From positions 248,001-312,000 of the forward strand of contig NZ_JABBGG010000004.1 of the NCBI RefSeq assembly GCF_012927275.1: 64,000 bases of DNA, read 5' to 3'. Shown here piece after piece: positions 1 to 64,000 of the stretch. The stretch is from Massilia polaris (lineage in GTDB: Bacteria; Pseudomonadota; Gammaproteobacteria; Burkholderiales; Burkholderiaceae_D). The translations under genes and the position numbers were made by a program. Each line of letters opens with the position of its first letter. The first letter of the stretch is position 1. The notes under the pieces were generated by a model, which was given only the letters and a program-made list of their open reading frames with translations, did no database searches and had not been told where the DNA came from.

Positions 1-785
1 TGGTCGCCGGCATCGCGCACGAACTGAATACCCCGATCGGCAACAGCCTGCTGACCGCGACCGCGCTGGCCGACATGGCCGCCGATTTCGAGGCCCGCTG
101 CGCGGACGGCGTGGTCAAGCGCTCGGCGCTGGAATCGCACCTGGCCGATACCAAACTGGCATGCGGGATCATGGTCAGCTCGCTGCGCCGCGCTGGCGAC
201 CTGATTACTTCGTTCAAGCAGGTGGCGGTGGACCAGACCAGAGCCCAGCGCCGCCGCTTCGACCTGTGCGACGTGGTGCGCGACACGATGGCCACGTACG
301 CGGCGCAGTTCAAGCGCGCCAACTGCGAGATGGAGATCGACGCCTGCGACACGCTGGTCATGGATTCGTATCCGGGCAGCGTGGGCCAGGTGCTGTCGAA
401 CCTGATCAACAACGCCATGCTGCACGCCTTCGAGGGGAAGGGCGCGGGACGCATCACGGTGCGCGTGCATCCGGTCGGCGACGAGCAGGTGCTGATCCTG
501 TTCGCCGACAATGGCATCGGCATGCCGGCGCGGGTGATGCACCAGGTGTTCGCCCCGTTCTTCACCACCAAGATGGGGCAGGGCGGCACCGGGCTTGGAA
601 TGAATATCGTTTATCACATTGTGACGGGTGTGCTGGGCGGGACCGTCGAGATCGATTCGGCGCCGGGCAAAGGGACCACCGTGACGATCCGCGTGCCGAC
701 GCGGGCGCCGGACCGGGGACTGGCCCCCAGCCACGACGAAGATGTGCAGGCGCGCGTGCCAGCGGAACTACCCGACGGCCGTTAA
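1..785 (+). CDS. Sensor histidine kinase, C-terminal part (5' end outside window)
   Basis: The reading frame is open from base 3 and gives 260 residues of the kinase core of a two-component sensor. The first residues hold the phosphoacceptor H-box (GIAHELNTPIGN). The ATP-binding domain follows, with an N-box (NLINNAMLHAF), G1 box (DNGIGM), F-box (FAPFFTTK) and G2 box (GGTGLGMNI). All catalytic boxes are intact, so the enzyme should be active. The sensor domain and start codon lie upstream of the window, so the signal is unknown. The stop codon abuts the stop of the convergent DUF2750 gene. Confidence 0.93.
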   Translation, partial: VAGIAHELNTPIGNSLLTATALADMAADFEARCADGVVKRSALESHLADTKLACGIMVSSLRRAGDLITSFKQVAVDQTRAQRRRFDLCDVVRDTMATYAAQFKRANCEMEIDACDTLVMDSYPGSVGQVLSNLINNAMLHAFEGKGAGRITVRVHPVGDEQVLILFADNGIGMPARVMHQVFAPFFTTKMGQGGTGLGMNIVYHIVTGVLGGTVEIDSAPGKGTTVTIRVPTRAPDRGLAPSHDEDVQARVPAELPDGR

Positions 786-1187
786 TCAATCGTAGCGCGC
801 CAGTTCCTCGCGCAGGTCTTCCTGCAGCTCCGTCGCGGCCACCAGCACGCCGTGCGCCGCCGGTGTCGGGAAGACGATCGCATTCATGCCGCCGGCCGCC
901 ATGGCCGGAAGCCAGTCGTCGGCGAATTGATAGACATCGATCTCGGCCAGCTCGCTGCCTTCCCACTCGCCTGTCGCAGCTTCGAGCGCGTAAGCGGGAT
1001 GCGGCCAGAGCGGCAGCCCGGCGGCGCCATTGGCGTCGACGGCAGATACCCAGCCGTCGTCGGTGCGCAGCGTGAACAATACCTGCGTGTCGGCGACACG
1101 GCCAATGAAATGCTTGTAGCGCAGCGGGCCTTCAAGACACGTTACCGCGTCGTGTTCCTGCTGCGTGAGTTCGTATGGCGTATTCAA
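786..1187 (-). CDS. DUF2750 domain protein
   Basis: A 133-residue protein resembling the DUF2750 family: it has a helical N-terminus, then segments such as HFIGRVADTQVLFTL and DDGWVSAVDANG. The function is unknown. I chose the TTG at 1187 as start because an AAAGGA ribosome-binding site lies six bases upstream and the conserved region begins just after it. Longer versions run antisense-like through the upstream gene and lack similarity. Only 11 bases separate it from the dioxygenase gene upstream, so the two are probably co-transcribed. Confidence 0.75.
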   Translation of the reverse strand: MNTPYELTQQEHDAVTCLEGPLRYKHFIGRVADTQVLFTLRTDDGWVSAVDANGAAGLPLWPHPAYALEAATGEWEGSELAEIDVYQFADDWLPAMAAGGMNAIVFPTPAAHGVLVAATELQEDLREELARYD

Positions 1188-1198
1188 AAGTGGTCCTT

Positions 1199-2041
1199 TC
1201 AGGGCAGGAAGCCGCGCGCAGGGAAGCCGCTGCCGCGCTGTATCCAGTTTTGCGGCGAGTAGGCAGTCCGCCCATCGGTCACGTGCAGCGTGTACGCGTG
1301 GCGCGATGCCGGCGAGCGGTTCGGCGCGCTGTAGTGGGGCAGCAGGCCGTGGAACACCACCAGGCTGCCCGCTTTGGCTTCCAGCGGCACCGCCACGCTG
1401 TCGTCCGGCCACGGTGTCGTGTCGAGCTTCTCCATCCGGATCGCGTCGCCATTGCGCAGGAAGCGTTCGCGCATCGGGCCGCGATGGCCGCCCGGCTCGA
1501 CCCACAGGCAGCCATTGTCGATGGTGGCGTCCTCCAGCGCAAACCAGAAGGTCGTGACGCTGACCGGATCGGTGTCGAAGAAGGCGGCGTCCTGGTGCCA
1601 GCGCACCTCGCCGCCGATGCCGGGCTGCTTGAAAATATACATGGACTGCCAGATCAGCGGCTCGGCCAGGCCAAGCCCGCGCGCGACCGCGTCCAGCGCA
1701 GGGCCGCGCGAGAAAGCGTCGAACACCGGGTCGAGGTCGTGCATCGCATGGCCGATCTTGTTGATCGACAGCGCTTTGGGCTGGCGCAACTGGCCGGCGC
1801 CGTCGAACGCCTCTTCCTCGAAAAAGCAGCGGACTGCGTTGTCCGAGCCGAGGAAGTAAGCGTCGCTGGCCGTGGCCTGGTTTTGGGTCGTGAAGGTGGA
1901 CCGGTTCTGGCCCGGATCGAACGCGTCGACGATTTGCCCGGCGCGTTCGCGCAGCTGCGCGATCTCGTCGGTGCTCTTGAAGCCGGGCACCATCAGGTAC
2001 CCGTCGCGATGGAATATATGGTGTTGCTCTCTCGATAACAT
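1199..2041 (-). CDS. Phytanoyl-CoA dioxygenase (PhyH) family protein
   Basis: A predicted Fe(II)/2-oxoglutarate-dependent oxygenase of about 280 residues. The N-terminus (SREQHHIFHRDGYLMVPGF) is typical of PhyH proteins. The metal-binding H-x-D appears as WHQD in the double-stranded beta-helix, and the distal His (FHGLLPHYSAPNRS) with a following Arg suits 2-oxoglutarate binding. The substrate cannot be read from sequence. The frame stays open upstream to 2239. I prefer the ATG at 2041, with 2056 as alternative, because the family signature begins there. Bases 2057-2239 then form a leader with no other visible gene. Confidence 0.85.
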   Translation of the reverse strand: MLSREQHHIFHRDGYLMVPGFKSTDEIAQLRERAGQIVDAFDPGQNRSTFTTQNQATASDAYFLGSDNAVRCFFEEEAFDGAGQLRQPKALSINKIGHAMHDLDPVFDAFSRGPALDAVARGLGLAEPLIWQSMYIFKQPGIGGEVRWHQDAAFFDTDPVSVTTFWFALEDATIDNGCLWVEPGGHRGPMRERFLRNGDAIRMEKLDTTPWPDDSVAVPLEAKAGSLVVFHGLLPHYSAPNRSPASRHAYTLHVTDGRTAYSPQNWIQRGSGFPARGFLP

Positions 2042-2239
2042 TGGTTGCCGTCCCATGTCGATAATGCGATCCTGACTATCCGCCTGGAAGATCGCTGGCC
2101 TCAGCGGTAATGGCGTGCTGAACGTTGCAATCATCGCCGATTCCGGCACCTTCCGCTTCACCAGTTCGACCCTGCGATCATCGGTACCCGCGGCGAAGTC
2201 GTTGTCCCGCCTGCGGAAGTAGTTCCTGAGCTGCGGCAA

Positions 2240-3295
2240 TCACACCGCCCACTGCCCGTCCTTGTACACCTGCCGGTCATCCAGGTACACCGCTTCGGTA
2301 ACCGCGAAAATATCGATGTGGTAGCGCGCATCCTTGCGCTTGAAGCCCGGCTTCGGATACACGCCGTGCTTGGCGCCCAGCGACAGGTGGATGCCGCACA
2401 TGCGCTCGTAAGTACCGATGTCGTTGACCCTGCGCTCGGCCGTGAACGCGCGGTTCATGCCGAAGCCAAGCTCGCGCACCCATACCTCGCCCTCGTCGGC
2501 GCGGATCATTTCCAGCACATGCTCGAACTCCGGCGTGGCGTCGCGCGTGCCGACCACCCGTCCGCGTTCGATCACCAGCGTCACCGGCACCTCGGGGCGG
2601 TTGACCATGTACGCGGTATCGCCAAACACGTGCACCCGCACCTCGCCATTGACCGCTTCCAGGTCCTGCGCCTCGGTGAACACTTCGCCGATCGGGAACT
2701 GGCCGCCCACGTTGTTCATCTCGCTGTAGTCGCCGACGTTCAGCTTGGCCGGTTCGAAGCGCGAACCGAACACCAGCGGATTCGCGCTGCCGCTGTACAC
2801 CGTGCCCGAACCGGCATGGTCGATCAGCGCCTTGAGCGCGCGCCCGGTGCCGCGGTAGTAAGCCGGGTCGTAGGCGAGCGACTCGATGTAGTGCTCGCCC
2901 TGCGCACCCGGCATGCGCGACAGGTGCACGTGCTCGATCACTTTCAGGCCAAGCTTGAACAGCTCGACCCGGATGCGGAAAGCTTCAAGGCGGAAATTGG
3001 TGGACTGCACCAGCACCACCAGGCCGGACGGCGCCATGCGCCTGAACGCGGCCAGAACTTCATCGGGCCCGACGGTGTCGAAATCGATGAACAGCGCTTC
3101 CGGCAGGGTGCGGCGGTAGCCTTCGGTCAAAGCCCGCGCCAGGTCGCAGCGGGTGTCGAACACGACCAGCGCACCGTGCGCCGGCCGGTGCTCGACCGCG
3201 ATCGACAGGATGTCGCGCAGGTGGGCGGCGGCGGCGTCGACGGCGTGTGCGGGAATCGCGCCAATATCGGCGGCGGCAGGGACGGGGGTGTTCAT
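2240..3295 (-). CDS. M29 aminopeptidase-like protein
   Basis: A 351-residue protein whose central part (YSGSANPLVFGSRFEPAK, then GGQFPIGEVFTEAQD) resembles M29 thermophilic metallopeptidases and relatives, where a G-x-x-P-x-G-E-V-F segment supplies a metal ligand. The N-terminal half looks like a nucleotide-binding-type alpha/beta fold. It may be an enzyme related to aminopeptidases rather than a true peptidase. The start is the ATG at 3295; a longer frame to 3517 has no family features. It lies upstream of, and probably in the same transcript as, the PhyH and DUF2750 genes. Confidence 0.5.
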   Translation of the reverse strand: MNTPVPAAADIGAIPAHAVDAAAAHLRDILSIAVEHRPAHGALVVFDTRCDLARALTEGYRRTLPEALFIDFDTVGPDEVLAAFRRMAPSGLVVLVQSTNFRLEAFRIRVELFKLGLKVIEHVHLSRMPGAQGEHYIESLAYDPAYYRGTGRALKALIDHAGSGTVYSGSANPLVFGSRFEPAKLNVGDYSEMNNVGGQFPIGEVFTEAQDLEAVNGEVRVHVFGDTAYMVNRPEVPVTLVIERGRVVGTRDATPEFEHVLEMIRADEGEVWVRELGFGMNRAFTAERRVNDIGTYERMCGIHLSLGAKHGVYPKPGFKRKDARYHIDIFAVTEAVYLDDRQVYKDGQWAV

Positions 3296-3533
3296 GATCA
3301 ATTCTGCGGAGGGAAACAACCTGCCATTATACGGTTGCGGCTGTCCATTTCGCCTGCCGCGACGCATTTTTGCAGGCCGGCGGTAGCGTATTTCGCACCC
3401 GCCGGGCTCGCTTGGCAGTACCGGGCAATCAAACCGCCCGCAGTTTCCAGTTGCGCTATGATTTATCAAGCAACAGCGTCCCCATTGTGGTGGGCATCGT
3501 TGCGTATATTCATACATATATCAGGCGAGCGAG
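3296..3533. promoter_or_regulatory. Divergent promoter region between the M29-like gene and the tubulin-like operon
   Basis: This 238-base gap separates two divergent transcription units, so promoters for both are expected. It is visibly richer in A+T near the right end, with TATATTCATACATATATC at 3506-3523 just before the first operon gene. I could not assign a -35/-10 pair with confidence and see no palindromic operator. Confidence 0.4.
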
Positions 3534-5009
3534 ATGGCATACCGATGGGAAACGCCAGCCAGCGTCTGGCTGGAGGACGACAAGAGCGGACGGTTTGAAC
3601 TGGTGTCGAGCGAAGGCTTGAGCCGGATCGACTGGCACGCGCAGGAGCGCGGCCGCGTGCCCGACTGCGCCCAGCTGCTCGGCGCCTCGCTCCCGCTGTC
3701 GTGCGACTGCTCGCCGATCTTCCCCGAAGGCTTCGCGTTCTGCCCGAACTGCGGGCGCGCGCTCGACAAGCTGGCCGGCCAGTACAAAAACCAGCCTGAC
3801 TGGTGGGGCCCGTGGAGCGACCAGTTCCTGCCGCGCCATGTGCCGCATGGCCTGCCGGTCACCATGCTGGCGCTTGGCGACAGCCTCGAAGAACGTCCCG
3901 CCGCACCCGCCATCGGCCGCGTCGAACTGGCGATGCCGGTCCCGCCCAATGCCGAATGCGTGTTCGCCGCCGGTGCCTACGGCTTTCCGGTGCCGCGCCT
4001 GCTGGCGCTGGCGTGCGCGCGCGGCGTGCTGCAATACTGGGATCCGATGGCGCAGCTGTGGCATGTGATGGCGGCCGAACCAGGCGCGGCCTCGCTGGCC
4101 TTCACCGCGGCGGAGTACGCGTGGATTCCCGCGCTGAACCCGATGCGCGGCGAAGTCGCGCTGCTGCCAAGCGATACCGGACTGCACCGGTTATGGATCA
4201 ACCCGGTCAGCGAAACCTACCGCACCGAGTGCGTGCTCGACGCGCCTCTGGCCAGCAGCCCGGGCATGATCCGGCGCCACGTGGCCTGCCTGTTTAACAG
4301 CGACGGCGGCGCGCGCCTGTGGACAGCCGACGGCGCCGAAGCCACCGTGTTCGATTGCGGCGGCGTCCCCGCCAGTGGCTGGAGCCGCCCGATCGGCTAC
4401 GACGATCGCCTGACCTGGCTGCACGCGCAGGGACAGCTGTCATGGCGCGCAGGAACGGCGCCGCAGTGGCTGCCGTGGCCGGCCGGCTGGACGCCGCGAG
4501 CTGAATTCGGCGGGCCGACCCAGAGCCGCGATGGCCGCCTGTGGCTGATCGGGCACGGCGCCGATGGCTATTCCTTCCTCGAACTGGGCACCGCGACGCC
4601 GCAATCGGAGCCGGTCAACGGCGCGCGCCTCGGCTTTGCCAGCCTGCTGTTCCGCCGCGGGCACGCGGTGGTCGGGGACCCGTGGGACCCGGAGCACGTC
4701 GAAGACCCGCACGACGACGACACGCTGGTGCTGCCGCTGCTGCGCGGTTTCAACAACAACCGCAGCCAGCCAAGCGGCCTGATCCTGCGCTTCCACAAAT
4801 ACACCGGCAGGGCGGAAGATGCGCTGTCGGGCCGCACGATCGCGCGCACCACGGTCGAATGGATCGGCAAGCGCAACGTCATCCTCGACGAAATCGTGCG
4901 CCTCGCGCGGCCGCTCGCATGCGTGCCGTTCGTGTACGACGGCTGCCTGTGGCTGCACCATCCCGACTGGAACCGGATGCGCGGGTGGCGACTGGAAGAA
5001 CTGTCGTGA
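3534..5009 (+). CDS. Zinc-ribbon protein, first gene of tubulin-like operon
   Basis: A 491-residue soluble protein that I do not recognise as a named family. Residues 57-73 contain four cysteines (CDC then CPNC, at 57, 59, 70 and 73) that could bind one zinc ion as a ribbon. The remaining 400 residues are rich in Trp-containing beta-strand segments with short turns, which could be a beta-propeller; this is inference. It has no signal peptide or membrane segment. Its stop overlaps the GTG of the next gene by four bases, a sign of translational coupling. Its role is presumably in the same complex as the tubulin-like protein. Confidence 0.8.
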   Translation: MAYRWETPASVWLEDDKSGRFELVSSEGLSRIDWHAQERGRVPDCAQLLGASLPLSCDCSPIFPEGFAFCPNCGRALDKLAGQYKNQPDWWGPWSDQFLPRHVPHGLPVTMLALGDSLEERPAAPAIGRVELAMPVPPNAECVFAAGAYGFPVPRLLALACARGVLQYWDPMAQLWHVMAAEPGAASLAFTAAEYAWIPALNPMRGEVALLPSDTGLHRLWINPVSETYRTECVLDAPLASSPGMIRRHVACLFNSDGGARLWTADGAEATVFDCGGVPASGWSRPIGYDDRLTWLHAQGQLSWRAGTAPQWLPWPAGWTPRAEFGGPTQSRDGRLWLIGHGADGYSFLELGTATPQSEPVNGARLGFASLLFRRGHAVVGDPWDPEHVEDPHDDDTLVLPLLRGFNNNRSQPSGLILRFHKYTGRAEDALSGRTIARTTVEWIGKRNVILDEIVRLARPLACVPFVYDGCLWLHHPDWNRMRGWRLEELS

Positions 5010-6496
5010 GGCGCGGTATTCGCCACGTCGCCGCGGCCGCCGCGCTGGCTGGCGCCGGCCTGCCCGCGCACGCCGTGTCGCACGTGTTCCTGGTCCAGAA
5101 CTCGGGCTGGATGGAGCCGTTCTACGCCGACCCGGCGTCGCAGTTCAAGCCGCTGGTCGTCGAGCTGGCGGCCGCCGTCACCCAGCCGGGCGACCTGATG
5201 GTGCTGGCCTCCTTCAACCAGGGACGTCCCGGCGCGCCGTCGCCGAAGGCGCTGCTGTCGGCACGAGTGCCAGCCGGCGGCGCACGCTCGCAAGTGCGCG
5301 GCGCCATCGACGGCCTGCAGCCGGCGCGCAAGCCGGGCAGCACTGCGCTGGCCGACACCGACCTGGGCGAGGCGGTCCAGGCGGCCATCCACACTGGGCT
5401 GGGCGGCAAGCCGGGGCTGGTATGGCTGGTGACGAACAACCGCAACAGCCCGGACAACGACCAGGCGACCGCGCTGCGCAACCGCGAGTTCTACCAGCTG
5501 ATACACCAGGGCGGCGGCATCGCCAAGGCACTGGCGTGGCCCCTGAAAATGCCGGTGCAGGGCGCACAGTACCGCGCCAACGGGCTGATGGTGTATGTGT
5601 TCGCCGTTGGCGCGCAGGGCGCGAACGAACTAGATGCGCTGCTGGCGTCGGGCCGCATCGCCAGCGTCATCACCGAGCCGCCGGCGCGCCTGAAACCGCT
5701 GGACCGCGCCACCGTTCGGCTGGTGCCGCGCAAGGTCGAAGAGGCGCGCGGCGTGTCGTTCTCGATGGCGGCGAACGGCATGCTGCGCGCCGACGTGTCG
5801 CCCGACGCGAAGTCACCGCTCGCGAAGATCGGCTGGAACCTCGAAAACACGATGTACCCATACACGATCGCCAGCGCCACGCTGGCCGCGCGCTCGGTGC
5901 TGGGCGGCGAGGACCGGCCGATACGCCTTGCGAACGCCGAGGTAAAAGGCCTCGCGCCCGGAAAAAGCGAACCGCTGGCGTCGGTCATGCAGCTGCCGGT
6001 GGCGCAGCTGCCCGGCAAATGGTCGCTCGCGGCGCTTGGCTCGGCCGGATCGGCTTACGTGTTGCCGGGCCGGATCGAACTGACGCTGACCGGACAGCGC
6101 CTCGAACTGTCGCGCGCTTTCCGTGAACGCATGGCCGCGCTGTTTCCCGGCGACCCGCTGCCGGACATCTTTATTCCGCCGTCAAGCATCGACGGTTCGC
6201 GCGCGGTGCTGCCGATCGAGGTGCGGGTGCATTACGGCGTCGGGCCGCTGCTGGCCGTGATGGCCGCGGCGCTTGGCGCGCTGGCCGCCGCGGCAGGCGC
6301 CGCGTATGCGCTCGGGCGCCCGCGCGAGGCCTGGCTGACGGTGGAGGACGAGCAGCGCACGATGATGGCGCGCGCCGGCACCACCCAGCCGATCTACGAC
6401 AAGGCCGGCGCCAGGGTCGCCAGCCTGAAGACGACACTTTTCGGCCACCAGCTGATCGACCTGCGCGATGGTGCGCAGGTGCGGCTGGGCCGCTGA
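5006..6496 (+). CDS. Exported VWA-like membrane protein
   Basis: A 496-residue protein with an N-terminal signal sequence (cleavage likely after AHA at residue 23). Next comes a von Willebrand factor A-like domain: the first strand (VFLVQNSGWM, residues 27-36) sits where the metal-binding DxSxS motif normally is, and GLVWLVTNN matches a later core strand. The metal-binding Asp is replaced, so metal dependence may be lost. A membrane segment lies near residues 412-436, followed by a ~65-residue tail. I chose the GTG at 5006, which overlaps the upstream TGA, has GGAAG nearby and yields the signal peptide; the frame open from 4541 is a shadow upstream of that point. Confidence 0.8.
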   Translation: MRRGIRHVAAAAALAGAGLPAHAVSHVFLVQNSGWMEPFYADPASQFKPLVVELAAAVTQPGDLMVLASFNQGRPGAPSPKALLSARVPAGGARSQVRGAIDGLQPARKPGSTALADTDLGEAVQAAIHTGLGGKPGLVWLVTNNRNSPDNDQATALRNREFYQLIHQGGGIAKALAWPLKMPVQGAQYRANGLMVYVFAVGAQGANELDALLASGRIASVITEPPARLKPLDRATVRLVPRKVEEARGVSFSMAANGMLRADVSPDAKSPLAKIGWNLENTMYPYTIASATLAARSVLGGEDRPIRLANAEVKGLAPGKSEPLASVMQLPVAQLPGKWSLAALGSAGSAYVLPGRIELTLTGQRLELSRAFRERMAALFPGDPLPDIFIPPSSIDGSRAVLPIEVRVHYGVGPLLAVMAAALGALAAAAGAAYALGRPREAWLTVEDEQRTMMARAGTTQPIYDKAGARVASLKTTLFGHQLIDLRDGAQVRLGR

Positions 6497-6514
6497 CCCA
6501 CGAGGAAACCACGC

Positions 6515-6955
6515 ATGCAGAACCACCAGACTCCCGCCACGCCGACCGAAGACCCGGGCTTCAAATTGCCGGGCGAGGCCGAGGCCCAGCCGAAAACCGA
6601 ATTGCCTGCGGCAACCGGCCAGGTCGAAGTAGTGCCCTCGACGGTGGAAGGCGCGCCCGTCACCGACACCTCGACGCGCGACCTGGCGATCGGCGCGGCC
6701 GTGTTCGCGGTGCTGCTGCTGGTGTACTTCTTTGCGCGTAACGCCTACGTCCACCACCTGGTGGTGCGGCGGGTGGCGCCGTCGTCGGCAGGCAGCGCCG
6801 GCTGGCTGATGTTCGTCGGGCTGGCGTTCATGAGCGCGGCCGCGGTCCTGGCGATCATCAACGCCAGCAAGTTCCTCACCTTCGCCGTGACCGCACCGCT
6901 GGTCGCGGTCGGCCTGGTTGCGCTGGCGGCCGCATTCTTCGTCGGCCGCCGCTGA
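6515..6955 (+). CDS. Small membrane protein of tubulin-like operon
   Basis: A 146-residue protein with a Pro/Glu-rich, probably disordered N-terminal 55 residues and about three hydrophobic segments (around residues 60-80, 95-115 and 120-143). The last ends in positively charged FFVGRR. No family is recognised. A GAGGA ribosome-binding site precedes the ATG. It lies 18 bases after the VWA-like gene and 26 bases before the tubulin-like gene, so it is likely an inner-membrane partner of that system. Confidence 0.8.
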   Translation: MQNHQTPATPTEDPGFKLPGEAEAQPKTELPAATGQVEVVPSTVEGAPVTDTSTRDLAIGAAVFAVLLLVYFFARNAYVHHLVVRRVAPSSAGSAGWLMFVGLAFMSAAAVLAIINASKFLTFAVTAPLVAVGLVALAAAFFVGRR

Positions 6956-6981
6956 CCCCTACTTCACTGAAAGAACCGAAC

Positions 6982-9900
6982 ATGGCAGATTATCCAGGCA
7001 CAGGGAAGAAGGCGGAACTGAAGGTCGACCTTCGGCCGACGCTGTTCATCGGCGCGGGCGGCACCGGGATGGAGGTGATGCTGCGCATTCGCCGCCGCAT
7101 CCTGTCGGCAGTGTGGAACAAGCAGGACCCGACCCGGGTCGAGTCGATCGGCCAGTTCCCGGTCGCCCGCTTCCTCCACTTCGACCTCGATAACAGCGCA
7201 GTCATCGACGAGGGCAAGTCGCAGCGCACCGACCCGTGGTACGAACTGGTCAAGCTGTCGGACGAAGAACGGCTGGTCGAACCGATCGACCTGCCGCAAT
7301 ACCACGAGTCCGACGACAGCCTGGCGCGCTTCCCGCTGATCGAAAGCTGGATGCCGCTGCGGCCCAAGAAACTGCGCTCGCTCGGCATCGACCCATCCAA
7401 GGGAGCAGGGCAGATCCGCGCGGTGGCGCGGCTCTACCTGTTCGACAAATATCCGAAGCTGCGCGGCCGCATCAAGGGCGCGCTCAACTTCTTGAGCAGT
7501 AACGCGGGTAACGAGCGCAAGGAAAACTACCAGCGCCTTGGCCTGCAGGTCGACACCTCCAAGTTCCGCATTGTCGTCATCGGTTCCTGCGCCGGCGGCA
7601 CCGGCGCGGGCACGGCGCTCGACCTGGGCTGGATATCGAAGGCGATCGCGCGCCAGGAAGTATCGGACAGCCAGGTCGACCTGGTGATGTTCATGCCGTC
7701 CGGCTTCGCCAAGGCCAACAAGGAGCGCACCGAGGCGAACGCTTACGCCACCTTGATGGAGCTGGAAACCGCGATGCGCGACATGAATGCGCAGGTGCGC
7801 TGGGCCGACCCGGATTCGCTGGCCGGCAAAGGCGCGCCGTTCGACGACGTCTACTTCGTCGATACCGCCAACCTGGCCAACAAGGCCACCGCCGACATCA
7901 AGGACATCTACCAGATGGTGGCGGACACCTTGTTCGAAGACTTCGCGTCGGCCGATTTCGCCAACCGCAAACGCTCGGTGGCGGTCAACCAGCAGCAGCA
8001 CAAGCTGGGCCCGTACAACCCGCGCGTGCCGGAGCAGCGCTTCGGCGCCATGCGCCTGTCGTATTCAAAAGTATATTCGGCGTTCGGCCAGGCGGTGCTC
8101 GACACCCAGCAAAGCCTGCGCGACGACATCCGCGCCTATGAACTGGCGGCGTTGATGGTCAAGGCGTTCTTCGGCCTGGCGGGGCGCGACGGGGTAGCCC
8201 CGCGCCGTGCGGGCGACCAGGAACGCGACATCTTCATGCGCGACCAAATGCAGATGAGCGAGCGCCCGTTCAGCGAGTTCCCCGACTTTAAGAAGGGAAC
8301 GTCCGACGTCACGCCGTTCCAGGAATACGCGCTGACCGACCAGCTGTTGATGGACAAGGACCAGCGCTCGCTGCTCGAACGTGTCGAGAGCAAGGTGCAG
8401 GTCGAGATGGACCGCATCATGGCGTCTTACGACGTCAGGCAGTGGCGCGAGAAGGTCGCCGGGCTGCTGCCGGACCTCGAACGCGACGCGATCCGGGAGG
8501 CCGGCGCCACTGCCGAGACCAGCGAGGACCGCATCAAGCGCCACACCATCGAACTGACGGCGCGCCTGAAGGACCGCGCGCGCAGCCAGCTGTATGCACT
8601 GCTGGACGACCGCAAGCAAGGCGGGCTGGAGTTCGTGCTGTCGCTGCTCGAACAGGTCAAGGCGCGCCTGCTGCAGCGCGACCTCGGCAACGCGGAACGC
8701 AACGGCAAACGCTACCGCGATGTGCGCGACGCGCTGCGCACGCGCCAGGTCGAGGAATCGCTCGGCAACCTGGCGCAGGCGTCCACGCGCCTGATCGGCA
8801 AGGAGGCGCAGGCGCGCGAAGTGATGGGCCACCTGAAGCGCGACATTTCGGACTACCTGCGCTTCCACCTGCTGGCGGTGGCGGCGGGCCAGTCGATTGA
8901 CGTCATGCGCGCGATGTCCGCCTGGCTGGGCGAAACACAGTCGACCGACGAACAAGGGCAGCCTGTATGGACCGGCATCGCCGGCGAATTCCAGCAAGGC
9001 CGGCGCGCGGTGCAGGGGATGCTCGGCGCGGTCGACCGCCGCATCGACCAGCTGCGCGCGGATGCCAGGCACGAGCATGCCACCTGCATCAAGCTGGCTG
9101 GCGACCTCGATCCGCAACCGGTCAGGCTGACCGGCGACGTCAGTGCGTGGAGTGAGGAAGTGCTGCTCGAATTCGGCGGCTCGGCGCGGCTGTTCCCGCA
9201 GCTGGACGACGACAAGCTGCGTTCCAGCCTGCTGCTCAAGCTGTTCCGTCGCGCCCAGACCCAGCTCTCGCGCGAACAGATCGGCGAGGAAGCGCCGCAA
9301 GACCCGCTGCTCGATCGGCTGGCCGCGATGACACCGCCGGAGCGCCACCGCATTTTCGCGGAATGGATCAAGAGCGCGATGCCGTGGATTAGCGCGCGCT
9401 TCTCGGCCGAGTTCACGCCGCGCGCCGACCAGTTCAAGTGCTTCATCGGCGTCGGCGACGTCAATGCATGGCGCCGGATGGAAGCGGAGATCCGCGCCGC
9501 CGTGCCGACCGGTTTCTTCCACGGCGAGCTGGTCTCGATCGTCAACACCGGCATCACCGGCAAGGCGGTGTGCTACATCGAACTGTCGGGCTATCCGATG
9601 ACGGTGCTGCGCGGCTTGCCGACCTGGCGCACCTCGTACCAGATCGAGAACCCGAAGATCCCGACCCACCTGCATTTCGACTCGACCCGCTTCCGCCATC
9701 CGATTTCTCCGTCGATGGATGAACTGAACCGCCTGGCCGACGACTACGAGTGGTTCCTGCAGGCGAACGCGCTGGGCGTCATCCGGCGCAAGGCCGATCT
9801 TGGGGATCGCGAAGCGTCGTTCCAGCCGCGCGGCCAGTACCTGTTCGAGGTGGAGCCGGGTTCGGGCGAATGGCTACAGATCGGCAACGAGTTCGCGATC

Positions 9901-10596
9901 CGCTCGAACGGCCTGCCCGCGTACTACCGCGAGCAGGTGATCGAAGGCGTCAGGCGCAAGCTGGCCGGCATGGGACCGCACCAGATGACAATGCTGGCGG
10001 CGCTGATGCGCCACTACCAGCAGCGCGTGTATGAGCCGCGCCTGGAAGTCGACGAGACCGGCGCTCAGCTGCCGTCGCCATCGCTGCCGACGATTACCGC
10101 GCGCCGCCTGTACGAGGAATGGTTCAAGCGCGCGCGTGCACTCGACCCGGCAGTCGGGCCGCGCCACATCGATGCGGCGTTTGCCGCGATCGGCACGTGG
10201 ACATCCCTGGTGCCAGGCTCCTCTGGCGATGCGTATTCGTGGGAGGTTGAGCGCCCGGTCGACAAGCGCATCATCTGCGCCGAGTACCTGGCCAGCGAGG
10301 AAGCCGCCGCCGCCGCGATCGCGCGGCCGGCCGCCGCACCGGCCCAGGCCTCGACTGCGGGCGCACGCTTCAAGCTGTTCCTGAATGGCGCCCAGGCCGG
10401 ACCGTTCGGGCTCGACGAGATCGTGCAGCGCATCGCGCGCGGCGAAGTGCGCGAGGCGACCAAGGCGTGGAACATGGCATGGAATCCGAAGGCCGACAAA
10501 TGGCAGGCCGCCGGCGCGCTGCCGGAGCTGGCGCCGCTGTTCGGCCATGCGCAAGCGATCCCGGACCCAGACGACGACGTTCCCGATCCGGACTAA
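6982..10596 (+). CDS. Tubulin-like protein (Tubulin_2 type) with C-terminal GYF_2-like domain
   Basis: A very large (1204-residue) protein. The N-terminal region begins LFIGAGGTGMEVML, a glycine-rich nucleotide-binding loop. Residues 201-210 read GSCAGGTGAG, matching the GGTG[AS]G tubulin/FtsZ signature loop that contacts the nucleotide phosphates. It is far longer than FtsZ (~390) or TubZ. The middle ~600 residues are charged and helical. Residues ~1127-1192 (from FKLFLNGAQAGPFGLDEI) look like a GYF_2 domain, often a protein-interaction module. It ends in an acidic tail. It is the core of a five-gene operon with zinc-ribbon, VWA-like and membrane proteins. GTP binding and polymerisation are inferred only. 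Confidence 0.82.
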   Translation: MADYPGTGKKAELKVDLRPTLFIGAGGTGMEVMLRIRRRILSAVWNKQDPTRVESIGQFPVARFLHFDLDNSAVIDEGKSQRTDPWYELVKLSDEERLVEPIDLPQYHESDDSLARFPLIESWMPLRPKKLRSLGIDPSKGAGQIRAVARLYLFDKYPKLRGRIKGALNFLSSNAGNERKENYQRLGLQVDTSKFRIVVIGSCAGGTGAGTALDLGWISKAIARQEVSDSQVDLVMFMPSGFAKANKERTEANAYATLMELETAMRDMNAQVRWADPDSLAGKGAPFDDVYFVDTANLANKATADIKDIYQMVADTLFEDFASADFANRKRSVAVNQQQHKLGPYNPRVPEQRFGAMRLSYSKVYSAFGQAVLDTQQSLRDDIRAYELAALMVKAFFGLAGRDGVAPRRAGDQERDIFMRDQMQMSERPFSEFPDFKKGTSDVTPFQEYALTDQLLMDKDQRSLLERVESKVQVEMDRIMASYDVRQWREKVAGLLPDLERDAIREAGATAETSEDRIKRHTIELTARLKDRARSQLYALLDDRKQGGLEFVLSLLEQVKARLLQRDLGNAERNGKRYRDVRDALRTRQVEESLGNLAQASTRLIGKEAQAREVMGHLKRDISDYLRFHLLAVAAGQSIDVMRAMSAWLGETQSTDEQGQPVWTGIAGEFQQGRRAVQGMLGAVDRRIDQLRADARHEHATCIKLAGDLDPQPVRLTGDVSAWSEEVLLEFGGSARLFPQLDDDKLRSSLLLKLFRRAQTQLSREQIGEEAPQDPLLDRLAAMTPPERHRIFAEWIKSAMPWISARFSAEFTPRADQFKCFIGVGDVNAWRRMEAEIRAAVPTGFFHGELVSIVNTGITGKAVCYIELSGYPMTVLRGLPTWRTSYQIENPKIPTHLHFDSTRFRHPISPSMDELNRLADDYEWFLQANALGVIRRKADLGDREASFQPRGQYLFEVEPGSGEWLQIGNEFAIRSNGLPAYYREQVIEGVRRKLAGMGPHQMTMLAALMRHYQQRVYEPRLEVDETGAQLPSPSLPTITARRLYEEWFKRARALDPAVGPRHIDAAFAAIGTWTSLVPGSSGDAYSWEVERPVDKRIICAEYLASEEAAAAAIARPAAAPAQASTAGARFKLFLNGAQAGPFGLDEIVQRIARGEVREATKAWNMAWNPKADKWQAAGALPELAPLFGHAQAIPDPDDDVPDPD

Positions 10597-10607
10597 AGGC
10601 GCCTTAC

Positions 10608-11396
10608 GTGCAAGAGCAAGTGTACCGATGTATCCACGCTGCCTGTGCGCGGCCGTTGCCGCGCAGGGTGGACTTTTGCCCTTACTGCGGCACCGGGCAG
10701 CACGCGGGCGTCAGTAATCCCGCGCATGCGCGGCCGGCGCCTGCGCCCTACATGCCGCCGTCGCCGCAGCCCGCCGCCGCGCCACCTATGCCCGAACCGA
10801 AACCGAAACCGGAACCGGTCGCTGTCGCCGCGGCGCCCGCTGCGATGGCATGGGGATCCAGGCCGGCGCCCGCGACCGTAGCGTCGAAGCACCAGCGCGG
10901 CCCGGTCAGGCTGCGCTGGTGGTTGCTGCTGCTGGCCGTAGTGATCGGCCTGTGGGTGTGGGACAAGCCGAGGAGGATCGAGGCGCGCATCGAGCGCGCC
11001 CTCGCACTCGGCGCCGAGTGCCAGCTCAACGAGGCGCAGGCGGAGCTGATCGAGCTGCGTTCGACGCGCGCGTCGCCGGAGCAGCTCCAGCGCCTCCAGC
11101 AGGGACTCGACAAAGCTTCGGCCGTGTGCGAGCGCAGGCAGCAGCGCGCCAAGGCATGGCGCGGCACCGAGATCGCGGTGGATCAAGCAATCGACAGCGC
11201 CAGCTTCATCAAGGCGCAGCAGCGCCTGCAGGGGTTCGTGCGCAAATGGGGCGAGGACAGCGCCACCCGCAGCCTGAAGGAAAAGATCACCGCGGCCAGG
11301 ATCGCGTGGCAGAACAGCGACGCCGGAAAGCTGGAAAAGGAAAAGGCGGAGTGCCTGGCGCGTAACGGCAGGTGGCTGCTGGGAAGCTGCTGGTAA
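10608..11396 (+). CDS. Zinc-ribbon protein with single membrane anchor
   Basis: A 262-residue protein. Residues 8-27 carry four cysteines (C8, C13, and CPYC at 24-27) forming a probable zinc ribbon. A long Pro/Ala-rich linker follows, then one hydrophobic segment (WWLLLLAVVIGLWVW, near 104-118) and a ~145-residue coiled, charged C-terminal region that should lie outside the cytoplasm. The GTG start at 10608 has AAAGG eight bases upstream and begins 11 bases after the tubulin-like gene; longer frames upstream overlap that gene. It probably tethers the tubulin-like complex to the inner membrane. Confidence 0.78.
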   Translation: MQEQVYRCIHAACARPLPRRVDFCPYCGTGQHAGVSNPAHARPAPAPYMPPSPQPAAAPPMPEPKPKPEPVAVAAAPAAMAWGSRPAPATVASKHQRGPVRLRWWLLLLAVVIGLWVWDKPRRIEARIERALALGAECQLNEAQAELIELRSTRASPEQLQRLQQGLDKASAVCERRQQRAKAWRGTEIAVDQAIDSASFIKAQQRLQGFVRKWGEDSATRSLKEKITAARIAWQNSDAGKLEKEKAECLARNGRWLLGSCW

Positions 11397-11404
11397 ACTA
11401 TCGT

Positions 11405-11470
11405 CGTCGGAAAGTCGCAAAAATAGTAGTGGAGGATTGTAATTTAGTCTACTATTTAGACTTCCCGACG
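11405..11470. repeat. Long imperfect inverted repeat after the tubulin-like operon
   Basis: An outer pair (CGTCGGAAAGTC at 11405-11416 and GACTTCCCGACG at 11459-11470, one mismatch) encloses an inner pair (AAATAGTAG at 11421-11429 and CTACTATTT at 11449-11457). The RNA could fold into a long hairpin with GGAGG in the loop. There is no strong T-run after it, so it is not a clear terminator; it could be an attenuator or a small mobile element. Confidence 0.6.
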
Positions 11471-11481
11471 GAGGTTTCCTG

Positions 11482-11834
11482 ATGACGTTTTTCCGACCCT
11501 GCTAGCGGCCGTGCTGGCGCTGGCCGACGCGCCGGCGCTGGCGTCCGGCTTCGACTGCGTCGCCCCCGAATTCCCGCAAAAGTCCACGTCGAACGAGAGC
11601 GTACGCAGGGTGCAGAAGAAGATCAATTCGTGGCGCGCCTGCTATGCGGAGCAGGGCGCCGTGGGACCTGCCACGCAGGACGCGCAAAAGCTGAACGCCG
11701 AAGTCGACGCCGGGCTGCAGAAATGGATCGACGCCACCCGCGCCGCTAGCGGCCGCAATTCCGTCAGCGCCGGTACGCTGGCCACCATCGAGCGCGAACG
11801 CACCGACTACCTGCGCTCGGTACAACTGCGCTGA
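11482..11834 (+). pseudogene. Small secreted protein with apparent frameshift in its signal peptide
   Basis: A textbook GGAGGT ribosome-binding site (11470-11475) precedes an ATG at 11482, but this frame stops after seven codons. The long frame to 11834 is offset by one base. If the T5 run at 11488-11492 had six T's, the product would be a 117-residue protein with a good signal peptide ending in PALA and a mature part with a Cys pair. So the locus carries a one-base deletion, a sequencing error, or a -1 slip site. The alternative GTG start at 11511 would lack a signal peptide. No function is recognised. Confidence 0.6.
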
Positions 11835-11896
11835 TTTGCGCCGTTCCCGGCTGCACAGGTGTATGCTGTTCAGCAATATCATCGAGGGACTTCATC

Positions 11897-12232
11897 ATGA
11901 ACACGACACCAATTACCGGCGTCATGCTGGCACTGGCCATCCTTGCCGCCGCCGCCGGCTGCACTCCGCGCGACGAAGAAAAGGGACCGGCGCAGCAGGC
12001 CGGCGAGGCCATCGACAACGCGGGCGACAAGGTCGCGCGCAAGCTGCAGGAAAAGCTCGACAAGGCTGAAGAGGCGGGCGAGAAGATGGCCGACGCCGCC
12101 CGCAGCACCGGCGACCAGATCGAAGACGCGACCAGCGACGCCAGCCGCGGACTGGAGGAAGCGACCAAAAATGCGGGCAAGAAGGTCGAACAGGCCGGCG
12201 AGAAAATCCAGGACGCGGCCGACCCGGATTAA
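11897..12232 (+). CDS. Small lipoprotein with amphipathic helical repeats
   Basis: A 111-residue protein with a lipoprotein signal (LAILAAAAGC, lipid-attached Cys at about residue 22). The mature part is almost entirely Lys/Glu/Asp/Ala with an 11-residue-like rhythm (KLQEKLDKAEEAGEKMADAA), suggesting a long amphipathic helix like LEA or apolipoprotein-type stress proteins. GAGGGA lies just upstream of the ATG. It is probably an envelope stress or structural lipoprotein; the role is not established. Confidence 0.75.
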   Translation: MNTTPITGVMLALAILAAAAGCTPRDEEKGPAQQAGEAIDNAGDKVARKLQEKLDKAEEAGEKMADAARSTGDQIEDATSDASRGLEEATKNAGKKVEQAGEKIQDAADPD

Positions 12233-12281
12233 GAGCGGCTTACCCCCCTGCTGGATTCAAGGGGCTGAGAAGGAGCAAAAA

Positions 12282-12452
12282 ATGAACATGGCAATCCTGC
12301 GTGGTATTGGAGTCGGATGCGGCGTAGGGACTGCGCTCGGCGTCGCGCTGAACAGCGCTACATTGGGGCTCAGTCTCGGTATTGGGATCGGCGTCGCAGT
12401 CGCGGCAGCATCCCGTCTTCCTGACCCGATGCGAAAGGGCAAAGCAAAGTAG
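12282..12452 (+). CDS. Small glycine-rich membrane protein
   Basis: A 56-residue protein with a strong AAGGAG ribosome-binding site six bases before the ATG. Most of it is a hydrophobic, glycine-zipper-like stretch (repeated GxGxG around IRG..VGCGVG and LGIGIGVAVA) ending in a positively charged tail (MRKGKAK). It likely inserts in or associates with a membrane. It lies 49 bases after the lipoprotein gene. No family is recognised. Confidence 0.55.
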   Translation: MNMAILRGIGVGCGVGTALGVALNSATLGLSLGIGIGVAVAAASRLPDPMRKGKAK

Positions 12453-12529
12453 CTGGCCGACTTTTTCCGGATGTCGACGTTCGCTTAGGGGCGACGGCAG
12501 ACCTGTCCGGACTAGCGGGGTTGGACCTT

Positions 12530-12877
12530 CTAATCGGTAATTGCACGAAGGCGTGCGAGTGCATCTTCAACCACAAATTCGGGCGCTGTCTCAACCCGTT
12601 TTGCTTTTCGCGCTTCGAGGTCAAGCATGCGAATCTGATTGACCAAAACCGCGCCTTGCATCTTCGTTCCCGCCCCGGTGAGAGATGCCGCGAATCCTGC
12701 ATGGCGAGCAAAGTTACCGCCTTGAGTTATTGGTGCAACTAACACTATGCCCAGCGCGTTGAACGCACTCACGGACAGCACCAAGGCGGGTCGCATGCCC
12801 TTTTGTTCGTGGCCTTCGGTTGGATCGAGATTAACCATCACGATGTCGCCGCGTCCAAACTTCACTCGGCTTACCAC
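12530..12877 (-). CDS. mazF: MazF/PemK-family toxin (endoribonuclease)
   Basis: A 115-residue protein with the PemK/MazF fold signature: GDIVMVNLDPTEGHEQKGMRPALVLS at the N-terminus, LVAPIT in the core and QIRMLD near the C-terminus. MazF toxins cut mRNA at short sequences when the labile antitoxin is lost. The GTG start at 12877 overlaps the end of the antitoxin gene by seven bases, the usual coupled arrangement. The conserved Arg and Thr (RPALV, PIT) used in catalysis are present. Confidence 0.9.
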   Translation of the reverse strand: MVSRVKFGRGDIVMVNLDPTEGHEQKGMRPALVLSVSAFNALGIVLVAPITQGGNFARHAGFAASLTGAGTKMQGAVLVNQIRMLDLEARKAKRVETAPEFVVEDALARLRAITD

Positions 12878-13122
12878 ACTTCACGCCCTACTGGCTTCAC
12901 GCTGCTCCATGCGGCCATATCGGCAGGCTCGGGAGCCGAAAGGTCACACTGGGCAACCAGATCAGACAGCGAATACGACGGACGGGCTGCCTTCAACAAA
13001 ACGCCCTCAGGCAGCACATTGACACTCAGCTTGTCGCCCAAAGTGACTTTGAGCATAGCCAGTAGCTCAGTAGGCAGGCGGACCGCTGCGCTGTTACCCC
13101 ATTTCTGCACCGACAGTTCCAT
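12871..13122 (-). CDS. mazE: MazE-family antitoxin (AbrB/SpoVT-type DNA-binding domain)
   Basis: An 83-residue protein beginning with a swapped-hairpin AbrB-type domain (VQKWGNSAAVRLPTELL), followed by a tail (SLSDLVAQCD) that would wrap the toxin. It neutralises MazF and represses its own promoter. AGGAGG precedes the ATG at a good distance, favouring antitoxin excess. It is the first gene of the pair, with a large inverted repeat just upstream. Confidence 0.9.
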   Translation of the reverse strand: MELSVQKWGNSAAVRLPTELLAMLKVTLGDKLSVNVLPEGVLLKAARPSYSLSDLVAQCDLSAPEPADMAAWSSVKPVGREVW

Positions 13123-13138
13123 ATATCCTCCTGATGTT

Positions 13139-13196
13139 GATACATTGTAGATTCACAAAATTGAAGTGGCAATCTCTTTTGAATCTACAATGTATC
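13139..13196. promoter_or_regulatory. Probable MazE operator: paired 17-bp inverted repeat
   Basis: GATACATTGTAGATTCA (13139-13155) is the exact reverse complement of TGAATCTACAATGTATC (13180-13196), separated by 24 bases. It begins 17 bases upstream of mazE and is A+T-rich. AbrB-type antitoxins bind such repeats to autoregulate, so this is the likely operator/promoter region. Confidence 0.75.
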
Positions 13197-13269
13197 TACG
13201 GCCACTCAGCGCCTGCGTGATTGCCCGAAAACCACGTTGAACCTGCCCGGTATTTATGGCGCTCGCGCA

Positions 13270-13761
13270 TCACCGGTTCGGACGACAGGACTTTCCCTCG
13301 TACTCATGCCGGTTCAGCGTGTACTCCCTGCCGTTCCAGCGTATGACCGGGAAGCAGAAACCGGGTCCGCCGACCTCGATGTCCGGCCAGCCATCCTTGC
13401 CCTTGGATGGCAGGAAGGTGGCGATGCCGGTGCCGCCGGTGACCTTCTTCCAGCTGCCGTTCGCCTGTTTCGACACCACCGTGTACGCCGTGCCGGCGTG
13501 CCCGTAACAGTAGGTGCCGCCCTCGGTGATGACCGCCTCAAGCCGTCCGTCGCCGTTCAGGTCGCGCACCTCGGCGACATCGCCCGGCGAATAGGTCGGC
13601 GTCGGATCGTCGCAATTGCGCCACTGCTTTCCGTTCAGCGTGAAACCGGCCGCCTTGAAGGCGGCGGCTTCATCCGCCGGGGTGAGCCTGGCCGGCGCGC
13701 TGTGGGCCGTGGCGCTACAGGCAAACATCGCCACGGCAGCGATTAACATGCAGGTTTTCAT
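13270..13761 (-). CDS. Secreted protein of unknown function
   Basis: A 163-residue protein with a signal peptide (cleavage near SATAHSA). The mature part has several Cys residues (NCDD, TYCYG, GFCFP, SCRP) and a DLNGDGRLEAVI segment similar to the Ca-binding strand of FG-GAP/EF-hand-like repeats. AAGGAAGG precedes the ATG. Its start lies 47 bases inside the end of the diguanylate cyclase gene on the same strand, so they are likely coupled. No specific role can be assigned. Confidence 0.75.
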   Translation of the reverse strand: MKTCMLIAAVAMFACSATAHSAPARLTPADEAAAFKAAGFTLNGKQWRNCDDPTPTYSPGDVAEVRDLNGDGRLEAVITEGGTYCYGHAGTAYTVVSKQANGSWKKVTGGTGIATFLPSKGKDGWPDIEVGGPGFCFPVIRWNGREYTLNRHEYEGKSCRPNR

Positions 13762-15946
13762 TGGCCTTCCTTTCCGCGATGGGTGGAAACAGCTTCATTA
13801 TGCACCCGTCCGCAACAAGGCCCTGGCACGCTCCCTGCGTCAGCGCGCGCTCCTCGACAAGCGCTGCCGCTTCCGGCCACTGAGCCGCGCGCGCGGGCGG
13901 CGTTTCGCCCAGCACCACCGCCATGTCGACGAAGCCCGCGCGCCATGCGCGCTCGAGGTTCTGCTCGATATCTTCCATCGTGGTCAGCTCGAAGTTCGCG
14001 AAGCCGCGCACGCCGTACGCGCGGTTGCGGCCCTGGGCCTTGGCCAGGTACAGCGCCATGTCGACCAGGTTGACGGCGCGCTCCCACGACAGTTCGGCGC
14101 GGCCCGGCTTGAGCGGGAAGGGTGCGTAGCCGACCGACACCCGCACCGGAATGCGCGCTCCCAGGTAGATAATGTCCTGCTCGGCGATGCCGGCCAGCAG
14201 GCGGGCCGCGACTTCGTCGATGCCGTTGCGGGGAATCGCCGGCAGGAAGGCCAGGAACTCTTCGCCGCCCCAGCGCACGATCATGTCCGTCTCGCGCAGG
14301 ATGATGTGCAGGTTCTCCGAGATCATCGTCAGCACCGCATCGCCGGCGGCGTGGCCGTGGCGGTCGTTGACGTGCTTGAAGTGGTCGACGTCGATCAGGA
14401 ACATGGCGCCGACGATTTCCTCGCCCGAGGTGCCGGCGCTGCGCTTCTCGGCCTGGATGTGGCCGCGGATGAACTCCTGGAAGTGGCGCCGGTTGTACAA
14501 GCCGGTCAGCGGATCGCGCGAACTTTGATGTTTCAGTTCCAGGTTCTTTTCATGCAGCCGCGCGTTCGCGGTGCGCACCTTGCGGTACAGGATGCCGACG
14601 ATCACCGACGCCATCGCGAACACCAGCGCCAGCAGCCACCAGACGCGCTGCTGCAGTTTGCGATTATCGAGTTCGGTCGACTTGAGCTGGTTCTCGCGGC
14701 TCAGGAGCTCGATCTGGCGCTGCTTTTTCTCGGCCTCGTACTTTTCCTGCAGTTCGAGCATGGATTTCTGGCGGCTTTGCTTGAACAGTTCGTCCGAGAT
14801 GGCGCGTTCGCGGTGATAGGCGGCCACCGCGCCGGCCATGTCGCCGGCGCGCTCCAGCGCTTCGCCATATTCGGCCAGCACCGCCTGCAGTTCCGGCTGG
14901 TCGCCCGACGCTTCGTAATGGGCGAGCCCGCTCTCGAACTCGCGCTTGCCCTCGGCGATGCGGCCGCGGCCCAGGTGGGCCTGGCCCAGGTTGACCCGCG
15001 CGGTGGCCTCGCTGCCGGCCCGGTGAACGCGCTTTGCCGCCGTGATGGCCTGCTGCGCGTAGCTGGCGGCGCGTTCGTAGTCGTGCCGCTTCAGGTAGCT
15101 GTCGGACAGGTCGACCAGCGAGCCGACAATCATCGTCTCGGCGCCGATCTTGCGTTCCAGGGCGAGCGCCGCGAGCAGTGCGTTCAGGGCGCGGTCGGCC
15201 TGGCCGGTCTCGATGGCCAGGCCGTATTCGGTGTTCTTCAGGGTGGCCATGCGGCCCGGCGAATTGGTCTTGACCGCGATGTCGGATGCCTCGGCCAGCG
15301 CCTCGAAACCCTTGTCGAATTCCCTCAGCCGGCTGTACTGGTTCGCCAGCGCGTTGAGCGCCATGACCATCTGGATCGGGCGGCCGTGGTTGCGCGCCAG
15401 CGCGACCGCTTCCTGCACCTTGGCCAGCGCGGCCGGCAGGTTGCCTTCTTCGCTGAACGCGGTGCCCGAAGTGATGGCCAGTTCCACCCGCAGCGCCATG
15501 TCGCCGGTGCCGCTGGCGAGCCGTTCGGCTTCCCAGATCAGCTGGTGCGACAGGTCGAGCTGGTTCTGGCGCGAGGCGACATAGCCCTTCGCCAGCAGGC
15601 CCTTGGCGACCAGTACTTTGTCGTGGTGCTCCTTGCCGAGCGCGAGCAGCTCGTCGGCGACCGTGATCGCCTCGGCGTGGCGGCCGGTGGCGCGCTCCGT
15701 CAGGGACAGCAGGTTGAGGAATTCTCCACGGGTGGCAGGCGCGGCCGCGCGGGCGTCTGCTTCGACCTGGCGCAGCTGGCCGATCGCTTTTTCGGGCACG
15801 AACCGGCCCACTTCGCGGATCTCGGCGAGGCGCCGGTCGAGGTCCGGCTGCTGGCCGAACGCGACCGACGACACCAGGCAAAGCGCCGCCATCCGCCCCG
15901 TGGCCGTGCGGATATGGCGAATCGTTGCCATCGAGCCTGTGGGCAT
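13715..15946 (-). CDS. TPR-containing diguanylate cyclase (GGDEF)
   Basis: A ~743-residue membrane protein with a signal sequence, TPR-like helical repeats through about residue 400, one membrane segment (WWLLALVFAMASVIVGILY, ~434-452) and a C-terminal GGDEF domain. The active-site motif is an intact GGEEF (~559-563), and an RETD product-inhibition site lies five residues before it. It should make cyclic di-GMP from two GTP and be feedback-inhibited. The periplasmic TPR part is presumably the sensor. I prefer the ATG at 15946, six bases after GAGG; 15949 and 15931 are alternatives. Confidence 0.88.
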   Translation of the reverse strand: MPTGSMATIRHIRTATGRMAALCLVSSVAFGQQPDLDRRLAEIREVGRFVPEKAIGQLRQVEADARAAAPATRGEFLNLLSLTERATGRHAEAITVADELLALGKEHHDKVLVAKGLLAKGYVASRQNQLDLSHQLIWEAERLASGTGDMALRVELAITSGTAFSEEGNLPAALAKVQEAVALARNHGRPIQMVMALNALANQYSRLREFDKGFEALAEASDIAVKTNSPGRMATLKNTEYGLAIETGQADRALNALLAALALERKIGAETMIVGSLVDLSDSYLKRHDYERAASYAQQAITAAKRVHRAGSEATARVNLGQAHLGRGRIAEGKREFESGLAHYEASGDQPELQAVLAEYGEALERAGDMAGAVAAYHRERAISDELFKQSRQKSMLELQEKYEAEKKQRQIELLSRENQLKSTELDNRKLQQRVWWLLALVFAMASVIVGILYRKVRTANARLHEKNLELKHQSSRDPLTGLYNRRHFQEFIRGHIQAEKRSAGTSGEEIVGAMFLIDVDHFKHVNDRHGHAAGDAVLTMISENLHIILRETDMIVRWGGEEFLAFLPAIPRNGIDEVAARLLAGIAEQDIIYLGARIPVRVSVGYAPFPLKPGRAELSWERAVNLVDMALYLAKAQGRNRAYGVRGFANFELTTMEDIEQNLERAWRAGFVDMAVVLGETPPARAAQWPEAAALVEERALTQGACQGLVADGCIMKLFPPIAERKANENLHVNRCRGDVCL

Positions 15947-16185
15947 CATGTCCCTCGTTATAGGTTTTTGGGGCAATTATATGCGTGTTGAACGGCAGGA
16001 AATTCGCCGGCATGCCATATTTTTTCGGTTTCCGTTGTGCGCGGCGTCAGAAGGCAGGGCGACGCCCCTGCCCGCCCTGAAATGGCGCGCGCTTTCCGTT
16101 GTGAGCAAGCAACGGATTTGCGGACCCAAGCTCAAGCTCAGCGCGCGCCTGCCGTCGGTGGCCAAAACGTCGACAGGGGCGTGCG

Positions 16186-17973
16186 CTAGGCTTCCAGCTG
16201 CTGCAGCAGGTACAGGCGCTGGTACAAGCCGCCGTCGATGCGCATCAGCGCGTCGTGGGCGCCGCTTTCGGCGATCCGGCCATGGTTCAGCACCACGATC
16301 CGGTCGGCGTCGCGGATGGTCGACAGGCGGTGCGCGATCGCGATGATGGTCACCTGTCCGCGCAGCTCATTCAGCGCGACCTGGACGACCTGCTCGGTCT
16401 GGCTGTCGATGTGCGAGGTCGCTTCGTCCAGCAGCAGGATGCGCGGCTTGCCGGCCAGCGCGCGCGCGATTGCGATCAGCTGTTTCTGGCCGGTCGACAG
16501 GCGTCCGCCGGCTTCGCCCAGCGACGTGTCGTAGCCTTGTTCCAGCGCGGCGATGAAGTCGTGCGCGTGCGCCGCGCGCGCCGCCGTCTCGATCTCCTCC
16601 TGCGTGAGGCCGCGTCCCATGTCGATGTTCTCGCGCGCCGACGCCGCCAGCAAGAACGGGTCCTGCGGCACCAGTCCCACTTCGGCGCGGAAGCGCTCGT
16701 TATCGATGCTGTCGAGCGCCTGGCCGTTGATCTCGATGCTGCCGTGCGGGCTCGGATAGTAGCGCAGCATCAGCGACAGCAGCGTCGATTTGCCGCTGCC
16801 GGTATGGCCGACGATGCCGATGAAGGCGCCGTGTCCGATCTCCAGCGACAGCTCGTGCAGCACCGGATTGCCGGGCGCATAGCCGAAGCTCAGGTGCGAG
16901 ATTTTTACCGCCGGTCCGCCCGCCGCCTGCGCCTGCGCCGGCGTGCTGCTGCGGCCGAGCGCATGTTCGGGCGCGCCCGGTTCGTCCAGCAGCGCCTTGA
17001 CGCGCGCGCTCGCCACCACCGCCTGCTGCAGGCCGCTGAACTGCATGGTGATCTGGATCAGCGGCTCGACCACGCGCGCGATGTAGCTGATGAACGCATA
17101 CAAAATGCCGACTTCGACCGCGTTCATCTCGCGCTGGCCGAAGCTGAAGATCACCACCGCCAGCAGCACCACGTTGAGCAGGTCGAGCGCGGGGCGCAGC
17201 AGGAAGGCGTTGGCGCGCAGTTCGGCCAGGCGCGCCTTGTAGTGGGCGTGGTTGGTGGCGGCGAAGCGTTTGGCGAAGCGTTCCTCGGCGTTGTTCGCCT
17301 GCAGCACGCTCATGCCGCCGATGGTCTCGGCCATCTGGCCATTGATGTCGCTGCGCAGCGCGCGGGCGCGCGTCACTGCGGGCGCGGACAGGCGCTGGTA
17401 CAGCCAGACGATGCCCAGCACCGCGGGCAGCAGGGCCAGCACGATCAGCATCAGGCGCCAGTCCAGCCACGCCATCGCGATGATGGTGCCGGCCAGGACG
17501 ATGCTACTGTCGAGCATGACGAACAGCACCTGGATGTACAGCGACTTGACCGCTTCGGTATCGTTGGTGACGCGGCTGATCAGCTGCCCGGTGATGGCGC
17601 GGTCGAAGAACGCCATCGGCAGCCGCAGCACATGCGCGAACACCCGCTCGCGCAGGCGCTGCACCGAACGCATCGCCATGCCGGACAGCCGCACCAGCTG
17701 CAGGTAGCGCAGGCCGGTGGCGATCCAGCCGGTGATCAAAAAACCTCCCAGCAGCAGGGCCATGCGCGTCAGGTCGAGGTCGCGCGGCAGCAGGTGCTCG
17801 TCGATCAGCGCCTTGCCGAGGATCGGCCCGCTCACTTCCAGCGCGGCGGCAATCACCAGCCAGAACGTGGCCCATCCAAGGTGGCGCCGGTCCGGGCGCG
17901 CGGCCAGGCGCAGCAGCGCGGTCGCTTCGGCCGCGTTCGCGCGCATGCTTGTTTGTTTCGGGTCAGGTTGCAT
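16186..17973 (-). CDS. mdlB: ABC exporter half-transporter, MdlB-like
   Basis: A 595-residue fused permease-ATPase. Six membrane helices occupy the first ~320 residues; the ATPase has Walker A (GHTGSGKST), signature (LSTGQ) and Walker B with catalytic Glu (ILLLDEATSHID). It pairs with the overlapping upstream gene as a heterodimeric exporter of the MdlAB type, probably for hydrophobic compounds. The ATG at 17973 lies 11 bases inside the stop of the partner gene; longer frames have no basis. Confidence 0.87.
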   Translation of the reverse strand: MQPDPKQTSMRANAAEATALLRLAARPDRRHLGWATFWLVIAAALEVSGPILGKALIDEHLLPRDLDLTRMALLLGGFLITGWIATGLRYLQLVRLSGMAMRSVQRLRERVFAHVLRLPMAFFDRAITGQLISRVTNDTEAVKSLYIQVLFVMLDSSIVLAGTIIAMAWLDWRLMLIVLALLPAVLGIVWLYQRLSAPAVTRARALRSDINGQMAETIGGMSVLQANNAEERFAKRFAATNHAHYKARLAELRANAFLLRPALDLLNVVLLAVVIFSFGQREMNAVEVGILYAFISYIARVVEPLIQITMQFSGLQQAVVASARVKALLDEPGAPEHALGRSSTPAQAQAAGGPAVKISHLSFGYAPGNPVLHELSLEIGHGAFIGIVGHTGSGKSTLLSLMLRYYPSPHGSIEINGQALDSIDNERFRAEVGLVPQDPFLLAASARENIDMGRGLTQEEIETAARAAHAHDFIAALEQGYDTSLGEAGGRLSTGQKQLIAIARALAGKPRILLLDEATSHIDSQTEQVVQVALNELRGQVTIIAIAHRLSTIRDADRIVVLNHGRIAESGAHDALMRIDGGLYQRLYLLQQLEA

Positions 17974-19714
17974 CGAGGCTGGCCTCCAGTTGCTGGTAGC
18001 GCCACTGGCTCGCGTACCAGCCGTTTTGCGCAAGCAGGCGGTCGTGGGTGCCGGCTTCGGACACGCGGCCGTCGCGCAGCACCACGATATGGTCGGCGTT
18101 CACCACGCCGGACAGCCGGTGGCTGGCGATGACCACGCTGCGCTCGGGCCGTTCGCGCCGCAGTTCGGCGAGGTGTTCGAGGATGCGCGTTTCGGTGCCG
18201 GTGTCGACCGCCGACAGCGCGTCGTCGAGCAGCAGCAGGGTGCTGTCGGCCAGCAGCGAACGGGCGATCGCCACGCGCTGGCGCTGGCCGCCGGACAGTG
18301 TAATGCCGCGTTCGCCCACCGGCGTGTCGTAGCCCTGCGGGAAACGCAGGATGTCGTCATGGATGTCGGCCATGCTGGCCGCGTGTTCGATCTCGGCGCG
18401 CGCGGCGCCCGGCCGCGCCAGCGCGATGTTCTCGGCCACGGTGGCGGAAAACAGGAACGACTCCTGCGGCACCCAGCTGATCGCCGCGCGCAAGGTGGCC
18501 AGCGTGTATTCCGACAGTTCATGCCCGCCCCAGGTGGCGGCGCCGTGCTGCGGCGTCGTCTGGCGCAGCAGTACGCGCAGCAAGGTCGACTTGCCGGAAC
18601 CGGTAGGGCCGACCAGCCCGAGCGTCTGGCCCGGTTGCAGCGACAGCGCGATGCCGGACAGGGCGGGCACGGTTTGGCCGTCGTAGGCGAAGCTGACATC
18701 CGTGAGCGCCAAGGCGCCGGATTCCAGCCGGGTCAGGGTGCCGTGGTCGTCGACGGTAAGCGGCGCGTCGAGCAGCGGCTGCAGGCGCGCCAGGCCGGCG
18801 CGTCCGCGCTCGATCAGCGACAGCACCCAGCCGGCGGCGAACATGGGCCAGATCAGCTGGCCCAGGTACATCGTGAAGGCGGTCAGCGCGCCGATGGTCA
18901 GCATGTCGTGCCATACCAGGTAGCCGCCCAGGCCGAGCGTCAGTACGCTGGCGGCGGTGAGGGTCAGGCCGACCGCCGGTTCATACGCGGCTTCCCATTT
19001 TTGCGCGGTCAGGCTGGCCTCGGCGGCGCGCGCCGCCAGCTCGCTGAACTGCTTCGCGTTGCGCTCTTCCAGGCCGAGCGCGCGCACGGTGCGCACGCCC
19101 GACAGCGATTCCTGCACGTGGTCGTTAAGGGCCGCGAAGCGCTTGAGCGAGTCGGATGCGGCGACCTGCATGTGGCTGGAGATGCGCCAGAACGCAAGCG
19201 CCATCAGCGGGAAGGGCAGCAGGGCGATGGCGGCGAGGCGCCAGTCGACCCCGAGCGTCATGATGGCGAGCACCATGACCAGGGTCAGGGTGCCGTCGAA
19301 TCCCGCCAGCAGCGCTTCGCCGGCGGCCATCTCGATGGCGTCGATGTCGTTGGTCCCGAGCGCCATCAGGTTGCCGGTGCGCTGCTTCTGGTAGAACGCC
19401 GGGCCCTGCGCCGAAAGCCGCGCGAACAGGCGGGTGCGCAGCTCGACGCCGAGCTGGTAGGCGGTGGAAAACAGGCGCAGGCGCCATGCCACGCGCAGCG
19501 CGTAGATGGCCAGGCCCATGGCCAGCAGCTGCGCGAGTCCGGTCAGCAGGTCGCTGCCGGACAGCCGCTGTGCGGCGAGGCCGTCGATCATCGCGCCGAT
19601 CTTGTGCGGTATCAGGACGGTCAACAAGGCCACGCCGAACAGCATCGCTGCCGACGAAGCATAGGCGCGCCAATTCCGGCGTACGAAACCGCCGATCAGC
19701 CTTGATAAAGTCAT
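17963..19714 (-). CDS. mdlA: ABC exporter half-transporter, MdlA-like
   Basis: A 583-residue permease-ATPase partner of MdlB with Walker A (GPTGSGKST) and LSGGQ. Walker B ends in Asp (LLLLDDALSAVD), so the usual catalytic Glu is replaced, giving one degenerate ATP site as in other heterodimeric exporters. The start is the ATG at 19714 (MTLSRLIGG); upstream codons in the frame look non-coding. The two genes overlap and form one operon. Confidence 0.87.
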   Translation of the reverse strand: MTLSRLIGGFVRRNWRAYASSAAMLFGVALLTVLIPHKIGAMIDGLAAQRLSGSDLLTGLAQLLAMGLAIYALRVAWRLRLFSTAYQLGVELRTRLFARLSAQGPAFYQKQRTGNLMALGTNDIDAIEMAAGEALLAGFDGTLTLVMVLAIMTLGVDWRLAAIALLPFPLMALAFWRISSHMQVAASDSLKRFAALNDHVQESLSGVRTVRALGLEERNAKQFSELAARAAEASLTAQKWEAAYEPAVGLTLTAASVLTLGLGGYLVWHDMLTIGALTAFTMYLGQLIWPMFAAGWVLSLIERGRAGLARLQPLLDAPLTVDDHGTLTRLESGALALTDVSFAYDGQTVPALSGIALSLQPGQTLGLVGPTGSGKSTLLRVLLRQTTPQHGAATWGGHELSEYTLATLRAAISWVPQESFLFSATVAENIALARPGAARAEIEHAASMADIHDDILRFPQGYDTPVGERGITLSGGQRQRVAIARSLLADSTLLLLDDALSAVDTGTETRILEHLAELRRERPERSVVIASHRLSGVVNADHIVVLRDGRVSEAGTHDRLLAQNGWYASQWRYQQLEASLDAT

Positions 19715-19816
19715 GCACAATCCCTGGAGACTGGCCCGTAAAACAAAGAACGGGCCGAAGCCCGTCAATGTACACCGTTTGGCAAGCGGGCGCAGCGGGC
19801 GCCCGGCCTGGCCGGA

Positions 19817-20467
19817 CTAGCGTTTCTTGCCGCGTTTCGGCGTCAGCAGGTCCTGGTCGAACACGGTTGGCGGCGGGCTCGCTTCGACCGGCTTCACGTG
19901 CGGCAGGATGTGCGCGCCGTCGCCTTCCAGCGGCGCCGCGGCTGGCCTGGCCTCGAGCGGCTTGCCAGCCGCCTTGTCAGCCGCCCTGGCGATCGGCCTG
20001 GCTTCGACTACCGGCTCCGGCGCTGCTTCCGGCTCGACGGCGACGACAGGCTCCGTGCCGGGCTGGACCGTGCCAGCGGGTTCGTCGCTGCTTTCAAACG
20101 CAGGCGCCGGCGGGGCAGGGACGGGCGCGAATACTGGTGCTGGTGTGGGCTGCGGCGCTGCGGCCTTGAACAAGCCGGCCTGCACATCGGCCACGATGCT
20201 GAGCCACTCGCTGCCCCAGGCGACCATCTTGCTGAAGTCCTGCGGGGCTTTTGCCAGCGCGAGCAGGTCGCGCGGGTCGCGTACTTCGGCCAGTTGCCTG
20301 AGCGCCGCCGCCGAGCTGTCGACCGCGGCGCGGCCGGTGTCGATATTCAGGGCGATCAGGCGCGCCGCGCCCTCGAAAGCGCGGGCGCCGAACGACTCGA
20401 GAAAATCGAACTGGGCCTGGATCTGGGACTTGCTTGCTGCCGAAAACTGTTCTGGAAGTGTACTCAT
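19817..20467 (-). CDS. Phasin family protein (polyhydroxyalkanoate granule-associated)
   Basis: A 216-residue protein. Residues 1-110 match the phasin pattern: a helical domain with QIQAQFDFLESFGARAFEG and DLLALAKAPQDFSKMVAWG. A long Pro/Ala/Glu linker and a basic tail (LTPKRGKKR) follow; such tails are common in betaproteobacterial phasins. It coats polyhydroxybutyrate granules and limits their size. It is monocistronic, and its extended tail is typical of the lineage. Confidence 0.85.
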   Translation of the reverse strand: MSTLPEQFSAASKSQIQAQFDFLESFGARAFEGAARLIALNIDTGRAAVDSSAAALRQLAEVRDPRDLLALAKAPQDFSKMVAWGSEWLSIVADVQAGLFKAAAPQPTPAPVFAPVPAPPAPAFESSDEPAGTVQPGTEPVVAVEPEAAPEPVVEARPIARAADKAAGKPLEARPAAAPLEGDGAHILPHVKPVEASPPPTVFDQDLLTPKRGKKR

Positions 20468-20669
20468 GTGGTTTCCTCTGGTTCGTTTATGACGCGCTGC
20501 AATATTGGCTAGTGTATCTATGAACTGGCGGGTTGAAAAGCTCTTTTATCAGATTGCTGTACGTCTATATCTTGCGTTGCAGCATCAATGATTGAGATTA
20601 ATCAAATGCGAAGACATGTATGGTGGGAAATCGCTACAATCGTTTGTCCCAGCCAGCAAGGAAAGCCAG
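20468..20669. promoter_or_regulatory. Divergent intergenic region, phasin / cytosine deaminase
   Basis: About 200 bases of relatively A+T-rich sequence between divergent genes, so both promoters should lie here. I see no convincing operator, riboswitch or terminator. Confidence 0.3.
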
Positions 20670-21944
20670 ATGGATCTCGTCATTCGCAACGCCACCCTGC
20701 CCGACGGCGGTACCCCGGTCGATATCGCCATCCAGGGCGAGCGCATCGCCGCTATCGGGCCGCGCCTGGCCTGCACCGGCGCGCGCGAAGTCGACGCCGA
20801 AGGGGACCTGGTCACGCCGCCGTTTGTGGACGCCCACTTCCACATGGACGCCACGCTCAGTCACGGGCTGCCGCGGGTAAATGCGAGCGGCACCCTGCTC
20901 GAGGGGATTGCGTTGTGGGGCGAACTGAAGCCGCAACTGACGCAGGACGCGCTGGCCGAGCGCGCGATGCAGTACTGCGACTGGGCGGTGGCGCGCGGCC
21001 TGCTGGCGATCCGCACCCACGTCGACGTCTGCGACGACCGCCTGCTGGCCGTCGAAGCGCTGCTCGACGTGAAGCGCCGCGTGGCGCCGTATATCGACAT
21101 GCAGCTGGTCGCGTTCCCGCAGGACGGCCTGCTGCGCAGCCCGACCGCGTTCGCCAATTTGAAGCGCGCCATCGCGATGGGCGTGGACGTCGTGGGCGGC
21201 ATCCCCCATTTCGAGCGCACCATGGCGGCCGGCGCCGAGTCGGTGCGCCTGCTGTGCGAGTTCGCGGCGGACAAGGGCCTGCGCGTGGACATGCACTGCG
21301 ACGAGTCGGACGACCCGCTGTCGCGCCACATCGAGACGCTGGCGGCCGAGACCCACCGCCTCGGCCTGCACGGCAGGGTGGCCGGGTCGCACCTGACCTC
21401 GATGCATTCGATGGACAACTACTATGTCAGCAAGCTGCTGCCGCTGATCGCGGAGTCGGGCGTGGCGGCGATCGCCAACCCGCTGATCAACATCACGCTG
21501 CAAGGGCGCCACGATACGTATCCGAAACGGCGCGGCATGACGCGCGTGCCGGAACTGCTGGCCGCCGGCGTCGACGTCGCGTTCGGCCACGACTGCGTGA
21601 TGGACCCGTGGTACGGCCTCGGTTCCGGCGACATGCTGGAAGTGGCGCACATGGGACTGCACGTGGCCCAGATGACCGGCAGGGAGGCGATGCACCAGTG
21701 CTTCCTTGCCGTCACCGCGACCCCGGCGCGCATCCTCGGGCTGGAGGGTTACGGCCTGGCGCCGGGCTGCAACGCCGACCTGGTGCTGCTCGACGCCGGC
21801 AGCACGGTGGAGGCGATCCGCCTGCGCGCCGCGCGCCGCATGGTGGTCCGGCGCGGCCGGGTGGTCAGCGAGGCGCCGCGTGCGCGCGCGTCGCTGGCGC
21901 TGCCGGGACGTCCAGGCGAAATCGATTTCAGGTTGGGGCGGTAA
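20670..21944 (+). CDS. codA: Cytosine deaminase
   Basis: A 424-residue amidohydrolase that converts cytosine to uracil for pyrimidine salvage. Metal and catalytic residues are visible: HxH in VDAHFHMD, His in DMHCDESDD, His in SHLTSMHS and Asp in FGHDCVMDPWYG, which is the classic cytosine deaminase signature. Start at ATG 20670 is preceded by AAGGAAA; a longer frame to 20592 has no homology. No codB permease is nearby. Confidence 0.9.
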   Translation: MDLVIRNATLPDGGTPVDIAIQGERIAAIGPRLACTGAREVDAEGDLVTPPFVDAHFHMDATLSHGLPRVNASGTLLEGIALWGELKPQLTQDALAERAMQYCDWAVARGLLAIRTHVDVCDDRLLAVEALLDVKRRVAPYIDMQLVAFPQDGLLRSPTAFANLKRAIAMGVDVVGGIPHFERTMAAGAESVRLLCEFAADKGLRVDMHCDESDDPLSRHIETLAAETHRLGLHGRVAGSHLTSMHSMDNYYVSKLLPLIAESGVAAIANPLINITLQGRHDTYPKRRGMTRVPELLAAGVDVAFGHDCVMDPWYGLGSGDMLEVAHMGLHVAQMTGREAMHQCFLAVTATPARILGLEGYGLAPGCNADLVLLDAGSTVEAIRLRAARRMVVRRGRVVSEAPRARASLALPGRPGEIDFRLGR

Positions 21945-22000
21945 CGCCGGCGCGCGTCGGTGCTAGACTCTGCGGTTGGACCCACTACTCCCTGCCGCCT

Positions 22001-22528
22001 ATGAAGATCCTCGAAACAGAACGACTGCGCCTGCGCACGCTGGACCAGGACGACGCCGTGTTCTATCTCGCGCTGGTAAACACCCCCGGCTTTATTGAAT
22101 TTATCGGCGACCGCGGCATCCGCACCGTCGAAGCGGCAGCCCAGGCGATCGCCGAAGGCCCGATGGCGATGCAGGCGAAGCTTGGCCATTCGATCTACCT
22201 GGTCGAGCGCAAGGACAGCGGCGAGCCGGTCGGCATGAGCGGCCTGATCAAGCGCGACACCCTCGACCATGTCGACATCGGCTACGCCTTTCTTCCAGAG
22301 CACGGCGGCAAAGGCTATGCCGGCGAGGCCGCGCGGGCGGTGCTGGAGCACGCGCGCAGCGATATCGGACTGGAGCGCCTGCTGGCGATCACCTCGCCCG
22401 GCAACGCGGCCTCGATCGGGTTGCTGGAAAAACTCGGGCTGCGCCTGGAAAAGGTCGTGCACCTGACCCCGGAAGATACCGGTACCAATCTCTATTCCTT
22501 GATCTTTACGGCCGAACGACCCACCTAG
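22001..22528 (+). CDS. GNAT-family N-acetyltransferase (RimJ/RimL-like)
   Basis: A 175-residue acetyl-CoA-dependent acetyltransferase. The N-terminal ETERLRLRTLDQDD is typical of RimJ/RimL-type proteins, and the acetyl-CoA loop is GGKGYAGEAARAVL. The substrate is unknown. The stop overlaps the stop of the convergent glycosidase gene by four bases. It starts 56 bases after codA and may be read from the same promoter. Confidence 0.85.
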   Translation: MKILETERLRLRTLDQDDAVFYLALVNTPGFIEFIGDRGIRTVEAAAQAIAEGPMAMQAKLGHSIYLVERKDSGEPVGMSGLIKRDTLDHVDIGYAFLPEHGGKGYAGEAARAVLEHARSDIGLERLLAITSPGNAASIGLLEKLGLRLEKVVHLTPEDTGTNLYSLIFTAERPT

Positions 22529-25431
22529 TTCGCCTTCATCATTCGCACCCCGTATATATCGAAGCTGTTCGACGGCCCTTCCGTGCCACCCGCCGCACTG
22601 AAGGTGCTGTTGCTATCCAGGTAGCTCATGTTGTAGAAGTCGCTGAGCTCGAGCCGGTACGTTCCCGCTGGCAGGTGCGCTTCGAGCGGCGTCGAGTACA
22701 CCAGCGGCGTGTTTTCCTTCTCGACGCGCGCGTGCGGCAGCTGGACCACGCCCTGCGCCACCGTGCGTCCCGCCGCATCCTTCACCGCCAGCCACTTCAC
22801 GCCGCCGCTGATTCCCAGGTTGATCTGGTTGGCCGCGTTGTGATACTGGACCTGCACGCGGTAATGCCCGGCGCTGTTGACCTTCACCGCGTCGACGGTG
22901 AAGCGGTCGCCTGGCATGCCCCATCCCTTGACGTGCGGAGCGGCGAAGCGCGCGTTCGGCCCCTGCACGCCCACGTTCGACTTCACCCTGGCATCCGCAA
23001 CAGGAATGTGCAGTCCGGCGTCGACGCAGCGCGGCGGGCTGTGATGGCTGCGGTTGCCCGATTTTTCAAACTGGGCCTCCACTGCGTAGCAGCTGCCCGG
23101 GGCGGCATTCACGTCGCGCCATGTTCCCGCCGCCAGGTTCGCCGCCACCAGCTTGCCGTCGCGGTAGATGTTGTATACGGTGCCGGCGGCGTTGCCGCCA
23201 GCGCCGATGCCGAGCGCCACCGTGGCGTCCTGGCCGCGCGTGATATGCGCGACGGCCGGTTCACGCGGACCGAAGACCTCCGGCGATTCCGCATACGGGT
23301 CCGCACTGACGCGGCGGATCGCCTGCTCGCCGGCGCGCAACGCGCCAAGCGTGACGGTAATCGTATTCCCTGCCTTGAGCTGGGCCCAGCGGATCTGCTG
23401 CGATACTGGGGCGCCGTTCAGCATCACCGTAGCGACCTCGTAATAGCCGTCCGCTGGCGAAGCAGGCGGCAGCTCGACGCGTATATCGACCTGCTTGCCG
23501 CGCAGGCGCAGGCGCTGCAATGAAATCGCGTCGGCCTTGCCGAATGTCTCGCGCCGCAGTTTTGCGGTGATAAACGGGCGCACGCGCATGCCATCACCAT
23601 CAAGCGACACGCCGAACACGTTTTCCACCACCATCCCGAGGTAGGCGCCGACAGACCACAGCTGGCGCCGTGAGTTGATCACCGGCCCGATCAGGGAAGG
23701 ATTGGCTTCGTCAAGCAGCAGCGGCTGGCCGGAAAGCCATTCAAGGTTCTCCATGTTCGACAGGTTGACCGCGGCGCCGCGCATCAGCGTGTCGTACGCC
23801 GCGTCGGCCACACTCGCATTGCCTGCCATTGCGGCGGCCTTCAATCCATATGCCGTCACGAACGGCCACATCGCGCGGTTGTGATACACCGGCATTCCCT
23901 GCTGCTGCGGATAGATGACCGGCGCGCCCATCGGGCCGTGCGGATAGCGGGCCAGTATGCTGCGCGCCTTGGTGTCGTCGGCGATGCCAGTGACGATCGC
24001 CAGCGATTGTCCGAGCCAGTCGAATTTGTGCATTGGCGCGCCGTCGAAGTGGCCCGCCGTCAGGCTGCTGTACATGCCGGCGCCCGGAAGCCACAGGCGC
24101 GTGTTGATCGCCTTTTTCAGGTCGCGCGCCCAGCCGTTGTACTTTCGCGCGCGCGCATCATCGCCGTGTTCCGAGGCCAGTGACGCGGCGAGGGTCAATG
24201 CCTTGTAGTGGCCGACATTGGTGGACAGCGATTTCGAGCTTGCCATCGACGACAGGTCGTTGACGATCCAGGCCGCATAGCTCTGGTCGCGCCAGTCGAG
24301 GAAGGACTGTTCGCCGGTGTACAAGCCGGCAGCCTTGTCGAAGGCGGCGATGCGGTCGTTCTCGATTGTATTGGACAGGGCCTTGAGCGCGCGCGCCGCG
24401 AACGGCTTGCGTTCGGCCGCCGGCAGCGACTTGAGCGCCTCCTCGGCGCCGAAGGCCCAGGTAATGCGGTCGGTGCTGACCGGCCAGCTGCCGCCGCTGC
24501 CGGTGTCCTGGATGACCTGCAGGCCGTCTGCGCTGCCGGCGACCTGCGGCGCCTTGATGACGCCGGTGCGCAAGGATGACAGCTTGAAGTCCAGCGAATT
24601 GCGGGTGCGCGCCGGGTCCAGCATCGCAAGCCCAAGGTCGGCTGCATACGACAGGTCGCGGGTCCACACGTAATGCCATTTCTCGCCGGTTTCGAAGCAC
24701 TCGCACGGAATCGCCGCGCCGCCGTTGTAGTTGCCGTCCTTGATCTCGCTGACCGAATCCTGCTTCATCTCGGCCGCGGCCAGCGCGAACAGCGCGTCGA
24801 AAGCGAGGTTGCCGGTGCGGGCAACCGGCAGCCCTTCGGACTCGCTATAGACCGCGTACTGCGGCCCGGGATCGCGCAGCTGCATCGTGGTCGACTGGGC
24901 GTAGGTGCGCAATCGCGCTGCGGCGTCCTGGACCGAGAAGCGCACGGTTTCCTGCTTGCCGTCGAAAGTCGGGTATGCCACTACGGCTTGCTGCTGGTGG
25001 CCCTTGTGCGGGTCGATCGCGGCGACCGGCGGATTCGGCAGGCGCGTCACGCGCAGCATGGGCGCCTTCGGGTCGGAGGCGTCGACGCTGAATTTGTACG
25101 GCGCCGTGGTTTTGACGAACAGGTAGTCCTCGGGGCCGGCGCTGGTGTCCATCCGGTAGTCGGTATCGGTCGCCACCTTGACGCTGGCGTTCGGATCGAT
25201 CACCCATTCCGCGCTCCAGTCCTTGCTGCCGACCTTGAAAGCGTGGTTGCCGGGGCTGATCAGGATATCGGCTTCATACACGCCCTTGCCCTTGTAGAGC
25301 ATGGCGTTGTCGGTGCCCCAGCCATTGAAGGCGCCGCGGATGAACAGGTCTTTGCCCACCGGCCCCTCGGCGGCCATGGCGCAGCCGCAGGCGAGGAGGG
25401 CGGCAAGAATCCAGCGCGATGCATTGGTCAT
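22525..25431 (-). CDS. Exported six-hairpin glycosidase-like protein (glucoamylase / debranching type)
   Basis: A 968-residue secreted protein with a signal peptide (cleavage near CAMAA). N-terminal ~100 residues form a starch-binding-like beta-sandwich (FIRGAFNGWGTDNAM). Residues ~200-660 are an alpha/alpha six-hairpin catalytic domain similar to glucoamylases and glycogen-debranching proteins (CFETGEKWHYVWTRDLSYAADLG; NMENLEWLSGQP). A C-terminal beta domain (SAGHYRVQVQYHN) is likely carbohydrate-binding. It should release glucose from maltodextrins in the periplasm or outside. The exact linkage is not readable. It is the last gene of the ABC transporter operon. Confidence 0.75.
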   Translation of the reverse strand: MTNASRWILAALLACGCAMAAEGPVGKDLFIRGAFNGWGTDNAMLYKGKGVYEADILISPGNHAFKVGSKDWSAEWVIDPNASVKVATDTDYRMDTSAGPEDYLFVKTTAPYKFSVDASDPKAPMLRVTRLPNPPVAAIDPHKGHQQQAVVAYPTFDGKQETVRFSVQDAAARLRTYAQSTTMQLRDPGPQYAVYSESEGLPVARTGNLAFDALFALAAAEMKQDSVSEIKDGNYNGGAAIPCECFETGEKWHYVWTRDLSYAADLGLAMLDPARTRNSLDFKLSSLRTGVIKAPQVAGSADGLQVIQDTGSGGSWPVSTDRITWAFGAEEALKSLPAAERKPFAARALKALSNTIENDRIAAFDKAAGLYTGEQSFLDWRDQSYAAWIVNDLSSMASSKSLSTNVGHYKALTLAASLASEHGDDARARKYNGWARDLKKAINTRLWLPGAGMYSSLTAGHFDGAPMHKFDWLGQSLAIVTGIADDTKARSILARYPHGPMGAPVIYPQQQGMPVYHNRAMWPFVTAYGLKAAAMAGNASVADAAYDTLMRGAAVNLSNMENLEWLSGQPLLLDEANPSLIGPVINSRRQLWSVGAYLGMVVENVFGVSLDGDGMRVRPFITAKLRRETFGKADAISLQRLRLRGKQVDIRVELPPASPADGYYEVATVMLNGAPVSQQIRWAQLKAGNTITVTLGALRAGEQAIRRVSADPYAESPEVFGPREPAVAHITRGQDATVALGIGAGGNAAGTVYNIYRDGKLVAANLAAGTWRDVNAAPGSCYAVEAQFEKSGNRSHHSPPRCVDAGLHIPVADARVKSNVGVQGPNARFAAPHVKGWGMPGDRFTVDAVKVNSAGHYRVQVQYHNAANQINLGISGGVKWLAVKDAAGRTVAQGVVQLPHARVEKENTPLVYSTPLEAHLPAGTYRLELSDFYNMSYLDSNSTFSAAGGTEGPSNSFDIYGVRMMKAN

Positions 25432-25441
25432 GGCGATGTCC

Positions 25442-27286
25442 TCAGATCTCGAGGATGACGGCGGTTTTGGCCGGCAGCGTGAGGGCGGTGTCGAGCGCAT
25501 AGCTCTTGCCGGTGATGACGTCGACGCCAGACTTCACGCCCTTGAGCATCTCATTGAAGCGCGCGGTCGGCAGCACGGCGTCCTTCGCGCCCTTGTTCAG
25601 CGCCACCATGACCTTCTTCTGGCCGTCATAGCGGAAGTAGACGTAGGTGCCGTGCTCCGCGCCGAAGTGCATGGTCTTCCCGTGATGGATGACCGGCTGC
25701 GACTTGCGCCAGTTGACCAGCTTTTTGACGAATGCCTGCGCCTCGCGCTGCGGCGAAGTCAGGCCTTCGCCGGTAAAGGCATTGACCTTGTCGCCGGCCC
25801 AGCCGCCCGGGAAATCTTCGCGGTAGCTGGCGTCGTTGCGCGCGCCGGTGGCGCTGGTCATCAGCACCTCGGACCCGTAATAGAACTGCGGGATGCGCGG
25901 CATCGTCATCACGAACGCGAGATTGATCTTGTACAGGCCGAGGTCTTCGCCGACTACGCTGAACAGGCGCGAGATGTCGTGGTTGCCTTCGAACAGGACC
26001 AGGCTGCCGGCGTCCGGATACAGGTAATCCTGCGACAGCGTTTCATATACGTCGGTGAAGCCGGTGTCCTTGCTGGCCAGCGCGCTGCGCATCGCTTCGG
26101 CCATCGGGAAGTCCATCAGGCTTGGCAGGGAGCTGGTGTAGCCGTCGAAGTTGACCTTGCCCTTCTGCCAGCGCGACACCACCGCCGGCGACTTGTGCCA
26201 TTCCTCGCCGACCATGTTCAGCTGCGGGTACTCGGCCATCAGGCGGCGCGTATATTCGGTCAGGAAGGCGCTGTCGGAGTAGCCGTAGGTGTCGATGCGA
26301 AGGCCCGACAGGCCGGCGTATTCGATCCACCAGATATTGTTCTGGATGAGGTAATTGGCGACCAGCGGATTGGTCTGGTTCATGTCGGGCATCCCGTCGG
26401 AGAACCAGCCGGTGGTGAAATTGGCGCCGTCCTCTTTCGATGCGTACGGATCCTGGACAGCGACGCGATGATGCATGGTCGGGACGAATTTGCCGCCATG
26501 GTTGGTCCAGTCGGGCGTCGGCATATCCTTCATCCACCAGTGGCCAAGGCCGATATGCGACAGCACGACGTCCTGGATCATGCCGATGCCTTTTTTGCGC
26601 GCCTCCTGCGTCAGCTTGCGGTAATCCTCGTTGGTGCCGTAGCGCGCGTCGACCTTGTAATGATCGGTGGCCGCGTAGCCGTGGTACGAGTAGGCCGGCA
26701 TGTCGTTCTCGACGAGCGGGGTCGGCCAGATCTGCGTGAAGCCCATGCCGGCGATGTAATCGAGGCTGTTCAGGACTCCCTTCAGGTCGCCGCCGTGGCG
26801 CCCGCCGCCATTGGCGCGATTGAGCTTGTCGGCCATCGGTGTCAAGCTGTCGTTGGACGGGTCGCCGTTGGCGAAGCGGTCAGGCATGATCTGGTAGATC
26901 GCGTCGGTGCTGTTGAAGCCTGCGCGCGCGGCCGATCCTTTTTCGCGCGCCAGCAGCTGGTAGCCGTACCTGACGGTGTCGGCGCCGTCCTTGAACGTGA
27001 TGTCGAATTTGCCGGGCGCCGTGGCCGGGTCGATGACCAGGTCGACGAACAGGTAGTTCTTGTTGGCGACGCGGGTGACCGATGCGATGCGCACGCCAGG
27101 GTAGCTGATTGCCGGTTCGAGGTTCGCGATCTGCTTACCGTGCACCATCAGCTGCACCTTCTTCTCCTGCATGCCGGCCCACCAGAACGGCGGCTCCATG
27201 TGATCGATGCGGTAGTCCTTCGCAGCGGCGAGGCCGGGTACCATGAATGCGCTTGCAGCCAGCAGGGAAAGGGTAATGCACTTCAT
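25442..27286 (-). CDS. Exported cyclomaltodextrinase/neopullulanase-like GH13 enzyme (SusA-like)
   Basis: A 614-residue GH13 glycosidase with signal peptide (ends GLAAA) and an N-terminal beta-sandwich typical of cyclomaltodextrinases. The catalytic triad is visible: nucleophile Asp in GLRIDTYGYSD, acid/base Glu in MVGEEWH and the third Asp in FEGNHDISR. The conserved DRFANGDPSND calcium region and QIMPDRF start are present. It cleaves maltodextrin, cyclodextrin or pullulan in the periplasm. It sits 10 bases before the next glycosidase gene and 15 bases after the malK-like gene. Confidence 0.9.
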   Translation of the reverse strand: MKCITLSLLAASAFMVPGLAAAKDYRIDHMEPPFWWAGMQEKKVQLMVHGKQIANLEPAISYPGVRIASVTRVANKNYLFVDLVIDPATAPGKFDITFKDGADTVRYGYQLLAREKGSAARAGFNSTDAIYQIMPDRFANGDPSNDSLTPMADKLNRANGGGRHGGDLKGVLNSLDYIAGMGFTQIWPTPLVENDMPAYSYHGYAATDHYKVDARYGTNEDYRKLTQEARKKGIGMIQDVVLSHIGLGHWWMKDMPTPDWTNHGGKFVPTMHHRVAVQDPYASKEDGANFTTGWFSDGMPDMNQTNPLVANYLIQNNIWWIEYAGLSGLRIDTYGYSDSAFLTEYTRRLMAEYPQLNMVGEEWHKSPAVVSRWQKGKVNFDGYTSSLPSLMDFPMAEAMRSALASKDTGFTDVYETLSQDYLYPDAGSLVLFEGNHDISRLFSVVGEDLGLYKINLAFVMTMPRIPQFYYGSEVLMTSATGARNDASYREDFPGGWAGDKVNAFTGEGLTSPQREAQAFVKKLVNWRKSQPVIHHGKTMHFGAEHGTYVYFRYDGQKKVMVALNKGAKDAVLPTARFNEMLKGVKSGVDVITGKSYALDTALTLPAKTAVILEI

Positions 27287-27301
27287 CGCGTTCTCCGTCG
27301 A

Positions 27302-28399
27302 TTAGTTGATTCGTCGTTCAGTGGTTGGGTCGAAGAGTACCGCCTTCGACAGGTCGAAGGCCAGCACAATCGGCTTGCCGGGCATGGCGCCGGCGCGGGG
27401 GTGGGTGCGGCAGGTAATGCGTGCGCCGTTGACGTGCGCAAAGGCCAGCGTATCGGGCCCGGTCGGCTCGATCATCTCGATCGTTACCTGGACTTCGCCC
27501 GGCAGGTGGGTTCCGGCACGTGCGCCGCCTGCGTCGGTAATGTGCTCGGGGCGTATGCCGAGCACCACCTCGCGCCCGCCGGCCACTCCCGCCAGGTGGG
27601 ACGGCAGCGGCAGCATCGTCGTCGCGCCGCCGTGCTCGATGGCGAAGGCGCCGTCGCCGATCCGGCCGCGCAGGAAGTTCATCGATGGCGATCCGATGAA
27701 GCCGGCGACGAACAGGTTAGCGGGATCGTCGTAGATCTCCTGCGGGCTGCCGAACTGCTGCACCACGCCGTCCTTCATCACGGCAATCTTGTCCCCAAGC
27801 GTCATGGCTTCGACCTGGTCGTGCGTGACGTACACGGTGGTGGTGCCGAGGCGCTGGTGCAGCAGCTTGATTTCGGCGCGCATCTCCACGCGCAGCTTGG
27901 CGTCGAGGTTCGACAGCGGCTCGTCGAACAGGAACAGGGCAGGGTTGCGCGCGATCGCGCGGCCCATCGCGACGCGCTGGCGCTGGCCGCCCGACAGCAT
28001 CGCCGGCTTGCGGTCCAGCAGGTGGGTGATCTGCAGCGTCTCGGCCACGCGCGCCACCGTTTGCGCCTGCTCGGCCTTCGGCACTTTGCGCAGGCCCAGG
28101 CCAAACGAAATGTTCTCGCGCACCGTCATGGTTGGATACAGCGCATACGACTGGAACACCATCGCGATGTCGCGGTCCTTCGGCGCCACGTCGTTGACCA
28201 CGCGCTCGCCGATGCGGATCACGCCGTCGGTGACCGGCTCGAGGCCGGCGATCATGTTAAGCAAGGTCGACTTGCCGCAGCCGGAGCCGCCGACCAGGAT
28301 CAGGAACTCGCCATCGGCGACTTCGATGTCGATGCCTTTCAGGATGTCGGCGCCATTGGGGTAGACCTTGCGCACGTTTTGAATCGATAAACTCGCCAC
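27302..28399 (-). CDS. malK: Sugar ABC transporter ATPase (MalK/UgpC family)
   Basis: A 365-residue ATPase with Walker A (GGSGCGKST), Q-loop, LSGGQ signature, Walker B (LFLFDEPLSNLDA), H-loop (VTHDQVEAM) and a C-terminal regulatory OB-fold region. It energises import through the two permeases encoded just upstream. The GTG start at 28399 has GGAG upstream. Such ATPases often serve several sugar permeases. Confidence 0.9.
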   Translation of the reverse strand: MASLSIQNVRKVYPNGADILKGIDIEVADGEFLILVGGSGCGKSTLLNMIAGLEPVTDGVIRIGERVVNDVAPKDRDIAMVFQSYALYPTMTVRENISFGLGLRKVPKAEQAQTVARVAETLQITHLLDRKPAMLSGGQRQRVAMGRAIARNPALFLFDEPLSNLDAKLRVEMRAEIKLLHQRLGTTTVYVTHDQVEAMTLGDKIAVMKDGVVQQFGSPQEIYDDPANLFVAGFIGSPSMNFLRGRIGDGAFAIEHGGATTMLPLPSHLAGVAGGREVVLGIRPEHITDAGGARAGTHLPGEVQVTIEMIEPTGPDTLAFAHVNGARITCRTHPRAGAMPGKPIVLAFDLSKAVLFDPTTERRIN

Positions 28400-28411
28400 T
28401 CTCTTATCTCC

Positions 28412-29269
28412 TTAACCCTTGACCGCGCCCGCGGTCAGCCCGCGCACGAAGTATTTGCCCGCCACCAGGTACAGGGCGAGCGTCGGCAGCGCGGCGATAA
28501 TCGCGGCGGCCATGTCGACGTTGTATTCCTTGACGCCGGTCGATGTGTTGACCAGGTTGTTCAATGCGACCGTGACCGGTTGCGCATCCGAGCCGCCGAA
28601 CACCACGCCGAACAGGAAGTCGTTCCAGATCTGGGTGAACTGCCAGATGAAGCAGACCATGAAGATCGGCAGCGACAACGGCAGGATGATCCGCCGGTAG
28701 ATCGTGAAGAACCCGGCGCCGTCGATGCGCGCTGCCTTGACCAGTTCTTCCGGCACTGTGACATAGTAATTGCGGAAGAAGAGGGTGGTGAAGGCGAGGC
28801 CGTAGATGATGTGGACGAACACCAGGCCAGGGGTGGTGTTGGCCAGTTCCGCCATGCCGAGCAGGCGCGCCATCGGCAGGATGACCACCTGGAAGGGGAT
28901 GAAGCAGCCGACCATCAGCGCGGTGAACAGCACTTCGGAACCGCGGAAGCGCCAGTGCGCCAGCACGTAGCCATTGACGGAACCGATGGCAGTGGAGATG
29001 AGCACTGCCGGAACCGCCATCGATATCGAGTTCCAGAAGTAGGGCGCCAGCCCGCTGCATTCGGCGCCGGTGCAGGCGCTGCTCCAGGCCTTTGCCCATG
29101 CGGCCGTGGTCGGGGAAAGCGGAAGGTCGAGCAGGTCGCCGGCGCGGATCTGGTCGAGCGTCTTGAACGACGTGGCCAGCATGACGTACAACGGCAGCAG
29201 GTAGTACAGCGCGCACACGGCGAGAAGCAGGTAGACCGCGGCGCGGCCAGGCGACAGTCTAGCGGCCAT
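28412..29269 (-). CDS. gtsC: Sugar ABC transporter permease (GtsC-like)
   Basis: A 285-residue inner-membrane permease with about six membrane segments and the cytoplasmic EAA loop (EELVKAARIDGAGFFTIYRR) that docks on the ATPase. Its sequence and gene order fit the third gene of glucose/mannose-type GtsABC systems. The start overlaps the GtsB-like stop by 11 bases, indicating coupled translation. Confidence 0.85.
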   Translation of the reverse strand: MAARLSPGRAAVYLLLAVCALYYLLPLYVMLATSFKTLDQIRAGDLLDLPLSPTTAAWAKAWSSACTGAECSGLAPYFWNSISMAVPAVLISTAIGSVNGYVLAHWRFRGSEVLFTALMVGCFIPFQVVILPMARLLGMAELANTTPGLVFVHIIYGLAFTTLFFRNYYVTVPEELVKAARIDGAGFFTIYRRIILPLSLPIFMVCFIWQFTQIWNDFLFGVVFGGSDAQPVTVALNNLVNTSTGVKEYNVDMAAAIIAALPTLALYLVAGKYFVRGLTAGAVKG

Positions 29270-30143
29270 GGCGGGTCCCCTTCGTTTCGAGGTACATCAT
29301 CGGCACCAGCACGGCGAGGACGGTGGCCAGCATCATCATGGCCGACGCCGCGCCGAGCGCGAGCTGGCCGCGCGAAAACGCGTACTGGTACATGAATACG
29401 GCCGGCACGGTGGTCGAGGTGCCGGGGCCGCCCGCGGTCAGCGCCATGACGAGGTCGAAGCTTTTGATGGCGATATGGGCGAGGATCAGCAAGGCGCTGA
29501 AGAACACAGGGCGCAGCGAGGGGATGACGATCCGGCGGTAGATGGCAGGCAGGCTCGCGCCATCGACCTGCGCCGCCTTGATGATGCTGTCGTCGACGCC
29601 GCGCAAGCCTGCCAGGAACAGCGCCATCACAAAGCCGGACGACTGCCACACGCCCGCGATGACGACGGTGTAGATTGCCATGTCCGGATCGATCAGCCAG
29701 TCGAAGGTGAAGTTTTCGAAGCCCCAGCCGCGCACCATTTTCTCAAGGCCCAGGCCCGGGTTGAGGATCCACTTCCAGGCGGCGCCGGTCACGATGAACG
29801 ACAAGGCCATCGGATACAGGTAGACGGCGCGCAGCGCGCCTTCGAGGCGGATTTTCTGGTCGAGGAAGATGGCCAGCAGCAGCCCGATCGCCAGGCATGC
29901 GGCGATGAACAACAGGCCGAACACACCGAGGTTGGCGGCGGCGACCCACCAGCGGTCAAGGTCGAACAGCTCGATGTATTTGCCGAAGCCCGCGTACTCG
30001 TAGTTCGGCATCATGCGCGAGGCGGTCAGCGACAGGTAGCCGGTCAGCGCGATGAAGCCGTATACAAATACCAGCGACGCGATGACGGTCGGCGCAAGCA
30101 CGATTCTTGGCAGCCAGCGGTCGGCGAATGCAGATAATCGCAA
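29259..30143 (-). CDS. gtsB: Sugar ABC transporter permease (GtsB-like)
   Basis: A 294-residue permease with six predicted membrane helices and EAA loop (SIIKAAQVDGASLPAIYRR). Segments such as YLYPMALSFIVTGAAWKW and SSGFVMALFLAGLRGVD strongly recall Pseudomonas GtsB. The start appears to be TTG at 30143 with GGAGA seven bases upstream, an unusual start codon. It follows the binding-protein gene after a 106-base gap that holds a palindromic repeat. Confidence 0.83.
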   Translation of the reverse strand: MRLSAFADRWLPRIVLAPTVIASLVFVYGFIALTGYLSLTASRMMPNYEYAGFGKYIELFDLDRWWVAAANLGVFGLLFIAACLAIGLLLAIFLDQKIRLEGALRAVYLYPMALSFIVTGAAWKWILNPGLGLEKMVRGWGFENFTFDWLIDPDMAIYTVVIAGVWQSSGFVMALFLAGLRGVDDSIIKAAQVDGASLPAIYRRIVIPSLRPVFFSALLILAHIAIKSFDLVMALTAGGPGTSTTVPAVFMYQYAFSRGQLALGAASAMMMLATVLAVLVPMMYLETKGTRHGR

Positions 30144-30157
30144 TCAATTTCTCCAAA

Positions 30158-30216
30158 TTCGGGGTCCGTCCCCGGGGACAGACCCCGGGGACGGACCGCG
30201 TCACGCGGACCCCGAA
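30158..30216. repeat. Palindromic GTCCCCGGGGAC repeat between gtsA and gtsB
   Basis: TTCGGGGTCCG (30158-30168) and CGGACCCCGAA (30206-30216) are perfect inverted repeats around internal GTCCCCGGGGAC palindromes. The same core recurs at 47161-47240. In mRNA it would form a very stable stem between the first and second genes of the transporter operon, which could stabilise the upstream binding-protein message. Confidence 0.75.
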
Positions 30217-30249
30217 GTTGAAGTTGCACCACGCGGCGCGGGAAAATGC

Positions 30250-31503
30250 TTATTTGGTGCGCGCGGCTTTGGCGAGCGCGGCCACGGCATCCTTCGAGCT
30301 CATGGTCGAATTCATGAAGCGCGCGATCACGTCCATGATCGCGCCTTGTGCCGCGGAACCAACCGCCATGTTGTGCGCCAGGCTCGGAACGAAACTGCCT
30401 GCCTTGCTGCTGGCGTCCATGTCGGCCATCGATCGCTGGGCGCAGCTGTCGAAACGGGTCTTCGGCACGCCTGCCCTCACCGGGATCGATCCCTTGTTCA
30501 GGCTGAATACTTCCTGGAACTGCGGGCTCATGATGGCGCTGGCCAGCACTTGCTGGGATTTCTGGTCGTCCGCGCCGGGCTTCTGGAACATCAGCATCGA
30601 GTCGATGTTGAAGGTGTAGGCCGCAGCTGTGCCCGGCGCCGGCAGGCACAGGAAGTCGGCGCCGGCCTGCTTGCCGGCGGCGGTGAATTCGCCCTTGGCC
30701 CAGTCGCCCATGAATTGCATGCCGGCTTTGCCGTTGATGATCATCGCAGTGGCGAGGTTCCAGTCGCGTCCGGCGCTGTCGCGGTCGATGTAGGTCTTGA
30801 TGCGCGCCAGCGTGTCGAAGGTCTTGATCATCACCGGGCCGGTCAGCGCCGCCGGGTCGAGCTGCACCAGCGCCTGCTTATAGAAGCCGGCGCCGCCGAC
30901 GCCAAGCGCGACCGATTCGAACAGCGTGGCGTCTTGCCAGGGCTGGCCGCCATGCGCGACCGCGATCATGCCTGCGGCCTTGATCTTGTCGGCGGCGGCG
31001 AAGAATTCGTCGAGGGTGGCGGGCGCGGTGGCGCCGGCTTTCTTCAGCACCGCAGGATTGACCCACAGCCAATTGACGCGGTGAACGTTCACCGGGGCCG
31101 CGACATAGCTGCCCTTGTATTTCATGATGGATGCGACGGCGGGCGGGAGCAGGGCGTCCCACTTTTCGCTCCTTGCGACCGCGTCGATGTTTGCCAGCAC
31201 ACCTTCCTGTCCCCATTCCTGGATCGCCGGACCCTTGACCTGGGCAGCGGTCGGCGCGCCGCCCGACATCACGCGGGCTTTCAGCGCGGTGGCGGCGTTT
31301 TCACCGGCGCCGCCGGCAACCGCGAAGTCCTTCCAGTTGACGCCGCGCGCAGCCAGTGTCTTCTTCAGTTCGGCAATCGAGCGCGCCTCGCCGCCCGAGG
31401 TCCAGTAATGCAGGACTTCGACCTGTGCTGCTTGCGCGGCGCTGCTGGCGCCAAGCGCGGCGGCCGCCATCACGATGAGGGAGGTTAGGGGTAGATGGGT
31501 CAT
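30250..31503 (-). CDS. gtsA: Periplasmic sugar-binding protein (GtsA-like)
   Basis: A 417-residue solute-binding protein with signal peptide (ends AAQAA). The mature start VEVLHYWTSGGEARSIAELK, plus KDFAVAGGAGENAATALKARV and KGPAIQEWG, is characteristic of the GtsA glucose/mannose-binding type, more than of MalE. It delivers sugar to the two permeases downstream. GGAGACAAC precedes the ATG. A TGTAGT-type palindrome lies about 70 bases upstream. It heads a six-gene operon running leftward. Confidence 0.88.
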   Translation of the reverse strand: MTHLPLTSLIVMAAAALGASSAAQAAQVEVLHYWTSGGEARSIAELKKTLAARGVNWKDFAVAGGAGENAATALKARVMSGGAPTAAQVKGPAIQEWGQEGVLANIDAVARSEKWDALLPPAVASIMKYKGSYVAAPVNVHRVNWLWVNPAVLKKAGATAPATLDEFFAAADKIKAAGMIAVAHGGQPWQDATLFESVALGVGGAGFYKQALVQLDPAALTGPVMIKTFDTLARIKTYIDRDSAGRDWNLATAMIINGKAGMQFMGDWAKGEFTAAGKQAGADFLCLPAPGTAAAYTFNIDSMLMFQKPGADDQKSQQVLASAIMSPQFQEVFSLNKGSIPVRAGVPKTRFDSCAQRSMADMDASSKAGSFVPSLAHNMAVGSAAQGAIMDVIARFMNSTMSSKDAVAALAKAARTK

Positions 31504-31572
31504 GTTGTCTCCATGGCGTATCGGTAACGGCTACACATCTTGTGGTGTTTGGCCGCTTCATTTATACGTTGG

Positions 31573-31587
31573 CGTAGTTCGACTACA
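31573..31587. promoter_or_regulatory. HexR-like operator 1 (upstream of gtsA)
   Basis: CGTAGTTCGACTACA at 31573-31587 fits TGTAGTNNNACTACA with one mismatch. It lies 70 bases upstream of gtsA, a plausible promoter position on the minus strand. It is one of six related palindromes in the sugar region. Confidence 0.65.
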
Positions 31588-31816
31588 CCATTTTTTGTCA
31601 TTTAAGCATACTACAGAATGAAAATCCCATCAATGAACCGGGCTAAAAGGCTGGACGGCAGGCCGTGAAGTCCGCTAGTTTTAGTACATCTGGTGCGATG
31701 GACTGCCGAGCAGGGCGTGATGGGGTCCAAATCTCCCGTGTAAACATCGCCGCCCGAGAAAATTTTCGCACTGGAATGGTGCGTTGCGGCGATGAGGTAG
31801 TGCAAAAATGCATAAA

Positions 31817-31831
31817 TGTAGTCGTACTACA
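31817..31831. promoter_or_regulatory. HexR-like operator 2 (upstream of TonB receptor)
   Basis: TGTAGTCGTACTACA at 31817-31831 is a perfect match to the palindrome TGTAGTNNNACTACA, flanked by AT on both sides (17 bp symmetric). It sits 212 bases before the receptor start and 104 bases before the predicted -35 box. Confidence 0.7.
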
Positions 31832-31934
31832 TCACGCGGACTTGATCTCTGTATCAGAAATACAACGCGTTCACCCTACAACTACGGGACTCCTCGGAAA
31901 AATGTGGCATTTTGGTAGTGCGATACAACTGTCG

Positions 31935-31962
31935 TTGACAGTGCATCTAGTTTTAGTACAAA
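31935..31962 (+). promoter_or_regulatory. Predicted sigma-70 promoter of the TonB receptor gene
   Basis: TTGACA at 31935-31940 is a perfect -35 box. TACAAA at 31957-31962, 16 bases later, is a fair -10 box. The second copy of the 14-base direct repeat overlaps the spacer and -10. The leader would be about 75 bases. Confidence 0.5.
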
Positions 31963-32043
31963 ATTATTATGAGCATGTTATGGATCCCGTAAATAAGCTG
32001 CCAAGAAACGGGAATTGTGTAGTACTGATGAACGAGGGGACAA

Positions 32044-34878
32044 ATGAATAAATTAACAAACAAGGCTGGCCAGGTAGCATTCAGGCTGAGCCCAGTGGCA
32101 GCTGGTTGCGCCATTTTCGTTTCGGCAATGGCCACGTCGGCGTTTGCACAAGAGGCAGTTCCGGCAGTTCCGGCCGCTCCAGTCGTCGAGACCGCTGTTG
32201 AAGCGCCGTCGGTTGTGGTCGTTACCGGCATCCGCCAGGGTATCGAGGCCGCGATTTCGATCAAAAAGAACAACAGCTCGATCGTCGAGGCGATTTCCGC
32301 CGAAGACATCGGCAAACTGCCTGACTCGAGCGTGGCTGAATCGATCTCCCGCCTGCCAGGCGTGACCACCCAGCGCAGCCGCGCGTCGGGCAAAGCGGCC
32401 GGCGTCTCCGTGCGCGGCCTGTCGCCTGACTTCAACGGCACATTGCTGAACGGACGCGAAATGGCGTCGACCAGCAATTCGCGCAGCCCTGAATTCGATC
32501 TGTTCCCTTCAGAACTGATGGGTTCGGTACTGATCTACAAGACCCCGGACGCGTCCGTCATCGGCCAGGGCCTGGCCGCGACCATCGACCTGCGCACGGC
32601 GCAGCCGCTCGACTTCGGCAAGCGCGTGATCGCTATCAGCGCCAAGAAGAGCCGCCTCGGCGTCGACGTCGAAGGCGACCTGCCTGAAGGCGATGGCAAG
32701 CGCCTGACCTTCTCGTACATCGACCAGTTCGCCAACCGTACCATTGGCGTGGCCTTCGGCCTGACCAAGTACGAAGAAGAAGGCGGCGCACAAGCCAAGT
32801 TCAACTCGTGGGGCGGCTGGGCGCCGACCCTACCGTACAACGGCCAGCAAGTCGCACTGCCGGGCGGCTTCACCGCTGATACCGAAGTCAACACCCATAA
32901 CCGCGACGGCGCTTTCGCCACGCTGCAATTCCGTCCGAACCGCAATTTCCGTTCGAGTATCGACCTGTTCTACTCGGCCGGCGACGACGGCTACAAGAAG
33001 ACCGGCCTGGAAGGCGCGATCGGCGGCAACGCCAATGGCGCGTACGATCCTGCCGGCGTGCTGCAGAACGTCACCGTGGTCAACGGCGTCGCTGCCTCCG
33101 GCACGCTGACCAACTTCAAGGGCGTGGTGCGTAACCACATCGAGTCGTCCGAAGACGACCTGAAGTCGGTGGGCTGGAACACCGAATGGAAGGCCGGCGA
33201 CTGGACCACCAACGCCGACCTGAGCTATTCGAAAGCGAAGAAGCAGAGCTCGCGTTACGAGACCACCGCAGGCTTGCCTGGCGACGCGACCGCCCTCGAC
33301 ACGATTTCGTGGACCGGTTTTAACGGCGGTAACTTTACCGACGTCGTCTACAAGACCGGCCTGAACTATGCAGACCGCAACGTCGCCAAGCTGACCGACG
33401 TCAACGGCTGGTCCGGTGGCGTCGCATCGCCGCAAGCCGGTTACTTGGCGCTGCCGCACGTTGAAGACACCATCAAGGCGATTCGCCTGACGGGCAAGCG
33501 TTCGATTGAGTTTGGTCCGGTTGAAGCCCTGCAGTTCGGCTACAACTACACGGTCCGCGACAAGGCGCGCACCGGCGAAGAGGGCCGCCTGGTCATCAAG
33601 GGCGGCAATCCGTACGGCACCGCTGCCGTGCCGGGCACCGACACCGTTATCGCCGGTACCACCGGCCTGCCGGTCGTGGCATGGAATCCGCTCGGTTCGC
33701 TGGGCACGATCTATGAACTGGCGCCGAAAGTCGACGCCGACATCCTGAACAAGTTCTGGGACGTCAAGGAAAAGGTCAACACCGCGTACGTCAAGGCTGA
33801 CCTGGACGGTACGCTGGCCGGCTTGTCCTACCGTGGTAATGTAGGCGCCCAGATCGTCCACACCAACCAGACCGGCGGCGGTTACGCCGTCGACCTGGCC
33901 CGATGCACCGGCAACACCGCGGCGACTTGCCCGGCCAAGGCCGTGTCGGAAAGCTCCAGCTATAACGACGTGCTGCCAAGCGCCAACCTGACGTTCGACC
34001 TGAACAATGACCAGCTGCTGCGCGTGGGCGTGGCCAAGGTGCTGTCGCGCGCCAACCTGGATGACCTGCGCGCCAGCAGCAGCGTCTCGATCAACACCAG
34101 CGGTCCGTTCCCGCTGCTGACCGGTTCGGGCGGCAACCCGCAGCTCAAGCCGTTCCGCGCCAAGGCCTTCGACCTGTCGTATGAGAAGTATTTCGGCAAG
34201 AAGGGCTATGTCAGCGTGGCCGGCTTCTACAAGAAACTCGACACCTACATCCTGCGCGCGCCCCGTGCGTTCGACTTTGCCGGCGTCATCACGCCGAGCA
34301 CCCCGCTGCCGCAGACCGGCCCTTACGCCGGCTCGACCGAGGGCCTGCTGACCCAGCCGGTCAACGGCGAAGGCGGCAGCATCCACGGCTTCGAAGTAGC
34401 GCTCAACGTGCCGTTCGAGCTGTTCACGCCTTACCTGGACGGTTTCGGCGCGCTGGTCAACCATTCGGACACCACGTCGAAGGTCACGCTGCCGTCGTTC
34501 GGCTTCGCCAACGTCAGCTTCCCGGCAATGGACATTCCGCTGCCAGGCCTGTCGAAGAAGGTCACCAACCTGCGCGTGTACTACGAGAAGGCTGGCTTCC
34601 AGATCGCTGCCGCAGCGCGCAAGCGTTCGGACTTCCTGGGCGTGGTATCGGACTTCCAGGACAACCAGCAGCTGACCTTCATCAAGGGTGAGACCATCGT
34701 CGACCTGCAGGCGTCGTACGAGTTCCAGACCGGCTACCTGAAGGGCCTGAGCATCTACGCACAGGCGATCAACTGGGGCAAGGAGCCATTCCAGGAGTTC
34801 ACCGTGGACCGCAACTCGGTCACCAACAAGGTGGACACGGGCCGTACCTACTCGCTGGGCATGGGCTACAAGTTCTAA
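32044..34878 (+). CDS. TonB-dependent receptor for maltodextrin-type sugars
   Basis: A 944-residue outer-membrane receptor with signal peptide (ends TSAFA), a TonB-box-like stretch (SVVVVTGIR), a plug domain (SSVAESISRLPGVTTQR, VRGLSPDFNGTLLNGRE) and a long beta-barrel ending in the aromatic residue Phe (YSLGMGYKF). It belongs to the large TonB-dependent receptors that import oligosaccharides in Caulobacter, Xanthomonas and relatives. The substrate is inferred from neighbours: starch and maltodextrin genes on both sides. GAGGGGACAA precedes the ATG. A strong terminator follows. Confidence 0.9.
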   Translation: MNKLTNKAGQVAFRLSPVAAGCAIFVSAMATSAFAQEAVPAVPAAPVVETAVEAPSVVVVTGIRQGIEAAISIKKNNSSIVEAISAEDIGKLPDSSVAESISRLPGVTTQRSRASGKAAGVSVRGLSPDFNGTLLNGREMASTSNSRSPEFDLFPSELMGSVLIYKTPDASVIGQGLAATIDLRTAQPLDFGKRVIAISAKKSRLGVDVEGDLPEGDGKRLTFSYIDQFANRTIGVAFGLTKYEEEGGAQAKFNSWGGWAPTLPYNGQQVALPGGFTADTEVNTHNRDGAFATLQFRPNRNFRSSIDLFYSAGDDGYKKTGLEGAIGGNANGAYDPAGVLQNVTVVNGVAASGTLTNFKGVVRNHIESSEDDLKSVGWNTEWKAGDWTTNADLSYSKAKKQSSRYETTAGLPGDATALDTISWTGFNGGNFTDVVYKTGLNYADRNVAKLTDVNGWSGGVASPQAGYLALPHVEDTIKAIRLTGKRSIEFGPVEALQFGYNYTVRDKARTGEEGRLVIKGGNPYGTAAVPGTDTVIAGTTGLPVVAWNPLGSLGTIYELAPKVDADILNKFWDVKEKVNTAYVKADLDGTLAGLSYRGNVGAQIVHTNQTGGGYAVDLARCTGNTAATCPAKAVSESSSYNDVLPSANLTFDLNNDQLLRVGVAKVLSRANLDDLRASSSVSINTSGPFPLLTGSGGNPQLKPFRAKAFDLSYEKYFGKKGYVSVAGFYKKLDTYILRAPRAFDFAGVITPSTPLPQTGPYAGSTEGLLTQPVNGEGGSIHGFEVALNVPFELFTPYLDGFGALVNHSDTTSKVTLPSFGFANVSFPAMDIPLPGLSKKVTNLRVYYEKAGFQIAAAARKRSDFLGVVSDFQDNQQLTFIKGETIVDLQASYEFQTGYLKGLSIYAQAINWGKEPFQEFTVDRNSVTNKVDTGRTYSLGMGYKF

Positions 34879-34903
34879 GCGACCGGTTTTAAGGTCTACA
34901 ATG

Positions 34904-34940
34904 CAACCCCTGCCGGCTCGCGCCGCAGGGGTTGTTTTTT
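34904..34940 (+). terminator. Rho-independent terminator after the TonB receptor gene
   Basis: CAACCCCTGC (34904-34913) pairs perfectly with GCAGGGGTTG (34925-34934) around an 11-base loop and is followed by six T's (34935-34940). It ends 18 bases before the halogenase start, so some read-through or a separate promoter must supply that gene. Confidence 0.9.
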
Positions 34941-34958
34941 ATCCGTCTAGGGGCAGGA

Positions 34959-36470
34959 ATGCAGAACGAACCAATCAAGGACATCGTCATCGTCGGCGGC
35001 GGGACCGCCGGCTGGATGACCGCGGCGGCGCTGTCGACCGTGCTGAACGGCCGCTATAACATCCGCCTCGTCGAATCCGACGAGATCGGCATCGTGGGCG
35101 TGGGTGAAGCGACGATCCCGATGATCCAGCGCTTCAACCAGGTGGTCGGCATCAACGAGCAGGAGTTCATGCGCGAGACCCAGGGCACCTTCAAGCTCGG
35201 CGTCGAATTCGTCAACTGGGGCAAGCAGGGCGACCGCTACATGCACGGCTTCGGCCGCCTCGGCCAGGACCTGGCCACGGTGGCATTCGACCAGTACTGG
35301 CAGAAGATGCGCCGCCTCGGCAAGGCCGCGCCGCTGGAGCAGTATTCGATCACGCGCATGGCGGCCAAGGCCAACAAGTTCATGCCGCCGCGTCGCGACG
35401 TGGCCAATTCGCCGCTCAACGACATCGCCTACGCCTACCACTTCGACGCCAGCCTGTACGCGCGTTACCTGCGCAAGCTGTCGGAAGGGCGCGGCGTGCA
35501 GCGCATCGAAGGCAAGATCACGCGCGCCACGCAGCGCGAGCCGGACGGCTTCGTCGACGCCATCGAGCTTGAAAGCGGCGTGCGCGTCGAGGGCGACCTG
35601 TTCATCGACTGCTCGGGCTTCCGCGGGCTGCTGATCGAGCAGACTTTGACAACCGGCTTCGAGGACTGGAGCCACTGGCTGCCGGCCGACCGCGCGCTGG
35701 CCGTGCCATGCGAGTCGGTGCCGTCTTTGACCCCGTACACCCGCGCGACCGCGCACAAGGCGGGCTGGCAGTGGCGCATTCCGCTGCAGCACCGCATCGG
35801 CAACGGCCACGTATTCTGCAGCCGCTTCATCAGCGAAGATGAAGCCGCATCGACGCTGTTGTCGAACCTGGACGGCAAGGCGCTGGCCGAGCCGCGCCTG
35901 ATCAAGTTCACGACCGGCATGCGCAAGCAGGCCTGGAACAAGAACGTGGTCGCGGTGGGCCTGGCCGGCGGCTTCCTCGAACCGATCGAATCGACCAGCA
36001 TCCACCTGATCCAGACGGCGATCGCGCGCCTGATCGAGTTCTTCCCGGACCGCAGTTTCAACCCGGTCGACGTAACCGAGTACAACCGCCAGTCGCGCTT
36101 CGAATACGAGCGTGTGCGCGACTTCATCATCCTGCACTATCACCTCAACCAGCGCACCGATTCGGAGTACTGGACCGCATGCGCGAACATGGCCATCCCG
36201 GAAACGCTGCGCCAGAAGATGGCGATGTACCGTGCCCGTGGCCGTGTTGTGCGCGTCGATAACGAGTTGTTCTCGGAGGTCGGCTGGATCCAGGTGCTCG
36301 AAGGGCAGAACATGCCGGTCGACGCTTTCAGTCCGCTGGTCGACGTGCAGTCCGAGGCCGATATCCACGAGTACCTCGAAAGCGTGCGCAGCGTGATCGC
36401 GCAGTGCGTGGATGTGATGCCGGACCATGCGGAGTATGTGAAGAAGTTCTGCGCCGCAGCGAAGATGTGA
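34959..36470 (+). CDS. Flavin-dependent tryptophan-halogenase-like protein
   Basis: A 503-residue FAD-dependent protein related to PrnA-type tryptophan halogenases. It shows the FAD loop (GGGTAGW), GVGEATIP, the WxWxIP motif (GWQWRIP), the catalytic Lys at exactly residue 79 (GTFK) and the active-site Glu in FLEPIESTSIHLI. With these residues it could chlorinate an aromatic substrate using FADH2 from a separate reductase. Homologues are often found next to TonB-dependent receptors in sugar loci, where the true substrate is unknown. The start at ATG 34959 follows AGGGGCAGGA. Confidence 0.87.
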   Translation: MQNEPIKDIVIVGGGTAGWMTAAALSTVLNGRYNIRLVESDEIGIVGVGEATIPMIQRFNQVVGINEQEFMRETQGTFKLGVEFVNWGKQGDRYMHGFGRLGQDLATVAFDQYWQKMRRLGKAAPLEQYSITRMAAKANKFMPPRRDVANSPLNDIAYAYHFDASLYARYLRKLSEGRGVQRIEGKITRATQREPDGFVDAIELESGVRVEGDLFIDCSGFRGLLIEQTLTTGFEDWSHWLPADRALAVPCESVPSLTPYTRATAHKAGWQWRIPLQHRIGNGHVFCSRFISEDEAASTLLSNLDGKALAEPRLIKFTTGMRKQAWNKNVVAVGLAGGFLEPIESTSIHLIQTAIARLIEFFPDRSFNPVDVTEYNRQSRFEYERVRDFIILHYHLNQRTDSEYWTACANMAIPETLRQKMAMYRARGRVVRVDNELFSEVGWIQVLEGQNMPVDAFSPLVDVQSEADIHEYLESVRSVIAQCVDVMPDHAEYVKKFCAAAKM

Positions 36471-36604
36471 AAACCGGCGGATTCGCCCCCTGGGCTTATC
36501 CGCCTGCGCAGTGTTGCATTAACCGGACCATCGGTGCGAATAGATTGCCGATAGGCACCGTTACGTCCAGTTTGCGCCCCGCCAAACCCTACAACAGAGT
36601 AAAC

Positions 36605-36637
36605 TGGAGGTTTAGCACCATTTAGCGAGTACCTCCA
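36605..36637 (+). promoter_or_regulatory. Leader hairpin at the start of the DEAD-box helicase gene
   Basis: TGGAGGT (36605-36611) pairs perfectly with ACCTCCA (36631-36637), which ends one base before the ATG. The only good GGAGG sequence is therefore 27 bases from the start codon and held in a stem. Opening or refolding of this leader may control translation. An in-frame TAG at 36623 rules out an upstream start. Confidence 0.5.
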
Positions 36638-38431
36638 ATGTCCGACACCCCCCTTCCGTTGTTTTCCGACCTGAACCTTTCAGCCGCCGTCCTCAAGGTG
36701 ATGAAAGAGGTTGGCTACGAAACGCCATCGCCGATCCAGGCCGCCACCATCCCGCTGCTGCTGGCCAATCGCGACGTGCTCGGACAGGCCCAGACCGGTA
36801 CCGGTAAAACCGCTGCATTCGCGCTGCCGATCCTGTCGAACATCGACATCAAGCAGCAGTCGCCGCAAGCCCTGGTGCTGGCGCCGACCCGCGAACTGGC
36901 GATCCAGGTCGCCGAGGCGTTCCAGAAGTACGCCACCCACATCAAGGACTTCCACGTCCTGCCGATCTACGGCGGCCAGAGCTACGGCCCGCAGCTGTCG
37001 GCCTTGCGCCGCGGCGTGCACGTTGTCGTCGGCACCCCGGGCCGCGTCATCGACCACCTTGAAAAAGGTTCGCTCGACCTGTCCAAGCTGAAGACGCTGG
37101 TGCTGGACGAAGCCGACGAGATGCTGCGCATGGGCTTTATCGACGACGTCGAGCAGATCCTGCAGAAGACGCCGGCGACGCGCCAGACCGCGCTGTTCTC
37201 GGCGACGATGCCGGCGCCGATCAAGCGCATCGCCAAGACCTACCTGCGCGACCCGCAGGAAGTGACCGTCGCTGCCAAGACCGGCACCGCCGAAAACATC
37301 ACCCAGCGCTACTGGCTGGTGAGCGGCATGCAGAAGCTTGAGGCGCTGACCCGCATCCTCGAAGCCGAGCCGTTCGACGGCATGATCGTCTTTGCGCGCA
37401 CCAAGCTGGGTACCGAAGAACTGGCGACCAAGCTGCAGGCGCGCGGCTTCGCGGCCACTGCCATCAACGGCGACATGCAGCAGACGCAGCGCGAACGCAC
37501 CATCGAGCAGCTTAAGCAGGGCAAGATCGACATCCTGGTGGCGACCGATGTTGCTGCGCGCGGCCTTGACGTTGAGCGCATCAGCCACGTGATCAACTAC
37601 GATGTGCCGACGGACCCTGAAAGCTACACCCACCGCATCGGCCGTACCGGCCGCGCCGGCCGCAGCGGCGATGCGATCCTGTTCATCACGCCGCGCGAGC
37701 GCGGGCTGCTGAAGTCGATCGAGCGCGCCACGCGCCAGCCGGTGACCCTGATGACGCTGCCGACCATCAAGGCAGTCAACGACGTGCGTATCGCGAAGTT
37801 CAAGGACCAGATCGCGGAAACGCTGGCGTCGGGCGGCCTCGATGTATTCCGTTCGCTGATCGAAGAATACGAGAGCGAGCAGAACGTGCCTGCGATCGAG
37901 ATCGCGGCCGCGCTGGCCAAGCTGGCGCGCGGCGATATCCCGCTGCTGCTGGAAAAGCAGGACCGCGAGGCGAAGGCGCCGCCGGCATGGAAGGACGAGC
38001 AATCGTCGCCACGCGCACCGCGCTTCGACTCGCCGGCGGCTGCAGCGCCGTTCAAGCGTGACCGCGAACGTGTGGCTCGTCCGCAGGAAGAGGGCATGGG
38101 CAGCTTCCGTATCGAAGTCGGGCATTCGCATGGCGTCAAGCCGGGCAATATCGTGGGCGCGATCGCGAACGAAGCGGGTATCGAGTCGCGCAACATCGGC
38201 CGTATCGAAATCTACGACGACTACAGCACGCTCGACCTGCCTGCGGATCTGTCGCCGGACCTGATCGAGCACCTGAAGAAGGTGTGGGTAGCGGGCCAGC
38301 AGCTGAACATCACGCGCGACGGCGAAAAGCCTGCGGTGAAGAAGCCGTCCGGCCCGCGCAAGGAAGGCGGCCCGAAGCCGGGCGGTCCTAAGTTCAAGAA
38401 GCCGCACCGCAAGGGCCCGGACGCCGGGTAA
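36638..38431 (+). CDS. deaD: DEAD-box ATP-dependent RNA helicase (DeaD/CsdA-like)
   Basis: A 597-residue RNA helicase. Visible motifs are Walker A (AQTGTGKT), PTRELA, GTPGR, the DEAD box (LDEADEML), SAT and HRIGRTGRAG. Residues ~485-560 (SFRIEVGHSHGVKPGNIVGAIANE) match the DbpA-type RNA-binding domain of DeaD, followed by a basic Gly/Pro/Lys-rich tail. It remodels structured RNA in ribosome assembly and cold adaptation. It is unrelated to the sugar genes around it and is probably transcribed alone. Confidence 0.93.
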   Translation: MSDTPLPLFSDLNLSAAVLKVMKEVGYETPSPIQAATIPLLLANRDVLGQAQTGTGKTAAFALPILSNIDIKQQSPQALVLAPTRELAIQVAEAFQKYATHIKDFHVLPIYGGQSYGPQLSALRRGVHVVVGTPGRVIDHLEKGSLDLSKLKTLVLDEADEMLRMGFIDDVEQILQKTPATRQTALFSATMPAPIKRIAKTYLRDPQEVTVAAKTGTAENITQRYWLVSGMQKLEALTRILEAEPFDGMIVFARTKLGTEELATKLQARGFAATAINGDMQQTQRERTIEQLKQGKIDILVATDVAARGLDVERISHVINYDVPTDPESYTHRIGRTGRAGRSGDAILFITPRERGLLKSIERATRQPVTLMTLPTIKAVNDVRIAKFKDQIAETLASGGLDVFRSLIEEYESEQNVPAIEIAAALAKLARGDIPLLLEKQDREAKAPPAWKDEQSSPRAPRFDSPAAAAPFKRDRERVARPQEEGMGSFRIEVGHSHGVKPGNIVGAIANEAGIESRNIGRIEIYDDYSTLDLPADLSPDLIEHLKKVWVAGQQLNITRDGEKPAVKKPSGPRKEGGPKPGGPKFKKPHRKGPDAG

Positions 38432-38502
38432 CAGGCCCGGCATTTTCCGCGGAGGCCATCCACGGCCCCGCGGGAGCCCAGCAGGTCCACGCAACAACCG
38501 GC

Positions 38503-38532
38503 GCACCGCTTGCCCTTCCAGGCAGGCGGTGC
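38503..38532 (+). terminator. Probable terminator after deaD
   Basis: GCACCGCTTGCC (38503-38514) pairs with GGCAGGCGGTGC (38521-38532), with one G-T pair and a six-base loop. A short mixed T-rich stretch (GTTTGCATTTT) follows. It lies 70 bases after the helicase stop. Confidence 0.7.
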
Positions 38533-38724
38533 GTTTGCATTTTCGCTGCAAATTACTCACGCAGGCCTGATCCCGGCACAGGTCTGCGTCCTGCGCGATT
38601 CCCGATTGGTCTTTGGTACACTTATCCGCGCCCGCTGATTCAAATGCGGCACCCCGCCCTGGGTCAGAATTCAATCAGCAAGGTGGGGGTGCGGACAAAA
38701 ACTTGGACTACTTGGAGGTAGTTC

Positions 38725-39694
<970 letters not shown>

Positions 39695-39895
39695 ACCGAC
39701 ATCGCTGCAGCAAGCGCAGGCGCCCCCGAGGGTCGCCTGCGCCTCGTTGCTCGGACGCGTCGCTCAACATCACGTGAGGCGTGCCCATGGATCAAGACAC
39801 CGCGAATCTGATTATTGCTGCCTCGAGATGTACACGGCGGCGCTGGTCGAACTGGCGCGCTGACCAGGGTCGAACGAAAGCAAGTCGGTGGCGGG
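39695..39895. other. Intergenic remnant region after katG fragment
   Basis: About 200 bases without a convincing gene. GCGCAGGCG and CGCCTGCGC (around 39715-39742) form a GC-rich stem that may have terminated katG but has no T-run. A short reading frame from 39787 shows no recognisable family and may be residue of a deleted neighbour. Confidence 0.4.
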
Positions 39896-40780
39896 TCAGG
39901 GCTTTGCGCTTGCCATCGAAGCGCTTTTCGGCGCAAACATCCACAGCACCGCTTCGCGGAACTCGCCGCTCCAGAATCCCTCGTTATGTTTGGCGCCCGG
40001 CACAACCTTGAACGTGAGGTTGTTCGCCGGATGCCCGGTCTTCGCCAGCAGCGCAGCCATGCGCTGCGCATCCGGCACCATCGATTCGCCTTCCTCGCCC
40101 CCCATCAGCATATACACGCGCGCGTCCTTCGGCACCTGTTTGGCCGCGACGAAGTCGTACACCGGCATCGCGGTCCAGTAGGCCGGCGAGAACACGCCCG
40201 CCTTGCTGAATACGTCCGGGTACTGGTTGATCGCGTAGTGCGAGATCAGGCCGCCCATCGAGCTGCCCATGACCGCAGTGTTGGCGCGGTCGGGCAGGGT
40301 GCGGTAATCCTTGTCGATCAGCGGCTTGACCACCTTGACGATAAAGTCCATGTACTGCTCGCCTTCGGCATTGCCGAAACGCGGGCTGCTCCACGCACTC
40401 AGTTCCGTCATGCGCCTGGCTTGGCCGTTGTCGATGCCGACCACGATCAGTTCCAGCTGGCCTGACTTCGACAACGCGTCCATCGTTTCGTCGACCTTCC
40501 ACTCGCCCGCGTACGAGGTGGCGTTATCGAACAGGTTCTGCGCGTCGTGCATGTACAGCACCGGATAACGCTTGCCGGACGTCGCGTAACCGGGCGGGAG
40601 GTAGAGGCGGACCTGGCGCTTGCGCTCAAGGCCCGGCATGTCGAGTTCCGGCGCAAGCAGCTTGACGCCGGGGAGGGCGGTGGAAGCGCGTGCGGCCGGA
40701 GCGTTATCCGCGGCCATGGCCGAAACGGACAGCAGGGCGCCGGCGATCAGCGCCAGGAGTGGCTTGGTCAACGATTGCAT
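39896..40780 (-). CDS. Exported alpha/beta-hydrolase esterase (enterochelin-esterase/esterase D-like)
   Basis: A 294-residue protein with signal peptide (ends SAMA). The hydrolase nucleophile Ser is in GSSMGG (MGSSMGGLISHYA), the His in GAKHNEGFW; the fold matches putative esterases such as Fes/IroE and S-formylglutathione hydrolase relatives. The ATG at 40780 has GAAGG upstream. It directly follows the MFS transporter gene (20-base gap), so it may remove acyl groups from oligosaccharides; that is inference. Confidence 0.8.
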   Translation of the reverse strand: MQSLTKPLLALIAGALLSVSAMAADNAPAARASTALPGVKLLAPELDMPGLERKRQVRLYLPPGYATSGKRYPVLYMHDAQNLFDNATSYAGEWKVDETMDALSKSGQLELIVVGIDNGQARRMTELSAWSSPRFGNAEGEQYMDFIVKVVKPLIDKDYRTLPDRANTAVMGSSMGGLISHYAINQYPDVFSKAGVFSPAYWTAMPVYDFVAAKQVPKDARVYMLMGGEEGESMVPDAQRMAALLAKTGHPANNLTFKVVPGAKHNEGFWSGEFREAVLWMFAPKSASMASAKP

Positions 40781-40800
40781 AGTCAGTGCCTTCACAAGGT

Positions 40801-42078
40801 TTAATGGGACGCGGCCAGCGCCGGCGACGCGGCGCCAGCCTGCTGCGATTCACGCACGAACATCCACAGCACGCCCGACACCGCCAGGCACGCGCCGCAG
40901 ATCACAAACAGGACGCCCTTGTCGGCCGAGCGGTTCAGCACGAAGCCGATCCCGGTCGACATCAGCTGGGGGATCACCACCGACAGGTTGAACAGTCCCA
41001 TGAAGTAGCCCATGCGGCTCTTGTCGACCTTTTCGCTCATGATCGCAAACGGCAGGCTGACCACTGCGGCCCAGCCGATGCCGGCCAGGGCCATCATCAG
41101 GTACAGCATCGACGGCGAGCGCGCGACGAACGCGATGCCGAAATAGGCCAGCGCCATGATCGCGATGCAGGCCGCCTGCGTACGCACGCGGCCGAGTTTT
41201 GCCGCCAGCGGCGCAAGCACCAGTGCCGGCAGCACGAAGCCAACCACGTTCATCACCGCGAACGAGATCGCGATGACCTTGCCCGACTGCGCCGACGCTT
41301 CAGCCGCCGTCAGGCCGGCAGGTACGATGTGCTGCTGGATGAAGGCGATGATATAGACGAACATCGCCTGCACGCCGATCCACGAGAAGCCATGGGCGAA
41401 GTAGATGCGCCACAGCTGGCCCCATTCGGTGCCGGTCGCCGCGACGGTTTCGCCTGGCGCCGCCAGCACGCGCGGCTCCTCGACAAAAAACATCGGCACG
41501 ATCGAGAACGCGAACACGATCACCACGCCCACCGAGATCAGCGCGTAGTTGTCGATGAAGGCGCCGATCAGGTAGGCCATCACGCCCCAGAAGCCGGAGA
41601 TGGTCTGCATCCACGTAAAACCGCGCGTGCGCGCTTCGCCGTCAGGGGTGACGTCCGCGATCAGCGAGCGGGTAGGGTTGAAACCGATGTTAATCGACAG
41701 GTCGAGGGTCAGCGCGATGATGACGGCGACCACCAGCAGGTTGCCGATGCCGAGCACCTCGCCGACCATGTCGATGCGCGGCAGCAGGAACACCATCAGC
41801 GCGGCGAGCGCGCCGCCGATCATGATGAAGGGCCGGCGCCGCCCGCCCCAGAACCACGTCTTGTCGCTGATGAAGCCGATGATCACCTGGCCGAGGATGC
41901 CGGCCAGCGGACCCGCAGCCCAGACGATGCCGATTTCATGGATCTCAAGCTTGTATTTGGTGCTCAGCAGCCAGCTCAGGGCGGAGATCTGGATGCACAA
42001 GGCGAAGCCCATCGCCGTTGACGGCAGGCCAATGATCGCGAAAAAGGAATTGCTCAGGCGTTTTTGCATATCAAGCAT
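40801..42078 (-). CDS. MFS sugar transporter 1 (SLC45/GPH-like)
   Basis: A ~425-residue carrier with 12 predicted membrane segments. The loop ISDKTWFWGGRRRPFIMIGG between helices 2 and 3 matches the SLC45/GPH sugar carriers; RMGYFMGLFNLSVVIPQ is shared with the second MFS protein encoded divergently. It likely imports maltose or a related disaccharide with protons. I chose ATG 42078 because GGGGAC precedes it, as with its neighbours; 42090 is an alternative. Confidence 0.85.
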   Translation of the reverse strand: MLDMQKRLSNSFFAIIGLPSTAMGFALCIQISALSWLLSTKYKLEIHEIGIVWAAGPLAGILGQVIIGFISDKTWFWGGRRRPFIMIGGALAALMVFLLPRIDMVGEVLGIGNLLVVAVIIALTLDLSINIGFNPTRSLIADVTPDGEARTRGFTWMQTISGFWGVMAYLIGAFIDNYALISVGVVIVFAFSIVPMFFVEEPRVLAAPGETVAATGTEWGQLWRIYFAHGFSWIGVQAMFVYIIAFIQQHIVPAGLTAAEASAQSGKVIAISFAVMNVVGFVLPALVLAPLAAKLGRVRTQAACIAIMALAYFGIAFVARSPSMLYLMMALAGIGWAAVVSLPFAIMSEKVDKSRMGYFMGLFNLSVVIPQLMSTGIGFVLNRSADKGVLFVICGACLAVSGVLWMFVRESQQAGAASPALAASH

Positions 42079-42098
42079 GGTTGTCCCCATCTACATTT

Positions 42099-42113
42099 TG
42101 TTATTTGACTACA
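42099..42113. promoter_or_regulatory. Imperfect HexR-like operator 5 (MFS divergent region)
   Basis: TGTTATTTGACTACA at 42099-42113 keeps one perfect half (ACTACA) and four of six bases in the other half of TGTAGTNNNACTACA. On the minus strand it reads TTGTAGTCAAATAACAA. It lies close to the start of MFS gene 1. Confidence 0.45.
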
Positions 42114-42186
42114 AAACGAATATTTTTATTGTCATTCTCTGGTCATTCTACTGGAAGCAGATTGGATTGACACTTAGAAATCGCCA

Positions 42187-42201
42187 TGTTATTTTGCTAC
42201 A
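42187..42201. promoter_or_regulatory. Imperfect HexR-like operator 6 (MFS divergent region)
   Basis: TGTTATTTTGCTACA at 42187-42201 closely resembles site 5 and keeps the outer TGT and TACA. Two similar sites 88 bases apart between two divergent sugar-carrier genes suggest shared regulation of both. Confidence 0.4.
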
Positions 42202-42382
42202 AATTATCGCCCTTCCGCCCGTCCACATTTCCCGCAGGACCGATACAAGCCCTGAGTTTCCAATGCATGATCGGATATCATGCAGCGGCGGGTATGGTGG
42301 CGGCGACAGCGACAGCGGCAAGCCGATCAAGGCGATTGAATCAAAGGCCCGGTACTGGGCAGGTCTTTTTGGGGACAACAAA

Positions 42383-43714
42383 ATGAAGATGGAACTATCA
42401 ACGCTCAAGCCGCGCCTGAGCTTCTGGCAGCTGTGGAACATGAGCTTCGGCTTCTTCGGCATCCAGTTCGGCTTCGCGCTGCAGAACGCGAACACCAGCC
42501 GCATATTCTCGACGCTTGGCGCCTCGCCTGACGACCTGCCGCTGTTCTGGCTCGCCGCGCCGGTGACCGGCCTGCTGGTGCAGCCGGTGATCGGCTACCT
42601 GAGCGACAATACCTGGCACCCGTACTGGGGCCGCCGCCGCCCGTTCTTCTTCCTCGGCGCGATCTTCGCGTCGATCGCGCTGTTCCTGATGCCTAACTCG
42701 ACCAGCCTGTGGATGGCGGTTGCTGTCTTGTGGATGATGGACGCCGCGATCAACGTGTCGATGGAACCGTTCCGCGCTTTTGTGGGCGACAAGCTCGATA
42801 CCAGCCAGCAGACGGCCGGCTTTGCGATGCAGACCTTCTTCATCGGCTGCGGCGCGGTCGTGGCCTCGCTGCTGCCGACCATTTTCTCCGACTACTTCGC
42901 GGTCAGTAACGTGCCGGTCGACGGCATGATCCCGGACACGGTGCGCTACTCGTTCTATATCGGCGCGCTGATCTACCTGCTGTCGGTGATGTGGACCGTA
43001 TTCACGGCCAAGGAAGCGCCGCCTGAAGACCTGGCGCTGTTCCGCGCCGAGCGCAAGGCGTCCGGCGGCCTCTCCAACGCCATCACCGAAATCCTCGGCG
43101 GCTTCGCGAAGATGCCGAAGACGATGGTGCAGCTGGCGCTGGTCCAGTTCTTCACCTGGATCGCGCTGTTCGCGATGTGGATCTACACCGGCACCGCGGT
43201 CGCCGACAACGTCTGGGGCACCACCAATGCACAGTCGGCCGGCTACCAGGACGCGGGCAACTGGGTCGGCATCATGTTCGGCGTGTACAACGGCGTATCG
43301 GCACTGGCGGCCTTCATCCTGCCGATCTTCGCGCGCGCCACCAGCCGCAAGGTCGTGCACACTACCTGCCTCGTCATCGGCGGCCTGAGCCTCGCCAGCA
43401 TCTTCATGATCACCGATAAGTACACGCTGATCTATCCGATGATCGGCGTCGGCATCGCATGGGCCAGCATCCTGACTATGCCGTACGCGATCCTGGCTGG
43501 CGCGCTGCCGGCCAAGCGCATGGGCTACTTCATGGGGTTGTTCAACTTCTTCGTCGTGATCCCGCAAATCGTCAGCGGCCTGCTGCTCGGATGGGTGACC
43601 ACGCAGTTCCTGGGCGGGCACACCGTCAAGACGCTGATGCTGGGCGGCGCCTGCATGGTACTGGCCGGCATCCTGACGTTGTTCGTCACCGACAAGGCGC
43701 CTGCGGCAAAGTAA
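42383..43714 (+). CDS. MFS sugar transporter 2 (SLC45/GPH-like, maltose-type)
   Basis: A 443-residue carrier with about 12 membrane segments. LSDNTWHPYWGRRRPFFFLG and KRMGYFMGLFNFFVVIPQ match the SLC45-like maltose carriers common in Xanthomonas and Caulobacter starch loci. It is a distant paralogue of the divergent MFS gene. The start at ATG 42383 follows GGGGACAACAAA. The frame stays open 780 bases further upstream but that part overlaps the divergent gene and promoter. Confidence 0.87.
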   Translation: MKMELSTLKPRLSFWQLWNMSFGFFGIQFGFALQNANTSRIFSTLGASPDDLPLFWLAAPVTGLLVQPVIGYLSDNTWHPYWGRRRPFFFLGAIFASIALFLMPNSTSLWMAVAVLWMMDAAINVSMEPFRAFVGDKLDTSQQTAGFAMQTFFIGCGAVVASLLPTIFSDYFAVSNVPVDGMIPDTVRYSFYIGALIYLLSVMWTVFTAKEAPPEDLALFRAERKASGGLSNAITEILGGFAKMPKTMVQLALVQFFTWIALFAMWIYTGTAVADNVWGTTNAQSAGYQDAGNWVGIMFGVYNGVSALAAFILPIFARATSRKVVHTTCLVIGGLSLASIFMITDKYTLIYPMIGVGIAWASILTMPYAILAGALPAKRMGYFMGLFNFFVVIPQIVSGLLLGWVTTQFLGGHTVKTLMLGGACMVLAGILTLFVTDKAPAAK

Positions 43715-43738
43715 AACGCCTCAATCCATGCGCCCCCA

Positions 43739-45428
<1,690 letters not shown>

Positions 45429-45458
45429 ACTCCAACCACAACAACCGGAACGATATCA

Positions 45459-47126
45459 ATGAAAACTACCGCACTCGCCGTTTCCCTGGCACTGGCCGTC
45501 GGCACGCTGGCGCAGCCCGCCGCGGCCGCACCTTCGGGCAAGCCCTTCCTATGGGAGAACGCGACGGTATACTTCCTGTTGACGGACCGCTTCAACAACG
45601 CGAACAAGGCCAACGACCTGGCGTACGGCCGCAAGGCGGACGCCGCACCGATGCGCGGCTACATGGGCGGCGACCTGGCGGGCGTGACGAAAAAGATCGA
45701 GGAAGGCTATTTCACCAGGCTGGGCGTGAATGCCATCTGGATCACGCCGCCGGTCGAACAGATTCACGCCGGTACCGATGAAGGTACTGGAAAATCCTAC
45801 GGCTTCCACGGCTACTGGGCCAGGGACTTCACCCAAGTCGACGCCAACCTTGGCACGGAAGCGGACGTCCGCAAGCTGGTCGACACCGCCCACGCACATG
45901 GCATCCGCGTGCTGCTCGACGTGGTCATGAATCACACCGGGCCGGTGACGGAGACCGATCCGGCATGGCCGGACGAATGGGTGCGCAGCGGGCCGACCTG
46001 CACGTACAAGGATGCGATCACGACGATCCGATGCACGCTTGTGAAGAACCTGCCCGACATCCGAACCGACAGCATCAACCCGGTCGCGCTGCCGCCGCAG
46101 CTGGTTGCGAAGTGGAAGAAGGAAGGGCGCTACGAACGTGAAGTGAAGGAACTGGACGAGTTCTTCGCCCGTACCGGCTACCCGCGCGCGCCGCGCTACT
46201 ACCTGATGAAGTGGCACGCCGACTGGGTGCGCAAGTACGGCTTCGACGGCTTCCGCGGCGACACGGCGAAGCACACGGAGCCTCAGATCTGGCTCGAACT
46301 GAAGAAGGTCGCGAGCGAAGCGTATGAAGACTGGAAGCGCGCCAACCCGAAGAAGAAGCCAGGCGACGACAAGTTCTTCATGACGGCCGAGGTATACAAC
46401 TACGCGATCGGACACGGGCGCAAGTTCGACATGGGCGGCGCGAACTACGTCGACTTCTTCTCGAACGGCTTCGACAACCTGATCAACTTCAGCTTCAAGG
46501 ACGACGCGAAGCGGGGCTACGAAAAGGTGTTCTCGGCATACTCGGACCAAATCAACGGACCGCTCAAGGGCTACTCGGTATTGAACTACATGAGTTCCCA
46601 TGACGACGGCCAGCCCTTCGACGCGCTGCGCACCAAGCCATACGAGACCGCCAACATGCTGCTGCTGGCGCCCGGCGCGGCGCAGGTCTACTACGGCGAC
46701 GAGACCGCGCGCGTGCTGAAGCATGAAGGCGCGGAAGGCGACGCCAACCTGCGCACCTTCATGAACTGGAAAGACCTCGCGGCCAATGCGAAGCGCGACG
46801 GCTACCGCGTCGCGGATTTGCAGCGCCACTGGGCGCTGCTCGGCAAATTCCGCCAGGCGCATCCGGCGGTCGGCGCAGGCGTCCACAAGAAGCTCGCGGA
46901 CGCGCCGTACACGTTCTCGCGCACGCTGGAGCGTGGCGACCTGCGCGACAAGGTTGTCGTTGCGCTGGACGTTGCGGGCGGCAAAGCGGCGCCGATTACG
47001 GTGGCGGGTGTCTTCAGCGACGGCGATACCGTGCGCGACTACTACTCCGGCAAGCGCGCTGTGGTGGCCGGCGGCAAGGTCCAGTTCGCGGCATCCAAAG
47101 GCGTCGTACTGATCGGCCAAGACTAA
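45459..47126 (+). CDS. Exported alpha-amylase (GH13)
   Basis: A 555-residue GH13 enzyme with signal peptide (ends PAAAA). Catalytic residues: nucleophile Asp in GFRGDTAKH, acid/base Glu in MTAEVYN and third Asp in SSHDDG; DVVMNHTG is the first conserved region. It cuts internal alpha-1,4 bonds in starch in the periplasm or outside. It follows pgm by 30 bases and is probably in the same transcript. Two conserved Cys (GPTCTYK, IRCTL) flank an inserted loop, as in some periplasmic amylases. Confidence 0.9.
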   Translation: MKTTALAVSLALAVGTLAQPAAAAPSGKPFLWENATVYFLLTDRFNNANKANDLAYGRKADAAPMRGYMGGDLAGVTKKIEEGYFTRLGVNAIWITPPVEQIHAGTDEGTGKSYGFHGYWARDFTQVDANLGTEADVRKLVDTAHAHGIRVLLDVVMNHTGPVTETDPAWPDEWVRSGPTCTYKDAITTIRCTLVKNLPDIRTDSINPVALPPQLVAKWKKEGRYEREVKELDEFFARTGYPRAPRYYLMKWHADWVRKYGFDGFRGDTAKHTEPQIWLELKKVASEAYEDWKRANPKKKPGDDKFFMTAEVYNYAIGHGRKFDMGGANYVDFFSNGFDNLINFSFKDDAKRGYEKVFSAYSDQINGPLKGYSVLNYMSSHDDGQPFDALRTKPYETANMLLLAPGAAQVYYGDETARVLKHEGAEGDANLRTFMNWKDLAANAKRDGYRVADLQRHWALLGKFRQAHPAVGAGVHKKLADAPYTFSRTLERGDLRDKVVVALDVAGGKAAPITVAGVFSDGDTVRDYYSGKRAVVAGGKVQFAASKGVVLIGQD

Positions 47127-47160
47127 ACGAGCGGCAACGAGGTTTCGATCCAGAAGTTTC

Positions 47161-47240
47161 GGGGTCCGTCCCCGGGGACGGACCCCGATGCTGAATTGCT
47201 TATTGTCCCCGGGGACGGACCCCGATGCTGAATTGCTTAT
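47161..47240. repeat. Tandem palindromic GTCCCCGGGGAC repeat before glk-hexR 1
   Basis: Bases 47161-47186 form a perfect 26-base palindrome centred on CCCCGGGG. A 36-base unit starting GTCCCCGGGGACGGACCCCG and ending in GAATTGCTTAT then occurs twice, at 47168-47203 and 47205-47240, with one base between. The same core occurs at 30158-30216. It resembles a family of dispersed REP-like elements and could form a strong hairpin ending the amylase message. Confidence 0.85.
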
Positions 47241-47310
47241 CGCAATTCAAGTTTTGGTGCATTTCATACAATAGGGTATCCTTGTCGCCATCCAGTTTTT
47301 ACTGATAGTG

Positions 47311-49167
47311 ATGACCAAAAACCTCGACAACGAACAGAAGTACAGCCGCACAGCGTATGCGGATGGCCCGCGCCTGCTGGCCGATATTGGCGCAACCCAC
47401 GCGCGCTTCGCGCTCGAAACCGCACCCGGCGTGCTGCGCGCGGTGCGCGTCTTGAAATGCGACGATTTCACCGGCATCGTGCCGCTGCTGCATTCGTATC
47501 TGGCGGACCACGCCGGCACCCGCATCAATCACGCCGCTTTCGCGCTGGCGAATCCGATCAGCGGTGACCTGATCCGCATGACCAACCGCGACTGGCGGTT
47601 TTCGACCGACGAAGTGCGCCGCGAACTGGGCCTGAACACGCTGCTGATCGTGAACGACTTCACCGCGCTGGCGATGTCGCTGCCCGGCCTGGCCGGCGGC
47701 GACGTGATGCAGGTAGGTGGCGGAACGCCTGTCGATAACGCCGTCATCGGCGTGCTCGGACCTGGCACCGGCCTTGGCGTATCGGGCGTCATCCCGACAC
47801 TCGACGGCTTCGTCACGCTGGGCAGCGAGGGCGGCCACGTCAACTTCGCACCGGCCGACGAGCGCGAGTTCGCGATCCTGCAGTTCGCGTGGACCGAGTG
47901 GTCGCACGTCTCGAACGAACGCCTGATTTCCGGCCCCGGCATGGAGATCATCTATCGCGCGCTGGCCGATCGCAACGGCATGGACGTCAAACCGCGCTCA
48001 TCGCCTGAAATCATCAGCGGCGCGCTGGAACAGAACGACGCGTTGTGCATCGAGGTGCTCGAGTGCTTCAGCGGCATGCTGGGCGGCGCCGCCGCCAACC
48101 TGGCGGTGACGCTGGGTTCATTCGGCGGCATCTTCATCGGCGGCGGCATCGTGCCGCGCATGGCCGAGTGGTTCGCGAAGTCCTCATTCCGCGCGCGCTT
48201 CGAGGCCAAAGGACGCTTCACCGATTACCTCGCGCAGATCCCGACCTACGTGATCATGACGCCGAATCCGGCGTTCTATGGCGTGGCGACGATCTTGTCC
48301 GAACACCTGCGCGGACGCAGTGGCGCCAACACGCTGATGGAGCGCGTGCAGCACCTGCAGCACGAACTGTCGCCAGCCGAGCAGCGCGTCGCGACGCTGG
48401 TGCTGGAGCATCCGCGCAAAGTGCTGAACGAGCCGATCGCGGAAATCGCGCGCCTGGCCGACGTCAGCCAGCCGACCGTCATCCGCTTCTGCCGTTCGCT
48501 CGGTTTCCTTGGCCTGGCCGACTTCAAGCTGAAGTTCGCCAGCAGCCTGACCGGGACGATCCCGGTGCGCCACAGCCAGGTGCGGCGTTCGGACAGCACG
48601 CACGACCTGTCGGCGAAGGTGATCGACAATACGGTGTCGGCGATTTTGAAGTTCCGCGACCAGCTCGACGTGGTGTCGATCGACCGCGCCATCCATCTGC
48701 TGCGCAAGGCGAACAAGGTGGAGTTCTACGCGATGGGGAATGCGCGCGTGGTGGCGCTGGATGGCCAGCACAAGTTTTTCCGCTTCCGGATTCCGACCGC
48801 GTCGTATGGCGACTCGCACCTGTTCACATTGGCGGCGGAGCTGCTCAAGCCGGGCGACGTCGTGATCGCGATCTCCACGTCGGGCAAGCTGCCTGAGTTG
48901 CTGGCGGCCGTCGATGCTGCGCGCGCCACGGGAGCGGATGTCATCGCGATCACCAGCAGCAAATCGCCGCTGGCGAAGAAGGCGTCGATTTGCCTGTCTG
49001 TCGACCACAGCGAGGACAGCACCACCTTCCTGTCGATGATTTCGCGGATCCTCCAGCTGCTGCTGATCGATATTATCTCGGTCGGCATCTCGCTCGGCGC
49101 GCAGGGCGGCGAGTCGGAAGGCGAAACGGAGAACAAGCGCCTGCTGATTTCGCATACCGACGTTTAG
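47311..49167 (+). CDS. Glucokinase-HexR (RpiR) fusion 1
   Basis: A 618-residue two-function protein. Residues ~18-330 are a glucokinase (LLADIGATHARFAL phosphate loop, VNDFTALA, GPGTGLGVSG, the HVNFAPAD region). Residues ~335-415 are an RpiR-type helix-turn-helix (EIARLADVSQPTVIRFCRSLGF) and ~455-600 a SIS sugar-phosphate sensor (AMGNARVVALDGQHKF; IAISTSGKLPELL). It should make glucose 6-phosphate and regulate transcription in response to a sugar phosphate. I use ATG 47311; a GTG lies just before. No clear ribosome-binding site is seen. Confidence 0.92.
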   Translation: MTKNLDNEQKYSRTAYADGPRLLADIGATHARFALETAPGVLRAVRVLKCDDFTGIVPLLHSYLADHAGTRINHAAFALANPISGDLIRMTNRDWRFSTDEVRRELGLNTLLIVNDFTALAMSLPGLAGGDVMQVGGGTPVDNAVIGVLGPGTGLGVSGVIPTLDGFVTLGSEGGHVNFAPADEREFAILQFAWTEWSHVSNERLISGPGMEIIYRALADRNGMDVKPRSSPEIISGALEQNDALCIEVLECFSGMLGGAAANLAVTLGSFGGIFIGGGIVPRMAEWFAKSSFRARFEAKGRFTDYLAQIPTYVIMTPNPAFYGVATILSEHLRGRSGANTLMERVQHLQHELSPAEQRVATLVLEHPRKVLNEPIAEIARLADVSQPTVIRFCRSLGFLGLADFKLKFASSLTGTIPVRHSQVRRSDSTHDLSAKVIDNTVSAILKFRDQLDVVSIDRAIHLLRKANKVEFYAMGNARVVALDGQHKFFRFRIPTASYGDSHLFTLAAELLKPGDVVIAISTSGKLPELLAAVDAARATGADVIAITSSKSPLAKKASICLSVDHSEDSTTFLSMISRILQLLLIDIISVGISLGAQGGESEGETENKRLLISHTDV

Positions 49168-49214
49168 GAATCTTGGGAGTTCGGCCTGGACCGCTGGGTG
49201 AAAGGAACCGAGCG

Positions 49215-50341
49215 TTATTGAGCCCAGCTGTATTCCCATCTCCACGGCATATCGGTCTCGCCCAGCACGCGCCTGGCGAGCTCCGGAAAGATGCGCTCGG
49301 CGCGGACGTCATTTGCCAACAGCACGATGCAGCGCTGACCTGACTCCAGGCATAGCACCATGTTCCCGGTCGAGTCATTATGTCCACCCTTGAACCACGC
49401 TGGACCACTGCGGTCACGGAATGTGACCAGCCCCAGGCCCGCCGCAAGCGATTGCGGCCAGCTGGCCTGTGCGGCTGTGAGTGTGGGGAACTGGCTGGTG
49501 GACCCGATCGGCAGCTGTGGCTTGATCAATGCCGCGCGCGCGGCTGCGCTTAGCCCATCGCCGCGCATGATGCCGGCCCACATACGTGACTGGTCATCGA
49601 TGGTTGTATCCATCGACCCGGCCGCCCTGGGGCTGCTGCGCTGGTCGTGGGGTTCGACCTTGCCTTCGGCCGTATAGCCGTCGGCCAGATTGGCGCCGAA
49701 GTCCTCGCGCCAGCTCATGCTCGTATTGCGCATTCCAAAGCGGTCGAAAACACGCCGCTGCATTTCCTGCCCTGTGTCGAGGCCCAGTCCTTTCTCGACG
49801 ACCAGCTGGAGCAAATAGAAGCCCTCGCCGGAGTAGGCATATCGGCTGCCCGGATCGAAATGGAGCGCAGCTTCTTGTCCGGTTCCAGCCAGCGGAAGTT
49901 GGCGAAGCCCGAGGCGTGCGTCAACAGGATGCGTGGCGTCAGCCGTCGCCAGCGCTGGTCATTCGCCAGATCGGTGAAATCGTATGGGTGAGCGTCGTAC
50001 GATGGAAGCGCTTGCGGGAGCAACGCGCTCAAGGGGGCGTCGAGGTCGAGCTTCCCTTCGTCGGCCAGCTGCAACAGCATGTACGCGAACGCAGTTTTTG
50101 TCAGCGAGGCGCCGTACATGATGGTATCGGGGGCGAGCGGAAGTGCATTCGCCACGTTGCGCCTGCCGTAAGCGCTTACCTTCACCACTTTGCCACGTTC
50201 GATTACAGCCAGTGCCAGGCCTTCCACGCTGTTGCGCCGCATGAGTGCATGCACTTCGGCATCCGGGATCGCTTCCGGCGCCGGTCGCAGGGCAGAACAT
50301 CCGGACAGGACGCATGCAAGCAAGCAGATTGCTGTTTTCAT
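49215..50341 (-). pseudogene. Serine hydrolase (beta-lactamase class C family), frameshifted
   Basis: Two overlapping frames together encode one serine hydrolase. The N-terminal part has a lipoprotein signal (ACVLSGC) and the SxxK nucleophile (ASLTK). The C-terminal part has the YxS-type segment (YAYSGEG) and KGGHNDSTGN. The frames join at about 49863: one missing T converts the expected RFHFDPGSRY into RSISIRAAD. The natural product would be about 375 residues. Either the gene is newly dead or the base was missed in sequencing. Confidence 0.82.
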
Positions 50342-50476
50342 CGACGGTGCCCGGGCTGAGTTGAGGTACATCCATCATGACATACGCACGGGCGGCCCGC
50401 GCTGTCCTTGAAAGTTCGCCCGGTTTGTGGTGCCATGGGACAGTCCGTCCCGAACCCTGATCCTGGAGTCGCATAA

Positions 50477-51397
50477 ATGCTAGCCAAGCTGTCCGCGAAC
50501 CGCCGCCGCATCCTGCAGTCGATACTGGCGCTTGGCGCCGGCGCGGCAGTGCCGCTTCGAGCCGCCGCGCCAGCGCTGCTGAGCCGCCGCATTCCGTCCT
50601 CGGGAGAGCTTATCCCAGTGGTCGGCCTCGGCAGCTGGATCACCTTCAATGTCGGCAGCGACCCTGCCGCCCGCGCCGAGTGCGCCGCTGTCATGCGCCA
50701 GTTCTTCGCGGCCGGCGGAAGGATGATCGATTCGTCACCGATGTATGGCTCGGCGCAGGATGTCATCGGCGCCGGGCTGCAGCAGCTTGGCCGGCCGGCT
50801 GGGCTGTTCTCGGCCGATAAGGTCTGGACCAGTTCGGACGGTCCGGCGCAGGTCGCCGGGTCGCGCCGCAAATGGCGCGTTCCCAGGTTCGACCTGCTGC
50901 AGGTGCATAACCTGCTCGCGTGGGAGCAGCACCTGCCGATGCTGTTCGCGATGAAGAGGGCCGGCCAGTTGCGCTATGTCGGCATCACCACTTCGGAAGG
51001 GCGGCGCCACGCCGACATCCTCAAGATCATGGCCAGCCAGCCGATCGATTTTGTCCAGGTGACGTACAACGCCGTCGACCGCGAGGTGGAGCGGCGCATC
51101 CTTCCGCTGGCGCGATCACGCGGCATTGCGGTGATCGCGAACCGGCCATTCCGGCAAGGAGAGCTGACCGCGGCCCTGCGGCGCCATCCGTTGCCGGCTT
51201 GGGCGGCGGAGATCAAGTGCACCAGCTGGGCGCAGGTGCTGCTTAAATTTATCGTGTCGCATCCGGATATCACGTGCGCGATTCCAGCGACCTCGCAGGT
51301 GGCCCACGTGCGCGAGAATATGGCGGCGGGATCGGGGCCCATGCCCGACGCGGAATTCCGCAACCGCATCAGCGCACATGTCGCGCGTTTACTGTGA
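50477..51397 (+). CDS. Exported aldo/keto reductase family protein
   Basis: A 306-residue protein with a twin-arginine-type signal (NRRRILQSILALGAGAAVP). The body matches aldo/keto reductases: IDSSPMYGSAQDVIG holds the active-site Asp and Tyr, ADKVW the Lys, FDLLQVHNLL the His. Export through Tat suggests the cofactor is bound before export. GGAG precedes the ATG. Its stop overlaps the next start (GTGA), so the two genes are coupled. The substrate is unknown. Confidence 0.85.
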   Translation: MLAKLSANRRRILQSILALGAGAAVPLRAAAPALLSRRIPSSGELIPVVGLGSWITFNVGSDPAARAECAAVMRQFFAAGGRMIDSSPMYGSAQDVIGAGLQQLGRPAGLFSADKVWTSSDGPAQVAGSRRKWRVPRFDLLQVHNLLAWEQHLPMLFAMKRAGQLRYVGITTSEGRRHADILKIMASQPIDFVQVTYNAVDREVERRILPLARSRGIAVIANRPFRQGELTAALRRHPLPAWAAEIKCTSWAQVLLKFIVSHPDITCAIPATSQVAHVRENMAAGSGPMPDAEFRNRISAHVARLL

Positions 51398-52041
51398 GCG
51401 AATGGTCTACCTACAGGTTGTCCGACCTGCTGATGTTTTCGGCGCGGACTTACTATCGGCTCATTCAGCTCTACAACCTGGAGGTCTGGCCGCTGCACCT
51501 GCTTGCCTTCGCCGCAGGCCTGGCGCTGGTGCTGTGCGTTCGGCGCACCGGTGCTGGCCGCGTCGCGGCGATTGTATTGGGGATCTGCTGGCTGTGGGTG
51601 GCATGGGCATTTCACGCCGAGCGTTACACCGCGATCAATTCGGCAGCGCCGTACTTTGCTGCCGCTTTTGCGGTCCAGGGAATGCTGTTGATTTTCGCGG
51701 GGAGACTGCACGCAAGCCACGACCGGTTCGGGCCTGGCGTGCTGTCGCTGGCGTTGCTTGGCTACCCGCTGCTGACGCTGCTGAGCGGGCGGCCGTGGCA
51801 GCAAGCGGAAATGTTCGGAATCGCGCCCGATCCGACCGTCGCCTTCACGCTGGCGTTGCTGGCGCTTTGCCAGCGCGTCCACTGGATATTATGGCCAGTT
51901 CCCCTTCTGTGGAGTGCTGTCAGCGGCGCGACCTTGTGGACCATGGGCGCGCCCAATGCCTGGGTCGTGCCGCTGATTGCTTTGCTTGCGTTGATGCGGA
52001 TTATTCAACGAAGACGACAGCGGTGCGCGGCGGGATGCTGA
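51394..52041 (+). CDS. DUF6064-family membrane protein
   Basis: A 215-residue membrane protein with about six hydrophobic segments. The N-terminal part (SEWSTYRLSDLLMFSARTYYRLIQLYN) and LWVAWAFHAERYTAIN resemble DUF6064 proteins. The function is unknown. I chose the GTG at 51394 overlapping the upstream TGA; the longer frame overlaps the reductase gene. The 3' end overlaps the convergent pullulanase gene by 41 bases, which is unusual but both frames look real. Confidence 0.75.
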   Translation: MSEWSTYRLSDLLMFSARTYYRLIQLYNLEVWPLHLLAFAAGLALVLCVRRTGAGRVAAIVLGICWLWVAWAFHAERYTAINSAAPYFAAAFAVQGMLLIFAGRLHASHDRFGPGVLSLALLGYPLLTLLSGRPWQQAEMFGIAPDPTVAFTLALLALCQRVHWILWPVPLLWSAVSGATLWTMGAPNAWVVPLIALLALMRIIQRRRQRCAAGC

Positions 52042-54718
52042 AGGTGCCGCTGGCGCTGTCATACGTGGCTTCCGCCACGCGCTTGTCGGACTTGTGCGCC
52101 GGATGGATGCGCAGCGTTTTACCCCTGGCTTCGCCAACCGTCACCGTGTGCGCCACCTTGTCGACGTTGAGGAAGTAGCTCACGCCCTTGAAGTTCGCAC
52201 CCGCATAGCCTTCGCCATCGATGTGCGCGGCGATGACGGTTGGCTCCTGCTGCGGTCCCGTGTTGAAAAAGCGCAGGCGCTGCTTGATGTCGTCCGCGCT
52301 GCGCAGGCGGAACAGCGTGCTGCTGGCGCGGATCGCGAGCAGGTCGCGGAAGACGTCGCGTGCATGCGCGATGTCCGCCGGCGATGGCTTGAGCGCGGCG
52401 TTGGCGAGCAGTGGCTTGAGCAGCGCGTAGTCCTTGCCGTTGTCTTCGGCACGCGGCATGCCGGTGCCGAAGTAGTTGTCCTGGTAGCTCCAGTCGATGC
52501 GGTTGAACCAGTCGCCGGAGTTGAAACTGTTCCGGTCGAGCGATTTCGAGCGCAGCGTGTCGATGCCGGCGTGGTAGTACGCCACGCCCTGGCTGAAGGC
52601 GTTGATGGCGGCGCCAAGCATCTGCACCCGTGCGCGGTCGTAGGAAGTGGTCGCGACCGGAAGCTTGAAGGCGTTGATGTCGTACAGCGTGTGGTTGTCG
52701 TGATTCTCGACGTAGTTGACCGCTTCACCCGGCTGGCTGGCATAGCCGGCCGGCTGGCCGCCGTAGTCGATGTCCTGCAGCGCCTTCTTCTCGCCTTTGT
52801 ATGTCGTCAACGGATAGCTGCGCACCGATCCGGCCAGGCCGGCGCGGACCATGTCCGCACTGTGCATCAGGTCCGTTACCGGGCGCTTTTCCGTCGCCGC
52901 GTTCGGGTCGTACACCAGGCCGTTGATGTAGCCCTGCAGCTTGAGCATCTTGTCGCCGGAGTCGCCCGCCGATCCGCCGCGGACGTGGTCGCGCGCGCGG
53001 TCGCTGAAGGTGCCGATGCCGCTGCCGTTCAGCGAAAGCTGCGACGCCTGCACGAAGCGCGCACCGTCCGCTACTTCGCCGAAGTTCCAGCCTTCGCCGA
53101 TCAGTTGTACGTGGCGGCCCGCAGCTCTGTCGACGCGCTTCTGCAGCTGCTCCATCACGGAGCGCGGCTGGTGGCCCATCAGGTCGAAGCGGAACGAGTC
53201 GATCTTGTATTCGCGTGTCCACAGCTCGGCCGAATCGACCATCAGCTTGCCCATCATGAGGTTCTCGGTGGCCGTGTTGTCGCAGCAGGTGGACTGTTCG
53301 ACGCCGCCGGTGGCGTTCAGGCGGTGGTAGTAGCCGGGCACGATCCGGTCGAGCACCGACTTTTCCTTCTGGCCGGAAGCGAAGGTGTGGTTGTAGACGA
53401 CGTCCATGCCTACGCGCAGCCCGGTGCGGTGCAGGTTCATGACCATGTCGCGGAACTCGATGATGCGCCTGGCGCCGTCGGCCGGGTCGCTCGCGAAGCT
53501 GCCTTCGGGCGCGCTGTAGTGGTAAGGATCGTAGCCCCAGTTGAAGCAGTCTGTTTCCGCCGTCTTCTGGACCAGTTCCTGCTGCGTATCGCTGTCAGGC
53601 GCGCCCGTCGGCTTTGGCTGCGCGCATCCTTGTTCGGGCACGCTGCCGATGTCATAGACCGGCAGCAGGTGCACGTCGGTCATGCCCGCGCGGGCGAGCG
53701 CGGTCAGGTGCTTCATTCCGTTCGATCCGGCCTCGCCGAACGCGGCGTACTTGCCGCGGTTCGCGGCGCTGACCGTGTCGTCGTTGATCGAGAAGTCGCG
53801 CACATGCAGTTCGTAGATCGTCATGTCGGTCTGCGCCTGCACCGTCGCCTGAATCTTGTGGCTGTCCCAGCCTTTCGGCTTGAGCGATGGCGCTGCCAGG
53901 TTGGCGATGTAGCTGCGTTTCGAGTCGGTCGTCAGGCTGACCGAGTAGGGGTCGGTGACGAGGTTGCGCACAACGCCCATGCCGTCGACGACCACGTCCA
54001 CCGCGTACTTGTAGTATTTGCCGCTCATATCGGCTGGCTTCGAGGCTGTCCACACGCCGGTTTTCGCATCGCGTTTCATCTGCTCGATGCCGCTGGCGCG
54101 CGCGCTGCCGCTGTCGAAGGTGCAAACCGAAACGTCGCGCGCGGTCGGCGCCCACAGTTTGAACGATGTGCGGCGCTTGCCGGCGGTGGCGCCAAGGTCG
54201 TGGACCTGCGCCGCCGGCGCATACAGTTCGTCGAGTGCCCCGGCGGACTGGATGCGCGTGGCGGCGATAACGGTGCCGTCCGCGGCTTCCTGGACCAGCA
54301 CCAGCTGCTGGCGGTGCAGCTCCGCCATGTCCTTTTGAGCCACGGCCAGCACCGGCCCTTGCCCTACATATTTGAACCGCTTGCTCACGCCGGCCGGAAC
54401 GGTGTCCTTGAATTCGGCCAGCTTCAGCGCGCCCGCAGCGCCGCTTACCTTCGCGCCTTTGACCGCGCTGATTGCTGCCGTGGGCGAGTGATACAGCTTG
54501 AACGTTCCTGCCGCATCGGCGCCAGGCCATTTAATCAGCCCCGCGTTCAGCCAGACGGCGCGGGCGTCGTACTGCGCAGGCGCGGCATGGACGACAGTCA
54601 GGAACGACGCGGCGTCGCACGCTTCGATCGGCGCGGCGGCATGCGCGGCACTTGCGACACAGGCTGCGGCGCCGGCGAGGGACAGGCGGAAAAGGGCTTG
54701 GCTGGAGAGGTGGCGCAT
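52001..54718 (-). CDS. pulA: Exported pullulanase-type alpha-1,6-glucosidase (GH13)
   Basis: A 905-residue starch-debranching enzyme with a signal peptide (ends ASAAHA). An N-terminal pullulanase-associated domain and a CBM48-like domain (RRTSFKLWAPTARDVSVC) precede the GH13 barrel. Catalytic residues: Asp in IDSFRFDLMGHQ, Glu in LIGEGWNFGE and Asp in VENHDN; MDVVYNHTFA and NWGYDPYHYSAPEGS are typical of pullulanases. It hydrolyses alpha-1,6 branches. The ATG at 54718 is chosen over a longer frame. A TGTAG-type operator lies about 85 bases upstream. Confidence 0.92.
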   Translation of the reverse strand: MRHLSSQALFRLSLAGAAACVASAAHAAAPIEACDAASFLTVVHAAPAQYDARAVWLNAGLIKWPGADAAGTFKLYHSPTAAISAVKGAKVSGAAGALKLAEFKDTVPAGVSKRFKYVGQGPVLAVAQKDMAELHRQQLVLVQEAADGTVIAATRIQSAGALDELYAPAAQVHDLGATAGKRRTSFKLWAPTARDVSVCTFDSGSARASGIEQMKRDAKTGVWTASKPADMSGKYYKYAVDVVVDGMGVVRNLVTDPYSVSLTTDSKRSYIANLAAPSLKPKGWDSHKIQATVQAQTDMTIYELHVRDFSINDDTVSAANRGKYAAFGEAGSNGMKHLTALARAGMTDVHLLPVYDIGSVPEQGCAQPKPTGAPDSDTQQELVQKTAETDCFNWGYDPYHYSAPEGSFASDPADGARRIIEFRDMVMNLHRTGLRVGMDVVYNHTFASGQKEKSVLDRIVPGYYHRLNATGGVEQSTCCDNTATENLMMGKLMVDSAELWTREYKIDSFRFDLMGHQPRSVMEQLQKRVDRAAGRHVQLIGEGWNFGEVADGARFVQASQLSLNGSGIGTFSDRARDHVRGGSAGDSGDKMLKLQGYINGLVYDPNAATEKRPVTDLMHSADMVRAGLAGSVRSYPLTTYKGEKKALQDIDYGGQPAGYASQPGEAVNYVENHDNHTLYDINAFKLPVATTSYDRARVQMLGAAINAFSQGVAYYHAGIDTLRSKSLDRNSFNSGDWFNRIDWSYQDNYFGTGMPRAEDNGKDYALLKPLLANAALKPSPADIAHARDVFRDLLAIRASSTLFRLRSADDIKQRLRFFNTGPQQEPTVIAAHIDGEGYAGANFKGVSYFLNVDKVAHTVTVGEARGKTLRIHPAHKSDKRVAEATYDSASGTFSIPPRTAVVFVE

Positions 54719-54801
54719 GGCTGTCTCGGAGTAGGTTGTTATTAACTTACAGACTGTCTGGACGTGATGCGTCCTTGCTCTCACAATGGTAGCGCAATAT
54801 T

Positions 54802-54816
54802 TGTAGCTTTACTACG
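54802..54816. promoter_or_regulatory. HexR-like operator 3 (upstream of pullulanase)
   Basis: TGTAGCTTTACTACG at 54802-54816 fits TGTAGTNNNACTACA with two symmetric-side mismatches and keeps both GTAG/CTAC cores. It lies 84 bases upstream of the pullulanase start. Confidence 0.6.
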
Positions 54817-54825
54817 TAGATTTAA

Positions 54826-54850
54826 TGCCCCTCCCAGGACGGGAGGGGCA
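54826..54850. terminator. Probable terminator after the POT transporter gene
   Basis: TGCCCCTCCC (54826-54835) and GGGAGGGGCA (54841-54850) form a perfect 10-base stem with a five-base loop, seven bases beyond the stop of the leftward transporter gene. On the minus strand it is followed by TTAAAT, a weak T-tract. Confidence 0.65.
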
Positions 54851-54856
54851 GCTGGA

Positions 54857-56452
54857 TCAGGCCAGGGCGGCCTTGGTGTCGACGCGGTAGTTGTCGACCA
54901 TGCGGTAGCGCACTGCGTACATGCCGAATGCGACGGCTGCTGCAAATGCAAACGCGGCAAAGAAGAACATCTGGAACGCCATCACGCCGACCCCGCTATT
55001 GGCGATATGCGCGAGCACGGCCTCGTTCTTGACTGCCTGGTTGACGATCAGGACCCACAGTGAGCCGACGGTGGTGGCCAGGAACCAGAACGCCATGATC
55101 ACGCCCTTCATCGACGCAGGCGCCTGGCTGTAGGCGAATTCAAGCCCGGTTGCCGAGACCAGCACCTCGCCGAACGTGAGCAGCGCATACGGCAGGATCT
55201 GCCATGCCATCGACATCGGCTCGCCGCCGTCCATCGATACCTGGATCATGCCAATCACAATCCACGACAGCGCCGAGAACACGATACCGACCGTCATGCG
55301 GCGCAGCGCAGTTGGCTCGATGCCGGCCTTGCGGATCAGCGGGTACAGTACCAGGTTATTGAACGGGATGAGGATCATCACCAGCAGCGGGTTCAGCGCC
55401 TGCATCTGCGCTGGCAGGATGGTGAACTCGGTGCCGAATGCGGCGACCGTCGGCACCATCGCCTGTGCCTGGACGATCCAGGTCGAAGCCTTTTGGTCGA
55501 ACAGCGACCAGAACGGTGTCGACAGGCCGAACACGATCAGGATGCGCAGCACGGCGCGCACGCCGTCGACCGCTTCGTCAGGGTGGGCGCCGCGCGCGCG
55601 TTCGAGCTGCATCGAGGTGCCGATGCCGCCGCCAGCCAGCAGCAGCACGACCGCGGTACAGGCGGCGATGACAAAGCCCCACTGGAGGCTCATGGCGAGC
55701 GAGGCGAGGGCGCCTACCGCGCCGATGCCGGCGACCATCAGGCCAGGGCGGGACTGGCCAGGCTTCGCTGCCAGCAGCGCTGTACGTGCCACACGTGTGA
55801 ACGAGTTTGGGTCTTCTGGCGCCGGCGGTACGTTGATGTACTTTTTGCGGCCGGACCAGAACACCATGGTGGCGATGAACATCAGGATGCCCGGGATGCC
55901 GAAGGCGATCGATGGGCCGAAGTCCTTCAGGAAGATCGGCATCAGCAGCGATGCGAAGAACGAGCCGAAATTGATCATCCAGTAGAAGATGTCGAATACG
56001 ACCTTGGCCTTGCCCTTGTTGGTCTGGTCGAACTGGTCGCCGACGAACGAGGAGATCAGCGGCTTGATGCCGCCCGAACCAAGCGCGATCAGGAACAGGC
56101 CGAAGTAGAAGCCGTTCAGGTTATCGTCCCAGATCGCCAGGCAGGCGTGGCCAGCGCAGTAGACAAGGCTTAGCCAGAAGATGGTGTCGTATTTACCGAA
56201 GAAGCGGTCGGCCAGCCAGCCGCCCAGCAGCGGGAAGAAATACACGCCGATGACGAAGGTGTGGAACACGTGCTTGGCTTCGCCCGCGCGGTCCGGCTCC
56301 GGGAGGAACAGCAGCAGGGTGCTGATCAGGAATGGGGTGAGGATGTTGCGCATCCCGTAAAAGCTGAACCGTTCGCACCCTTCGGTTGCGATGATGAACG
56401 GGATTTGCCGGGGCATTTTCCCCGTCCCGCCTTGAATTTCTACCTGCGACAT
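54857..56452 (-). CDS. POT-family (PTR2) proton-dependent transporter
   Basis: A 531-residue carrier with about 14 membrane segments. It has the proton-coupling motif ERFSFYG (ExxERFxYY-like) in helix 1, GGWLADRFFGKYDTI between helices 2 and 3, and GSGGIKPLISSFVGDQF, all typical of peptide transporters of the POT family. The usual substrates are di- and tripeptides, but its place in a starch locus beside a shared operator raises the question of another substrate. AGGTAGAAATTC-like purine-rich sequence precedes the ATG. Confidence 0.87.
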   Translation of the reverse strand: MSQVEIQGGTGKMPRQIPFIIATEGCERFSFYGMRNILTPFLISTLLLFLPEPDRAGEAKHVFHTFVIGVYFFPLLGGWLADRFFGKYDTIFWLSLVYCAGHACLAIWDDNLNGFYFGLFLIALGSGGIKPLISSFVGDQFDQTNKGKAKVVFDIFYWMINFGSFFASLLMPIFLKDFGPSIAFGIPGILMFIATMVFWSGRKKYINVPPAPEDPNSFTRVARTALLAAKPGQSRPGLMVAGIGAVGALASLAMSLQWGFVIAACTAVVLLLAGGGIGTSMQLERARGAHPDEAVDGVRAVLRILIVFGLSTPFWSLFDQKASTWIVQAQAMVPTVAAFGTEFTILPAQMQALNPLLVMILIPFNNLVLYPLIRKAGIEPTALRRMTVGIVFSALSWIVIGMIQVSMDGGEPMSMAWQILPYALLTFGEVLVSATGLEFAYSQAPASMKGVIMAFWFLATTVGSLWVLIVNQAVKNEAVLAHIANSGVGVMAFQMFFFAAFAFAAAVAFGMYAVRYRMVDNYRVDTKAALA

Positions 56453-56706
56453 TTTCGCTCCGAATGTTTTAACCAGACGCGATGCTAAGCCGAAGCGGAA
56501 ATGCTGGCAACATAAAATTGTTGAGCTCCAAACATAGCTGTAGTTTGACTACTGATCCGTTAAATTTTAGTCCGCTGCGTTCGAGTTAAGTCGTTGATTT
56601 TATAGAGTATGTGCGTAATACTTTCTATCTCCGGCAAATTGTAAAAGCGCGCCAAGTCATGTATATTGTGTACAAATTCCCGTCTTGCATTCCACCGGAC
56701 CCAGCC
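56453..56706. promoter_or_regulatory. Divergent promoter region, POT transporter / alpha-glucosidase
   Basis: A 254-base A+T-rich region between two divergent genes. It contains one operator-like palindrome at 56539-56553. Candidate boxes such as TTGATT (56591-56596) and TATAGAGTATG follow but I cannot assign them firmly. Confidence 0.55.
56539..56553. promoter_or_regulatory. HexR-like operator 4 (POT / alpha-glucosidase)
   Basis: TGTAGTTTGACTACT at 56539-56553 fits TGTAGTNNNACTACA with one mismatch. It lies 87 bases upstream of the POT gene and 154 bases upstream of the alpha-glucosidase gene, so it could control both. Confidence 0.65.
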
Positions 56707-58347
56707 ATGAACAAAGACCTCGCCCAGCATTCCGACGAAAAAGCGACTTGGTATCGCGAAGCAATCATTTACCAGGTTTATCCACGTAGTTTCCTCGACT
56801 CTAACGGCGACGGCATTGGCGACCTGCCGGGCATCACTTCAAAGCTCGACTATATCGCGAGCCTGGGCGTCGACATTGTCTGGCTGTCGCCGTACTTCAA
56901 GTCGCCGATGAAGGACTTCGGCTACGACATCTCGGACTACTGCGACGTCGACCCGATGTTCGGCACGCTGTCGGACTTCGACGCGCTGATCGCGAAGGCG
57001 CACGGCCTGGGCCTGAAGATCATGATCGACCAGGTGATGTCGCACACCGCTGACGTTCATCCGTGGTTTGTCGAGAGCCGCAAGAGCCGGGACAATCCGA
57101 AGGCCGACTGGTATGTATGGGCCGACCCGCTCCCGGACGGTAATCCGCCAAATAACTGGCTGTCCGTATTCGGTGGCTCGTCGTGGCAGTGGGACAGCCG
57201 CCGCAAGCAGTACTACCTGCACAACTTCCTGGCAAGCCAGCCGGACATGAACTTCCATAGCCCGGATGTACAGCAGGCCCACCTCGACGCGCTGCGCTTC
57301 TGGCTCGCGCGCGGCGTCGACGGCGTGCGCATGGATGCATGTAACTTCCACTTCCACGATACTAAGCTGCGCAGCAATCCGGCTGCGACCAAGCGCGATA
57401 CGGCCACCGTCACCGACGTCAACCCGTACGGCATGCAGTCGCACATCTACGACAAGACGCAGCCCGAGAACCTCGCCTTCCTGCAGAAGATCCGCACGCT
57501 GCTCAATGAATTCGGCGCGGTGGCGATCGGCGAAGTAGGCGCGGACGATGCGCTCGGCGTCATGGCCGAATACACCGCCGACGGCGACAAGCTGCACATG
57601 GCGTACAGCTTCAACCTGCTCACGCCACAGTTCTCGGCTGCCCACATCCGCACGCAAGTCGAAGAATTCGAAGCGCGCGTCAAGGGCGGCTGGGCCTCCT
57701 GGTCGGTCGGCAACCACGACGCGATCCGCGTGATGACGCGCTGGGGCGGCGACAACCCGACGCCTGCGCTGGCCAAGCTGGTGCTGGCGATGCAGCTGTC
57801 GCTCAAGGGCACGCCGTGTCTGTACCAGGGCGACGAACTGGCGCTGACCGAAGCGGACGTGCCGTTCGAGCTGCTGCAGGACCCGTATGGCATTACTTTC
57901 TGGCCGGAGTTCAAGGGCCGCGATGGCTGCCGCACACCGATTCCATGGACCAGCGAGAAGCCGAATGCCGGGTTCACGACTGGCAAGCCGTGGCTGCCGG
58001 TGGCCGAGCCGCATATCGCGGTGGCGGCGTCGGTGCAGGAGAGTGATCCGGAGTCGCCGCTCAATTTCGCGCGCCGCCTGATCGCATGGCGTCGCAATAC
58101 GCCGCAGCTGACGCGCGGCGAGATTGTGTTCTTCGACGCGCCGGAACCTGTGCTGGCGCTGCGCCGCGATCTGGCGGGGCATCCGGGTGTGGTGGCGGTG
58201 TTTAATTTGGGCGCTAAGCCAATCGAGGTGGACTTGCCGGCCGTTGCGGGCGCGGTCGCGATGACGGGGCACGGGCTGCACGGTAGCGTCAATGGGACGA
58301 AGGTGACGCTGCCTGCATTTGGCGGATGGTTTGGTACGGTCGAATAA
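56707..58347 (+). CDS. Cytoplasmic alpha-glucosidase (GH13)
   Basis: A 546-residue GH13 exo-enzyme without signal peptide. It begins with the family hallmark AIIYQVYPRSFLDSNGDGIGD. Catalytic residues: Asp in GVRMDACNF, Glu in IGEVGADD and Asp in VGNHDAIR. It should split maltose and short maltodextrins to glucose inside the cell, feeding the glucokinase encoded eight bases downstream. The ATG at 56707 is chosen; an upstream in-frame start at 56611 gives an unlikely extension. Confidence 0.93.
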   Translation: MNKDLAQHSDEKATWYREAIIYQVYPRSFLDSNGDGIGDLPGITSKLDYIASLGVDIVWLSPYFKSPMKDFGYDISDYCDVDPMFGTLSDFDALIAKAHGLGLKIMIDQVMSHTADVHPWFVESRKSRDNPKADWYVWADPLPDGNPPNNWLSVFGGSSWQWDSRRKQYYLHNFLASQPDMNFHSPDVQQAHLDALRFWLARGVDGVRMDACNFHFHDTKLRSNPAATKRDTATVTDVNPYGMQSHIYDKTQPENLAFLQKIRTLLNEFGAVAIGEVGADDALGVMAEYTADGDKLHMAYSFNLLTPQFSAAHIRTQVEEFEARVKGGWASWSVGNHDAIRVMTRWGGDNPTPALAKLVLAMQLSLKGTPCLYQGDELALTEADVPFELLQDPYGITFWPEFKGRDGCRTPIPWTSEKPNAGFTTGKPWLPVAEPHIAVAASVQESDPESPLNFARRLIAWRRNTPQLTRGEIVFFDAPEPVLALRRDLAGHPGVVAVFNLGAKPIEVDLPAVAGAVAMTGHGLHGSVNGTKVTLPAFGGWFGTVE

Positions 58348-58355
58348 TCCATACA

Positions 58356-60206
58356 ATGACCAGCCTCGCCGCTACCTCCAAACTTTCGCGTACCGCCTTC
58401 GCCGACGGCCCGCGCCTGCTGGCCGACATCGGCGCGACCCACGCCCGCCTCGCGCTCGAAACCGCCCCTGGCGCCTTCGGCTCCGTGCGCGTGCTGCGCT
58501 GCGACGACTTCGAAGGCATCGTCCCGCTGCTGCGGTTCTACCTCGCCGACCACGAACACATCACGCTCCACCACGCCGCACTGGCTGTCGCCAACCCGAT
58601 CAACGGCGACAAGGTCCGCATGACCAACCGCGCCTGGGAGTTTTCCACCGACGCGGTGCGCCGTGAACTCGGCCTCCACACCCTCCTGATCGTCAACGAC
58701 TTCACCGCGCTGGCAATGGCCCTTCCAGGGCTGAAGCCCAACGACCTGATGCAGGTCGGCCAGGGCACGGCCGGCGCCAACGCCGTCGTCGGAGTGCTCG
58801 GACCTGGTACCGGCCTTGGCGTGTCCGCCGTCATCCCAACGGTGGACGGCTTCGTCACCCTGGGAAGCGAAGGAGGGCACATGAACTTCGCGCCCGCCGA
58901 CGAGCGCGAGTTCGCGATCCTGCAGTACGCGTGGAAGGAGTGGTCGCACGTGTCCAATGAGCGCCTGATTTCCGGCCCGGGCATGGAGATCATCTATCGC
59001 GCGCTGGCGCAGCGTAACGGCGTCAAGACCGCGCCGCGTTCATCGCCTGATATCATCACCGGCGCGCTCGACGAGCGCGATCCGCTTTGCCTCGAAGTGC
59101 TCGACTGCTTCAGCGGCATGCTGGGAGGCGCGGCCGCCAACCTTGCCGTTACGCTCGGCGCGTTCGGCGGCATCTTCATCGGCGGCGGCATCGTGCCCCG
59201 GATGGGCGAGTGGTTCGCGCAGTCGTCGTTCCGTGCGCGCTTCGAAGCGAAGGGGCGTTTTTCGGACTACCTGTCGAGTATCCCGACCTACGTGATCACC
59301 ACGCCGCACCCGGCCCTGCGCGGCGTCGCGACGATTTTGTCGGAGCACCTGCGCGGGCGCAGCGGCGCCAACACGCTGATGGAGCGCATCGCGCACCTGC
59401 AGCACGAGCTCACGCCCGCCGAGCAGCGCGTGGCGAAGCTGGTGCTGGAGCAGCCGCGCCTTGTGCTGAACGAGCCGATCGCGGAGATCGCGCGCTCTGC
59501 CGACGTCAGCCAGCCGACCGTGATCCGTTTCTGCCGCTCGCTCGGTTTCCTCGGCCTGGCCGACTTCAAGCTGAAGTTCGCCAGCAGCCTGACCGGCGCG
59601 ATTCCGGTCCGGCATAGCCAGGTACGTACCGGAGACAGCACCCACGATTTGTCGGCGAAGGTGATCGACAACACGGTGTCGGCGATCCTGAAGTTCCGCG
59701 ACCAGCTGGACGTGCGTTCGATCGACCGTGCCATCGAACTGGTGAGCAAGGCGAACCGGGTCGAGTTTTACGCGATGGGGAATTCGCGTGTCGTGGCGCT
59801 CGATGGCCAGCACAAGTTCTTCCGCTTCCGCATTCCGACGTCGGCGTACGGAGACTCGCACCTGTTCACGCTGGCAGCGGGCCTGCTCAAGGCGGGGGAT
59901 GTGGTGATCGCGATTTCGAATTCCGGGCGTTTGCCGGAGCTGCTGGAGGCGGTGGCTGCGGCACGGGCGGCCGGTGCGGATGTCATTGCGATTACCAGCA
60001 GCGGTTCGCCGCTGGCAAAGCGCGCCAGTGTGTGCCTGGCTGTCGATCATACGGAGGACAGTACGACCTTCCTGTCGATGATTTCGCGGATGCTGCAACT
60101 GCTGCTGATCGATATCGTATCGGTCGGGATTTCGCTCGACGGCAGCGGCAAGGAACTCGGCGAGGCGGATCACCGGCGCATGATGATCTCGCACCTCGAT
60201 AGCTGA
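58356..60206 (+). CDS. Glucokinase-HexR (RpiR) fusion 2
   Basis: A 616-residue paralogue of the fusion at 47311, alignable along its full length with most residues identical. It has the glucokinase part (LLADIGATHARLAL, GPGTGLGVSA), RpiR helix-turn-helix (EIARSADVSQPTVIRFCRSLGF) and SIS domain (AMGNSRVVALDGQHKF; IAISNSGRLPELL). It starts eight bases after the alpha-glucosidase, so it is in that operon and under the operator at 56539. It phosphorylates the released glucose and is a candidate repressor of the region. Confidence 0.92.
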   Translation: MTSLAATSKLSRTAFADGPRLLADIGATHARLALETAPGAFGSVRVLRCDDFEGIVPLLRFYLADHEHITLHHAALAVANPINGDKVRMTNRAWEFSTDAVRRELGLHTLLIVNDFTALAMALPGLKPNDLMQVGQGTAGANAVVGVLGPGTGLGVSAVIPTVDGFVTLGSEGGHMNFAPADEREFAILQYAWKEWSHVSNERLISGPGMEIIYRALAQRNGVKTAPRSSPDIITGALDERDPLCLEVLDCFSGMLGGAAANLAVTLGAFGGIFIGGGIVPRMGEWFAQSSFRARFEAKGRFSDYLSSIPTYVITTPHPALRGVATILSEHLRGRSGANTLMERIAHLQHELTPAEQRVAKLVLEQPRLVLNEPIAEIARSADVSQPTVIRFCRSLGFLGLADFKLKFASSLTGAIPVRHSQVRTGDSTHDLSAKVIDNTVSAILKFRDQLDVRSIDRAIELVSKANRVEFYAMGNSRVVALDGQHKFFRFRIPTSAYGDSHLFTLAAGLLKAGDVVIAISNSGRLPELLEAVAAARAAGADVIAITSSGSPLAKRASVCLAVDHTEDSTTFLSMISRMLQLLLIDIVSVGISLDGSGKELGEADHRRMMISHLDS

Positions 60207-60209
60207 CGC

Positions 60210-60701
60210 TTATTCGCCGATCATCTCGCCCGACGTGCGTGCCATCGGGCGCTTCTCCTTGCGCCACTTCTCGAGAGTGAGCGGGGTATCGGTGCCGAAG
60301 TCCTCGACCAGTATCTCGCTGCCCTGCTGCGCGACCAGGAAGCTGTCCCACGGGTGCGCCGCGTCGCTGCCATTTTCAACAAAGCTGAACTGCCAGTAGC
60401 TCTTGCCGTTGATGACGCGCGGCGCGCTGTCGTATTCGATCAGTGCGCCGCGCACTTTGCCGCCCGACGCTTTTTCAAGCTGGATTGACCAGGCCTGCAG
60501 TTCCGGCAGCGCCATCAGCGCGCTCATCGCCTGTTCGCGGGTGCGGCTGGCGGCAGCATCGGTAGCGGCAGCCGCCGGTGCCGGCGCAGCAGGGGCAGGC
60601 GCCGGCTTCTCACGGCAGCCGCCCAGCACCGAGGCAAGCGCGATGACCGCGGCCAGCGCTACGCCGCTGATGCGTTGATTGGACGATTCCTGCTTGAGCA
60701 T
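60210..60701 (-). CDS. Lipoprotein of unknown function
   Basis: A 163-residue protein with a lipobox (ASVLGGC) followed by a Pro/Ala linker and a ~115-residue alpha/beta domain (AWSIQLEKASGG; GKSYWQFSFVENG; SEILVEDFGTD). I do not recognise the family. It may be an envelope lipoprotein. Its stop lies three bases from the convergent glk-hexR stop. An AGGTGCC-type site precedes the ATG. Confidence 0.75.
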   Translation of the reverse strand: MLKQESSNQRISGVALAAVIALASVLGGCREKPAPAPAAPAPAAAATDAAASRTREQAMSALMALPELQAWSIQLEKASGGKVRGALIEYDSAPRVINGKSYWQFSFVENGSDAAHPWDSFLVAQQGSEILVEDFGTDTPLTLEKWRKEKRPMARTSGEMIGE

Positions 60702-60778
60702 GTTGGCACCTCTTTTTATAGTGCGGCCATACTAAACCAAAGGCATGGCGGGGGCAATCATGCTCGCTGCGGACGGTT

Positions 60779-62824
60779 TTACTTCAGCGAGCCATTGGCT
60801 TTCATCGCTTGCTCAAGGTACTTCGCCAGCTCAGGCGTGGGCGCCGCGACAGGCGGGCCGCCAAGGTGCTTGTGCAGCATCTGCTGGAGCAGGTAGCTGT
60901 ACGCCTGGCGAACGATTGGCTTGCGCGGATTGTGGCCTTCGTCCGGGTCGACCAGCAGGCTGACCGGTTTTCCCAGTCCCTGCAGCCGCGCGACGTAGTC
61001 CGTCACCGCCGCAATGTCAACCTTGTCGTCTTTGCCGCCCGCGATCAACAACAGCGGCTTGGTGATTTTTTCAGGATGCGCGGCCGGTGCCGCATCGGCA
61101 ATGCGCTTCATCGCGGCTGGGTCGTCGAGGTGGATGCCCATCTCGGCAAGCGTCACCGAGAACGGCACGCCGCCTGCGCCCATGACGTCTCCTGCATCGC
61201 TGGCCAGCTTGAGGGTGCGCGCGAAGTCCGGCGGAGGGACGGTCGCCATCCCGAACTGGAACAGGTCCGGCTCGTTCGTCAGTGCCAGCAGTGTCGAATA
61301 GCCGCCGAACGAATCGCCCATGATCGCAAGGCGCTTCTTGTCGCCCACGCCGTTGGCGAGCAGCCAGCGCACGCCTTCGATGATGTCCGCCTGCGCGCGG
61401 CCGTTGCCGAAGTCCGCCTTCGGGGCCAGCATGTACTTGTCGCCGTAGCCGGTCGAGGCGCGGAAGTTTGGCTGGAATACCGCGACGCCGCGGTTGACCA
61501 CCAATTGCACCAGGCTTGTGTAGTTATTGTCGAAACTGGACCACGGTCCGCCGTGGACCATCGTCAGCATCGGCAGGCTGGCGGCAGCTTTGCCCGGCGG
61601 GAGGCTCAGGTAGCCGTGGACGATGGCGCCGTCGGAGGCGCGGTAGTGCACGGGGATCTTGGCGGCCAGCTGCTGTTCGGGCAGCGGGTTGCCGAGCTGG
61701 CGTTCCTGCGCGAGTATTTCGGTGAAGCTGCGGGCCTTGCGGTCGTACAGCCAGAAGCGCTCCTGCTGCAGGCGGGCGCCGCGTTCGGACAACAGCCACT
61801 GCGCAGCGGCTTCGGCCGCGCCGATGCTGATCGTCGTGTCCGGGAAGCGGCGCGTGATGTCGGCAGCCGCTGCTTTTGCCGCAGGCGTCAGCCCGTGAAG
61901 GCGGCGCTGGGGCATGTCATAGATGGCAAACAGCGGCTGTTGCGAGGCTGGCGAAACAACGACGGTGCGCAGGTCGCTGAGCGCGGCTGGATCGGTGTGC
62001 AGAACGCGCTGCGCCTGCTTCGCGAGGTCGATTTCAATGAACGCCTTGCGGTCGTCGGCGTGGTTCACGACCATCGTCAGGCGGTGCTGGTCGCCCGACA
62101 CCAGGTTGCAGGCGCGCAGGCGCTTGCAGCGGGTCGCCTCGATCCACGTATCGCCTGCCTTGCGCGAGACGACCTGGTTGTACTGGTCGTCGAGCGTGCG
62201 GGTGAAGGCAAGCTGGCCGGCGCCGTCCAGCAGGAACTCCTCAAGCTGGCGTCCTTCGTACAGCAGTTCGCGGGTTCCGTCGGCATTGAGGCGCGAGAGG
62301 CGGTAGATCTTCGCGGCGCGGTCGAATTCCTCGACCAGTGCTGCGCGTGGACGTGCCGTGTCCACTGCCACGAACTGCTGCGCGAGCTTGCGGTCGAAGG
62401 ATGCGATCTTGCTTCCTGAACCACCGTCGACCGGCAGCACGGACAGGCCGTCGCCGCTGTCGATGAACAGCGCCTTGCTGTCGCTCGCCCAGTGCACTTC
62501 CTGGCGGCCGGTCGACGTCAGCAGCCGCTTCTTCTCCAATGTCCGCGTATTCATCAGGTTCAGGTGCAGCGACTGGCCGTCGATCTCGACGAAGCTGACG
62601 AAGGCGCCATCGGGCGACAGCTTGACGTCGCGCAGCCGCGAGCGGCGGCTGAAGTCGTCGTCTCCGATGAAGGGGGCTGCGGGCAGCGCGGCGTTGCGGG
62701 CGATCGCTTCCTTGAGCGAGCGCGTTTCCGCCACTGGTGCGGCATGAGCGAACGATGCCGCGGCAAGGCAGGCTATAACGATGGCGCGAACGGGTCCTGC
62801 CCGTTCAATCTGACGGGAAAACAT
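60779..62824 (-). CDS. Exported S9-family peptidase (prolyl oligopeptidase/acylaminoacyl type)
   Basis: A 681-residue secreted serine peptidase. A signal peptide (ends FAHA) precedes a seven-bladed-propeller-like region and a C-terminal alpha/beta hydrolase. The catalytic Ser is in GDSFGGYSTLLA, the Asp in AGGKDDKV and the His in DEGHNPRK. MVHGGPWSS forms the oxyanion region. It cleaves short peptides in the periplasm. An AAAAGGAG site precedes the ATG. Confidence 0.9.
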   Translation of the reverse strand: MFSRQIERAGPVRAIVIACLAAASFAHAAPVAETRSLKEAIARNAALPAAPFIGDDDFSRRSRLRDVKLSPDGAFVSFVEIDGQSLHLNLMNTRTLEKKRLLTSTGRQEVHWASDSKALFIDSGDGLSVLPVDGGSGSKIASFDRKLAQQFVAVDTARPRAALVEEFDRAAKIYRLSRLNADGTRELLYEGRQLEEFLLDGAGQLAFTRTLDDQYNQVVSRKAGDTWIEATRCKRLRACNLVSGDQHRLTMVVNHADDRKAFIEIDLAKQAQRVLHTDPAALSDLRTVVVSPASQQPLFAIYDMPQRRLHGLTPAAKAAAADITRRFPDTTISIGAAEAAAQWLLSERGARLQQERFWLYDRKARSFTEILAQERQLGNPLPEQQLAAKIPVHYRASDGAIVHGYLSLPPGKAAASLPMLTMVHGGPWSSFDNNYTSLVQLVVNRGVAVFQPNFRASTGYGDKYMLAPKADFGNGRAQADIIEGVRWLLANGVGDKKRLAIMGDSFGGYSTLLALTNEPDLFQFGMATVPPPDFARTLKLASDAGDVMGAGGVPFSVTLAEMGIHLDDPAAMKRIADAAPAAHPEKITKPLLLIAGGKDDKVDIAAVTDYVARLQGLGKPVSLLVDPDEGHNPRKPIVRQAYSYLLQQMLHKHLGGPPVAAPTPELAKYLEQAMKANGSLK

Positions 62825-62862
62825 GGTGACTCCTTTTTGTTATGGTTGGCTGTCTGGCTGGA

Positions 62863-64000
62863 TCAGGCTGCGGCGGCCGCAGCCTGCGGTGCTTCGTTCG
62901 CTTTTGGCTGAGGCGGCCGCGCATGCAGCACCATCAGGCAAAGCAGGGATGGGGGACCGAGCAGGATGCAGCTGGCGATCCATGCGGCCTTGCCAAATGG
63001 CGTCACCCTTGACCGGCGCAGCCAGAACCAGGCGCCGCCGGCGGACAGCAGCGACAACGCTGCCGCCGCAATCCATATGGAAGGAGGACGTGGATACCGC
63101 AGCTCGATCGCGGCGTCGCTGTCGCCTCGGTCGAGGATATGGCCCTCGTCAAGGAGTGCGTCGGGCAGCGCGTGCACCGCATGCAGTACCGGCGAGATCA
63201 GCCATGCGTGATGTTCGAACACCGGGGCGAAGTCGTGTGCCAGCTGGCGTTTCGCCACAACGCTTGCGCGTCCCGCCGCGTCGACCAGCATAATCGTCTG
63301 GGCCGATTCTCCGGCGCCCTGGATCATCGCGCGGCCGAAGCTGAACGAGACCAGCGAGCCATCGAGCAGGCCGGCGATGTCGATGCGATCGAGGTCGCTG
63401 AATGGGCCGGGCAGGGGAGCGCTGTACGCCTCCTTCAGCATCCCTTTATCGTCGTCGTCCGGACGCTGGTAGGCGATCAGGCGGTGATTGGTAATTACGT
63501 AGAGGCGCTCGCCAACGAGCTTCGGTGTGCGCGCCAGCGTCTCCGGCGCGCGCAGGGCGATGAGCGGGCGCACGGCGCCGCTGTCGCTGTCGAATGCGTA
63601 CAGGTCCTGCGGCGTGAGGATGTATCCCTCCTCCGGCAGGATTGGCACGGCAGGAAACGGCTGCATGTCGCCGATGCCGTGCAGTCCCAGCGTGCCGCTC
63701 ACCTGCGAGGTGAACGTGTCGCGGCCATGGAAGCGCATGGTGTCGTGGCTGAAGGTCCATTCGACGTGGCGTCCGGCGTCCTCCCATTGCAGCGTGTCGA
63801 GATTGCTGGCCTGGTGGCGCACCGGGAACTTCGATCCGGATGGCTCGAAGTTGGCGACGTCGAGCAGCGGAACCTGGCGGCGCCATTGCGGCGCACGCGG
63901 GTCGGTCGAGTGCGCGAGCCCGGCCAGCAGCAGGTCGCGGCCTTCGGCGCGGGTCGACTCGGTAAAGCCGCCGGCCGGTGGCGTCGGCATATTGAGCGGA
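62863..64000 (-). CDS. Membrane protein of unknown function (5' end probably outside window)
   Basis: At least 375 residues, open through the right edge. A large N-terminal region rich in beta-strands and Asp (DLYAFDSDSGAVRPLIAL, ERLYVITNHRLIAYQ) looks like a propeller or PQQ-like repeat. Two hydrophobic segments follow near the C-terminus (WIAAAALSLLSAGGAWFWL and AAWIASCILLGPPSLLCLMVL). An ATG exists at 63990 but has no ribosome-binding site and the protein seems to begin mid-domain, so I treat it as partial. The family is not recognised. Confidence 0.7.
   Translation of the reverse strand, partial: PLNMPTPPAGGFTESTRAEGRDLLLAGLAHSTDPRAPQWRRQVPLLDVANFEPSGSKFPVRHQASNLDTLQWEDAGRHVEWTFSHDTMRFHGRDTFTSQVSGTLGLHGIGDMQPFPAVPILPEEGYILTPQDLYAFDSDSGAVRPLIALRAPETLARTPKLVGERLYVITNHRLIAYQRPDDDDKGMLKEAYSAPLPGPFSDLDRIDIAGLLDGSLVSFSFGRAMIQGAGESAQTIMLVDAAGRASVVAKRQLAHDFAPVFEHHAWLISPVLHAVHALPDALLDEGHILDRGDSDAAIELRYPRPPSIWIAAAALSLLSAGGAWFWLRRSRVTPFGKAAWIASCILLGPPSLLCLMVLHARPPQPKANEAPQAAAAAA

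Follow-up and report, generated by a model that had tools for sequence, protein, structure and literature searches.

Five adjoining genes in a 64,000-nucleotide stretch of the Massilia polaris genome (the window, to which all positions refer) form a coherent, conserved unit built around g4, a predicted tubulin-superfamily protein of the Tubulin_2 group. Our leading, though tentative, reading is that the operon encodes a nucleotide-dependent cytoplasmic scaffold docked on an inner-membrane and periplasmic complex via GYF-proline contacts, which would organise the cell envelope and not division.

Layout and conservation of the operon

The first-pass annotation had described five open reading frames within 3534-11396, separated by gaps of -4, 18, 26 and 11 bases, and all of these were recovered as given. 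The genes and the features discussed below are as follows.

3534-5009, + strand: g1, open reading frame, 491 aa
3654-3764, + strand: zinc-knuckle-like segment of g1 (residues 41-77), from sub-cut-off Pfam matches
5006-6496, + strand: g2, open reading frame, GTG start, 496 aa
5096-5113, + strand: QNSGWM motif of g2 (residues 31-36), where VWA domains have the MIDAS DxSxS motif
6515-6955, + strand: g3, open reading frame, 146 aa
6982-10596, + strand: g4, open reading frame, 1204 aa
7042-8103, + strand: Tubulin_2 (FtsZ-like 1) domain of g4 (residues 21-374), PF13809
8521-9066, + strand: long helices of g4 (residues 514-695), a coiled-coil candidate from DSSP on the AlphaFold2 model
10384-10530, + strand: GYF_2 adaptor domain of g4 (residues 1135-1183), PF14237
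10608-11396, + strand: g5, open reading frame, GTG start, 262 aa
10629-10688, + strand: zinc ribbon of g5 (C8, C13, C24, C27)
10719-10838, + strand: proline-rich segment of g5, candidate GYF ligand

Of 80 related loci, 74 carry the complete g1-g5 set in this order; in the other 6, genes are cut by contig ends, and the genes that are present keep their order in 80/80. The gap between g4 and g5 is at most 60 bases in 76 of 77 loci, and chromosomal neighbours are conserved as well (the upstream gene in 67/80 loci, an ABC gene in 57/80). A genome from another class of the phylum (G755) carries g1-g4 in the same order, with GYF_2. The operon had been held open to refutation by neighbours that part company in other genomes, but the observed order is conserved. 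These patterns, across the 80 loci and in the other class, refute a chance cluster of unrelated genes, to which we give practically no credence.

Tubulin_2 matches were found in 32 of 145 family genomes sampled (31 over the cut-off) and in 8 of 398 phylum genomes sampled (7 over the cut-off), the marginal PF13809 matches in G031 (E=1.3e-4) and G606 (E=3.9e-4) being left out of membership counts. Profiles of g1 and g2 each match 32/145 family genomes, namely the 31 with Tubulin_2 over the cut-off and one fragmented genome (G009), and g2 co-occurs with Tubulin_2 across the 145 family genomes with a Fisher p=8e-31 (genomes counted as independent of kinship). In the class sample, with up to 4 candidates scored per genome, g2 was found in 1/369, the genome that carries this operon. 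Hosts of the five-gene version include named Massilia isolates. Since the HMMs for g1, g3 and g5 were trained with loci L033 and L059, only the other loci serve as independent tests of them. The g4 HMM itself misses the distant Tubulin_2 loci of G401 (L060) and G803 (L145), so the missing g1 and g3 matches there may reflect divergence.

The tubulin-like protein and its GYF_2 domain

The g4 protein consists, in order, of the Tubulin_2 domain, the long helices, a C-terminal part that is mixed alpha/beta in the AlphaFold2 model, the GYF_2 domain and a short acidic tail with an IPDP repeat, a pattern present in 60/79 orthologues. In the Pfam profile search that the first-pass annotation had proposed, PF13809 matched g4 well over the cut-off (E=7.2e-49, 167.4 bits; cut-off 27). 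The GGTGAG signature reported at residues 205-210 was confirmed, lying within AGGTGAG at 204-210, and the motif S.AGGTG.G is found in 79/79 g4 orthologues. A predicted structure without a tubulin fold had been named as grounds for abandoning the assignment; prediction instead retrieved tubulins first, from a low-confidence model (mean pLDDT 68.5, pTM 0.42, many stretches <50). The first 12 Foldseek matches were all tubulin, CetZ or FtsZ chains (probability 0.99-1.00), as were 40 of the 50 matches listed, with chain identity in microtubule entries assigned from title and chain length; the best E was 2.4e-3, with none at 0.001, and the TM-score to the target was ~0.36. Together, profile and model support the assignment of g4 to the tubulin superfamily, and by its profile match it is a Tubulin_2 member. 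The predicted long helices span residues 514-601, 607-649 and 665-695, where pLDDT is mostly 79-95.

Like FtsZ and eukaryotic tubulin, g4 has a glycine-rich GGTG[AS]G loop and, in the low-confidence model, their N-terminal fold; unlike them, it has no recognised FtsZ C-terminal or T7 region and carries extra domains within its 1204 aa. In a profile comparison with FtsZ the alignment was confined to the region of the glycine loop (P=0.0077, probability 5%), and no T7 catalytic loop was located; up to E=1, Pfam matched neither PF00091 nor the FtsZ C-terminal domain to g4. Two PF00091 (FtsZ/tubulin) genes lie elsewhere in the same genome; division can therefore be served without g4.

GYF_2 is associated with this tubulin gene. 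The match of PF14237 to g4 (E=3.1e-7, 30.5 bits; cut-off 25.8) is the only GYF_2 match in the genome, and all 31 family genomes with Tubulin_2 over the cut-off (31/31) have GYF_2 over the cut-off in the Tubulin_2 gene. Outside tubulin genes, GYF_2 occurs in seven other family genomes, plus one extra match in G081. The g4 family profile also matches the solved chain 7z3c over the GYF region (E=1.2e-6), by family profile only, as phmmer of the g4 C-terminus against the PDB gave no match. The literature matches listed include none on a bacterial GYF protein. This C-terminal GYF_2 domain did not appear in the first-pass annotation.

Membrane, periplasmic and zinc-ribbon partners

The remaining proteins suggest a route from the cytoplasm to the periplasm. 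An arrangement comprising a protein that looks soluble, others in the membrane and one that is exported had been proposed from the sequence, and hydropathy and the g2 model support it. In g2, a signal-peptide-like N-terminal stretch (by eye) precedes VWA-like and beta-rich domains that are presumably periplasmic; one TM helix (413-437, hydropathy) then leads to a small beta-rich C-terminal domain, presumably cytoplasmic. While this layout agrees with the export originally proposed for g2, its VWA-like character is suggested by weak profile matches, and the metal motif is replaced. Alignment with VWA_2 members by hhalign, which took in 13/14 loci (L148 was too short), was colinear with the VWA motifs (P=0.0015, probability only 17%), the single VWA from Thermus aligned weakly (P=0.11), and Pfam VWA_2 matched the g2 family at E=0.068 in 1/11 members. 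The AlphaFold2 model of g2 has a mean pLDDT of 86.9; the 50 Foldseek matches listed for it were mostly Ig-like and potassium-channel beta domains and included no VWA folds. No PDB entry matched the g2 profile. QNSGWM is present in 77/78 g2 orthologues (the exception, L080, is cut by a contig end), a stricter motif with a preceding [FY]LV is found in 55/78, and DxSxS is absent from the first 80 residues of all 78.

The zinc ribbons noted initially in g1 and g5 fared differently. The g5 protein has, in order, a four-cysteine zinc ribbon, a proline-rich linker, one TM segment (100-118) and a helical C-terminal region that is presumably periplasmic. Its four-cysteine pattern recurs in 78/79 orthologues, with the Pfam zinc-ribbon matches of this operon's g5 below the cut-off. 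For g1 the claim is weaker: matches to Zn_ribbon_15 (E=0.04) and Zn_Ribbon_1 (E=0.043) both fall below the cut-off, and the pattern is partial, with C...CPxCG in 62/70 type-1 g1 proteins, two upstream cysteines in 34/70 and CPxC in 0/5 type-2 proteins. In g1, which is presumably cytoplasmic, the zinc-knuckle-like N-terminal segment is followed by a long region of unknown fold; hydropathy gave no TM-like segment, and the g1 profile had no PDB match. The small g3 protein combines a Pro/Ala-rich N-tail, bearing a short GFKLP motif (GF.[LV]P in 66/78 orthologues), with three TM-like segments (hydropathy).

Proline makes up 40% of the 40 residues of g5 that begin at residue 38, and the median maximal proline fraction over 40 aa among g5 orthologues is 0.375 (71 scored of 79), some values being low because the TM segment was mis-picked. 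No GYF ligand motif was identified in g5 or g3, and the proline richness of g5 alone is a weak sign of GYF binding. Designed TPR proteins are among the matches of the g5 family profile (best E=4.3e-6), and the C-terminal region appears TPR-like in longer orthologues. Among the five proteins, none matched a transporter or enzyme family over the cut-off, none matched a GTPase, protein kinase or OmpA family, PADLOC gave 0 matches (E up to 1), and no PHROGs match was convincing. An extra gene 3' of g5 in the type-2 locus L033 was considered as an OmpA candidate and rejected, having only sub-cut-off glycine-zipper/DUF533 matches.

Related systems and possible functions

Makarova and Koonin named this family FtsZ-like 1 (FtsZl1, equivalent to Tubulin_2, PF13809) in 2010 (PMC2875224), and relatives are annotated as 'tubulin-like doman-containing protein'. 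In their account, most members have an FtsZ-like domain, an extended coiled coil and a mostly helical C-terminal domain; T6-H7 and FtsZ C-terminal elements were not identifiable, and filament formation was left open. The domains of g4 follow one another as in this plan, with a C-terminal part that its model shows as mixed alpha/beta. The operons they describe contain VWA and many membrane proteins, and membrane remodelling was proposed (PMC2875224). The present locus resembles these in its N-terminal Tubulin_2 domain followed by a long helical region, its canonical FtsZ elsewhere in the genome, its adjoining VWA-type protein (weak here) and its membrane proteins. It differs in its five-gene set with zinc-ribbon proteins and GYF_2, in a VWA-like g2 devoid of the DxSxS that most VWA proteins of FtsZ-like 1 operons keep intact, and in having none of the GTPase, protein kinase or OmpA-family genes that are frequent, though not universal, in those operons. 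The words GYF, zinc, proline and TPR are absent from the main text of PMC2875224. Since the family and its VWA operons were described there, the initial suggestion of an undescribed system is not supported. No functional study of Tubulin_2 proteins was found among the literature matches listed, and the literature searched yielded no paper joining Massilia with tubulin and FtsZ-like proteins.

More distant loci share parts of this arrangement. On Azospirillum sp. TSA2s plasmid p2 (NZ_CP039644.1), g3- and g4-like genes adjoin, the latter with GYF_2; a g1-like gene is picked up only weakly, by hhalign (P=6.5e-4), and missed by the g1 HMM, and, unlike in our operon, no g2 match lies within 15 kb. 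The gene set is thus not fixed everywhere. Two caspase-family, three OmpA-family and two DUF4384 genes lie within the same 15 kb. On Thermus oshimai plasmid pTHEOS01 (NC_019387.1), a vWA-annotated gene overlaps the Tubulin_2 gene, but its metal motif is intact (the annotated protein starts VFLVDTSGSM), GYF_2 is absent, and TROVE-domain and BrxL genes are nearby. A zinc ribbon, a GYF domain and a membrane anchor occur together in GltJ, whose partner is the GTPase MglA. This Myxococcus xanthus gliding protein (AgmX/GltJ, PDB 7z3c) matches the g4 family profile in the GYF region only and, unlike g4, has no tubulin domain.

Several functions can be weighed against envelope organisation. That g4 is a non-polymerising GTP-binding switch, in control of a sensor or transporter that g2, g3 and g5 build in the membrane, seems to us somewhat unlikely: the T6-H7 and FtsZ C-terminal elements that PMC2875224 could not identify, together with the T7 loop not found in g4, agree with such a switch, a reviewer of that paper suggested transport or signalling, and the altered yet conserved site of g2 suits a ligand sensor, but the five proteins include no transporter or enzyme family over the cut-off and the long helices of g4 look more structural or oligomeric. 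An envelope complex that senses damage, with the tubulin-like scaffold triggering a stress or phage response, is a still less probable reading. It draws on the caspase and CHAT proteins near the Tubulin_2 locus of G401, the caspase-family genes at the Azospirillum locus and the TROVE and BrxL genes at the Thermus locus, and on caspase-domain genes being commoner in Tubulin_2 family genomes (20/31 vs 34/114; Fisher p=7e-4, kinship ignored). Against it stand the lack of PADLOC matches and the conserved chromosomal neighbours, unlike those of a mobile defence cassette; and, despite the distant relatives, we retain a caspase-coupled conflict system as no more than a rival, since the genome carrying this operon has no caspase match.

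An accessory cell-division or cell-shape cytoskeleton beside FtsZ would fit a tubulin-superfamily domain and the proposed membrane tethering. We nevertheless rejected division as the main reading and consider this role very improbable, given the sparse distribution in both the family and phylum samples and the PF00091 genes present besides g4; Makarova and Koonin likewise argue against a division role on this ground (PMC2875224).

Under the favoured scaffold reading, g4 would be cytoplasmic, most likely binding GTP and self-associating by means of the tubulin domain and the long helices. Its GYF domain would most likely hold the proline-rich g5 tail, and perhaps the tail of g3 as well, and would thereby bring scaffold assembly to the inner membrane. 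Given their predicted topology, g5 and g2 would span the membrane and signal the scaffold's state to TPR-like and VWA-like domains in the periplasm, with g3 as a small integral membrane partner and g1 as a regulator or adaptor in soluble form. The output may be local envelope organisation, for example the assembly or positioning of a structure in the membrane or the periplasm. We infer this output, as we do nucleotide cycling, polymerisation and GYF-proline binding.

A bolder version, which we regard as a long shot, is a tubulin-based trans-envelope linkage, in which a GTP-driven cytoplasmic polymer, attached through GYF-proline contacts to anchors in the membrane, would hold on to the cell wall or an outer structure by way of the anchors' TPR and metal-free VWA domains in the periplasm; if true, this would be a bacterial counterpart of the focal adhesion, with tubulin instead of actin. 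Tubulin_2 proteins, named in 2010 and scattered over bacteria and archaea, belong to the least understood parts of the tubulin superfamily. The five genes offer a compact conserved set in which GYF_2 suggests how a tubulin could reach the membrane, and this version of the operon turns the older membrane-remodelling proposal into concrete tests of binding, assembly and localisation.

Layout and conservation of the five-gene operon

The first-pass annotation had described a tight five-gene operon, and every open reading frame was present where it had been placed, with gaps of -4, 18, 26 and 11 nucleotides at the g1-g2, g2-g3, g3-g4 and g4-g5 junctions.

3534-5009, forward strand, open reading frame g1
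5006-6496, forward strand, open reading frame g2
6515-6955, forward strand, open reading frame g3
6982-10596, forward strand, open reading frame g4, giant tubulin-like protein (1204 aa)
10608-11396, forward strand, open reading frame g5

The tubulin signature GGTGAG also lies at g4 residues 205-210, and a profile search assigned residues 21-374 to Tubulin_2 (PF13809, E=7.2e-49, above the Pfam cut-off). The first-pass annotation had overlooked a second, C-terminal domain at residues 1135-1183, GYF_2 (PF14237, E=3.1e-7, also above cut-off). The other four proteins gave no Pfam matches above cut-off, and all five gave no NCBIfam matches above cut-off and no PADLOC matches. No sigma-70-like promoter was found at 3300-3600. 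An imperfect hairpin at 11396-11480, directly 3' of g5 (-26.5 kcal/mol, z=-3.0 versus shuffles), is possibly the terminator of the operon; the inverted-repeat search listed none at this site.

Related loci were gathered through the g4 family, and of the best 80 of 133 confirmed loci nearly every one carries a title naming Massilia or another member of the Oxalobacteraceae. Among these, the g4 of Massilia agrisoli is the closest relative with a name, at 94% identity, which suggests that the host is a Massilia. All five genes were found in order in 74 of the 80; in the remaining six (L080, L094, L107, L110, L121 and L128) genes were cut by contig ends. Median gaps across loci were -4, 21 and 20 at the first three junctions and 9 at g4-g5. 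The location of the operon in the genome is also conserved, with the divergent upstream gene kept in 67/80 loci and the downstream ABC transporter gene in 57/80. At 12530-13122 the window has a toxin-antitoxin pair, MazF/PemK-like and MazE; because the toxin gene was found in 0/80 related loci (within the flanks covered), it may be a recent arrival. Farther along, at 32044-36470 and 47308-60206, lie a TonB receptor adjoining a tryptophan-halogenase-family gene, and two genes of similar build in which glucokinase is fused to a SIS-domain regulator of the RpiR type.

Among 79 g4 sequences extracted from the 80 loci, 74 were of the window's type (type 1) and five of a second type (type 2), whose g4 is ~45% identical to the window's (four aligned); relatives of this kind, likewise of low identity, were seen in further genomes of the family. 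Of 145 family genomes sampled, 32 had Tubulin_2 (31 above cut-off, none of these 31 with a second complete copy), and the g1 and g2 profiles each matched in 32/145. Both g1 and g2 occurred in 31/31 genomes with Tubulin_2 above cut-off and in one more, G009 (790 contigs, 80% completeness). Outside the family the Tubulin_2 gene is rare, occurring in 7/300 genomes of an order sample (four of them in the window's family) and 8/398 of a phylum sample (seven above cut-off). G755, a genome of another class, carries g1 (E=3.4e-19), g2 (7.4e-92), g3 (4.8e-17) and g4 (6.7e-213) in the window's order; its g2 has QDSGWM, its g3 tail an FNLP motif, and its g4 ends in GYF_2. The g5 HMM gave no match at this locus, where g4 is followed, after an apparent single small gene, by a proline-rich protein of CxxC type that has a PEGA domain. 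The operon is a genuine and coherent module, of an age that allows another class to share it.

The tubulin-like protein and its partners

An AlphaFold2 model of g4 residues 1-1199, built from an alignment of 43 sequences, had a mean pLDDT of 68.5 and a pTM of 0.42; the long helices at 514-695 were modelled confidently, and parts of the N-terminal domain poorly. Although this model is weak, tubulins ranked first when it was compared with the PDB by Foldseek, so that the tubulin reading proposed earlier was not refuted: 40 of the 50 rows listed, including all of the top 12, were tubulin, CetZ or FtsZ chains as judged from title and chain length (probability 0.99-1.00 for the first 12). No match reached E=0.001, the best E-value among matches listed being 2.4e-3, and TM-scores to targets were ~0.35. 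Alignment with 30 FtsZ sequences by hhalign covered the glycine-loop region alone (P=0.0077, probability 5%); the T7 catalytic loop could not be placed, since the model was too weak and the hhalign alignment did not reach it. The window's genome (4.52 Mb, 30 contigs) also holds, outside the window, two PF00091 (FtsZ/tubulin) genes, at G000:C30:104175-104645 and G000:C25:85385-85855, with frames of 428 and 421 codons.

The g2 protein was predicted with a mean pLDDT of 86.9. By eye, its first 230 residues appear to alternate strands and helices like a VWA domain; beta-rich domains follow, then a transmembrane helix (413-437) and, at the C-terminus, a small domain that is also beta-rich. Evidence on the earlier label of VWA-like was mixed: hhalign of the g2 family against 13 VWA_2 members of related genomes (P=0.0015, probability just 17%) was colinear across the metal-binding MIDAS motif, the DTD segment and the strand that closes with TNN, but no VWA appeared among the Foldseek rows shown, and QNSGWM occupies the DxSxS position in 77/78 orthologues. 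TNN is kept in 78/78.

g3 is a small membrane protein with a Pro/Ala-rich tail followed by three TM-like segments. g5 is an anchored zinc-ribbon protein in which a 40%-proline linker sits between a four-cysteine zinc ribbon and one TM; given the ribbon, and since no signal peptide is obvious, the linker is probably cytoplasmic. A profile of the g5 family hits designed TPR proteins (best E=4.3e-6) over a region mostly missing from the window's shorter g5.

The GYF domain and a putative membrane-tied scaffold

The single GYF_2 of the window's genome is that of g4, and the domain lies within the tubulin gene in 31/31 family genomes with Tubulin_2 above cut-off. It was also found outside the tubulin gene in seven other family genomes, with a second copy in G081 (one of the 31), and in 0/14 control genomes. 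GYF_2 accompanies g3 in the loci examined, a handful of lineages rather than a statistic: both are present in type 1, type 2, G755 and an Azospirillum plasmid relative. GYF_2 was absent from the Tubulin_2 proteins of the distant genomes G401, G613 and G803 and of Thermus, and the g1 and g3 HMMs had no matches in the stretches searched near these genes, which may reflect divergence in the most distant lineages. Eukaryotic GYF domains bind proline-rich peptides. The g4 family profile also matches a solved chain, 7z3c (E=1.2e-6), which is named adventurous gliding motility protein X. In Myxococcus this protein, GltJ, is part of the focal-adhesion machine.

Distant Tubulin_2 genes have varied neighbours. 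In G401 (L060, 150-13463) the gene shares a cluster with OmpA, a CHAT-domain protein and two proteins that contain DUF4384, of which one is a caspase; inspection by eye adds another caspase-like ORF and a pair of small proteins whose cysteines resemble those of zinc ribbons. On plasmid p2 of Azospirillum sp. TSA2s (L191), typed mobilizable, a Tubulin_2-GYF_2 gene shares a 15-kb stretch with three genes of the OmpA family, two of the caspase family and two for DUF4384 proteins. Thermus oshimai plasmid pTHEOS01 (L192, 2712-12363) carries consecutive TROVE-domain, vWA, Tubulin_2, hypothetical and BrxL genes, a row that looks like a defence neighbourhood; its vWA, Tubulin_2 and hypothetical proteins had no PADLOC matches. 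In G803 (L145, 5234-12600) a short Tubulin_2 gene (523 aa) precedes a distinct gene of 1191 aa that matches MreB/Ppx-GppA weakly, and a DGSGGM motif lies in a membrane-anchored-looking protein two genes upstream.

We consider it most likely that g4 would assemble in the cytoplasm in a nucleotide-dependent manner, and that its GYF domain would hold the g5 linker, and perhaps the g3 tail, tying g4 to the inner membrane. g2 and g5 are predicted to extend into the periplasm, and the output would fall on the envelope. The analysis establishes the genes, their domains, their conservation and the pairing of GYF_2 with the tubulin gene; the nucleotide cycle, the assembly, the grip of GYF on proline, the topology and the effect on the envelope are what we infer. 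The weak tubulin model and the catalytic loop that was not found count against such a scaffold, as do the GYF_2 copies at other sites of some genomes and the plasmid relative in which g2 was not found. That g4 is instead a non-polymerising switch is unlikely, though the most credible of the alternatives. A stress- or phage-responsive system, to which the caspase, CHAT, TROVE and BrxL genes adjoining Tubulin_2 genes of distant relatives point, is weakened because the window's genome has no caspase match, and we hold it improbable; a role as a division accessory seems very improbable.

Relation to the FtsZ-like 1 family

The suggestion that this is an undescribed system is not supported: its kind is already known as FtsZ-like 1, the family defined by Makarova and Koonin in 2010 (PMC2875224), and plasmid-borne relatives are already annotated 'tubulin-like doman-containing protein'. 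According to that paper, the majority of FtsZ-like 1 operons include a VWA gene, lineage-specific families, many with TM regions, are listed, and membrane remodelling is the proposed role, with transport or signalling favoured by a reviewer. MIDAS is intact in most of these VWA genes (PMC2875224), whereas the window's g2 has QNSGWM in place of DxSxS. Later texts, in the passages retrieved, consider Tubulin_2 proteins divergent and put them aside (2023; PMC9871819), merely cite the VWA link (2015; PMC5898192) or merely cite the 2010 work (PMC6952346, on division in planctomycetes). Among the papers listed by a search that covered few subscription journals, none was a functional study of the family. 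What marks the operon as a variant is its set of five genes, its GYF domain and its VWA-like partner that lacks DxSxS, though parts of this may already stand in the additional files of the 2010 paper. FtsZ-like 1 is a known but functionally blank kind of system, to which the window operon adds a variant.
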